Of a stretch of 42,389 nucleotides of DNA, positions 1-42,389 are shown in pieces (the first letter of the stretch is position 1; the number at the start of each line of letters is the position of its first letter). The notes under the pieces were generated by a model. That model worked only from the letters and a program-made list of their open reading frames with translations. It had not been told where the DNA came from and made no database searches. A program made the translations under genes and the position numbers. Origin of the DNA: Synergistaceae bacterium (GTDB lineage: Bacteria > Synergistota > Synergistia > Synergistales > Synergistaceae); the NCBI GenBank assembly GCA_031268885.1, contig JAIRWR010000136.1, positions 1 to 42,389 on the forward strand, written 5' to 3'.

Positions 1-814
1 CGAAATCGCGCTTGCCGCCGGATGGATAGCGTCTCCCATCGGCAAGGAGAATGGAGGTTTCGTATACCGAATTGCCGGAAGCCTTGAAAGCCTCCGTCTG
101 CTCAAGGTAATCCTTATCAGGCAGCGCGAAGGCGACGCGGATCGGGTCCACCTGCACTATCGTCGCTAGCGCGCCCGAGGACGGCGTCACGTAGTTTCCC
201 TTTGTTATCTCAGCCCTGCCGATCCTGCCTGATATCGGCGCCTTGACCTTGGTGTAGCCCAGATCGATCTCGGCGAGCCTGAGCGCGGCCCTCGCCTGAT
301 CTATTGCCGCCTTGCCCTGCGACACGTCATTTTGAGCCATGTCCAGGTCCGCCGCGGAGATGCTCCTCAGATCGGCGGATTTAAGGCGGCCGTAGTACTT
401 CGAGGCCCTGGAGTGATTGGCCTGAGCCTTCGCGAGGTCGGCTCTTCTTAATGCCACATTGGCCTCGTACTGCTTGCCATTCAGCGTGAAAAGCGTGTCG
501 CCCTCCTTGACGAGGGACCCTTCCTTGAAATGTACCGCTGCGATCTCCCCTGCTACCTGCGGCCTGATGGTTACCGTCTGTATCGGCTCGACGACGCCTA
601 TGTACTCCTTCTCCACCGCAAGATCGGCCTCCTTGAGGATGTAAACACCCACGGGAGGCGCCGGAGGGGCCTGCGGCGAGGGAGTCTCAGCAGACAGAGC
701 CTCTCTTACTCCCAGATCTTGAACAATCTGCGGCTTCAATAACAGAGCGGCCACGATTATTACCACCAGAACCGCGTTCATCCTCCAAATGCCCTTGTTT
801 GACTTCAATGCCAT
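1..814 (-). CDS. RND efflux periplasmic adaptor (HlyD/AcrA type), 3' end cut off
   Basis: This is the periplasmic membrane-fusion subunit of an RND multidrug pump, which links the inner-membrane transporter to an outer-membrane channel. The reading frame is open from ATG 814 to the window edge (271 codons, C-terminus missing). An N-terminal hydrophobic segment (about residues 11-25) serves as signal or anchor. It is followed by a Pro-rich linker, a first lipoyl half-motif (about 75-100, with QVAGEIAAVHFKEGSLV), an Ala-rich coiled-coil hairpin, and the second lipoyl half (KVKAPISGRIGRAEITKG). Barrel-type sequence follows to the edge. An AAGGAG-like site lies upstream of ATG 814. The TetR-family gene lies 41 bp upstream on the same strand, so the pair probably forms a regulator-plus-pump operon whose inner-membrane pump lies outside the window. 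The family call is firm; the substrate is unknown. Confidence 0.93.
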   Translation of the reverse strand, partial: MALKSNKGIWRMNAVLVVIIVAALLLKPQIVQDLGVREALSAETPSPQAPPAPPVGVYILKEADLAVEKEYIGVVEPIQTVTIRPQVAGEIAAVHFKEGSLVKEGDTLFTLNGKQYEANVALRRADLAKAQANHSRASKYYGRLKSADLRSISAADLDMAQNDVSQGKAAIDQARAALRLAEIDLGYTKVKAPISGRIGRAEITKGNYVTPSSGALATIVQVDPIRVAFALPDKDYLEQTEAFKASGNSVYETSILLADGRRYPSGGKRDF

Positions 815-855
815 GTTCTTACGCACTCCTTCCCTCTTAGGGATATTTTTTATAG

Positions 856-1470
856 TTATCGTTCTTTCACCGCGTTCTCAAACGCGTCAAATACGAAATC
901 GGTATACTTTGAAAAGTCCATATCATAAAGCTGAAGCACCTGGAATATGAATAGTCCGTGAAATATTGCCGTGATGAGCACAGACAGATCATCCACCGAA
1001 ATACCTGTCATAATTCTGCCCTCCTCCCGCAGCTTCTGGAGCGATCCCTTCACCATTTCGCTCTCGGACTTCGCGAATTCTATAAACATGTCCGGCAATT
1101 TTTTGCGCACTTCGTCCGGCCACTCGTTTTTTCGATTCATCAGCCGGCTGATCATCTGAATGCGCTTACTGCGATTGGCGCCGCTGATCTTTGCTTTAAA
1201 GTATTCGCGCACATCGTTCACGGATCCGCCTTCTCTGATGCCACCCAGCATTTCGTAACTCGATTGCATGCAGACGCTTTCTATGACGTTCAGGAGGATA
1301 TCCGTTTTATTCTTGAAGTGCCAGTATGTGGCGCCCTTCGAGAGACCCACTCTCTTTGCGATCTCGCTCATCGAGACGCTCGAAAACGGTTTCTCGCTCA
1401 TGATCTCGAACGCGGCCTCCAGGAGCCGTTCTCTGGTCTCCCGAGCCTCCTCTTTTGTCCTTCGCGCCAT
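856..1470 (-). CDS. TetR/AcrR-family transcriptional repressor
   Basis: This is a 204-residue DNA-binding repressor, probably controlling itself and the adaptor gene that follows 41 bp downstream. The N-terminus has the typical TetR opening (ARRTKEEARETRERLLEAA) and a helix-turn-helix at about residues 26-52 (SMSEIAKRVGLSKGATYWHF). The C-terminal ligand-binding part is generic. The frame is open up to 1554, but ATG 1470 is preferred: it has GAGGGAG about 7 nt upstream, the conserved domain starts there, and the longer frame would run through the promoter and operator at 1507-1535. Efflux repressors of the AcrR type normally release DNA when a toxic compound binds; that role is inferred from family and context. 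Confidence 0.93.
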   Translation of the reverse strand: MARRTKEEARETRERLLEAAFEIMSEKPFSSVSMSEIAKRVGLSKGATYWHFKNKTDILLNVIESVCMQSSYEMLGGIREGGSVNDVREYFKAKISGANRSKRIQMISRLMNRKNEWPDEVRKKLPDMFIEFAKSESEMVKGSLQKLREEGRIMTGISVDDLSVLITAIFHGLFIFQVLQLYDMDFSKYTDFVFDAFENAVKER

Positions 1471-1506
1471 CTGCATCTCCCTCTCGTTCATGTAACAGGC
1501 ACGAGT

Positions 1507-1532
1507 AAATATATACCTTCGCGTATGTATGT
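1507..1532. promoter_or_regulatory. AcrR-like operator
   Basis: An imperfect inverted repeat: AAATATATAC (1507-1516) and GTATGTATGT (1523-1532) with a 6-nt spacer, matching at 8 of 10 positions when one arm is reverse-complemented. It resembles the ACATACATxxxxATGTATGT type of site described for AcrR. It covers the -10 and spacer of the promoter for the TetR gene, which fits autorepression. Confidence 0.6.
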
Positions 1533-1535
1533 CAA
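1508..1535 (-). promoter_or_regulatory. Sigma70-type promoter of the TetR-adaptor operon
   Basis: On the minus strand a perfect TTGACA (1535-1530) is followed after 16 nt by TATATT (1513-1508). The predicted transcription start lies near 1500, about 30 nt before ATG 1470. The palindrome at 1507-1532 overlaps it almost completely. Confidence 0.65.
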
Positions 1536-1716
1536 TAGTCAACCGTAAATTCAAACCTAAGGCCGAGCGCGGGACGATAGCGTTTCTGTCTGAATTGAAC
1601 TTATGTCATTAGGTAATAATCCGTATTCGCGGTTTATGGAAAGATGAAACGATCTCAAGAGGTGTCACGGAAGAGAGTCTGTTACTGGGCATACCACCAC
1701 AAAAGGCATTTCAAAT

Positions 1717-1754
1717 AAACCGCCTCCAACCTGTCGTGCGGGAGGAGGCGGTTT
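1717..1754 (-). terminator. Rho-independent terminator after ftsH
   Basis: Arms 1717-1727 and 1744-1754 form an 11-bp perfect hairpin (AAACCGCCTCC type) with a 16-nt loop. A-rich and T-rich flanks on the two sides mean it could work in both directions. It lies 15 bp past the ftsH stop and closes the tilS-hpt-ftsH group. Confidence 0.8.
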
Positions 1755-1769
1755 TATTCAAATCCGATG

Positions 1770-3674
1770 TCACGCTTCCACGCAAAGCTCCTCGCCGGTC
1801 TCATTCTCCTCAGCGTTATCACGCCGGGAGTCGGCCTTCATCAAGAGTTCGCTGTCATGCTCGTCCTGTGCTGGCAAGCCCAGAAGCTCATTAAACTCGG
1901 AGCCCTCCAGCACTTCCTTTTCCAGTAATATGGAGGTGATCTCATCGACCTTCGCCATGCTGCCGATGAGTATCTCGCGCACGCGTTCGAAACATTCGTC
2001 GATGATCCTGCGGATCTCCTGGTCTATGGCATAGGCAATCTCCTCGCTGTAATTCCGATCCTCCATTATATCCCGCCCTAGAAAGACCTCGTGATGTTTC
2101 TTGCCGAGAGTGACCGGCCCGAGCCGGTCGCTCATGCCGAGCTGCGTTATCATCTGGCGGGCAGTCTGGGTGGCCCGCTCCAGATCGGTCTGAGCCCCGC
2201 TCGTCACGTCGCCGAACTTTATCGACTCCGTAACCCGCCCTCCCAGAAGGACGCATATCCTGTTCAGGAGTTCATTCTTTGACACCAGGAACCTGTCCTC
2301 CTCCGGTACCTGAAGGGTATAACCGAGCGCCATGTGCCCCCTTGGGATTATCGAGATCTTATGAACGGGGTCCGAGCCCGGAATCGATCTTGCGACAACG
2401 GCATGGCCCACCTCATGATACGCTATGATCTCCCGCTCCTTCTTGCTTATCACCCTGCTTTTGCGCTCGGGACCGGCCATCACCCTGTCGATTGCCTCCT
2501 CGAACTCGGGCATCTCCAGCATCTCCTTGTTTCTGCGCCCGGCCAGCAACGCGGCCTCGTTCACCAGATTGGCGAGGTCGGCTCCTACAAAACCAGGGGT
2601 TCTGCGGGCTATCACATCAAGATCCACATCGGGCGCCAGTCTCTTGTCCTTTATGTGAACTTTGATTATCGCTAGCCGTCCGTTTACATCCGGGCGGTCC
2701 ACAACGATCTGTCTGTCGAAACGCCCAGGGCGCAGCAGTGCCGGATCAAGGATATCGGGCCTGTTCGTGGCCGCGATGAGAATAATCCCAGCGCCTGCCT
2801 CGAAGCCATCCATCTCGACCAACAGCTGATTCAGCGTCTGTTCGCGTTCATCGTGCCCTCCGCCGAGTCCTGCCCCGCGCTGGCGGCCGACTGCGTCGAT
2901 TTCGTCGATGAACACCATGCAGGGCTGATAACGCCTCGCCTGTTCAAAGAGATCGCGGACTCTTGCCGCTCCAACTCCGACGAACATCTCGACGAAGTCC
3001 GATCCGCTTATGCTGAAGAACGGGACATCAGCCTCTCCGGCGACAGCCCGGGAGAGCAGCGTCTTGCCGGTCCCCGGCGAGCCGAGGAGCAAGACTCCTC
3101 TGGGGACCTTTGCCCCGAGTTTCGCGAATCTGCCGGGATCTCGCAGAAAATCGACGACCTCCTCCAGCTCCTCCTTGGATTCATCGCATCCGGCGACGTC
3201 ATCGAACGTCACCTTGGGACGATTGTCCAGAAAGAGCTTTGCCTTGCTCTTCGAGAAGTTCATCACCTTGCTGCCCCCGCCCTGCATATTGTACAGAATA
3301 AATATCCATGCTCCGATCAGGAGAAGTGTCGGGAATAGCGACGTCATGAGACTCGACCACCACGGAGTCTTCTGAGGCGGCAGAACCTCTACATTTACCC
3401 CCTTGCCCGCAAGACGGGGAGCGAGTTCACCTATCCCGACAGCATACGAGCGAAACTCCGTTCCGTCGGCATAGACTCCCCGGATTACATCCTCATCTAT
3501 CACGATCTTGGCGATTCTTCCAAGGTCGGCGGCATTCAGCAGATCACTGTAAGTTACCGTCTTTATCTCTCCGCTGTTTGGAGACGGCGAGAGAAAGACG
3601 TGCACGAGGCTTACCACGAGAACTATCAACACGAGATATATACCCAGGTTCTTTGCTAGTTTACCCAAAAGCAT
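1770..3674 (-). CDS. ftsH: ATP-dependent zinc metalloprotease FtsH
   Basis: A membrane-anchored AAA+ protease that extracts and degrades misfolded membrane proteins and short-lived regulators. Its 634 residues are normal for the family. Transmembrane segments lie at about 12-29 and 112-129, flanking a periplasmic domain. The Walker A motif GSPGTGKT is at 198-205, Walker B VFIDEID at 254-260, the second region of homology ([19 protein letters not shown]) at 302-320, and the pore loop MFVGVG at 230-235. The zinc site HEVGH is at 420-424, with D497 (in [11 protein letters not shown]) the likely third ligand. ATG 3674 has GGGGAG just upstream. It is the last gene of the tilS-hpt-ftsH group, an order also known from Bacillus; 168 bp separate it from hpt, so it may have its own promoter as well. 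Confidence 0.98.
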
Positions 3675-3842
3675 AACTCCCCTCTTTGCGACTCACATTT
3701 ATCTCATCAATTTAAGAAGGCTGATTTACAGTGTCAGAGGCCTGAAGGGTGAAAACTTGAACTCTGACGGAGCCCATGTTCCCAGTCGGCAGATGTCGTT
3801 CTGGCGATTTAATCAGCGTCTCCTTAAAATAATGATTCAACA

Positions 3843-4433
3843 TTATACGCGCGGGCCGTTCCGCTCTTCCTCGACACGCCAAATATCGGGAAGATTTCTC
3901 CATCGCCCGGCATAATCAAGTCCATATCCGACAACAAACTCGTCCGGAATAACAAACCCGCGGTATGCTATCTTACTCTCCACTCTCTTTCGTTCAGGCT
4001 TCTCAAGCAGGACACAGGTTCTTACGCTCTTTGGCTCCCTGGCCGTCATGATGCCGCTGAGATAGGAGAGGGTAAGCCCGGTGTCCATGATATCCTCGAC
4101 GATGAGCACATTCTTTCCCTCGATGCTCGCGTCCATGTCCTTGACTATTTTGACGACGCCACTCGACGTGGAGGAATTCCCGTACGACGAGACAGCCATG
4201 AAATCCATCCTTACATCGACTTCGCTTCCAATCTGCCGGACAAGGTCCGTCATAAAGATTACGGCTCCCTTGAGGACGCCAGTCACAATGATCTCCTGTC
4301 CGCTGTATGTTCGCGTTATCTCATCCGCTATCTCACTGACACGGCGGGCAATTTCCCCCCTGTCCAGCAGGATCTTTCCCAGCCTGAGATCGCACTTCCC
4401 CTCACCCAAAAGGACTCCCCCCAGATCTCGCAT
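3843..4433 (-). CDS. hpt: Hypoxanthine (guanine) phosphoribosyltransferase
   Basis: A purine salvage enzyme that joins hypoxanthine or guanine to PRPP to give IMP or GMP. The PRPP-binding loop VLIVEDIMDTGLTLSYL is intact, and the family's other hallmarks are present: VLKGAVIFMTDL, the MDFMAVSSYG loop, and the C-terminal PDEFVVGYGLDYAGRWRNLP. The gene overlaps the 3' end of tilS. A GTG at 4454 would also open the frame, but ATG 4433 is preferred because GGAA lies 8 nt upstream and the protein then has the usual length (196 residues). The overlap with tilS suggests translational coupling. The tilS-hpt-ftsH order supports orthology with Bacillus hprT. Confidence 0.95.
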   Translation of the reverse strand: MRDLGGVLLGEGKCDLRLGKILLDRGEIARRVSEIADEITRTYSGQEIIVTGVLKGAVIFMTDLVRQIGSEVDVRMDFMAVSSYGNSSTSSGVVKIVKDMDASIEGKNVLIVEDIMDTGLTLSYLSGIMTAREPKSVRTCVLLEKPERKRVESKIAYRGFVIPDEFVVGYGLDYAGRWRNLPDIWRVEEERNGPRV

Positions 4434-5799
4434 CGATAGATTCCAAAAAAACACATGCTATAATAGCACAACTGCTCTCAACATGCATCCCGGCAAATAC
4501 GCCAGGCAACCAGATACCGTTAAAATTTTCACACTTCCACGAGATAAATGGCCTGCCAAATCCATCCCACCAGGGCAGAACGCTCTTTTCCACGCCAGCC
4601 TCGCGGGCGCTCTTCACCGTGACAGTAACGCTCTTCCCGAAGGATGGCAAGAGCGCTCTCCACTCGCGATCCCTGCAACCTGGCGGGGATCTGTCCTCGC
4701 AATCCGGGAGAGCCCTTAGAGCCAGGCCAATCCGCCACTCTCCCCATAGCAGGGATGTCTCTTCTCCCAATTCCAGGCGGATCTCTACGGCATCTGGCTG
4801 TGTCAGTGCCCGCCGATGTATCCAGCCGATCAGGGCGGCGGATCCGCAGACCTCAACATCTCCCGCCCACTGAAAGCGCCAGCGGTCCGAACGGCGGATC
4901 AGCCCGGCAAGCTCCGACACTCTCTTTCGGTCGAGGGTCGGCAGACCGAGTCTCTCCCCCTGTTCCCTGATGACGTTCGAGAGCTTGAATCTGGTCAATC
5001 TTCTGGCCGACGCTGTATCCCAAGCCGCGAGCGCGGTGCGGTGAGGCCGCGTGACAAGCCCCAGAAGCGGCAATGTTTCGGTCTCTTCTTCAGAAACGAT
5101 CTCTCGGAACTCTCCCGCCAGACCGAGAAGCGCTCTGTCAACAGAGGCGTTCATGTGTGAGCGCAGCCACGGAATGAGTTGATTTCGGATTTTGTTTCTC
5201 TGATAGGTGTTCTCCTCGTTTGTCTCGTCCTCTCGCCATGAAACGGCAGACTCTTTCAGATAAATTCTCAAATCCTTCCTAAAACAGTTTATCAGCGGAC
5301 GCACTATCCTGCCCCGTCTCTCCCTGATTCCGGACAGACCCAGCGCTCCCGTACCCCTGAAAAAATTCAGCAGCATCGTCTCGACCGTGTCGTCAGCAGT
5401 ATGACCGGTTGCGACATACGGCAATCCGGCGCGCTCCATCAAGTCGTAGAAAAATTCGTAACGCACCCTGCGGCCGGCCATCTCAAGGGACTCTCCCTTT
5501 TGGGCCTCGCCAGCGACGTCACAGCTCTTCAGGAAACATTCGATTCCCATTTCTTTGCAATATTCGCTGACAAACACAGCGTCAGCCTCGGACGCGTCAC
5601 CTCTCAAGCCATGTTCCAGGTGAGCCGCGACAACTCTGCCTTTGAAAAAACTACGCAACAGACAGAGCAGAGCCATGGAGTCGCCACCGCCGGACACTGC
5701 CACGAGAATTCCCGAGGCATCCCACCATCCCTGCCGCATCCCGGCGGATTCGAGCTCTCCCCGCAGCTTGCCGATTATTTCACGATTCGCCTGAGACAA
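4402..5799 (-). CDS. tilS: tRNA(Ile)-lysidine synthase TilS
   Basis: TilS modifies the wobble cytidine of the CAU-anticodon isoleucine tRNA to lysidine, using ATP and lysine; it is normally essential. The N-type ATP pyrophosphatase P-loop VSGGGDSMALL is at 35-45. It is followed by AAHLEHGLRGDASEADAVFV, the GHTADDTVETMLLNFFRGTG stretch typical of TilS, and RPLINCFRKDLRIYL. A less conserved C-terminal half gives 465 residues, within the family range. The start codon is TTG 5799: the bases at the N-terminus give L-S-Q-A-N, with GGAG 9 nt upstream inside the last codons of the preceding cyclase gene, from which it is separated by 6 bp. No in-frame ATG near the domain start is better. Confidence 0.95.
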   Translation of the reverse strand: MSQANREIIGKLRGELESAGMRQGWWDASGILVAVSGGGDSMALLCLLRSFFKGRVVAAHLEHGLRGDASEADAVFVSEYCKEMGIECFLKSCDVAGEAQKGESLEMAGRRVRYEFFYDLMERAGLPYVATGHTADDTVETMLLNFFRGTGALGLSGIRERRGRIVRPLINCFRKDLRIYLKESAVSWREDETNEENTYQRNKIRNQLIPWLRSHMNASVDRALLGLAGEFREIVSEEETETLPLLGLVTRPHRTALAAWDTASARRLTRFKLSNVIREQGERLGLPTLDRKRVSELAGLIRRSDRWRFQWAGDVEVCGSAALIGWIHRRALTQPDAVEIRLELGEETSLLWGEWRIGLALRALPDCEDRSPPGCRDREWRALLPSFGKSVTVTVKSAREAGVEKSVLPWWDGFGRPFISWKCENFNGIWLPGVFAGMHVESSCAIIACVFLESIDARSGGSPFG

Positions 5800-5805
5800 A
5801 GGATG

Positions 5806-7200
5806 TTACTCCAGCGCTTCGAGATCCGGGGTCCACTCCCGCGCCATATTTTTGCCGTGTTTCTTCGCGTAATAGAGCGCCTTGTCGGCCATATTAAAGA
5901 GTTCGCTCGGGTCCGTCGAGTGCTTGGGATAGAAGCTGATTCCCCCGCTCGCTCCTATCTTTACCTTTATGTTGTCACCGAGATCCACCATCGGCTTCAG
6001 TGCCTCGAAAATTCTTCCGGTAATCAGAGAGGCCACTTCGCGCTCGTGCTCCTTTGCGCTCGAAAGGATCATGACAAATTCATCGCCGCCGAATCTAGCG
6101 ACTGTATCCGCCTCTCTCAAAGATGACTTCATCATATCGGCCACAATGATCAGAAGCGTGTCGCCCGCCAGGTGGCCGTGTGTGTCGTTCACCGCTTTAA
6201 ATCCGTCAAGATCCCACACGATCAGGACGATCGACGCGTCGTTGCGCTTGGCCATTACCATCTGCTGGGAGAGCCTGTCCGCGTACAGATAACGATTTGG
6301 GAGCCCGGTAAGCTTGTCGTGCGTGGCCTGTTCCCTTATCGCATCCTCGCGCTGGCGCCGCTCCTGAATATCCTCACAGGCGCCGACTATTCTGAACGGG
6401 CTGCCGTCGTTGTCCAAGATGAGCATGTGATGAACTCCCACCCAACGATACTGCCCGTCGCCGCACTTCAGCCGAAACTCCGAATAACGCCTCCGCATCT
6501 CCTGCCCGATCCTGGAAGCGGCTTCATTTATGTTAAACTTGAGCTTTTCTCTGTCATCCGGATGCACATACCTGAACCAATATCTCTCGCTGAAGAATAT
6601 CTTGTCGGACCTGACGGGCCTCCGTAATATCTCCCACATCCTGGACGAAAAATACGCCTCTCCCTTGCAAAGATCCGCATCCCAAACACCATCCTGCGTG
6701 CAGGCTATCGCTAACTTCCACCGCTCCTCGTTGATGTACAGCTCATCTGTCAGCTTTCGAAGGTTTGCCTCGCTGTTTTTAAGAGCGTTGATGGCATTTT
6801 TGAAGTTAGTGTTCAGTGTATTGAAAGCCTTGGAGAAATCCCCCAGAAAATCTATGCTCTGCTCAAAATCACCAGCTCCCAGACGCTGCGCGAACCATGT
6901 CAGGTGTCTCAGATTCGATTGAAGCTCCTTCAGGCACCCAGCCATAAACCCCTTTTGGTCGATGTTAAATTCGATCTTCCCCTTCGCCAGCATGAGCAAA
7001 TTCTTTCGCACCATCGTCAGGTATGAGTGGATCTCCAAAAACATCGCGTTTTTCGATATAGTGACCGACACGTCGGGGAGTTTGGGAGATGTAAGGGCAG
7101 CCTTAATAAAACCCAGCAGTTCGACGACTTCACTGCAGAGTTCCCCGACCTGTTGTCCTTCACCGTTTCCCGACGGAGAATCTTTGATCTCTGGGTTCAT
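5806..7200 (-). CDS. Soluble HAMP-like/PAS diguanylate cyclase
   Basis: This is predicted to make c-di-GMP from two GTP. Its 464 residues contain no transmembrane segment. Residues 100-150 (AQRLGAGDFEQSIDFLGDF..) look like a HAMP or linker helix pair. A PAS domain of the PAS_3 kind spans about 160-280 (YVHPDDREKL, YRWVGVHHMLILDNDGSPFRIVGACEDIQERR in two parts). The GGDEF domain spans about 292-455: DKLTGLPNR, WDLDGFKAVNDTHGHLAGD, then ARFGGDEFVMIL with GGDEF intact at 371-375, and a product-inhibition motif R362-x-x-D365 five residues ahead. All catalytic features are present, so activity is likely. It lies 19 bp after a V4R-domain gene and 6 bp before tilS. The upstream V4R protein is the natural candidate for its signal input; the PAS ligand is unknown. 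Confidence 0.93.
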   Translation of the reverse strand: MNPEIKDSPSGNGEGQQVGELCSEVVELLGFIKAALTSPKLPDVSVTISKNAMFLEIHSYLTMVRKNLLMLAKGKIEFNIDQKGFMAGCLKELQSNLRHLTWFAQRLGAGDFEQSIDFLGDFSKAFNTLNTNFKNAINALKNSEANLRKLTDELYINEERWKLAIACTQDGVWDADLCKGEAYFSSRMWEILRRPVRSDKIFFSERYWFRYVHPDDREKLKFNINEAASRIGQEMRRRYSEFRLKCGDGQYRWVGVHHMLILDNDGSPFRIVGACEDIQERRQREDAIREQATHDKLTGLPNRYLYADRLSQQMVMAKRNDASIVLIVWDLDGFKAVNDTHGHLAGDTLLIIVADMMKSSLREADTVARFGGDEFVMILSSAKEHEREVASLITGRIFEALKPMVDLGDNIKVKIGASGGISFYPKHSTDPSELFNMADKALYYAKKHGKNMAREWTPDLEALE

Positions 7201-7219
7201 CCCAAATAGAGCAAGCTAT

Positions 7220-7747
7220 TCATTCTCTGTCAACAGTGAAACGGCAAGTTCTGTCTCCCGTACACCAGCAATCGATCTCTCGAACGCTATATGGGGCCCC
7301 GGTATATGACTCCATTACGCCGGCCAGGAAACCCTCGTCGTACTTGCAAACTTCGAAGTCGAGCTCCGGCAGTCCCGAACAGTCGAGGTCCTCCTCAACC
7401 GACAGGACCAGCTTTTCAAGGTCGTCGCTGGTCTTCTCGACGCGGAGAATTCCTACCCCATTCTCCCGGAGCTGGCTCTGCAGAGTTTTTACAAAATCCC
7501 CCGCATCCTTCTGTTCGCCTATATATTTCCTGTAGAACTCTGTTCCCGCTATCTTGCCGGCGGCGAAAAAAATGGTGTCGGCCTCCTCCGTTCCATACTT
7601 TTCCTCAATTACATCGCGAAAGGTGTATTGCATGAGCCTGTACATTTCAACCCTGACGTTGAACCCGAGATTTGGTCTTCCAAGCTCGATATCGCCTATA
7701 AGCGCAGGGTGAAACTCGTATTTTCTTACCATGTTGCTATCGGCCAC
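7220..7747 (-). CDS. V4R (4-vinyl reductase) domain sensor-like protein
   Basis: A small soluble protein (about 175 residues) of the V4R family, a small-molecule-binding domain related to H-NOX and to the bacteriochlorophyll protein BchJ. The signature is at the C-terminus: REIDCWCTGDRTCRFTV, with the Cys-x-Cys...Gly...Cys-x-Phe pattern seen in V4R domains. The middle part (FFAAGKIAGTEFYRKYIG) is also typical. The frame extends to a GTG at 7765, but GTG 7747 is preferred: GAAGGAG sits 9 nt ahead of it and the promoter at 7780-7809 would start transcription only about 8 nt before 7765. It is followed at 19 bp by the GGDEF gene. V4R proteins often partner with signalling enzymes; control of the cyclase is inferred. 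The ligand is not known. Confidence 0.82.
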   Translation of the reverse strand: MADSNMVRKYEFHPALIGDIELGRPNLGFNVRVEMYRLMQYTFRDVIEEKYGTEEADTIFFAAGKIAGTEFYRKYIGEQKDAGDFVKTLQSQLRENGVGILRVEKTSDDLEKLVLSVEEDLDCSGLPELDFEVCKYDEGFLAGVMESYTGAPYSVREIDCWCTGDRTCRFTVDRE

Positions 7748-7779
7748 TTGTTTCCACTCCTTCACTGTGAATTTTACCT

Positions 7780-7809
7780 ATAATAGACCAGAACACATAA
7801 AAGAGGCAA
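7780..7809 (-). promoter_or_regulatory. Likely promoter of the V4R-GGDEF-tilS-hpt operon
   Basis: On the minus strand TTGCCT (7809-7804) is followed after 18 nt by TATTAT (7785-7780). Transcription would begin near 7773, leaving a 25-nt leader before GTG 7747. The match is fair, not strong. Confidence 0.45.
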
Positions 7810-7834
7810 GACCTCAAAGCGGTGATTTTCGCAG

Positions 7835-8875
7835 CTATTTTAAAATAGCGAAGGTAGAGGTGATCTTCCTGAACTGCCGCAGATACGACTCCGAGTTCTT
7901 CACCGCCATCCCGCTGAACGTGTACAATACACCGTCGCCAAAGAGCACCGCGATATAAGCCTTCCCCGGCACTCTCCTCTTTGTTCTGCCTCCGCTTGCG
8001 GTCTTGATTTTACGTGGCTCGCTTTCAAAATCGGCGATTATCTCCAAACCCTTGAGTCCGGCGAAGCTGATCTCTCCGCGGCTCGATATATCGAATTCGT
8101 ATGCGGACAGGTACATCGCCATGGTATTATCCACAAGCGCCGCGCGCTGTTCCGCGGAGACGTCCTGAAAAGAGCGCGTAGCCGTGTAAAGAGCCGACTT
8201 GACCCAGTCCCGCGGGGGAACGCCGTCCACCGTGTAGTATCTTGTGGACGACGCCTCGTCAACGAAGACAAATGAAGTGCCGGCAGCGGAGATTGAATAT
8301 CCTCCGGAGCTCACGCCCTGTCCCTGTCTGAGTATAGTTGATAACATAGAGTTTTGTAAGAGAGCAGCCGCGGATCTGTCGCTCATCGGGTAATAACCGT
8401 ACATGAGGACAGTCAACCTGTCGTCTCCAAGCGCAAGGAGCAGAACCCCCGTCTCATCGCCGCCTCTCTCCCCCGAGTACGAACTCTCGTCAGCTTCTTT
8501 CGAGACGAGCCTGCCCGAGATAAGCTTTGCCCGCTTTCCGTTCAAGGTAACAGGAGAGCTTTCCGCAAGCTCTATTCCGTCGGCCGCAAGTCCTTCGGCT
8601 GTCAGAAAACTTGCCGACTCCTCGAACGGAGCGTTTATCTTCTCGACTATTCTGTACGTAATGTTCCGTGACGGCAGTTCAAATCCTATGAACGAACTCG
8701 ACGGAACCGCGCCCTGCGGCGGCACTACAGCAACATGCGTACCACTCACAGCGACATGCTTTGCGGTGAGTATGTTGCTCTTGCTTATCGCGGCGGCTGA
8801 CACAGGGCCTCCGGCCGCAAGAAACGCCATTGCCACGACGGTCACGATTATACGCGTAATATCGCGTTCTCTCAA
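7835..8875 (-). CDS. Secreted protein of unknown function, larger member of a paralogous pair
   Basis: Not recognised as a named family. The 346-residue product opens with a signal peptide (charged MRERD, hydrophobic stretch, then GGPVSAAA with a likely cleavage after an Ala). The mature part starts TAKHVAVSGTHVAVVPP and contains an NGKRAKLISG stretch and a block LLLALGDDRLTVLMYG. Each has a counterpart in the next gene upstream (TPKHVEVPGTGASFVVP, NGSRALFIKA, LLENGDDTIVVNG). A second half (about 195-346) has no match there. The pattern recalls PsbP/DcrB-like folds, but this is only an impression. The start is TTG 8875, with AGAGGAGG 8 nt upstream. It follows the other secreted gene by 67 bp and probably shares its transcript. 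Confidence 0.85.
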   Translation of the reverse strand: MRERDITRIIVTVVAMAFLAAGGPVSAAAISKSNILTAKHVAVSGTHVAVVPPQGAVPSSSFIGFELPSRNITYRIVEKINAPFEESASFLTAEGLAADGIELAESSPVTLNGKRAKLISGRLVSKEADESSYSGERGGDETGVLLLALGDDRLTVLMYGYYPMSDRSAAALLQNSMLSTILRQGQGVSSGGYSISAAGTSFVFVDEASSTRYYTVDGVPPRDWVKSALYTATRSFQDVSAEQRAALVDNTMAMYLSAYEFDISSRGEISFAGLKGLEIIADFESEPRKIKTASGGRTKRRVPGKAYIAVLFGDGVLYTFSGMAVKNSESYLRQFRKITSTFAILK

Positions 8876-8942
8876 TCTTCAATCCTCCTCTGTATATGAG
8901 CGGATTATCGCTCTGTATCCTCACTCAGATCCAGCGACGTCA

Positions 8943-9773
8943 TCATTCGGAAGTTTCGCGCGCGTCTCCCGAAATGGGCGGCGCGGTGGGATTCAAACTG
9001 GCCCTCTGTTCATTTGCCCCGACTCTCTCAGCGATATCCCGCGAAACAACCGATAGATCCTTCGACAGAGCGGAGGACTCGCCCGCCTTTTTTATGATTA
9101 TCGACGGTTCCGCTGAGATAGAGATAATCCGCTGAGATTCGAGCGAGTCGTCCGGCGTCACAATGGTCCTCGAATCCTCTGACACGACAAGATATCTCGT
9201 ATCCGCCAATGCCGTTTCCGACGCTTTTTTCTTCATCACCACACTCTTTAACACATTGATGACGTCGGTCGCAGCGTTGGCGTCTCCACTTGTGAAAACG
9301 CCGTTGACAACGATGGTGTCATCCCCGTTCTCAAGCAGCATGATCCACTTGCCCCACGTATTGTTGCCGTCGAGGTGCAGGGCCTTAATGAACAGCGCCC
9401 TCGATCCGTTGATCAATGCCTCGCCTCTCGAATGAACTTTTATCCCCCGTCCTCCCAGCACCGAGTCCGTAAAGCCGTCGGCTACCCCTTGAAAAGGGGA
9501 TTTGATAACAGCTACTATTACATTTACGACACGCCCATTTGCGACAAATCCATCGAACTGTTTGGAGAGAGAGAAGTCTTTTGGAACAACGAAACTCGCG
9601 CCAGTTCCAGGGACCTCGACGTGTTTGGGCGTGACCTCGTTCACGATGGATTGCGTCTCGGCGCCGGAACCGGCGGAGAACGCCAACACGGCCAGTATCG
9701 CGAATTCCAGCACCAGTAAGGACTTCAGAATACCTGAAAGAAAACTATCATTGTGTCTGCGCAAGATAAACAT
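8943..9773 (-). CDS. Secreted protein of unknown function, smaller member of a paralogous pair
   Basis: Not recognised by name. The product is about 276 residues, with an N-terminal signal peptide (positive MFILRRHND, then a hydrophobic run ending AFSAGSGAET). The mature N-terminal domain aligns by eye with that of the neighbouring secreted gene: KHVEVPGT, VVPKDFSLSKQFDGF, an IKSPFQG segment, NGSRALFIKA and LLENGDDTIVV. The C-terminal 80 residues are polar, repeat-poor and probably unstructured. Start choice is uncertain: the run of G's abuts ATG 9773, while TTG 9764 (codon 4) is spaced 9 nt from it and would give an L-R opening like the sister gene. An extended -10 promoter lies at 9898-9906, about 120 bp upstream. 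Confidence 0.82.
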   Translation of the reverse strand: MFILRRHNDSFLSGILKSLLVLEFAILAVLAFSAGSGAETQSIVNEVTPKHVEVPGTGASFVVPKDFSLSKQFDGFVANGRVVNVIVAVIKSPFQGVADGFTDSVLGGRGIKVHSRGEALINGSRALFIKALHLDGNNTWGKWIMLLENGDDTIVVNGVFTSGDANAATDVINVLKSVVMKKKASETALADTRYLVVSEDSRTIVTPDDSLESQRIISISAEPSIIIKKAGESSALSKDLSVVSRDIAERVGANEQRASLNPTAPPISGDARETSE

Positions 9774-9897
9774 CCCCCTATTCTTGCTTGTATGTGGTTC
9801 TCGATATCATAATAACATAACAAGGCGCTCAAATGCCCGCCGTCGATTACAGTTTATTCAAAAACAGCACTCCAGCATAGTGACCGTCTTAGCGCGC

Positions 9898-9906
9898 ATT
9901 ATAACA
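9898..9906 (-). promoter_or_regulatory. Extended -10 promoter of the secreted pair
   Basis: On the minus strand the sequence TGTTATAAT (9906-9898) is an exact extended -10 element (TGN plus TATAAT). No good -35 was found at 16-18 nt, which is usual for extended -10 promoters. It would give a leader of roughly 115-120 nt. Confidence 0.5.
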
Positions 9907-10014
9907 CCTATCATAGTTAACGTACCCCGGCATAGCCCGGAGCTTGATCTTGTGAACCGCTCAAAGCGAAACCATGCTAAAATAATCTCAAAGAAAACGG
10001 AGAGAGGAGATACA

Positions 10015-10094
10015 GGCCGATGAAACCCTGGCGCGCTTGAGTCAGGGAGGCTGCCGAGACGGCCGGCGCATGAGGTTTCCTGAGGCAATATGCC
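10015..10094 (+). other. Intergenic segment with nested inverted repeats, possible structured RNA
   Basis: The 434-bp gap 9774-10210 between divergent genes has no convincing gene. Within it several short inverted repeats cluster: GAAACC 10022-10027 with GGTTTC 10074-10079; CCCTG 10026-10030 with CAGGG 10043-10047; GCCG 10053-10056 with CGGC 10060-10063; and GGCA 10084-10087 with TGCC 10091-10094. GGCCG 10015-10019 could instead pair with CGGCC 10060-10064, giving an alternative fold. A GAGAGAGGAG purine run precedes a six-codon ORF at 10021. No known riboswitch class was matched and there is no T-run. Confidence 0.25.
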
Positions 10095-10108
10095 GCATTA
10101 AGGATATG

Positions 10109-10137
10109 GTGACGCCTAGCGCCTTATGTGGTATAAA
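10109..10137 (+). promoter_or_regulatory. Promoter of the HD-GYP/FIST/kinase operon
   Basis: GTGACG (10109-10114), a 17-nt spacer, then TATAAA (10132-10137). The -35 matches the consensus at 4 of 6 positions and the -10 at 5 of 6. The start would be near 10144, leaving a leader of about 65 nt. Confidence 0.5.
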
Positions 10138-10210
10138 TTATCGTAAGAGATGAACGCGGCACATGATTTTTTATCAGTTCGTTCCTTTGAGGGGCGGAGG
10201 GTCCTAGTTG

Positions 10211-11224
10211 ATGAAACAGGTATTGGTTGTGGATGATAATCTGACAAATTTGAGACAGATCAACCTGCAGCTTGCCGGCGAGTACAGAGCGGTACTGGCA
10301 AAGTCGGGAACACAGGCGCTTCAGATATGCGAAAGCGAGAGACCCGATCTCATTCTTCTGGATATAGAGATGCCGGAGATGGATGGGTTTGAAACGATAG
10401 CCAGGTTCAAGGACAACGCGCACACGCGCCATATTCCGGTGATATTCCTCACAGCCAGTCACGATACAGCGACCGAGGTCAAAGCGCTGCAGTCGGGAGC
10501 GGTGGATTTTATAAGGAAACCGGTTGAGAGATGCGTGCTGTTGCACCGTATAAATTTGTACATACGCTTTTTCGAGTATCAGTCTCACCTCGAAGACACC
10601 GTAAAGGCGTTGGAAGACTGCATTGTCGCCGCGTTTTCAAGCGTCGTGGAAGGCAGAGGCGAAAACAGCGAGGGGCACGTCGCCCGCACCAGTCAGTATG
10701 TGGCGATACTGTGCGGGGAACTTCAGGCCATGAAATTATTCCCCAACGAACTCTCCGACAGCGAGGTCAGGTTGATTGTGCGCGCCGCGCCGCTTCATGA
10801 TGTCGGCAAGATAGGGATCAGCGACGTCATTCTGCTCAAGCCTGGGATGCTCAATGATGAGGAGTTTAACATCATGAAAAGGCATACCACAATAGGGGCA
10901 AATATACTAAAAGACATGCTCGAACGCGCCCCAACCCAACACTATCTGAAATACGCGATCATGACAGCCGAGTTTCATCACGAAAGATATGATGGAGAGG
11001 GTTATCCTCACGGTCTCAAAGGCGACAGCATACCCCTGTGCGCGAGGATCATGGCGGTTGCGGACGTGTATGACGCTCTTGTTGACAGACGCGTCTACAA
11101 AAAACCACTGGATCACTCAGTGGCGTGCCGGATAATACACGCCGGGAGAGGCACTCAATTTGATCCCCGCGTTGTGGATGCGTTTCAGTCGGTAAATCAC
11201 GAATTTGACGCTATCTCAAAATAA
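10211..11224 (+). CDS. HD-GYP response regulator (RpfG type, c-di-GMP phosphodiesterase)
   Basis: A two-domain protein of 337 residues. The N-terminal receiver (about 1-120) has the acidic pair DD, the phospho-acceptor Asp 51 in LLDIEMPEMDGFE, the LTAS switch Thr and the Lys of RKP. The C-terminal HD-GYP domain (about 130-335) carries every hallmark: APLHDVGKIGISD, HHERYDGEGYPHGLKGD and ARIMAVADVYDAL. It should hydrolyse c-di-GMP in a way controlled by phosphorylation. ATG 10211 is preceded by GGAGGG at 9 nt; a TTG one codon earlier is possible. It is the first gene of a group with the FIST gene (97 bp on) and a hybrid kinase, the likely phosphate donor. A 7-bp hairpin with one bulge lies just past the stop (11225-11243), without a T-run. 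Confidence 0.95.
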   Translation: MKQVLVVDDNLTNLRQINLQLAGEYRAVLAKSGTQALQICESERPDLILLDIEMPEMDGFETIARFKDNAHTRHIPVIFLTASHDTATEVKALQSGAVDFIRKPVERCVLLHRINLYIRFFEYQSHLEDTVKALEDCIVAAFSSVVEGRGENSEGHVARTSQYVAILCGELQAMKLFPNELSDSEVRLIVRAAPLHDVGKIGISDVILLKPGMLNDEEFNIMKRHTTIGANILKDMLERAPTQHYLKYAIMTAEFHHERYDGEGYPHGLKGDSIPLCARIMAVADVYDALVDRRVYKKPLDHSVACRIIHAGRGTQFDPRVVDAFQSVNHEFDAISK

Positions 11225-11321
11225 CCCGTGACACATGTCCGGGATAAAAAGGTGTTTCCGTTGCCGCGCGGCGTAAACGTGCCGTCCGCGAATTATCATC
11301 TTCTGGTGGGAGGGGTTTTGA

Positions 11322-12476
11322 ATGATCAGAACGCTGACCGGGTATTCGGACGAGATCGACGATGTTGAGCTGGCTGTCTCCGAGATTCTCGAACACCTTA
11401 ATATCAAGGAAAATCTTCTGCGGAATTCCATAGGCATTATCGCGTGCAGCCTCGACTTCATCAAGTCCGGCGTGGTTCGCGCTCTTTGCGGGGAACTGCC
11501 GTTCGACGTCGTCGGAATCAACACGTTTGGCAGCGCCACGGCTTTGGGCGGAGGGTACATGATACTCTCCGTCGTCGTCCTGACGAGCGATGACGCGTCG
11601 TTCTCCGCCGGCGTCTCAAAGAGCGTCGAGCCGAACCCGAGACAGTCCATTGAGGAGCTGTACAATGGGATCGCTGCCGGCCTGGATGACGAGCCAAAGC
11701 TGATGCTGGCTATTCTGCCCTTCCTCCCCAGGACTTCAGGGGACACGCTCACGAAGTGCCTCGACTCGATATCGGGCGGAGTTCCGATCTTTGGCTTCGT
11801 GCCGTCCGATTACACGACCAACTTTAGACTGCCGCTCGTCATCTTCAACGGGGAGACATATCAAGACTCCTGCGCCATTGTGCTGCTGTCAGGGAGTGTC
11901 AGACCGAGATTTTTCTCATCCGCCATTCCGGAGGACAAAGTTCTCAAGCGAAAGGCGATCGTGACCGAGTCGGACGGCAATTACCTGAAGAGCATCAACG
12001 GCACGCTGGCTTCCGAGTTCATAGAATCGCACGGAATAATTGAAAGGGGCAATATATGGGGCTCCAAGGTGATTCCGTTTATCATAGATTTCAACGACGG
12101 CACACCGTGCATCGTTCGTGTATTGAACATGATAACGCGAGAGGGATACCTGATTTTAGGAGGTGAAGCGCAGGAGAACTCGACGATAGGCTTTGGCATG
12201 TTTGACAGCGACGATATCATAGACACCGCGTCCTGTCTCATCGACGCTATCTCCGAGACAAGCCATGACTGTCTGCTCATAGCCTCGTGCGTAACGAGAA
12301 ATTTTATATTGGAGCTTGACAATGATGCCGAGATCGAGCTCTTCCGTTCCCGACTCGGGAACGATTCACCATTCCTCTTCTTGTACGGCGGGGGCGAGGT
12401 CTACCCGGCGATATGCGGCGACAAAAACTGTTCAAACCGCTTTCATAATCTCACCCTGGTGTGCTGCGCGCTCTAA
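11322..12476 (+). CDS. FIST N/C domain sensory protein
   Basis: A stand-alone FIST protein (384 residues, no signal peptide or membrane span). FIST domains are proposed to bind small ligands such as amino acids and usually occur as input modules of kinases, cyclases or chemoreceptors. Supporting stretches are the N-terminal SIGIIACSLDFIKSGVV, the VVGINTFGSATALGGG and PIFGFVPSDY turns of FIST_N, and in the C-terminal half ILGGEAQENSTIGFGMFDS, DCLLIASCVTRNFIL and the closing FLYGGGEVYPAICG. ATG 11322 follows GGTGGGAGGGG at about 6 nt. The kinase gene starts 6 bp after its stop, strongly suggesting co-translation and a shared pathway. Here FIST is a separate subunit instead of being fused to the kinase; binding to it is inferred. 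Confidence 0.88.
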   Translation: MIRTLTGYSDEIDDVELAVSEILEHLNIKENLLRNSIGIIACSLDFIKSGVVRALCGELPFDVVGINTFGSATALGGGYMILSVVVLTSDDASFSAGVSKSVEPNPRQSIEELYNGIAAGLDDEPKLMLAILPFLPRTSGDTLTKCLDSISGGVPIFGFVPSDYTTNFRLPLVIFNGETYQDSCAIVLLSGSVRPRFFSSAIPEDKVLKRKAIVTESDGNYLKSINGTLASEFIESHGIIERGNIWGSKVIPFIIDFNDGTPCIVRVLNMITREGYLILGGEAQENSTIGFGMFDSDDIIDTASCLIDAISETSHDCLLIASCVTRNFILELDNDAEIELFRSRLGNDSPFLFLYGGGEVYPAICGDKNCSNRFHNLTLVCCAL

Positions 12477-12482
12477 CTTGTG

Positions 12483-14927
12483 ATGGACGGCGAGATGACA
12501 TCGGACAAAAACCCGGAAACCGACGAATGCGGTAATAATATAGACGACGAGCTGAGTCGTCTTCGAAGAGAGAACAAGAAGATGTCAAGGCAGATCAGCT
12601 CCATGCGTGATCTCATACAGAGGGTCAGGATCTCAACGGCCGCCAAAAAGACACTCGGCGAGATAATCTCAGCGGAGAAGTCGGATAACGAGATATACCT
12701 CGATCTGCTTCTAAAGAACAGCCCCGATATCATCCTCATGTTCGACAGCGTTGGAAGGTTCATCTACTGCACGGACGTCTTTCTAAAGGAGGCTGGCATT
12801 GTAAATTTCGGGCTCATCAGAGGCAGGACGTTTTCAGAGGTGTTCTGGCGGTTCATAGGCGCTTCGGAAACGGCGAGGCTGGCGGCGGTATTCAGGCAGT
12901 CCGTGACAGACAAGAAAAATATTGTCCTGGAGAGCGCTATGGACTTGAGTAAGGCCGGCAATCCCAGGAGCTATACGATCAACTTCACCCCCATGCTCGG
13001 CGCCGGGAACGAAATAATAGGCTCGATGGCGCTGTTCGTGGACCTTACGGATGTGCTGCAGGCCAAACACGCCGAGGCGGCATCCCGCGCGAAGAGTTCT
13101 TTCCTGGCGAGCATGAGCCATGAGATCCGTACTCCCCTGAACGCGATAATGGGCTTCAGCGAAGTTGAGCTGAGAAAGACTCTTCCGGACGAAACGCACA
13201 GCAATATAGAGAAAATATACAACGCGGGCTCCACTCTGCTCGGCATAATCAACGACATTCTGGACATCTCCAAGATCGAATCCGGGAAATTCGAGGTCAA
13301 CCCATCGAGTTATGACTTCGCGAACATGATCAGCGATACGATAAATCAAAACCTGGTGCGCATAGGAACGAAGCGGATAGAGTTCGAACCTGTCATTGGG
13401 GATGACATCCCATCCCGGCTGTTCGGCGACGAGATAAGGGTCAAACAGATCTTGAACAACCTTCTGTCAAACGCATTCAAATACACTGAGGAAGGACATG
13501 TCAGACTTAAAGTTTCATGCCTGACATTCAGCGACAATATAAGGCTTCAGTTTGCGGTTATCGACACCGGGCGAGGCATAAAACCGGAGAACATGGAGAA
13601 GCTTTTTTCAGAGTATAAACAGTTCGACACAGCATCGAACCGCAATATCGAGGGCACCGGACTGGGGCTCTCCATCTGTAAAAACCTCGTGGAGATGATG
13701 AATGGCTCGATCAGCGCTGAGAGCGTGTACGGGAAGGGCAGCACGTTTACCGCGACGATTCGGCAGGGCATCATCGACGCGGTTCCCATCGGCCCGGAAG
13801 TGGCTCAAAACTTACGGAGTTTCAGTTTCAACAATGGACAGAGGGAGAACGGCAGAAAGATCGTCAGAAAACAGATGCCATACGCGAAGGTCCTGATAGT
13901 AGATGACGTGACGACCAACCTGGATGTCGCGCGCGCTCTTCTCTCTCCGTACGGTCTCGCCATTCACTGTGTTTCCAGCGGCAGGCAGGCGGTCAGCGTG
14001 GTTCGCGACCGCAAAGATATATACGACGCGATCTTCATGGATCACATGATGCCGGATATGGATGGAATGGAGGCCGTCAGGATTATCCGCGACGAGATTG
14101 ACACCGAGTACGCGAGGACGGTGCCGATAATCGCACTGACCGCGAACGCTTTGAAGGGAAATTCGGAGATGTTCCTTGAAAACGGGTTTCAGGGATTCCT
14201 CTCAAAGCCCATAGACATAATAAAACTGGACGTTCTGCTCAACAGATGGGTGCGCGACAGCGGCAAGGACGAACAGTACAACGGGGCGGGTGAAACCAGC
14301 TCGGAACCGGAGGATGCGGAGCTCGGCGATAATGCCCCGCTGCCGGAAGGCTGGAGAGTGGATGGGGTGAATATCGAGGAGGGTATCCGGCGCTTTGGGG
14401 GCAGGAGGGCATATATGAAAGTCGTGAGGTCGTACATAGATCATACGCCGGCTCTGCTCGATGAGATGAGAACCGTGACCGGCGAATCACTTGAGAGATA
14501 CGCCATCACCGTGCACGGAATAAAGGGGGCCACCCTGGGCCTCTGCGCGAAAAGCGTCGGCGAGATGGCGGCTGAACTGGAGTCCGCCGCGAAAAAGAGA
14601 GATTTCGAGTTTGTGGCGGCGCGAAACGAAGTTTTTTTGAATGCCGCTGAATCCCTGATCTCAGGCTTCGAAGCCCTATGCGAGAGCGGCGGCGAATCAA
14701 AGCGCGACGCGAACACACGCTCCGAGCCGGATCAGGATCTTCTCGCGGATCTACTCTGCGCGTGCATCCGCTACGACGCGACTGCCATGGAGGAGATAAT
14801 GTCGAACCTCGAAAAGCACAGGTATGAATCGGGGGAAGATCTCGTGAAGTGGCTCAGAGAACAACTGGATAACCTGGAGTACGACAGTCTGCGCGAGCGG
14901 CTGGAGAGTTCAGGGTTCTCGCGTTAA
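12483..14927 (+). CDS. Hybrid histidine kinase: PAS-HisKA-HATPase-REC-HPt
   Basis: A soluble phosphorelay kinase of 814 residues. An N-terminal coiled coil (about 22-50) and a PAS domain (70-195) precede the kinase core: H-box [19 protein letters not shown] with His 213, N-box QILNNLLSNAFKYT, and G boxes DTGRGI and GTGLGLSICKN. The receiver (468-590) has Asp 520 in FMDHMMPDMDGMEAV, with ALTAN and SKP. The C-terminal HPt domain (about 630-725) has the phosphorylatable His 678 in TVHGIKGATLGL. The final 90 residues are acidic and helical. All three phosphotransfer sites are present, so it can run a full His-Asp-His relay, most likely to the HD-GYP receiver encoded first in the operon. ATG 12483 lies 6 bp past the FIST stop; a GTG one codon earlier is possible. 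Confidence 0.95.
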   Translation: MDGEMTSDKNPETDECGNNIDDELSRLRRENKKMSRQISSMRDLIQRVRISTAAKKTLGEIISAEKSDNEIYLDLLLKNSPDIILMFDSVGRFIYCTDVFLKEAGIVNFGLIRGRTFSEVFWRFIGASETARLAAVFRQSVTDKKNIVLESAMDLSKAGNPRSYTINFTPMLGAGNEIIGSMALFVDLTDVLQAKHAEAASRAKSSFLASMSHEIRTPLNAIMGFSEVELRKTLPDETHSNIEKIYNAGSTLLGIINDILDISKIESGKFEVNPSSYDFANMISDTINQNLVRIGTKRIEFEPVIGDDIPSRLFGDEIRVKQILNNLLSNAFKYTEEGHVRLKVSCLTFSDNIRLQFAVIDTGRGIKPENMEKLFSEYKQFDTASNRNIEGTGLGLSICKNLVEMMNGSISAESVYGKGSTFTATIRQGIIDAVPIGPEVAQNLRSFSFNNGQRENGRKIVRKQMPYAKVLIVDDVTTNLDVARALLSPYGLAIHCVSSGRQAVSVVRDRKDIYDAIFMDHMMPDMDGMEAVRIIRDEIDTEYARTVPIIALTANALKGNSEMFLENGFQGFLSKPIDIIKLDVLLNRWVRDSGKDEQYNGAGETSSEPEDAELGDNAPLPEGWRVDGVNIEEGIRRFGGRRAYMKVVRSYIDHTPALLDEMRTVTGESLERYAITVHGIKGATLGLCAKSVGEMAAELESAAKKRDFEFVAARNEVFLNAAESLISGFEALCESGGESKRDANTRSEPDQDLLADLLCACIRYDATAMEEIMSNLEKHRYESGEDLVKWLREQLDNLEYDSLRERLESSGFSR

Positions 14928-14954
14928 AGGTATTAAGGGGCTAATTGACAAAAG

Positions 14955-15197
14955 TTAACGGCATTTTTCGCATAAACCCCTATCGTCAATATCTCCATAG
15001 TCCTTGCAATAATAGCAAAATGAAAGTTCGGGGCCAATATATTCGAGAATTTCGTCGTCATTTCCATCGCTAACACATTTACAGGCTTCCAACAGAACCT
15101 CTCGTGACTTTTCTCTCCCTAGAAATTCAAAGACGCCATGAGAATGAAGCGCCTCTAAAAAATCACACATATCATGAGAACCCATATGGTTTGACAT
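14955..15197 (-). CDS. Small Cys-rich hypothetical protein with zinc-ribbon-like tail
   Basis: An 80-residue protein of unknown function. It looks real because AGGAGGGG sits about 5 nt ahead of ATG 15197 and because the sequence has structure: an acidic helical body and a C-terminal knuckle FCYYCKDYGDIDDRGLCEKC, that is CxxC, 12 residues, CxxC, as in zinc ribbons or rubredoxin-like knuckles. His and Cys residues also occur near the N-terminus (HMGSHDMCDF). The gene is visibly richer in A and T than both neighbours, and its codons (AAA, GAA, ATA) differ from theirs, which may mean it was acquired. It sits between a plus-strand kinase and the minus-strand CheX-like gene. No partner can be named. 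Confidence 0.65.
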   Translation of the reverse strand: MSNHMGSHDMCDFLEALHSHGVFEFLGREKSREVLLEACKCVSDGNDDEILEYIGPELSFCYYCKDYGDIDDRGLCEKCR

Positions 15198-15236
15198 AAC
15201 ATCCCCTCCTGCCTCTCAGCTGAAAACAATAATTTG

Positions 15237-15431
15237 ATGGACATATCTAAAGAATTCCGCGTAACCGAAGAAGAACCACAATCATTATACGATATCTACA
15301 GGCTGATGGCTATACACAATTATGTGAAATTTGATAAAAAACTCAGCGTTGGTAGGATTCAGTGGTTGTTTCAGCGGAAGAGCGGCGTGTCACAGCTTTG
15401 TCATCATCGCCGTCGGTCTCATGTCGAGTAA
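15237..15431 (+). CDS. Doubtful small ORF in an AT-rich patch
   Basis: A 64-codon frame starting MDISKEFRVTEEEPQSLYDIY, divergent from the Cys-rich mini-protein. The first half is AT-rich and reads like a protein start. The second half becomes basic and irregular as it runs into the 3' flank of the CheX-like gene. There is no good ribosome binding site. It may be the broken start of a lost gene; no family is recognised. Confidence 0.2.
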   Translation: MDISKEFRVTEEEPQSLYDIYRLMAIHNYVKFDKKLSVGRIQWLFQRKSGVSQLCHHRRRSHVE

Positions 15432-15438
15432 AAAAGAG

Positions 15439-15927
15439 TTATTCATAGACCGAAAGAATGAGGTACACCCTCCCGTCGTCGACAGCAAAAGGAATGGTGA
15501 AACTTTTGACGTTCGATTTCACGGTGGGAGACAATTTTATGTTCTCGCCGGACAGAAGCTGGGGCGGCGTGATATCGAGCCCCGATATGTTAGCGGTGAT
15601 CAGGGCTCTTCCGCTTATCATGTTAGTCAGCTCTCCAAGGACGCTCATGGACATAGCGTCGTCGGGATCAGCCTTTATTATGCCGCCGGTAAAGGCCCCG
15701 ACGTACGTTTCAAAGGACTTCATGTCCGCCATCAGCGCTGCGTTGCATCGCGTCCTCCCCCCTATGATACCGATGAAGGCCGCGACCCTGCTGCCGGGAG
15801 CATTCACGCCGGGCGTGACATCAGGCTTTACAAAGCGCGCGGCGATGCCGACGCCGTCGCTCACGGAAATAAGAGCACTCATATATGAGTTTACAAGTAT
15901 TGAGGGCAAAGTTACTTTTGTGGGCAT
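15439..15927 (-). CDS. CheX/CheC-like chemotaxis phosphatase domain protein
   Basis: A 162-residue single-domain protein of the CheX-like family, which removes phosphate from CheY-type receivers. The key segment is SMSVLGELTNMISGRALI: the conserved Glu and Asn spaced E-x-x-N in this helix form the phosphatase site of CheC/CheX/FliY. Typical flanking pieces include an N-terminal helix (ILVNSYMSALISV), IGGRTRCNAALMADM and the C-terminal strand pair GRVYLILSVYE. ATG 15927 is chosen; a GTG at 15939 lies only 1 nt from AGGAG and is unlikely. The gene is far from any chemotaxis cluster in this window, but near a kinase/HD-GYP operon with receivers that it might dephosphorylate; that link is speculation. 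Confidence 0.75.
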   Translation of the reverse strand: MPTKVTLPSILVNSYMSALISVSDGVGIAARFVKPDVTPGVNAPGSRVAAFIGIIGGRTRCNAALMADMKSFETYVGAFTGGIIKADPDDAMSMSVLGELTNMISGRALITANISGLDITPPQLLSGENIKLSPTVKSNVKSFTIPFAVDDGRVYLILSVYE

Positions 15928-16148
15928 TTTATATTCCACACTCCTACGATGCTAATGTGTCTTTTCCTTGCGCTTCGCTCCATTTTGATGGACTAATGGA
16001 GGTCAATAGCGCCGGATATCGGTCAAAATCATGTTCCAAAAATTAATATCCAAAAACTCTTTGATTAGGTATATTAACACAGTCCCAGAGTTTTGAGAAT
16101 AGCGCGAAGAGACGATTGAGCTGTTCTCTTGCGCCGCTTCCGACAAGA

Positions 16149-17963
16149 TCATATCATGATCTCATCTTCGAATCGCATCGAGTATAGTTGCAGGTAGTAT
16201 CCTTTTTTTCTGAGTAGATCTCTGTGAGTGCCACTTTCTATTATCTTGCCGTCCTTTACCACCAGGATCAGGTCCGCCATTTTTATCGTGGACAGGCGGT
16301 GGGCGATTAGAAACGACGTACGGCTCCGCAGGATCTTGGATATCGCGTTTTGAATCATCCGCTCCGTCTCCGTGTCTATCGACGATGTCGCCTCGTCGAG
16401 GACGAAGATCCTCGGGTTCGCAAGCACGGCTCGGGCGAATGATATGAGCTGCTTCTCTCCGGTCGAGAGGCGGTCCCCGCCCTCACCGACATCGGTGTCC
16501 GCCCCCATGGGTAGTTTAGCCACCGCTCTTTCCGCCGACACCAGCCGAATGGCCTCGTCTATCTCCTCATCAGACGCGTCCAGCCGTCCATAGCGGATAT
16601 TCTCCCTGATTGTCCCGGAGAAGAGGTGAGGGCTCTGGAGCACATAGCCTATGTTCGAGTGGAGCCACAACTGCGATCTCTCCCTGTAATCTCTTCCATC
16701 GATAAGAATTCTCCCAGACGTCGGTTCGAAGAACCTGCATACGAGATTGACGAGCGTCGATTTTCCCGCCCCGGTCTCTCCGACAAGCGCCACGCAGGTT
16801 CCGGCCGGTATATCGAGGCTGAAGCGTTCGAGCACATATTCGTCGCCGTCAGGGTATTTGAACGAGACGTCGTCGAATCTTATGTCTCCGATCAGCGGTT
16901 CCCAGTTCTGCCGCTTAGGATTGAAGCTGTCCCCGTATATCTCCACAACCTGGGGGGAGTCGGTGATCTCCGGAGCCTGAGCGAGGAGGGAGTCCACCCG
17001 CTCGATATTGGCCTGGGTGGCAGTGATCTCCGAGAAGATGCGGGACAGGTGCTGTATCGGCTCGAAGATATTTATGGAGTACGATACGAGAGCCGAGAGG
17101 GCTCCGAACTCAAGCGAGCCCGAGATCGAGTAGGAGCTGCCCCGGACTAGGATCAGCGCGACGGCGACGGCCCCGAACATCATCATCACAGGGGAGTATA
17201 TCGCGCTGACGGTAGCGGAGCGGACCGTGTCGCGGTACATTCCTCCCGCGATAGCGTCGAACTCGCGCGAGTTCTCGTCCTCTATGACGAGGGTCTTCGA
17301 CGTTCGGGCTCCCAGAATGCCCTCGTTGAACGAGCCGGTCATAATGGCGTTCGTGCGCCGCACCTTCCTGTTCAGAGTCAGAATTCTGTTCTGAAAGATC
17401 CTCGTAACGACCGCCATGACCGGTATCATTATCGCTATCCATATTCCGAGTCTAGCGTCTAAGATCAGCATCGAGATCACGGCGAATACGACGTACGAGA
17501 GTCCCCACATCACATCGACAAGACCCCATGCCACAAACAGGCCTATCCTGTCCGTGTCGGACATCACGCGGGCAATCATATAGCCGACCGGCGTCGTGTT
17601 ATAGTACGAGAGTGACAGCTTTTGCAGATGATCGAAGCAGGCTTTTTTGAGATCCCTGGAAAAACCCATCTCCACCCTTATCGCGAGTCTCGTAAACAGC
17701 ACAGTGGAGACGAACTGCGCGAGCATGACGGCAACTCCCAACAGCGCCGCGCGAGAGACGCCGTCCGAGGCGCCGGGCACTATGAACCGGTCTATTATGT
17801 ACTTCTGATATAACGGAATGAGCACGTCGATGAACGAACTGGCGATCATGAGGAGCGCTATCCTGATCAACATGCCTGTGAAAGGCCGGAAAAACCGCCC
17901 TATCAAGAACCACGCTCCGAGGCTGAAAGGCTTATTGTAACTCTCTTCGTCGTAATACAGCAT
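16149..17963 (-). CDS. ABC exporter half-transporter with catalytic Walker B (heterodimer subunit)
   Basis: A 604-residue type IV ABC exporter half: six predicted membrane helices (about 20-330) and a C-terminal ATPase. Walker A is GETGAGKST, and Walker B is IFVLDEATSSID with the catalytic Glu present. The switch His is in LIAHRLSTI. Its signature motif is LSTGEKQ, which departs from LSGGQ. The partner subunit, encoded 1 bp upstream, shows the reverse: canonical LSGGQ but Asp in place of the catalytic Glu. This is the arrangement of TM287/288 and BmrCD, where one ATP site works and one is degenerate. Substrates of such pumps are drugs, lipids or peptides; none can be chosen here. Being one base after its partner's stop, it is surely co-translated. 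Confidence 0.95.
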   Translation of the reverse strand: MLYYDEESYNKPFSLGAWFLIGRFFRPFTGMLIRIALLMIASSFIDVLIPLYQKYIIDRFIVPGASDGVSRAALLGVAVMLAQFVSTVLFTRLAIRVEMGFSRDLKKACFDHLQKLSLSYYNTTPVGYMIARVMSDTDRIGLFVAWGLVDVMWGLSYVVFAVISMLILDARLGIWIAIMIPVMAVVTRIFQNRILTLNRKVRRTNAIMTGSFNEGILGARTSKTLVIEDENSREFDAIAGGMYRDTVRSATVSAIYSPVMMMFGAVAVALILVRGSSYSISGSLEFGALSALVSYSINIFEPIQHLSRIFSEITATQANIERVDSLLAQAPEITDSPQVVEIYGDSFNPKRQNWEPLIGDIRFDDVSFKYPDGDEYVLERFSLDIPAGTCVALVGETGAGKSTLVNLVCRFFEPTSGRILIDGRDYRERSQLWLHSNIGYVLQSPHLFSGTIRENIRYGRLDASDEEIDEAIRLVSAERAVAKLPMGADTDVGEGGDRLSTGEKQLISFARAVLANPRIFVLDEATSSIDTETERMIQNAISKILRSRTSFLIAHRLSTIKMADLILVVKDGKIIESGTHRDLLRKKGYYLQLYSMRFEDEIMI

Positions 17964-17964
17964 C

Positions 17965-19800
17965 CTAGTCCTCCGCCTCCGAGATCTCGCTCTCGACGAT
18001 CCGCTGCATGTCGCTGATTCGCCGGTATATACCGTCCCGAGCGAGCAGTTCCGCCGGTCCTCCCATCTCGGCGATCCTCCCGTCCTCCATCACGATCACA
18101 GTGTCGGCGCCGGAGAGCGACGTCATCCTGTGCGATATTATAATAGTCGTCGCGCTTCCGGCGCGGCGCGCGAGCGCCGCCCGTATTTTCGCGTCCGTCT
18201 CCGCGTCCACTGCCGAGAGGGAGTCGTCGAAGATCATTATGGGGGGCGAGTTTAAGACAGCGCGAGCGATTGCCACTCGCTGCTTCTGCCCTCCGGAGAG
18301 CGTGACCCCCCGCTCTCCTACGAGAGTGTTATACCCCTGTGGAAACTTCATGATGGCGTCATCGACCCGCGCGACAGCCGCTGCCTCGCGAAGCTCGTCA
18401 GGAGAACGGCCGGGTGTGAGAGACGCGATATTTTCCCCGATGGTCCGCGAATAGAGGAACGGCTCCTGCAGGACTATGCCTATGTTCTGCCTCAGCCATC
18501 TCCTCTTGTAGCGATTTATGTTGATCCCGTCGATTCGAATCTCCCCGCATCCCTCCTCCAGGTTGTAGAGCCCGCACAGGAGATGCGCCACTGTCGTCTT
18601 GCCGGAACCGGTGGTCCCCAGGATGCCGAGCGTGGTTCCCTGTCGGATAGAGAAGGAGATGTCGCGCAGCACTGGCGTGTCGCCATACGAGAACGAGACT
18701 CCGTCGAATTCGATGCCGCCGCTTATGGGCGTCTCGATCGCGCCGGGAGGGTCGGACTCTGCCGGCGAGCCGAGTATCTCCACCAGACGGCCAAGCGATG
18801 CTCTCGCTTTGCTGGCCTCGGAGAGTACCCTTCCAAGTCCCCTGACGGGCCAGATGATCATGGAGTTATATGTTAGAAACACCATGAACTCGCCGACCGT
18901 TATATTTCCGGAGGAGGCCCGGATCGCGCCAAAGGCACAGATAGTTATCATCTGCATTCCAGTCAGGAAATCCCCCACTCCCCAGAAGGTGCTCAGCATA
19001 TTTCCAAGCTTGACCCACAGGTCGGCATAGATCTCGTTCTGGCGTCCGAATCGGCCTACCTCGTAGGCCTCCCGCCCGAACGCCCGGACGACCCTGACCC
19101 CGGTGAAGTTCTCCTGCGCCACCGCGAGGAGCTGGCCCTCTGCCTCGTCCACAGGGAGGAATCTATCCGCGTTAGCTCGCAAAAACAGAAAGGAGTAGAG
19201 GAATATCACCAGCAGAAATACAAACGAGGCAAGCGACAGCGGGACGTCGACGCGAAACAACATGACGTACGCAAAAAACACAAACGCGACCGCTCGCACG
19301 ATCTCGATGAGCTGTGTGAAAAGGAAATTACGGATGATCTCCACGTCCGATGTGCACCTCTGGACTATATCGCCGGTCTGTATCGCGATATGCCATTCAT
19401 ACGGCAATGACTGAATGTGAGAGAAAAGCCTGCTCCGAAGGCGTAGGATTAATCCTTCCGCGCCCTGGGCCAGCATCCGCTGGTACAGATAACCGCAAAT
19501 TCCCCCAAACGCCGCAATAGCCAGCACTACCACACCCGCCGCCTCGATGTTCTTCCGCAGCGACTCCGTAGTTCTCTCCACGCCAAGTAAAACCAGAATA
19601 TTCGGGATGACTGGAATATCATAAACAGGCAGACCTCTTACAACGTTGTCTACCACAAAACGAACCACCTGCGGAAGCAGGAAGCCGCAAAAAACCGATA
19701 TCAGCATAAACAGAACAGCTGCCGAGTAAAGCGCCCTGCTGCCGTCTGAAACATTCCACAGCAACGCGAGCCTCGGTCTTTTTCTTTTATCCAGAAGCAT
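17965..19800 (-). CDS. ABC exporter half-transporter with degenerate Walker B (heterodimer subunit)
   Basis: A 611-residue half-transporter with an N-terminal six-helix membrane domain (about 25-335) and an ATPase domain from about 370. Walker A is GTTGSGKTT; the signature LSGGQKQRVAIARAVL is canonical. Walker B ends IMIFDDSLSAVDAETD, so Asp replaces the catalytic Glu. The ATP site built from this Walker pair and the partner's LSTGE should therefore bind but hardly hydrolyse ATP. The site built from the partner's Walker motifs and this LSGGQ should be the active one. The start is ATG 19800 with a weak GAG upstream. A perfect TATAAT (19860-19855 on the minus strand) lies about 55 bp ahead, without a clear -35. 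Confidence 0.95.
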   Translation of the reverse strand: MLLDKRKRPRLALLWNVSDGSRALYSAAVLFMLISVFCGFLLPQVVRFVVDNVVRGLPVYDIPVIPNILVLLGVERTTESLRKNIEAAGVVVLAIAAFGGICGYLYQRMLAQGAEGLILRLRSRLFSHIQSLPYEWHIAIQTGDIVQRCTSDVEIIRNFLFTQLIEIVRAVAFVFFAYVMLFRVDVPLSLASFVFLLVIFLYSFLFLRANADRFLPVDEAEGQLLAVAQENFTGVRVVRAFGREAYEVGRFGRQNEIYADLWVKLGNMLSTFWGVGDFLTGMQMITICAFGAIRASSGNITVGEFMVFLTYNSMIIWPVRGLGRVLSEASKARASLGRLVEILGSPAESDPPGAIETPISGGIEFDGVSFSYGDTPVLRDISFSIRQGTTLGILGTTGSGKTTVAHLLCGLYNLEEGCGEIRIDGININRYKRRWLRQNIGIVLQEPFLYSRTIGENIASLTPGRSPDELREAAAVARVDDAIMKFPQGYNTLVGERGVTLSGGQKQRVAIARAVLNSPPIMIFDDSLSAVDAETDAKIRAALARRAGSATTIIISHRMTSLSGADTVIVMEDGRIAEMGGPAELLARDGIYRRISDMQRIVESEISEAED

Positions 19801-20008
19801 GACTCAATCTGTCTTTATCCGCCAGTCATGCTCTGGACCTTAGTCTGTGGCGTCATTATACCCTCCAGCACAAAAGTCCGGTCGCTAAACTCTTGAAAAC
19901 ACTAATTATGCCGACCTTTAAACTTCAGTCCGCTGATCTCGGATCGGCATAAGTACAATTACGAGATTAATTATACCAGATAGCCCGGCAGAGAGTATAA
20001 TCGTCTCC

Positions 20009-20671
20009 ATGAAGAGGGATAACGCCGCTCGAAAACGTGTATTTGAGAGGGAATTCTACCTTGACGGCGCGGTCGCTGTGGCCAGAAAGCTGCTCGGCGC
20101 TGTTTTGATCTGCGATTCACCAGAGGGCGCGACGTGCGGGCGCATCGTTGAGACAGAGGCCTACGCGGGCAGAAGCGACGAAGCGTGCCACTCCTACGGC
20201 AGGACAGCTTCCAGCGGCCACAGGACGGACGTCATGTTCGGACCGGGAGGATTTGCGTATATCTATCTCATATATGGGATGTACAACTGTTTCAACGTTG
20301 TAGCCAACGCAATTGGCGAACCCGAGGCGGTGTTAATCCGGGCGATCGAGCCGACGGATGGGATACGCCTTATGGAGAGCCGCAGAAATACAACAGATCC
20401 GCTGAAGCTGTGCGGCGGGCCGGGCAAGTTGTGCATCGCGATGGGGATAACCAGGGCGATGAATGGAACCGATGTCTGCGGGGGCGGAAGGATTTCAATC
20501 GCCAAGGGAGACGATATAAACGATGACGCCGTATCTGTCACCCCAAGGATAAACGTCGACTACTCCGGCGAGGCGAAATCGTATCAGTATAGGTTCGTCC
20601 TGCGCGACAGCGCCTTTTTATCGACAAGACGATTTTTGACAGCCAGGGCGCGCCGCGCGAATCTTCCTTAA
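20009..20671 (+). CDS. DNA-3-methyladenine glycosylase (AAG/MPG family)
   Basis: A base-excision repair enzyme of the alkyladenine glycosylase family that removes alkylated purines. The 220 residues carry the family's features in order: FYLDGAVAVARKLLGAVL, GRIVETEAYAGRSDEACHSYG (with the catalytic Glu of VETEAY), GGFAYIYLIYGMYNCFNVV, AVLIRAIEP and LCGGPGKLCIAMGI. The start ATG 20009 has no Shine-Dalgarno match, but a perfect TATAAT lies at 19996-20001, only 7 nt before it. Transcription would then begin at or next to the A of the ATG, so the message may be leaderless. The next gene converges on it with 6 bp between the stops. Confidence 0.95.
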   Translation: MKRDNAARKRVFEREFYLDGAVAVARKLLGAVLICDSPEGATCGRIVETEAYAGRSDEACHSYGRTASSGHRTDVMFGPGGFAYIYLIYGMYNCFNVVANAIGEPEAVLIRAIEPTDGIRLMESRRNTTDPLKLCGGPGKLCIAMGITRAMNGTDVCGGGRISIAKGDDINDDAVSVTPRINVDYSGEAKSYQYRFVLRDSAFLSTRRFLTARARRANLP

Positions 20672-20677
20672 GAAGCC

Positions 20678-21874
20678 TCACGCGCTGACGGCCATATCTG
20701 AGTTGACGAAGGAGCTGATGGCTATCGTCATCTCGTCAAGCAGCTTGTCGTATTGAGGGAGGTCCGTTCCTCCCACGAAGTCCCTCTGTGTATACTCGAT
20801 GCGGACTTTTGAAAGGGCGGGGTACTCTACCGCCGACATCTTCTTGACGGTGGCGTATATCCGAAGGACAACCTTGTCCGCCCCCGTCGACGGAGTGTCA
20901 GGCATAAGCAGCAGAACTTCGCCGTTTGCCACCTTGTACGCCGAGTCGCACACACGGATACTCTGCAGGACTATCTTCGAGAATGTGCTGTTGCAGAGCG
21001 ACTTCTCATCATCCGACGGCTCCACCTCGGACACATTCCGATAAGACACCCGGAAGAGAACGGCCGACAACTTTCTCTTGCCCCTTATAATGGACTCTAT
21101 GTCGGACCTAGCCTTGTGCTTCATGAAACCGACCATATAAAGCCCCGTAAGCGGGTCTATTGAGTCGAATATTTCAATCTTTGTCGGAGCCTTCGCCTCG
21201 ACGGGGGAGAGCATGAGCAAAACCTGCCTGCCTCTCGCGGTCCGCTTTACAACCCATGTATCGTTTCCGCGCTTGTACTTTCCATCGTCCAGGTGCTCAG
21301 GCAGGACGTCTCTGATCTTGACTCCAATGAGATCCTTTTCGCCAAGCTCCATTATGTCGGCAAAGCTGATATTCGAGGCGACTATCTCCTCCTCCCCTCG
21401 CGAGTTCCTTTCAATAAAGACACAGGGGTAGTGTATAGAGTTCAGGATTTTTTTCAGCTCGGCTATATCGACATTTTTTGAGATAATATTGTCCACTTTT
21501 CTGGCGAAGAGCGATTCTTCCTCAGGCGTGAGCGACGTAATCGCCAGCAGCATACCGGCCAGCATAACGAAAAAGCCCGCCATAGTGAAGGCTGTTCCAA
21601 CCTTGAATACCTCAGAGAGAAAGAGCGCGAGAGTTCCGTTCGCGATCGCCGAGATGGCCGACATCGGCCTTAACCGGTTTCTCTTGCCGATCACGATGTA
21701 CGCGACCGTCATCAACACGTACAGGCTGATAATACCCATAGAGAAGAACGGAGGGAGAGCGTCGAAGTCCACGCCTCTGCTGAAAAGGGCACAAATTATA
21801 ACAATAGGGACCAGAAGTGTCAAAGGGAACAGCATTATCCTGTACAGACCTTCATTTTCCGTCTTCTTGGCCAT
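20678..21874 (-). CDS. Membrane protein with PAS-like and degenerate GGDEF domain
   Basis: A 398-residue membrane protein. Four hydrophobic segments (about 12-32, 44-62, 73-90, 97-114) are followed by a PAS-like region (140-235, HYPCVFIERN, LGEKDLIGVKIRDVLPEHL). A GGDEF-type fold then spans 238-390: DPLTGLYMVGF is kept, but where GGDEF should be the sequence is KVANGEVLLLMPDT, so the catalytic signature is lost and cyclase activity is unlikely. It may bind GTP or c-di-GMP, or scaffold another cyclase. The frame is open to 21916, but that codon lies inside the promoter (21915-21942). ATG 21874 with GAGGTGAG just ahead is the start. Confidence 0.88.
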   Translation of the reverse strand: MAKKTENEGLYRIMLFPLTLLVPIVIICALFSRGVDFDALPPFFSMGIISLYVLMTVAYIVIGKRNRLRPMSAISAIANGTLALFLSEVFKVGTAFTMAGFFVMLAGMLLAITSLTPEEESLFARKVDNIISKNVDIAELKKILNSIHYPCVFIERNSRGEEEIVASNISFADIMELGEKDLIGVKIRDVLPEHLDDGKYKRGNDTWVVKRTARGRQVLLMLSPVEAKAPTKIEIFDSIDPLTGLYMVGFMKHKARSDIESIIRGKRKLSAVLFRVSYRNVSEVEPSDDEKSLCNSTFSKIVLQSIRVCDSAYKVANGEVLLLMPDTPSTGADKVVLRIYATVKKMSAVEYPALSKVRIEYTQRDFVGGTDLPQYDKLLDEMTIAISSFVNSDMAVSA

Positions 21875-21914
21875 GAACTCACCTCTCAGTATTTTTACGT
21901 CACTCTTGTGCCTC

Positions 21915-21942
21915 ATTATACTTAATCATTTGAAAGTTTCAA
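21915..21942 (-). promoter_or_regulatory. Promoter of the degenerate-GGDEF membrane gene
   Basis: On the minus strand TTGAAA (21942-21937), 16 nt, then a perfect TATAAT (21920-21915). The start would be near 21908, giving a 33-nt leader that includes the GAGGTGAG site before ATG 21874. Confidence 0.7.
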
Positions 21943-22031
21943 TGATCCGAGAGGATTTTTTGTCAAGGAAAATACGGGTTGATCTGACAGCTCAATTCGC
22001 GACGAGAACTCAGATCGCGGAGTCAGCGGTT

Positions 22032-23063
22032 CTAGTCTTTTGCGGCGAGCTCTCTCTTCGCCAAGTTTCTTATGCGCTCGTCATCATCTTGAAGGGCGGC
22101 GGCGAGCGCCGCCTCGTAATCTTTATGTCCCGTATTCCGCATCGCGGCGAGCGCGTTGCGTTTCCACTTCCACAGGTCTTCGATTTCAATGTACCAGAAC
22201 TTTGGAGCAATCATCTCGCGAAGATAAGCGTAATCCATCGTCACGATCTTCTCCAGGGAGATCGAGGCGCTCAGCTCTTCGAGGCCGGGGAAATCTTTAT
22301 CCTCCGACCACTCTCCTCTGTTGAAGGGACAGACATCCTGGCAGACATCGCAGCCGTATATCCAGCTCCCGATTTTTGGAGAGTATCTTTCGAACGCCCC
22401 GTTATCGGGAGCTCTGTTGGTCAGGTAGGAGACGCAGGCGACCCCGCATGTTGCGTAAGGTTCGGCGAGCGCCCCTGTGGGACAGTTCTTCACACAGAGA
22501 TTGCAGTTATCCGAACAGGGCTTTTGCGTCGGGGTACAGGTATATTCCATCGCTTCATCGATCAGAAAAACCATCAATGAATAATGCGAGCCGTGGTCTC
22601 CGTAGAAAAAGTTGTTTCTGCGGATCGTCCCGATCCCCGACGCAAAGGCTGCCCAACGGCAGGAGGTTATGCCGTAGTCATGGCTTGAAGCCACTCGCAG
22701 CCCAAGATCTTTCGTCATACAGCGTTCAAACTCGGTCCGCGCGCGATAACCTTCGGAGTTCCGTCCGCGCCTCACATCGAAGAGGTAGGACTTGCCTATC
22801 AGCCCGGCAAGCCCTTCTGGAACGCGATAGACACCGTGACGCCAGGAGCACGCCACCACGGACCGAGCCCACGGAAAGTCCCGATCCGGCTCGGCAAGAG
22901 AGAGAAAGCGCCGATACATTCCAGCCGATTCCGGGAAACGCGCGATGCGTTCGTTGACTTTAGCGCCATATTCTCGCATTCTGTCCACTTCGATGATTCC
23001 GCATCGTTCGAAGTTCAGCGAAGCGGCTTTTTCGACGATTTCGAGGGCAATCTCTCGCGCCAC
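22032..23063 (-). CDS. queG: Epoxyqueuosine reductase QueG
   Basis: QueG is a cobalamin- and iron-sulfur-dependent enzyme that reduces epoxyqueuosine to queuosine in tRNA, the last step of the pathway. The two 4Fe-4S binding sets are clear: CNLCVKNCPTGAL and, further on, IYGCDVCQDVCPFNRG, with CGVACVSYLTNR between. The N-terminal part (CGIIEVDRMREYGAKVNERI, SVVACSWRHGVY) matches the B12-binding domain. The C-terminus ends in a HEAT-like repeat (NALAAMRNTGHKDYEAALA). At 343 residues it is slightly short for the family. The GTG start 23063 directly follows the stop of the flavoenzyme gene (TAA then GTG), with AGAAGG 8 nt upstream, so it is co-translated with that gene. B12 dependence matches the mutase operon elsewhere in the window. 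Confidence 0.95.
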   Translation of the reverse strand: MAREIALEIVEKAASLNFERCGIIEVDRMREYGAKVNERIARFPESAGMYRRFLSLAEPDRDFPWARSVVACSWRHGVYRVPEGLAGLIGKSYLFDVRRGRNSEGYRARTEFERCMTKDLGLRVASSHDYGITSCRWAAFASGIGTIRRNNFFYGDHGSHYSLMVFLIDEAMEYTCTPTQKPCSDNCNLCVKNCPTGALAEPYATCGVACVSYLTNRAPDNGAFERYSPKIGSWIYGCDVCQDVCPFNRGEWSEDKDFPGLEELSASISLEKIVTMDYAYLREMIAPKFWYIEIEDLWKWKRNALAAMRNTGHKDYEAALAAALQDDDERIRNLAKRELAAKD

Positions 23064-24140
23064 TTACACAGCCTTCTGCTTACAGCTCAGTCCGCCAGGC
23101 GCAAAACACTTGCTGCATGAGACGCACTTCGCCCTCTCCGTCTTGCCGGAACGCCAGCGGTTTACCAGCCCTGGTTCAGCGATGAAAGGGCGGCACAGAC
23201 TGAGGCCTTTGAAATTTCCTTCATTCAGCTTTTGCTCCAACAGTTCCGGTGTGCGGTAACCGCCTACGCTGATTACATCCGTATCGGCTCCGACGCTCTC
23301 CGCAATCAAAACAGCCTCCTTATAAAAATAACCCTCCTGCTGCGAGTCGTTGACCCTCCTCGCCGGCGAACTCTCCCTGGAGGCGGCGATACCCCCGCTG
23401 ACCTCGATCGCGTCAATGCCCGTCTTAGACAGTTGTTCGCACACCCATCGGCTTTCGTCGAATGTAAGCCCGCCGTCGGCAAGATCGCTGGAGTTGATCT
23501 TGATCCATACGGGATAACTGTCCCCGACCGCTCTCCTGATAGATTTGTAAACATCGAAGATCAGCCTTGCGCGGTTTTCGACAGGTCCGCCGTATTCATC
23601 GGCGCGCTTGTTGAAAATAGGGCTCAGCACCTGACTCAACAGATAGCCGTGCGCGGCGTGAATCTGCACGCCGTCGGCTCCAGCTTCCTTACATCGCGCC
23701 GCCGCGTCGGCAAAGCTGTCAGTCAGCCGTGAGATATCCTCTTTGGACATCTCGCGGATACCTTCCCCTGGAAGGCCCGATATCCCCAGAGGCGGCTCGC
23801 CCAAATCCGTCTTTGGAACCTTGGCTCCGCAATGAGCGATTTGGATGACCAGCCGGCTTCCGCAACCGTGTACCAGTTCTGTCAATTCGCGCAACTGCCC
23901 CACAAATGTATCGTCATACGCCTTTACCATGAGCGGCGATATCCGCGAATTTCTGTCAATCCCGACCATACCCGAAATGATCAATCCGACGCCTCCATCG
24001 GCAAGTTCACGGTACAGATCGAACATCTTACGATCATAACGCCCTTCCGTATCGCCCCCTGACTCGAACGTCGCGCTTCGTACAAGCCGGTTTCTCATGG
24101 GGATACCGCCCAGGTTGATTTCATCGAACAAGGTTTTCAT
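23064..24140 (-). CDS. Old Yellow Enzyme family NADH:flavin oxidoreductase
   Basis: A 358-residue FMN-containing TIM-barrel reductase of the Old Yellow Enzyme class, which typically reduces activated C=C bonds. The order of features is normal: PMRNRLVRSATFE, GLIISGMVGIDR, the substrate-binding His pair in QIHAAHGYLLSQVLSP, NKRADEYGGPVENRARL, KINSSDLADGGL, and VISVGGYRTPELLE. The C-terminus ends with a Cys cluster (CVSCSKCFAPGGLSC), as in the iron-sulfur branch of the family, but without the large pyridine-nucleotide domain of 2,4-dienoyl-CoA reductases. Start ATG 24140 has GGGAGG 7 nt upstream; longer frames would cover the operator. It shares two operators with the divergent Rrf2 regulator and leads the queG gene. 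Confidence 0.92.
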   Translation of the reverse strand: MKTLFDEINLGGIPMRNRLVRSATFESGGDTEGRYDRKMFDLYRELADGGVGLIISGMVGIDRNSRISPLMVKAYDDTFVGQLRELTELVHGCGSRLVIQIAHCGAKVPKTDLGEPPLGISGLPGEGIREMSKEDISRLTDSFADAAARCKEAGADGVQIHAAHGYLLSQVLSPIFNKRADEYGGPVENRARLIFDVYKSIRRAVGDSYPVWIKINSSDLADGGLTFDESRWVCEQLSKTGIDAIEVSGGIAASRESSPARRVNDSQQEGYFYKEAVLIAESVGADTDVISVGGYRTPELLEQKLNEGNFKGLSLCRPFIAEPGLVNRWRSGKTERAKCVSCSKCFAPGGLSCKQKAV

Positions 24141-24154
24141 CTCAAAGCCTCCCA

Positions 24155-24175
24155 TTGTAATATTTAGCATTACAA
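24155..24175. promoter_or_regulatory. Rrf2-type operator 1
   Basis: A 21-bp site: TTGTAAT, 7 nt, ATTACAA, a perfect inverted repeat. It covers the predicted start of transcription of the flavoenzyme gene. It is nearly identical in its left half to operator 2, whose centre is 40 bp away. Confidence 0.65.
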
Positions 24176-24177
24176 CC

Positions 24178-24206
24178 ATCATATCACAAGCTCATTGTAA
24201 TATCAA
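24178..24206 (-). promoter_or_regulatory. Promoter of the OYE-queG operon
   Basis: On the minus strand TTGATA (24206-24201), 17 nt, then TATGAT (24183-24178), each 5 of 6 to consensus. The -35 lies inside operator 2 and the start point inside operator 1, so a repressor bound to either would block it. Confidence 0.68.
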
Positions 24207-24215
24207 TATTTACAG
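24195..24215. promoter_or_regulatory. Rrf2-type operator 2
   Basis: A 21-bp site that begins TTGTAATAT like operator 1 and ends TTTACAG; the core TGTAA/TTACA pair is perfect, the outer positions are not. It overlaps the -35 boxes of both divergent promoters, so one bound dimer could repress the regulator and the flavoenzyme operon together. Confidence 0.6.
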
Positions 24216-24236
24216 CAAGTTTTTTTCTGATATGAT
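24209..24236 (+). promoter_or_regulatory. Promoter of the Rrf2 regulator gene
   Basis: TTTACA (24209-24214), 16 nt, TATGAT (24231-24236). The -35 lies within operator 2, indicating autoregulation. The leader would be about 22 nt and contains GAGGAGGAGGGGG. Confidence 0.65.
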
Positions 24237-24264
24237 TTTGTGAGGAGGAGGGGGTGACGCGTCT

Positions 24265-24696
24265 ATGCGTATCAGTACAAAATGTTCGATCGCTCTCCAC
24301 CTGCTTGTTCTGCTTGGGGTATTTAAGGACAAGAAGCTGACGAGCGAGATCCTGGCCAAGAGTATCGGCTGCAACCCTGTTATTGTAAGAAATTTGATCG
24401 GAAGCCTGAAAAAAGCTGGAATAGTTGACGTGCAGCGCGGTTCTGGCGGCGCGTATCTGGTTGCGGATCCGGAGACCGTCACGATTTGGGATGTATATCA
24501 GGCCGTGGATACCGCGTCTTTGGGCGAATTGATCGGAGTACATCCTAACCCCTCCAAGGCGTGTCCTGTGGGAAGTAAGATAGGCCGCTTGCTGGAGAAA
24601 CCTTTCAGCTTGATTGCGGATTCGATCCAAAAAACAATGTCCTGCTATACGTTGAGGCAGATGTTGGATGACTATGCCGATATGCGTTCAAAATGA
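24265..24696 (+). CDS. Rrf2-family transcriptional regulator
   Basis: A 143-residue winged-helix regulator of the Rrf2 family. The N-terminal RISTKCSIALHLLVLL and the recognition region CNPVIVRNLIGSLKKAGIVDVQRGSGGAYL are typical. It lacks the three closely spaced Cys that hold a 2Fe-2S cluster in IscR and NsrR; scattered Cys (positions 8, 36, 100 and one near the C-terminus) remain. It therefore resembles the YwnA type, which may sense thiols or electrophiles instead. It is divergent from the Old Yellow Enzyme gene and two palindromic operators lie in the shared promoter region, so it very likely controls that operon and itself. ATG 24265 has a purine-rich site about 11 nt upstream. A strong terminator follows. 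Confidence 0.93.
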   Translation: MRISTKCSIALHLLVLLGVFKDKKLTSEILAKSIGCNPVIVRNLIGSLKKAGIVDVQRGSGGAYLVADPETVTIWDVYQAVDTASLGELIGVHPNPSKACPVGSKIGRLLEKPFSLIADSIQKTMSCYTLRQMLDDYADMRSK

Positions 24697-24750
24697 GGCG
24701 CTCTGTCTTAGTGTCGCGATTTTGAAGTAAACGGGGTACTCAATAACGTT

Positions 24751-24798
24751 AAGTTCTGCCGCTGTCCACAGACGTAACACAGCGGCAGAACTTTTTTT
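24751..24798 (+). terminator. Strong rho-independent terminator after the Rrf2 gene
   Basis: Arms 24751-24765 and 24779-24793 form a perfect 15-bp stem with a 13-nt loop, followed directly by a T run to 24798. It ends Rrf2 transcription before the convergent DUF4139 gene. Confidence 0.92.
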
Positions 24799-24832
24799 CG
24801 AGTATATTTTATCGATGTGATACGCCCGCGGC

Positions 24833-26410
24833 CTAATATTTATAGTTGTAGTCCAGAGTTTCGCCTCCGGGATATTTTATCGTGTACCTTACGGTGATTT
24901 TTTTCGTCTCGCCGGGAGCGAGCGTCAGCTTCCATGTCAGTATGCCCTCGTCGTCGCGCTCGGCTTTGGGATCTGTTTCGTCGAGCGTAACAGTAACCTT
25001 GTCGACCGTCGAGACGGGCGCCCTGTCAATGACGGTGATTTCGCGCTCCGTATCCGTTCCGTTGGCAACTTCGAGGGTATATCCGTCATTGAACGTGCCG
25101 CTGCCCGTCCACGAACTGCCTGACTCCGCTATCATGGGGGTTTTTTTTGAGAGAACGCGCCGCGACATCCCGAACGGTATGCGCGCGCTGGCGGCGGATT
25201 CCTGAATATAGGCCCGGCCAGACGACGCTCCGTCCACGGACAGTTCGGCCTCGCCCGGCAGCAGGCTCTCTGGGATGACGTCTACGCTTGCCACGACCCA
25301 AGCCTCGCTGTTCTGTTCGGGTATGACGATCAGAACCGGCGTACTCTCCACGGAGAACTCGCCGAGTTTTATCCTGACTTGGCTACCGTCGCCGTCGATC
25401 CTGCCGGAACCCGTTATAGAGACGTCAGTCAGTGTCGTCGTCTGTCGCGGCGCTGGAGCGGGAGCTCTTTCTTCGAGGGTTCTATCCTCAGCCATCATTT
25501 TAGGGAAGTACCCAGGCATATTACTCGTCGTACCCGGGATACCCGCCATGTACGGTACCTTTTCGCGCAGGCCGACGGTGAGAGGGCTAACCTTGGGCGG
25601 ATACACCGACTGCGACGGCGCGCGGGTGCGGAAGGTAAAGGCCCCGTCCAGTTCCATGCCGGTACGCTGCCACGCCCTGGCGTTCATTACCGCGTCGATC
25701 ACGCCAGACTTACTATCCAGCTCCATCTCGTATCCAACCGTCCACCCGGCATGGGGGGTGAACGCCTCGAACGTCAAGGATGCATTGCCGTCAGTGGCGC
25801 CGCGCACCTTCACGGCGGTTTCCGAATTGATTCCCCTTTTTTCGGTCAGGATGCGCTCCAGGTCCTGATACTCCCTGGCTGCCTCGTCGAAGTTCTTTTG
25901 GGCATGAGGGCGCTCTATCGCGATATCGGTCAGGGCGGCCTCGGCCGCGACACGCATTCTCTCCGCCCGGGCCGCATAGTCCGCAACCCCGTCCGCGCTC
26001 GAGACCACCGACCAGTTGCCTCTCTGCCCGGGAGAGTACGCAGCCTGGAGAATCGCTCGGGTCTGTTCGAGCGAGAGCTTCCGTCCGTCGAGCAGGCCGA
26101 GGGCTCTCGCTGCCGCGTCGAGACGGGCCTGGGCGGCATCTAATTCCGGCTGCGCCTCGTTTCCGATGTAGACAGTTTCGACCTTGACTGAGGTAAGGCG
26201 CTCCATGGAGAGACACCTGACACTGTTGAAGTCGAAGGCGCCAGGAAGATCAAAGGCAAACTGCCCGTCCGATTGAACCTGAAACGTGAGTTTCGCACCC
26301 GCCGGATAGAAATCGACCGACACAATATCAAAACCATCCGCGAAGACGGACGCGCAAAATACCGTGACACAGAGCAACAGCGATATCAGAAGATGCGCGT
26401 AAATTCTCAA
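24833..26410 (-). CDS. Secreted DUF4139 (MuiA-like) protein
   Basis: A 525-residue exported protein of the DUF4139 group (mucoidy-inhibitor-like family), whose biochemical role is not established. A signal peptide covers about residues 1-24 (hydrophobic LLISLLLCVTVFC, cleavage near FADG). A predicted coiled coil rich in Ala and Glu (about 90-200) is followed by the DUF4139 beta-rich part: LTFEAFTPHAGWTVGYEMEL, NARAWQRTGMELDGAF, PAPAPRQTT linker, and the C-terminal GTFNDGYTLEVANGTDTER with KITVRYTIKYPGG. The start is TTG 26410, with GAGGGGG 7 nt upstream. It stands alone, converging with the Rrf2 gene. Confidence 0.88.
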   Translation of the reverse strand: MRIYAHLLISLLLCVTVFCASVFADGFDIVSVDFYPAGAKLTFQVQSDGQFAFDLPGAFDFNSVRCLSMERLTSVKVETVYIGNEAQPELDAAQARLDAAARALGLLDGRKLSLEQTRAILQAAYSPGQRGNWSVVSSADGVADYAARAERMRVAAEAALTDIAIERPHAQKNFDEAAREYQDLERILTEKRGINSETAVKVRGATDGNASLTFEAFTPHAGWTVGYEMELDSKSGVIDAVMNARAWQRTGMELDGAFTFRTRAPSQSVYPPKVSPLTVGLREKVPYMAGIPGTTSNMPGYFPKMMAEDRTLEERAPAPAPRQTTTLTDVSITGSGRIDGDGSQVRIKLGEFSVESTPVLIVIPEQNSEAWVVASVDVIPESLLPGEAELSVDGASSGRAYIQESAASARIPFGMSRRVLSKKTPMIAESGSSWTGSGTFNDGYTLEVANGTDTEREITVIDRAPVSTVDKVTVTLDETDPKAERDDEGILTWKLTLAPGETKKITVRYTIKYPGGETLDYNYKY

Positions 26411-26439
26411 AGCAATACCCCCTCATGATGTGAAATCTG

Positions 26440-26463
26440 GCGGGCTGGTAAAAAACAGCCCGC
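26440..26463 (-). other. Leader hairpin ahead of the DUF4139 gene
   Basis: A perfect 8-bp stem (GCGGGCTG with CAGCCCGC) and an 8-nt loop lie 30 bp upstream of the TTG start. On the minus strand the loop is T-rich, but no T-run follows, so it is not a terminator. It may stabilise the message or hide the start; no known class was recognised. Confidence 0.4.
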
Positions 26464-26497
26464 TCCGGCCGGCGCGTGACCGCTGGACGACATGATA

Positions 26498-26525
26498 AGA
26501 TTACGGCCTGCCGATACAATGTCAA
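26498..26525 (-). promoter_or_regulatory. Possible promoter of the DUF4139 gene
   Basis: A perfect TTGACA (26525-26520 on the minus strand) followed after 16 nt by TAATCT (26503-26498), a weak -10. The rest of the 392-bp gap 26411-26802 holds the leader hairpin and no gene; no clear promoter for the plus-strand kinase was found. Confidence 0.4.
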
Positions 26526-26802
26526 CAGGTTTTATTGATGGATATTTCTCGCGCGTGAGCATGTCGGCAATTAAAAATTTCAACTGTAATTGGCAGTATT
26601 TTGGTCTGAGTATTTTTGCATAATTAGGGGAAATTACGCTATCATTCTTAGAGGGTATTTATAAAAATAATGAACTCCAAAGTCTGGCAGGGAAGACCGC
26701 TCCGTTCGGATGGCGCTTCCCGCTGACGCCGATAACCGCCGGTCAACAATAAGCTATATGAATAGAGATGAGTACATTCGCGACAGAGGGAGTGTTTTAA
26801 GA

Positions 26803-29242
<2,440 letters not shown>

Positions 29243-29250
<8 letters not shown>

Positions 29251-30457
29251 GAACATCGTGGAAGACATGGTAAATATGAGCGTGTTCACCGATTCTCTGT
29301 CGAACTACGCGCGCAATCTCAGCGTCAGCGCGGTGGTCATGACGATATTGGCCGTATTCATGCTGATCGGACTGTTCGACAAGTTAAACGGCAACAAACG
29401 GGGCTACGGCGAGCGCTTCGATGCCGGTTTCAATGCCATGGGCAGCCTGGCGATGGCAATAGTGGGCATCATTGCCGTCTCCCCAGTGCTCTTGAGGGTT
29501 CTTTCGCCAATGGTAACTCCGCTGTACCAGAGGATCGGAGCTTCGCCGGCGATGTTCCCGGCGTCGCTTCTGGCGCTTGATATGGGAGGTTACGCGATGG
29601 CTGTTCAGATGGCTCAGGGCAACGCGGCGGCCGGCAATTACGCCGGGATCATTGTGGCGTCGATGATGGGGATCACGGTTTGCTTCACCATCCCCTACGC
29701 CCTCACCGTTATAAAAAAAGAGGACCACCCTCTCTTTGCCACGGGCATTCTGCTGGGCGTGGTGACGATGCCGGCCGGATGTCTGCTCGGAGGGCTCGCG
29801 ATGAACTTTACCTCGACCCCGATGCCGTTCGCCGAATTATTGGCGGATACGCTGCCGGTCATCCTGCTGGCTGTGTTGGTGGGTGTCGGGCTGATATTGA
29901 GACAATCTATCATGCTGAGTATCTTTGCCGCATTTGGCAGATGCGTCACCTTTATAGCCACCGTAAGCCCAGGCATTGCGATCTTTCAGTACCTCACCGG
30001 AGTCCGTCTGCCCATATTCCATCTCATGGTGGAGGAGGATCCCATCCTCGGCGGCGTGCCTTTGGAGGTAGGCCTGCTCCTGGTGGGCCTTATCGCTATA
30101 GTGCTCGCTGGCGCGTTCCCGATGATACTCTTCTTGGACCGCGGGCTCGGACCCCTGATGATAAAATTCGGCGAAAAGACCGGCATCAACGGAGAGTCCT
30201 CCGCGGGCCTTCTGACCCAGCTCGCGAACAGCATTCCGGTGTGGAGCGTCATAGACGGCATGAACAATCGGGGAAAACTCTTAAACGTCGTCTTCGCGGT
30301 CTCCGGTTCCTTTGTCTTTGGCGACGTCCTTGCCTTTGCCGGCGGCGCGAATCCTGAGATGATATTTCCAGTCATCGTGGCAAAACTGTCCGGTGGAATC
30401 CTTGCGATACTGCTCGCCGTTCTGCTGATCGAGAAGAAAGTGATCAAACTCGATTGA
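29243..30457 (+). CDS. EutH-family ethanolamine-type permease
   Basis: A polytopic inner-membrane protein of the EutH family (ethanolamine uptake). About ten or eleven hydrophobic segments run through it; diagnostic stretches are [76 protein letters not shown] and [13 protein letters not shown]. Length is about 404 residues, as expected. The start is not certain: GTG 29243 has AAGAGG 9 nt upstream and overlaps the kinase end by 8 nt; ATG 29267 and ATG 29276 are alternatives. No ethanolamine ammonia-lyase or microcompartment gene lies in the window, so the real substrate could be another amine. It is followed after 7 bp by an AbrB-type permease. Confidence 0.9.
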
Positions 30458-30464
30458 GTAGCTT

Positions 30465-31541
30465 ATGACCAGTGTTATCTCTCTCATATTTTTGTTTTCT
30501 GTCGGCTCGGCCGGATACATCGTCTTCAAGAAGGCACGGCTTCCGCTGCCGGCGCTTTTGGGTTCCATGACAGCAGCCGCCGTGCTCGCGATGGCGGGCA
30601 GATATCCAAACGCGCCGATCTCCGCGGTATCCTCGGCCTGCAAGGTCATCATGGGCCTGATTATGGGACGCAGGCTGAACAGAAGCTCGCTCGCCCTTCT
30701 TAGGCACGCGATAAAACCGGCGCTGGTCGTCTCTGTCTGGATGGTTCTCCTGTCGATATTTGGCGGAATTCTCTTCTCACGGATGTCCGGCCTCCCCATG
30801 TCTACGTCGCTCATCGGATCGTCCATGGGCGGCATCAGCGAGATGGCCGTATTTGCGCTATCCATGAATTTCGACGCGGCGACCGTTACAATAATGGGCG
30901 TTTCAAGGCTTGTCGCAGTGCTGGTGATAACTCCGTGGATCGCGGAAAAGTGGTCGAAACGGCTTGAAAAGAAGAGAGTGAGCGGCGGCGACTGTAAAAC
31001 GCCGAATCTGAACCCGGGCGGACAAGACCGCGCCGCTCGAATGTCAGGACGTGAAGTCGGCTGTATGTCAATCCTGTCAATCGCCGGCGGATTCGCGTTC
31101 GAATCGGTTGGAATACCGGCTGGTTATATGCTGGGCGCCGTCTTTATGTCTGGCGCGTTCTCCCTCGTCTCGGGGAGGACCTTCACGATACCGCCGCGGA
31201 TCATGGCCGCCGCGCAGATTGGAATTGGATTGGAGATAGCGCGCCAGTTCGGCCCGGAGCAGATCGGTTACTTTACAAACGCGAGGTTTTTGATCACCCT
31301 CATCGTCAGCAACATCCTCACCAACGCGCTCAACCTGCTCCTCTCTCTGATCATCAGGAAGATGACAGGCTGGGACCCGCTCACATGCCTGCTCTCGACC
31401 TGCGCGGGAGGATTGAGTCAGATGGTAATCGTGGCGGAGGAGATGAACGCGGATCCTCTCACTATAGGGATTCTTCAGCTTACGAGGTATCTGGCGATAG
31501 TATCTTGCCTGCCCTTCCTCGTCATGACGATGCTCGCGTAG
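30465..31541 (+). CDS. AbrB-family membrane protein (Gneg_AbrB_dup type)
   Basis: A 358-residue integral membrane protein of the AbrB duplication family, once named ammonia monooxygenase-like. It is unrelated to the AbrB DNA-binding regulator. The two internal repeats are visible: KKARLPLPALLGSMTAAAVL in the first half and ESVGIPAGYMLGAVFMSGAF in the second. Other shared pieces are STSLIGSSMGGISEMAVFAL and LLSTCAGGLSQMVIVAEEMN. About ten membrane segments are expected. It starts 7 bp after the EutH stop and is likely co-transcribed, so the two may handle related small metabolites. Function of the family is unsettled, so no substrate is assigned. Confidence 0.9.
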   Translation: MTSVISLIFLFSVGSAGYIVFKKARLPLPALLGSMTAAAVLAMAGRYPNAPISAVSSACKVIMGLIMGRRLNRSSLALLRHAIKPALVVSVWMVLLSIFGGILFSRMSGLPMSTSLIGSSMGGISEMAVFALSMNFDAATVTIMGVSRLVAVLVITPWIAEKWSKRLEKKRVSGGDCKTPNLNPGGQDRAARMSGREVGCMSILSIAGGFAFESVGIPAGYMLGAVFMSGAFSLVSGRTFTIPPRIMAAAQIGIGLEIARQFGPEQIGYFTNARFLITLIVSNILTNALNLLLSLIIRKMTGWDPLTCLLSTCAGGLSQMVIVAEEMNADPLTIGILQLTRYLAIVSCLPFLVMTMLA

Positions 31542-31599
31542 ATTGAGGAAAAAGGATATTCCACTTACCTTGCGCGATTCTTGCCTATTTTGAGGCTGA

Positions 31600-31616
31600 A
31601 GCGGCAAACTGCCGCT
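31600..31616 (+). terminator. Weak hairpin after the permease operon
   Basis: A 7-bp perfect stem (AGCGGCA with TGCCGCT, 3-nt loop) lies 59 bp past the AbrB-type stop. The nearest T run is some 10 nt further on, so it is at best a weak terminator. Confidence 0.3.
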
Positions 31617-31664
31617 CAAGTTGAGATTTTTCGGCTAAAAATTCTGTATTGTACAAATATGCGA

Positions 31665-31692
31665 GGGACACTGAGGATTTATCTTCTATAAT
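31665..31692 (+). promoter_or_regulatory. Promoter of the His-rich secreted protein gene
   Basis: GGGACA (31665-31670), 16 nt, then a perfect TATAAT (31687-31692). The leader would be about 113 nt long before ATG 31813. Confidence 0.55.
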
Positions 31693-31812
31693 TTAATGAC
31701 GTAGCACTGATAGAAGTTGCGGTATGCGGCGTTGGAATGAACACCTTAAAATCAGATTGGGATATGTCCGCTGGTGGTGTTCTTTGACTCTTTTAACGAA
31801 GGGAGAACAGGG

Positions 31813-32463
31813 ATGAAAAAAATCAAAAAAATCACGGTTCTGGTGATGCTGGCCGCTATTCTCTCCTGTCTGGCGATAACGCCGTCGTGGGCGGGAAACC
31901 AAGTCCGCTTGCAGCCTGGCTGGTGGTATTTCTCCATCGGGGGTCGCGACGCTCCAGGCGGCGTGCTTTGGCATCTGCCGAAGGGGGCAGGTTATTTCAA
32001 ATCCAACATGAACCCAGCGACCTTCATGCAAAGATTGTCGGAGGAGGAGGTTCATATGGCCTACCCCTATTACGACATGCCTAAGTATTTCGCGGGCGGG
32101 CAGGATGTCTGGTTGGAACACTGCCTCCAATCCCCGTACATGTTGCGCCGCCCTCCGATGTCGAGGCCCGCGCCGGCATGTTATTACGGCGGCGGCGGGT
32201 ATGTCCCGCCGAACGGCACACGCTACAGGCATAGGGAACCCGGATTCGAGAGATATGCCTACATCATTATTCAGGACAGGGCGCTGGGGTTTGTGGATCG
32301 TTCGGCGCATGAGGGTTTCCGGAGACTGTTTCGCGAAATTTTCGACGACGGAGCGCGTCCCAATCATCACCCGCGTCCACATCATGATCCACGCCCCCGC
32401 CATAATAACCCGCGTCCCCATCATAATAACCCGCGTCCTCACCATCAACAGAGGTACAAGTAG
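31813..32463 (+). CDS. Secreted protein with His/Pro/Arg repeat tail
   Basis: A 216-residue exported protein of unknown family. A signal peptide covers about residues 1-27 (KKIKKITVLVMLAAILSCLA, cleavage near PSWAG). The middle is rich in Gly, Tyr and Pro (LQPGWWYFSIGG, YYGGGGYVPPNG). The last 38 residues are a low-complexity tail of short His-Asn-Pro-Arg units (PRPHH, PRPHHNN) encoded by near-identical DNA repeats. Tails of this sort often bind nickel, zinc or copper; that is an inference here. ATG 31813 has GGGAG 7 nt upstream. The gene is alone, with its own promoter and a scar-like non-coding region after it. Confidence 0.82.
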   Translation: MKKIKKITVLVMLAAILSCLAITPSWAGNQVRLQPGWWYFSIGGRDAPGGVLWHLPKGAGYFKSNMNPATFMQRLSEEEVHMAYPYYDMPKYFAGGQDVWLEHCLQSPYMLRRPPMSRPAPACYYGGGGYVPPNGTRYRHREPGFERYAYIIIQDRALGFVDRSAHEGFRRLFREIFDDGARPNHHPRPHHDPRPRHNNPRPHHNNPRPHHQQRYK

Positions 32464-32499
32464 AAACCAAGGCAGCATTACGGTCAAAATAGACGGAAT

Positions 32500-32590
32500 C
32501 GGCTAGGAGGCCGTTCATTAGTTGAGCGGCCGTCCTCCCACACTAACCGTACGTACGGTTCCGTATTCGACGCCTCAGCCATTCGCTACG
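32500..32590 (-). mobile_element. Probable remnant of a group II intron 3' end
   Basis: Read on the minus strand, about 32590 to 32500 contains TACGGAACCGTACGTACGG followed by GTGTGGGAGGACGG and, after a hairpin, CCTCCTAGCCGATT. This matches from memory the domain V/VI end of bacterial group II introns (domain V hairpin, GTGTGAGAGGACGG, then CCTCCTACTCGAT at the 3' splice end). The domain VI stem GGAGGACGGCCG with CGGCCTCC is kept. The 5' strand of domain V pairs poorly, so it looks decayed. No reverse transcriptase gene is present. The perfect 16-bp palindrome at 32545-32560 is part of this element. Confidence 0.45.
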
Positions 32591-32659
32591 CTCGTCTCTT
32601 TGAGCTAAAATTAAACAAACCAGTATATCGTTTTAGAATATAATCATATATTTTTAGAT

Positions 32660-32806
32660 ATGACCTTATCATCCGGAAGCATCGCTTTCATCTGCGAAAT
32701 AACCGGAAAGCGGGAGGCCAAGCGTTTCGCGGTTTGCGGCCCCGCGAACGGCGCGAGTGCGTTATCGCTGACGAACAGCAAGGATCTGTGGTTTGAGGAT
32801 GCTTGA
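32660..32806 (+). CDS. Doubtful 48-residue ORF in the gap before the mutase operon
   Basis: The 590-bp gap 32464-33053 holds the intron remnant, an AT-rich stretch (32600-32660), this short frame and the mutase leader. The product begins MTLSSGSIAFICEITGKR and ends LTNSKDLWFEDA. It has a GC-rich, coding-like body but no ribosome binding site and no recognisable family. It may be a piece of a lost gene. Confidence 0.2.
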   Translation: MTLSSGSIAFICEITGKREAKRFAVCGPANGASALSLTNSKDLWFEDA

Positions 32807-32947
32807 GAAATATTGAACATGCTTCAGGATTGTGCTAAAGTTATAGTTATGATCAGATGTAAATATCAGGAAAGACATTCAGCCATATTGCCGTTTATTA
32901 ATGTCCGTGACGCGTTAGTTTTGTCGAACGGCGAGCGGATCTCCTCG

Positions 32948-32975
32948 TTGACGAGCGCGGCGCAAATGATAATAT
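32948..32975 (+). promoter_or_regulatory. Possible promoter of the mutase operon
   Basis: TTGACG (32948-32953), 16 nt, then TAATAT (32970-32975). The -10 is weak. The leader would be about 70 nt and ends in GGGGAGG before ATG 33054. No B12 riboswitch elements were recognised in it. Confidence 0.35.
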
Positions 32976-33053
32976 TTACGTATGTTCTACTGCTACAGGA
33001 GGTTTCATAATTGTAGGCGCTTTTGATTTAAACAAATTTGGGGAGGTAAGATA

Positions 33054-35231
33054 ATGAACGATGAGAAGACCAGGTGCTCAGACTCACAGGACATGACGGC
33101 TCAGAATTCAGCGGCGGTCTCTCCGGGCGTCGACTTCAGCGAGTTTCCCCCGACGAACTACGACGAGTGGAAGGAAGCGGCTGTTGCGGCGTTAAAAGGA
33201 GCCCCGTTCGAAAAGAGCTTGTTCACTCAGACGTATGAGGGCATAAAGCTGGAACCTCTGTACACCGCCGAGCACACAAAGGACCTGGAGTTTGTCAAAA
33301 CCATGCCGGGAGAACCGCCCCTGGTCCGCGGGACGCGAGTGTCCGGTTACATCGCCTCACCGTGGGAGATAGCTCAGGAGAGCGATGCCCCGTCCGCGGC
33401 GGAGGCGAACGAAATCACGGTTCACGACTTCGAGCGGGGGGCATCCACGATTACGCCACGCCTGGACGAAGCGACGCTGGAGGGAGCGGACTCGAAATCC
33501 CCGGCGGACGGAGGCGGGGTTCCCATCTCCAGCCTGAGTGACGCTATGGAGTTTTTGAAGGGAATTGATATATCGAAGCACTCGTTGCACGTTCATGCCG
33601 GAACATCATCCGCCGCTCTGCTCGGATTTTTCAGCGAGGCGGCCAACAGAAGCGGCTTCTCCGTATCGGACCTGAACGGGTGTATAGGGGCCGATCCCAT
33701 AGGTTTGTACCTGAAGCGCGGCGCCATCCCCAGAGGTCTCGGCCGGATATTCGACGAAATCGCTCACACAATCCGCTACGCGAAGTCAAACGCGCCGAAA
33801 CTCAGGACGATTCTCCTCGGCGGCAGCATATATCACAACGGCGGTGGCAACTCCGTACAGGAGGTCGCCTACGTGATGGCCTCGGCCATAGAGATCGTCC
33901 ACGCGATGCGGGATCGCGGCATAGACATAGACGCGGTCGCGGAGCGTATTCGATTCGAGTTCTCGCTCGGCTCCAATTTCTTTATGGAGATAGCTAAGAT
34001 AAGGGGCGCGCGGCTGATATGGTCCCGGATAGCCGAATCCTTCGGCGGGACAGGCGAGTCCCTGGAAGCCAACATCTTCGGCCGCACATCGAGCTTTACA
34101 AAGACCGTCTACGACCCATACGTGAACATCCTGCGCAATACCACCGAGGCGTTTTCTGGCGTAGTCGGAGGCCTGGACGGGCTCACCGTGGCGCGCTTCA
34201 ACGAGGCGACGCACGCCGGGGACGAGTTCTCACGCAGGATATCCCGCAACGCGCAGATCATGCTTCAAAACGAATTTCACCTTCTGCAGCCGATTGATCC
34301 CGCCGGCGGGTCGTGGTACATCGAATCCCTCACCGATACATTCGCGAAGAAGGTCTGGGAGGTAATTCAGGAGATCGAGGGCAAGGGAGGAATAATCGCC
34401 GCTATCAAAGAGGGCCGGGTACAGGCCGCTGTGGACGACATCCTTCAGCAGCGCTTCAAGAAGCTGGCTGGGCGCTCTGACCGCGCGGTGGGGACCAATA
34501 TGTATCCCAACACTGGAGAGACTCCGCTGCGTTTCGCCGAGCCGGATGTCAAGGCTACCGCGGCAAAGCGAGAGAAAGAGCTGCAAAAGGCGAAGTCCGA
34601 GAGATCGGATGCCGAGATTGGGACAAAACTCGAATCCATCTCGAAAGATTTAGGCGGAGATCTGATAGAGCACATTATCGGGGCGGCCAGATCAGGAGCC
34701 ACAATCGGAGAGATAAGCGGAGCGCTTGGAGCGGGCAGCGATCCAGAGCCCAAGATTCAGCCCTTGCGCGAACATCGCTGGACTGAGCAGTTCGAGGCGA
34801 TGAGAAAGCGCACCGAGGATTACAGGGACAAAACAGGCGACAACGTCAAAATCTTCCTGGCCAACATGGGGCCGATTCCTCAACACAAGGCGAGGGCCGA
34901 TTTCATAACCGGATTTATGGAGGTCGGCAACTTCAAGGTGCTCAAGAACGATGGGTTCAAGACCGTCGAGGAGTGCGCGGAGGCGGCAGTGGCAAGCGGC
35001 GCGGACTTGGCCGTTATCTGCTCCACCGACGACACCTATCCAGAACTCGCGCCGCCGCTCGCCGAGAGCATAAAGAAGAAGAAGTCCTCCATGAAGGTCT
35101 TCCTGGCAGGCGCTCCGGCGGAGGAGTTCAAGCAGTCGTATGTCAACGCCGGTGTGGACGATTTTATAAGCGTCCGTTCGAACTGTCTCGCGGTTCTGAC
35201 CGACCTTCAAAAAGCAAAGGGGATGATGTAG
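33054..35231 (+). CDS. mutA: Methylmalonyl-CoA mutase small (beta) subunit
   Basis: The non-catalytic partner of heterodimeric methylmalonyl-CoA mutase, which interconverts succinyl-CoA and (R)-methylmalonyl-CoA. Its 725 residues have the same two-domain plan as the large subunit: a TIM barrel (about 30-560; GSIYHNGGGNSVQEVAYVMA, FEFSLGSNFFMEIAKIRGAR, DPAGGSWYIESLTD) and a C-terminal flavodoxin-like domain. In that domain the B12-binding DxHxxG is replaced by PIPQHKARADF, so it does not bind cobalamin in the normal way, as is usual for this subunit. ATG 33054 has GGGGAGG 7 nt upstream. Its TAG is followed at once by the ATG of mutB. Confidence 0.96.
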   Translation: MNDEKTRCSDSQDMTAQNSAAVSPGVDFSEFPPTNYDEWKEAAVAALKGAPFEKSLFTQTYEGIKLEPLYTAEHTKDLEFVKTMPGEPPLVRGTRVSGYIASPWEIAQESDAPSAAEANEITVHDFERGASTITPRLDEATLEGADSKSPADGGGVPISSLSDAMEFLKGIDISKHSLHVHAGTSSAALLGFFSEAANRSGFSVSDLNGCIGADPIGLYLKRGAIPRGLGRIFDEIAHTIRYAKSNAPKLRTILLGGSIYHNGGGNSVQEVAYVMASAIEIVHAMRDRGIDIDAVAERIRFEFSLGSNFFMEIAKIRGARLIWSRIAESFGGTGESLEANIFGRTSSFTKTVYDPYVNILRNTTEAFSGVVGGLDGLTVARFNEATHAGDEFSRRISRNAQIMLQNEFHLLQPIDPAGGSWYIESLTDTFAKKVWEVIQEIEGKGGIIAAIKEGRVQAAVDDILQQRFKKLAGRSDRAVGTNMYPNTGETPLRFAEPDVKATAAKREKELQKAKSERSDAEIGTKLESISKDLGGDLIEHIIGAARSGATIGEISGALGAGSDPEPKIQPLREHRWTEQFEAMRKRTEDYRDKTGDNVKIFLANMGPIPQHKARADFITGFMEVGNFKVLKNDGFKTVEECAEAAVASGADLAVICSTDDTYPELAPPLAESIKKKKSSMKVFLAGAPAEEFKQSYVNAGVDDFISVRSNCLAVLTDLQKAKGMM

Positions 35232-37427
35232 ATGAGCGATAAGAATGTGCGCCCTGACTTCACGAAGATAGAACTCAATAAATCCGTATCGCGCGACGCG
35301 TCGGCGAGGAAGCGCTGGGAGGAGAGATTCCAGCGGGAGACAGGCAAGTCCCCGGCGGAGATGCTCGACCACACGATGGAACGGATAGACCTCAAACCCC
35401 TGTATACGGAGGCTGATTACGAGGGCTTAAAACACCTGAACTACATGCCGGGGCTGACTCCGTATCTGCGCGGCCCGTATCCGACGATGTACGTGTCGAG
35501 GCCGTGGACGGTGCGCCAGTATGCCGGCTTCTCCACCGCGGAGGAGAGCAACGCGTTCTACAGGAGAAACCTGGCGGCAGGGCAGAAGGGGCTGTCCATA
35601 GCCTTCGACCTCGCCACGCACAGAGGGTACGACTCGGATCACCCCCGCGTCTCCGGCGACGTTGGAAAGGCCGGCGTGGCCGTCGACTCGATACTGGACA
35701 TGGAGATACTCTTCTCTGGCATCCCTCTCGACCAGATGTCCGTCTCCATGACGATGAACGGCGCCGTTCTTCCAGTGATGGCGTTCTATATACTGGCGGC
35801 GGAAGAACAGGGCGTGGACAGGTCCGTCCTGAACGGCACCATCCAGAACGACATACTGAAGGAGTTCATGGTCCGCAACACGTACATATATCCGCCGACT
35901 CCTTCCATGAGAATAATCGGCGATATCTTTGCGTTCACATCCAAATACATGCCCAAGTTCAACTGCATAAGCATATCCGGCTATCACATGCAGGAGGCCG
36001 GCGCGACGGCAGACATCGAGATGGCGTACACCCTGGCCGACGGATTCGAGTATCTTCGCACCGGCGTCAATGCCGGGCTCTCAATCGACAAATTCGCGCC
36101 TCGCCTGTCGTTCTTCTGGGGCATAGGCAAGAATTACTTCATGGAGGTCGCTAAGATGCGCGCGGCCCGTATGTTGTGGGCTAAGATAGTCAACACATTC
36201 GGTCCTAAGAACCCGAAATCGATGGCGCTTCGTACTCACTGCCAGACCTCCGGCTGGAGCCTCACGGAACAGGACCCGTACAACAACGTCGAGCGTACCT
36301 GCATTGAGGCCATGGGCGCGGCGCTGGGTCACACGCAGTCCCTGCACACGAACGCACTCGACGAGGCGATAGCCCTGCCGACGGACTTCTCCGCGAGGAT
36401 CGCCCGCAACACTCAGCTCTACATCCAGGATGAGACAAGGGTCTGCAAGGTCATCGACCCGTGGGGCGGATCGTACTACGTCGAGGCGCTGACGGACGAG
36501 CTGGTCCGCAGAGGCTGGGCGCTGATTCAGGAGGTGGAGGATCTCGGCGGAATGGCGAACGCCATAGACACCGGCCTTCCAAAGATGAGGATTGAGGAGG
36601 CTGCGGCCCGTATGCAAGCGCGCATCGACTCAAAGTCCGAGAAGATCATCGGAGTGAACAGCTTCAGGCTGGAGAAGGAGGACCCGATAGAGATACTGGA
36701 GGTAGATAACTCCGCCGTAAGGCAGGCCCAGCTCGCCAGGCTGGAAAAACTCCGCGCGATAAGGGATCCCGAAAAGGTACGCCAGGCTCTCGACGCCATT
36801 ACTCACTGCATGGATACGGGCGAGGGTAATCTTCTCGAACTCGCGGTGGAGGCGGCTCGCGTTCGTTCGTCGCTCGGTGAGATATCCGACGCGATCGAGA
36901 AGGTCAGCGGACGTCACAAGGCCATTATCCGTTCGATCTCCGGCATATACAGCAGCGAGTTCTCCGATGAGGATGTCATAGAAGAAGTTCGCCGCATGAC
37001 TGACGAATTCGAGCGCAGGGAGGGTCGCCGTCCAAGGCTCATGGTCGCCAAGATGGGACAGGACGGGCATGACAGAGGCGCTAAGGTCATCGCGACGGCG
37101 TTTGCCGACATGGGATTCGACGTAGACATGGGGCCGCTCTTCCAGACGGCCGAAGAGGCGGCTCAGGACGCGGTCGACAACGATGTCCACGTCATAGGAA
37201 TGAGTTCTCTCGCGGCAGGACATAAGACTCTGCTGCCGCAGTTGGTCGACGAGCTTAAAAAGAGAGGCCGCGAGGACATTATGGTCGTGATAGGCGGAGT
37301 CATTCCGGCGCAGGACTACGACTTCCTGCGATCTCACGGAGCTGCCGCGATATTCGGTCCCGGGACGGTGATTCCGGTTGCCGCGAAAAAAGTGATGGAA
37401 GAGCTGAACGAGCGTGTCCTCGTTTGA
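35232..37427 (+). CDS. mutB: Methylmalonyl-CoA mutase large (alpha) subunit, catalytic
   Basis: The adenosylcobalamin-dependent catalytic subunit, 731 residues. The TIM-barrel part has the family block [36 protein letters not shown] and [16 protein letters not shown]. The C-terminal B12 domain has the lower-ligand motif D611-x-H613-x-x-G616 ([11 protein letters not shown]), followed by GLFQ-type [10 protein letters not shown] and [10 protein letters not shown]. The gene begins directly after the mutA stop (TAG-ATG) with GGGGATG ahead, and its end overlaps the GTG of meaB, so the three proteins should be made together. In fermenters of this sort the enzyme links succinate and propionate metabolism; the epimerase and carboxylase genes are not in the window. 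Confidence 0.98.
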
Positions 37428-38673
37428 TATAAGCAATCCGATGGAGCGTGAGCCGGAGGCGCGCGCTCCATCGGACGGCTCGGTCATTTCAGCCGATGAA
37501 CGCGCGAACGGGGGGGCTTCGTCAGCCCCCCGGTACGCGACAACCCGGCCCGAGTGGACGCCTGAAGAAGCCGGTTCCGAATTCGCGTCGAGGGTGATGG
37601 GCGGCGTGGACGACGCGCATGACGGGCTGACCGAGTCGTCAGCGGCTCCCAGGGTTGTGGTATTGAAGAGAAGGAGTCTCTCCCTGGGCGACTATGTACA
37701 AGGCATCCTCGCTGGCGACAGGATGATCCTTTCGAGGGCGATCACGCTGGTGGAGAGCAACGCGCCGGCACATTTCGAGATGGCTCAGCTCGTTATGCGC
37801 GAGGTGCTGCACAAGACCGGAAATTCCATCCGCGTTGGGATCACCGGAGTCCCGGGCGCCGGCAAGAGCACGTTCATAGAGTCCCTTGGCTGCGATCTCT
37901 GCAAGAAGGGGCACAACGTGGCGGTTCTCGCTGTGGATCCGAGCAGCAGCGTCAGCCGGGGGAGCATTCTGGGCGACAAGACCAGGATGGAGAACCTGGC
38001 CAAGCAGCCGAACGCCTTCATTCGTCCCTCCCCTTCCGGCGGCACTCTCGGCGGTCTCACCCGCAAGAGCCGTGAAACGCTGCTCCTGTGCGAGGCGGCC
38101 GGTTACGATGTGATACTGGTCGAAACCGTAGGAGTCGGGCAGAGCGAGACGACGGTCCGATCGATGGTCGATTTTTTCCTGTTGATCGTGATAACAGGCG
38201 CCGGCGACGAGTTACAGGGGATGAAGAAGGGCGTTATGGAGCTTGCGGACGCTATTCTGGTAAACAAAGCGGATGGCGGCAACGAACTCAAGGCACAGGG
38301 TACGAGAGTGGAATATGACAGAATTCTCCACTATCTGAGACCGGCGACCGAGGGTTGGGCGACTCACGCTTACACATGCTCGTCCACTACGGGCAAGGGT
38401 ATAAACGAGATATGGGGCGTCGTCATGAAGTTCATGGAGACGGTCAAGGGGTCAGGCGTCTTTGCTGAACGCCGCAAACAACAGACTCTTTCGTGGGTAT
38501 ATTCGATGGTCGAGGATTATCTGAAACAGGAGTTTTACAGATGTCCGGCGGTAGAACAAAACCGCGCCACCATAGAGAAGCGAGTTGTCCAGGGAGATCT
38601 TTCCGCAACCGGCGCGGCATCCGAGTTGATCCGCCTGTTCGAGGAGAGCCCGGCAAAAAAAACGCTGGCCTGA
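37414..38673 (+). CDS. meaB: MeaB-type G-protein chaperone of methylmalonyl-CoA mutase
   Basis: A SIMIBI-class GTPase (ArgK/MeaB) that guards and reloads the cobalamin of methylmalonyl-CoA mutase. The P-loop GVPGAGKST begins at residue 145. [20 protein letters not shown], the conserved [17 protein letters not shown] and [10 protein letters not shown] follow, and NKADG is the base-specificity motif. The family's usual start ([22 protein letters not shown]) appears only at about residue 94, so there is an N-terminal extension of some 90 residues, Ala/Ser/Glu-rich with a [16 protein letters not shown] segment. GTG 37414 overlaps mutB by 14 bp; ATG 37441 is an alternative that lacks a binding site. 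Confidence 0.95.
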
Positions 38674-38712
38674 TCCGCCGCGACATTTTCATGATGGGCA
38701 AACTCATTTTTT

Positions 38713-38748
38713 AGAGACAAGCCGCAGGGAACGCGGGCTTGTCTCTTT
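38713..38748 (+). terminator. Rho-independent terminator of the mutase operon
   Basis: Arms 38713-38723 and 38736-38746 form an 11-bp perfect stem (AGAGACAAGCC type) with a 12-nt loop and a short T run. It lies 40 bp past the meaB stop. Confidence 0.82.
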
Positions 38749-38813
38749 CGATACGTATATGCGTTTTATACACATAACGCGAACAGTGTATTTCACATTT
38801 CGAAGAGATGGAG

Positions 38814-39359
38814 ATGACAAAATTCATGATTATCGACTCCCACAGAGCGGAAGAACTGGCCGTCTTAAATCTGGCCTATGGCGTCTGCGCGGCTCTGCGC
38901 ACCGCCCCGAAAGCCTGCGCCATCGACCACCTGGAGACCGCGATACTGACAGGCGATGACAAGGAGAGACTGACTGCGGAGATGAGACACATCGGTAGAG
39001 GTCTCGGCGAAGAAGGAAACGTTTTCATCAGGGACGCCGGTAACGTGGACGCAAGCGGGGCCGTGGTAATCGCTGGCGCTAAGTATGAGACGAGAGGCCT
39101 CGGGAAGAAGTGCTCCCTCTGCGGTTTCGACGGATGTGGCGCGTGCTCAGAAGCCGGCGCCGTATGCGTATTCACACCGCTTGATCTTGGCATAGCCCTC
39201 GGTTCCGCTGTGGCCATGGTAGCGGATAACAGAGTGGACAACAGGATAATGTTCACCATCGGCAAAGCCGCCGCGTCACTGGGACTTCTGGGCGAGCACA
39301 AGTTGATTATGGGGATACCGCTGTCCGTTTCAGGAAAGTCCCCATTCTTCGATAGGTAA
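38814..39359 (+). CDS. DUF2148 ferredoxin-domain protein
   Basis: A 181-residue soluble protein of the DUF2148 family, annotated elsewhere only as containing a ferredoxin-like domain. The Cys set CSLCGFDGCGAC, followed by a further Cys in AVCVFTPLDLGIA, could hold an iron-sulfur cluster. The N-terminal helix (EELAVLNLAYGVCAALRTAPKA) and the closing DNRIMFTIGKAAASLGLL are characteristic. ATG 38814 is preferred over ATG 38808 because GAAGAG is then spaced 6 nt away. It is common in strict anaerobes; its partner and reaction are unknown. It is separated from the mutase operon by a terminator, so it is a separate transcript. Confidence 0.88.
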   Translation: MTKFMIIDSHRAEELAVLNLAYGVCAALRTAPKACAIDHLETAILTGDDKERLTAEMRHIGRGLGEEGNVFIRDAGNVDASGAVVIAGAKYETRGLGKKCSLCGFDGCGACSEAGAVCVFTPLDLGIALGSAVAMVADNRVDNRIMFTIGKAAASLGLLGEHKLIMGIPLSVSGKSPFFDR

Positions 39360-39487
39360 CGGTGACCGAGACATTCGACAATCGCGCGAGAACGCGCGCC
39401 GCCGCTCGAAGTCTGGCAGGGCGTCCGCTTCCGTGAATTCGATGCCCATGAGCGGCAGTATTACGTAAATCATGGGAGATGTGTGAA

Positions 39488-40045
39488 ATGGAACGGGAGA
39501 TCTTTCTTGCCGGAGGCTGTTTCTGGGGCGTGGAGCGGTATATGTCCCTCCTGCCGGGGGTCGCTGAGACTGAGGCCGGTTATGCTAACGGCTGTACCGA
39601 GCGGCCGAGTTACGAGGATGTCCGCTCTGGTAAGACGGGACATGCCGAAACGGTCCGCGTCCGTTACGACGACTGCCAGATCGGGCTGTCGTTTCTCTTG
39701 GAGCGCTTCTATGACGCGATAGACCCCACATCAGTGAATCGACAGGGCGGCGACATCGGCAAACAGTATCGCAGCGGGATTTATTACGCGAACAAGCAGG
39801 ATCGCGAAATCATCGAATCGTCGCTGAGAGATCTGCAAAAACGAGTGACAAAACCTGTCGTAGTGGAGTGTGAGCGATTGGAAAATTTCTGGCCGGCGGA
39901 AGAGTATCATCAGAGATATCTGGAAAAGAACCCGGACGGTTACTGCCATATACCTGATTCATTATTCGTCAGAGCCGAGATGGCGGACGACAATGCGACA
40001 TTGAAGAGCCGGCGCGGCGCTCCGCGCCCTCCGGACACTCCGTAG
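39488..40045 (+). CDS. msrA: Peptide methionine sulfoxide reductase MsrA
   Basis: This repairs the S-epimer of methionine sulfoxide in proteins, using thioredoxin. The active-site motif GGCFWG is near residue 11, followed by the family pieces ETEAGYANG, SYEDVRSGKTGHAETVRVRYD, DPTSVNRQGGDIGKQYRSGIYY and AEEYHQRYLEKNPDGYC. The 185 residues include a short, Arg/Pro-rich end (SRRGAPRPPDTP) that adds to the normal fold. ATG 39488 has GGGAG 9 nt upstream; ATG 39479 would touch that site and is unlikely. The 128-bp gap before it carries a short repeat also found at 26680. Confidence 0.95.
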   Translation: MEREIFLAGGCFWGVERYMSLLPGVAETEAGYANGCTERPSYEDVRSGKTGHAETVRVRYDDCQIGLSFLLERFYDAIDPTSVNRQGGDIGKQYRSGIYYANKQDREIIESSLRDLQKRVTKPVVVECERLENFWPAEEYHQRYLEKNPDGYCHIPDSLFVRAEMADDNATLKSRRGAPRPPDTP

Positions 40046-40162
40046 ACACGTTCGCCAGCGGGTTGTTCCAGCGGGCGCGCGGCGTTATGTTGTATAATTG
40101 TCATGTTACGGCGCTTTCATGAACGCGGAACGAAAGCCCCAGAAAATGGGAGTGAGAAGGAT

Positions 40163-40963
40163 ATGCCGTGGAGTTGGGCAGCACTGATGCCGCACCCTCC
40201 GATAATAGTTCCGGAGGTCGGCAGGGGAAGGGAGAGAGATGCCTCCGCTACCGTTGGGGGTATCGATAAGATTATGAAGAGGCTTGGAAAGATGGGCAAG
40301 CCAGATCGAATATTGCTTGCCTCGCCTCATCAGCCGTACATTTCTGGCTGCCTTGCCATCAATAAAACCGGATTTCTCAAGGGCAGCTTTGCGTCGTTCG
40401 GCGCGCCATCCATCACATTCGACCTGAGAACAGACTTGGATTCGGCGGACTCCCTGCGCGGGTTTCTGTCCGCGGCTGGCGTGCCGGTCTCCTTCAGCGA
40501 GTCCGCGGACATGACGCGCGACCAGGGCTCGACGGTTCCGCTCTATTTTTTGAAGAAGGCTTACGGAGAACTGCCCCATGTAGTGTTGGTCAGTCCCATA
40601 GGCTTGGATGCCGCATCCGCGCATGGGCTTGGGCAAGCGCTAGCTAGATTTGACGATGGCTGCTCATGGGGATTTATCGCGAGCGGGGATCTGTCGCATC
40701 GTTTGAAACCCGGTGCTCCGGCTGGTTTCAGTCCAGACGGCGGGAGATTCGATTTGGCTGTGGTCGAGTCCGTTGGTAAGTGTGATGCCTCGATAATCCT
40801 CAACCTCCCCGAAAGAGTCGTCGAAGACGCTGGCGAGTGCGGAATGCGCTCAGCGCTCGCTCTGGTGGGATTGGTTTCGAGTCTTGGCGGCAAAATCGAC
40901 GTTCTATCGTATGAGGGGCCATTCGGCGTCGGTTACTGTAATGCCCTGTGGATTAAGGAGTAA
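40163..40963 (+). CDS. LigB-superfamily (class III extradiol dioxygenase-like) protein of the AmmeMemoRadiSam set
   Basis: A 266-residue protein of the LigB/MEMO superfamily. It begins WAALMPHPPIIVPEVGRG, with the metal-ligand-like His of MPHPP. It continues with ILLASPHQPYISG, a His-containing strand-loop, and FIASGDLSHRL, where another His lies; these positions form the metal site in LigB-type dioxygenases. In many bacteria this domain is fused to AMMECR1; here it is a separate gene ending 5 bp before AMMECR1. ATG 40163 has AGAAGGAT directly upstream; the frame itself opens at 40103. A perfect TATAAT at 40093-40098 may be its -10. The substrate of this conserved system is unknown. Confidence 0.85.
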   Translation: MPWSWAALMPHPPIIVPEVGRGRERDASATVGGIDKIMKRLGKMGKPDRILLASPHQPYISGCLAINKTGFLKGSFASFGAPSITFDLRTDLDSADSLRGFLSAAGVPVSFSESADMTRDQGSTVPLYFLKKAYGELPHVVLVSPIGLDAASAHGLGQALARFDDGCSWGFIASGDLSHRLKPGAPAGFSPDGGRFDLAVVESVGKCDASIILNLPERVVEDAGECGMRSALALVGLVSSLGGKIDVLSYEGPFGVGYCNALWIKE

Positions 40964-40968
40964 GCGGT

Positions 40969-41514
40969 ATGAGTGAGAGAAAAGACGCAACCGCTCCCCA
41001 TCCATACGTCGTTCTGGCGATGGAGACCGTGCGGCGTCACCTATCCGGCGAACCTCCGTTAAGAGGCGGCACGGACATTGACCGGGACTCCTCTCTCTGG
41101 GAGATAAAGAGGGCGTGTTTTGTGTCGATAAAGACTCTGTCGGGCGATCTCAGGGGATGTATAGGGACAATCAAGCCTCAATACACATCCCTGGACCTGG
41201 AGATTATGGCCAATGCGGTCTCCTCCTCGACTAGGGATCCGCGGTTTCCTCCGATGACCCTGGCGGAGATGTCCGGAGTTGCCTTCTCGGTGGATGTCCT
41301 GAGCAGACCAGAGAGAGTCTCCGGCATGAGCGACCTTGACCCGCTCAAGTGGGGGATAATAGTTTCGAAGGGCACGAGAAGAGGCGTTCTACTCCCCGAT
41401 CTTGAGGGGGTAGATACCGTGCGGGCGCAGATCGAGATAGCGTCACGGAAGGCGGGTATCTTTAGCCTGGACGGCATCGCTATCGACCGCTTCTTGGTGG
41501 ACAGGCACAGATAA
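40969..41514 (+). CDS. AMMECR1-domain protein (AmmeMemoRadiSam system protein A)
   Basis: A 181-residue AMMECR1-fold protein. The hallmark LRGCIGTI (with the conserved Cys) is present at about residues 62-69. Also typical are the start HPYVVLAMETVRRHL, AVSSSTRDPRFPPMTLAEM, and the C-terminal KGTRRGVLLPDLEGVDTV followed by ARKAG-like ASRKAGI. ATG 40969 has AAGGAG 8 nt upstream, overlapping the stop of the LigB-like gene region. It forms a three-gene unit with its LigB-like and radical-SAM neighbours. The family is conserved to humans but its enzyme role is not established. Confidence 0.93.
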   Translation: MSERKDATAPHPYVVLAMETVRRHLSGEPPLRGGTDIDRDSSLWEIKRACFVSIKTLSGDLRGCIGTIKPQYTSLDLEIMANAVSSSTRDPRFPPMTLAEMSGVAFSVDVLSRPERVSGMSDLDPLKWGIIVSKGTRRGVLLPDLEGVDTVRAQIEIASRKAGIFSLDGIAIDRFLVDRHR

Positions 41515-41515
41515 G

Positions 41516-42244
41516 ATGGGATATAACGTGGATGCGGCTTTCGCGATGATCGAGCCTCGGTGGTGGAAGCCGGAGGGGCGTGGAGCGGCGCGATGCGGAG
41601 TCTGTGTTCACGGTTGCCTCATATCTGACGGGAAGGGTGGAATGTGCGGGGCGAGGTTCTTCTCATCCGCAGATGGTTTCTCGTCCCCCTATCTCGGCAG
41701 GTTTATATCGACCGCGATAGATCCGGTAGAAAAAAAACCGCTCTATCACTGGAGGCCAGGAACAAGGATCATGTCACTGGGGAGCGTCGGCTGCAATATG
41801 ATCTGTGCCTTCTGCCAGAACCATTCAATATCGCACCCCGCCAGACGCCCGCCGCCCGGCGAACTGAACGGGATGAGTCCGGAGGCTTTGGCTGTCCTGA
41901 CGAAGAAGAACGGGCTCTCGTCAGTCGCTTACACATACAACGAACCGGCGCTTCAAGGGGAATATATAGTGATTGCCGCCCATGTGCTGAACGACTCCGG
42001 CATAGCTTCCGCGATCGTCACCAACGGTATCTTTTCGCCGGCATTCAGCGGCGAAATCTCGCGGGTCATAAGCGCGGCCAACGTCGATGTCAAGACGTTC
42101 GCCAAGGCCCGCGAACAACGCATCGCCCAGGAACGCGCGATTCGCGCCGAGAAGGTCGCTAAAATGCAACAGGCGACGCGAGGGGACGCGAGCTCGGCGC
42201 CGACCGGTGTTGCGCCCCTGAGGACTGACGAGGAGACGGAGTAA
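41516..42244 (+). CDS. AmmeMemoRadiSam radical SAM enzyme, truncated with foreign-looking tail
   Basis: The radical-SAM member of the cluster. The N-terminal Cys group (Cys 27, 30, 34, 44; CGVCVHGC, GGMCGAR) is typical of this subfamily. The cluster motif GCNMICAFCQN (Cys 93, 97, 100) binds the 4Fe-4S-SAM centre, and AYTYNEPAL and AIVTNGIF are also family features. Homology runs to SAANVDVKTF (about residue 195). After that, where the family continues with a conserved barrel to about 300-340 residues, this frame has an Arg/Ala/Gln-rich tail (AKAREQRIAQERAIRAEKV..) ending at 242. The DNA from about 42100 is more GC-rich and uses CGC for Arg far more than its neighbours. Truncation by recombination or an assembly join is likely. 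Confidence 0.85.
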   Translation: MGYNVDAAFAMIEPRWWKPEGRGAARCGVCVHGCLISDGKGGMCGARFFSSADGFSSPYLGRFISTAIDPVEKKPLYHWRPGTRIMSLGSVGCNMICAFCQNHSISHPARRPPPGELNGMSPEALAVLTKKNGLSSVAYTYNEPALQGEYIVIAAHVLNDSGIASAIVTNGIFSPAFSGEISRVISAANVDVKTFAKAREQRIAQERAIRAEKVAKMQQATRGDASSAPTGVAPLRTDEETE

Positions 42245-42389
42245 ATCGACGCATATATCCCCGTGACGTGCGCCGCATTCGTTCAATCGCTCCCCGGGCG
42301 AGCTCCGCGCCATCTCACTAGTTTGTCAGCTCCGGTGAGACCGTGGCAACCCGAGGGACTATAAAGCGATGCGCGTGCGGCAAGCACAA
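42245..42389. other. GC-rich right edge, no gene seen
   Basis: The last 145 bp after the chimeric radical-SAM frame show no ribosome binding site, tRNA or recognised repeat. Composition resembles the tail of that frame, not the rest of the window, so both may belong to the same inserted or mis-joined segment. Confidence 0.4.

Follow-up and report, generated by a model that had tools for sequence, protein, structure and literature searches.

Results

Gene content at the right end of the window

The window spans contig C132 (42,389 bases) in full and ends where the contig ends. The draft genome to which this contig belongs totals 2,436,370 bases in 136 contigs, with a listed completeness of 96.8% and contamination of 0.01%. 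Judged on the radical-SAM gene described below, the nearest named relatives are Synergistaceae MAGs (76% and 68% identity). At the right end of the window, a MEMO-like gene and an AMMECR1 gene stand alongside the first part of an AmmeMemoRadiSam radical-SAM gene, which gives way to a short, unrelated tail (Table 1). The MEMO-like gene has no NCBIfam match at E 0.001; its assignment comes from Pfam, and the gene order around it is the same in two loci of the same genus, L043 and L044. Both MEMO and AMMECR1 were matched within the flanks of 52 of the 80 loci from named genomes that we compared.

Table 1. Coordinates of the features discussed, on the window (C132) unless another contig is given
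Feature	Position	Strand	Basis
MEMO-like gene (LigB family, PF02900), AmmeMemoRadiSam set	40103..40963	+	Pfam 89.4 bits
AMMECR1 gene	40969..41514	+	PF01871; TIGR04335 106.4 bits, above the cut-off of 99
AmmeMemoRadiSam radical-SAM gene, N-terminal two thirds (195 codons)	41516..42100	+	TIGR04337, PF04055, identity to L005
Unrelated tail at contig end, probably chimeric	42101..42389	.	No relative found; window end is contig end
Radical-SAM C-terminal half, 97 codons	C108:53396-53686	minus	90% identical to the same-genus genome G001

Further upstream (33054-40045), two methylmalonyl-CoA mutase genes and MeaB lie in a row in what looks like an ordinary arrangement. A DUF2148 gene and then a peptide methionine sulfoxide reductase gene separate MeaB from the AmmeMemoRadiSam genes.

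Family similarity ends between about 42100 and 42113

The last open reading frame of the window, 41516-42244, encodes 242 amino acids and ends at a stop codon. Residues 15-204 match positions 2-188 of the 349-position TIGR04337 profile at 136.2 bits. This is below the whole-protein cut-off of 220 bits, as is the 44-bit match of the C-terminal part described below, the two halves having been scored separately. The radical-SAM domain itself scores above its threshold (PF04055, 35.3 bits against a cut-off of 29.5), and the CxxxCxxC motif is present in the translation as CNMICAFC.

Comparison with the gene of the same genus at locus L005 locates the switch. Each of the 17 bins that lie before base 42101 has 9-14 of 15 nucleotides identical, and each of the seven bins from 42101 onward has 4-6 of 15; the fall across the junction itself is from 14/15 to 4/15. 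These values place the switch at about 42100, after residue 195. A conserved tyrosine five residues past the last shared phenylalanine sets the other limit. All 16 aligned relatives have it. A motif script located the place in 67 of the 80 named loci (not in the other 13), of which 66 have the tyrosine and one has phenylalanine; the tail has glutamate. The absence of the tyrosine indicates that the break lies before about 42113. A reading made from the sequence alone had described a sharp end of family similarity near residue 195 and an in-frame tail running to a stop at 42244, and both features are borne out. The same reading held that no frame continues the missing part of the barrel. Indeed, a six-frame search with TIGR04337 found nothing further in the window, so the barrel is continued in no frame of the tail.

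The C-terminal half lies at the end of another contig

Three places in the organism's own genome were matched in the six-frame search: the window gene (profile 2-189), the minus strand of contig C108 at 53387-53680 (profile 189-290, 44 bits), and a weak match on C98 (profile 126-285, 21.1 bits). On C108 (53,686 bases), the C-terminal half starts directly at the last base and runs inward for 97 codons to a stop. These 97 residues have a single place in the genome, and they match the ends of radical-SAM genes in 14 of 21 genomes, the organism's own included. The missing C-terminal part of the barrel, which the sequence-only reading had proposed to look for elsewhere, is encoded by the genome, and this holds independently of whether C132 is mis-joined.

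The two parts fit each other closely. In an alignment with L005, DVKTF closes the window part, and the C108 part starts 18 bases further on, in the same frame. Six residues lie between these two points in all 16 aligned relatives, and the gap is again six in all 30 of the named-locus rows whose C-half match starts at the first residue. No 10-base word is common to the compared ends of C132 and C108; the contigs therefore do not overlap there, which counts against a single gene split over the two. Positions 291-349 of the profile have no match on C108. Their absence is normal for this group, since the whole L005 gene, an open frame of 297 residues, ends at the same place as the C108 part.

Neighboring genes support the same placement. 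The order in L043 and L044 is MEMO, AMMECR1, radical-SAM and then an NlpC/P60-type gene. On C108, an NlpC/P60-type gene follows the C-terminal half; it is 73% and 61% identical to its L043 and L044 counterparts and carries the Pfam families N_NLPC_P60, SH3_6, SH3_7 and NLPC_P60. This gene was matched in eight of the 80 named loci.

Both halves resemble parts of a gene under selection, as indicated by third codon positions, which hold 85 of the 131 differences from L005 in the N half and 35 of the 45 in the C half. Amino acid identity to L005 is 77% for the N half and 90% for the C half. The closer C half counts against a split gene and could hint at a different source for that half, but rows L048-L053 and L055 are skewed in the same way.

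Intact relatives

The N and C halves lie in a single open frame in 78 of the 80 named loci, a count in which the identical mirror copies L056 and L057, both on one contig, figure as two; the other two loci, L072 and L095, run off contig ends. These relatives bear directly on the possibility that the 242-residue frame encodes a true enzyme variant whose C-terminal tail is new. The frame does stay open for 47 codons past the switch before it stops. However, the tail occurs in no relative searched, the standard C half is present in the genome beside its usual neighbor, and every named locus that does not run off its contig keeps the standard C half. We consider a variant enzyme the least credible of the explanations, and very improbable.

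Three further observations concern the relatives themselves. L056 and L057 (JAISYM010000085.1, 47379-55948 and, reversed, 10473-19042) are identical stretches of 8570 bases mirrored exactly about the center of a 66,420-base contig. Judging from these two stretches, the contig may be one long inverted duplicate, which would likely be an assembly artefact. The contigs of L072 and L095, whose matches end at 4534 and 4522 respectively, stop in the same short part of the gene, at query residues 188 and 190, possibly by chance or because the spot assembles badly. Finally, contigs of Candidatus Adiutrix MAGs (L054, L070 and L080), and likewise several Desulfovibrio MAGs, carry radical-SAM genes that share 51-57% identity with the Synergistaceae gene; gene transfer, binning error and slow divergence are alternative explanations.

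The tail has no relative in the collections searched

The tail is 289 bases long. Searched separately, as the sequence-only reading had recommended, it has no second copy in its own genome, where no match is longer than 27 bases. Its DNA has no match in 148 other genomes at E 0.001 (at most five candidates scored per genome), and its protein has none in 99 other genomes at E 0.1. The tail is likewise absent from the 80 named loci, so that relatives sharing it, which would have made it a genuine variant, were sought and not found. In 18 genomes chosen from those loci (nine Desulfovibrio, three Synergistaceae, three Adiutrix and three others) there was one 27-base match (90%, E 0.003), which we dismiss as chance. 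Searches of plasmids by tblastn, and of phages and E. coli genomes by blastn, gave no match, and blastn against plasmids gave two, one of 28 bases (E 0.3) and one of 22 (E 0.9). The 47-49 residues of the tail belong to no Pfam, PHROGs or NCBIfam family, and no Rfam family matches 41400-42389. Six 8-residue tail patterns matched 595 stretches of genome_contigs and 51 of viral_contigs, with no confirmed relative among them, and an exact 22-base pattern had no occurrence in viral_contigs. A 10-base inverted pair (41917-41926 and 42223-42232) was taken as chance.

A change in base composition and arginine codon choice at the junction, also claimed from the sequence, is weakly supported. The GC content of the tail is 0.637, against 0.546 for the rest, a level attained by 8 of 279 overlapping host windows. 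CGC makes up four of its six arginine codons (173 of 664 in 20 open reading frames of the window), a share reached by one of 206 overlapping host segments, although it is based on just those six codons. In contrast, GC3 is ordinary, its level being reached by 24% of 869 host segments. The order-3 Markov score is equally unremarkable at z -0.49, with lower values in 87 of 279 host windows. The change does persist to the window edge, but only because the contig ends 289 bases later. Hence, we do not take composition as proof of foreign origin; a foreign origin is suggested mainly by the absence of relatives. The ordinary Markov score and GC3 mean that the tail could be DNA of the same organism, from elsewhere in its genome, and they too count against the split-gene view.

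Discussion

The complementary halves of the radical-SAM gene lie at the ends of two contigs, with neighbors as in intact relatives. We propose that they are one gene split over C132 and C108, with a short, probably chimeric end on C132; on the sequence evidence, we put the probability of this explanation at roughly 0.92. On this view, a contig break would run through an ordinary and probably complete AmmeMemoRadiSam radical-SAM gene belonging to a Synergistaceae-type bacterium: codons 1-195 would come from the end of C132, the last 97 from the end of C108, and about six codons would be in neither. Adjacency of the two contigs in the cell is what their ends and neighbors lead us to infer. The tail would be no part of the gene, its 47-codon open frame would be accidental, and it would most likely be a chimeric extension of the contig end that arose in assembly or in the library.

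The sequence-only reading had offered two possibilities: a gene broken by insertion or recombination, so that the system would lack a working radical-SAM enzyme, or a mis-joined contig. A system without its enzyme is unsupported, because this genome does encode the C-terminal half, in frame at the end of C108 and with the expected downstream neighbor. The mis-join is the better supported of the two, as an inference from the halves and the tail rather than as a proven event.

Could the break at codon 195 instead be a real insertion or rearrangement, in the organism or in one strain, with C132 and C108 as its two flanks? Both contigs stop at one and the same point of the gene, as they would around an unassembled insert, and the Markov score of the tail is compatible with the host genome. 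However, C108 opens directly with codons of the gene and carries no inserted sequence, and about 18 bases are missing rather than duplicated. For a transposon-like insertion, element sequence is expected on the other flank as well, usually with a small duplication. Neither element sequence on both flanks nor duplicated target bases were found, and such an insertion is disfavored for that reason. Moreover, the tail matches none of the protein families searched (Pfam, PHROGs and NCBIfam), its phage and plasmid matches never exceed 22-28 bases, and its forward frame, if coding, would be cut at the junction and lack a start, unlike the end of an intact element. We regard an insertion or rearrangement as improbable. 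A form of the same idea, in which some cells carry an event that swaps the second half of the enzyme for the tail and the break reflects strain variation, seems to us no likelier.

This genome very probably has a complete AmmeMemoRadiSam set, and a false call of a system lacking its enzyme is removed. More generally, when a gene ends oddly only a few hundred bases from the edge of a contig, the ends of the other contigs in the genome are the first place to look.

Chimeric contig ends are a general kind of artefact in draft assemblies. The end of C132 resembles one in its abrupt loss of homology 289 bases before the end, in a draft of 136 contigs, and in having what appears to be its true continuation at the end of another contig. 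It differs from an identified chimera in that the collections searched yielded no source for the tail. The gene itself resembles the AmmeMemoRadiSam radical-SAM enzyme (TIGR04337), with the window part matching the first half of the profile, positions 189-290 matched on C108, and MEMO-like and AMMECR1 genes directly upstream. From that enzyme it differs only in the manner of its assembly.
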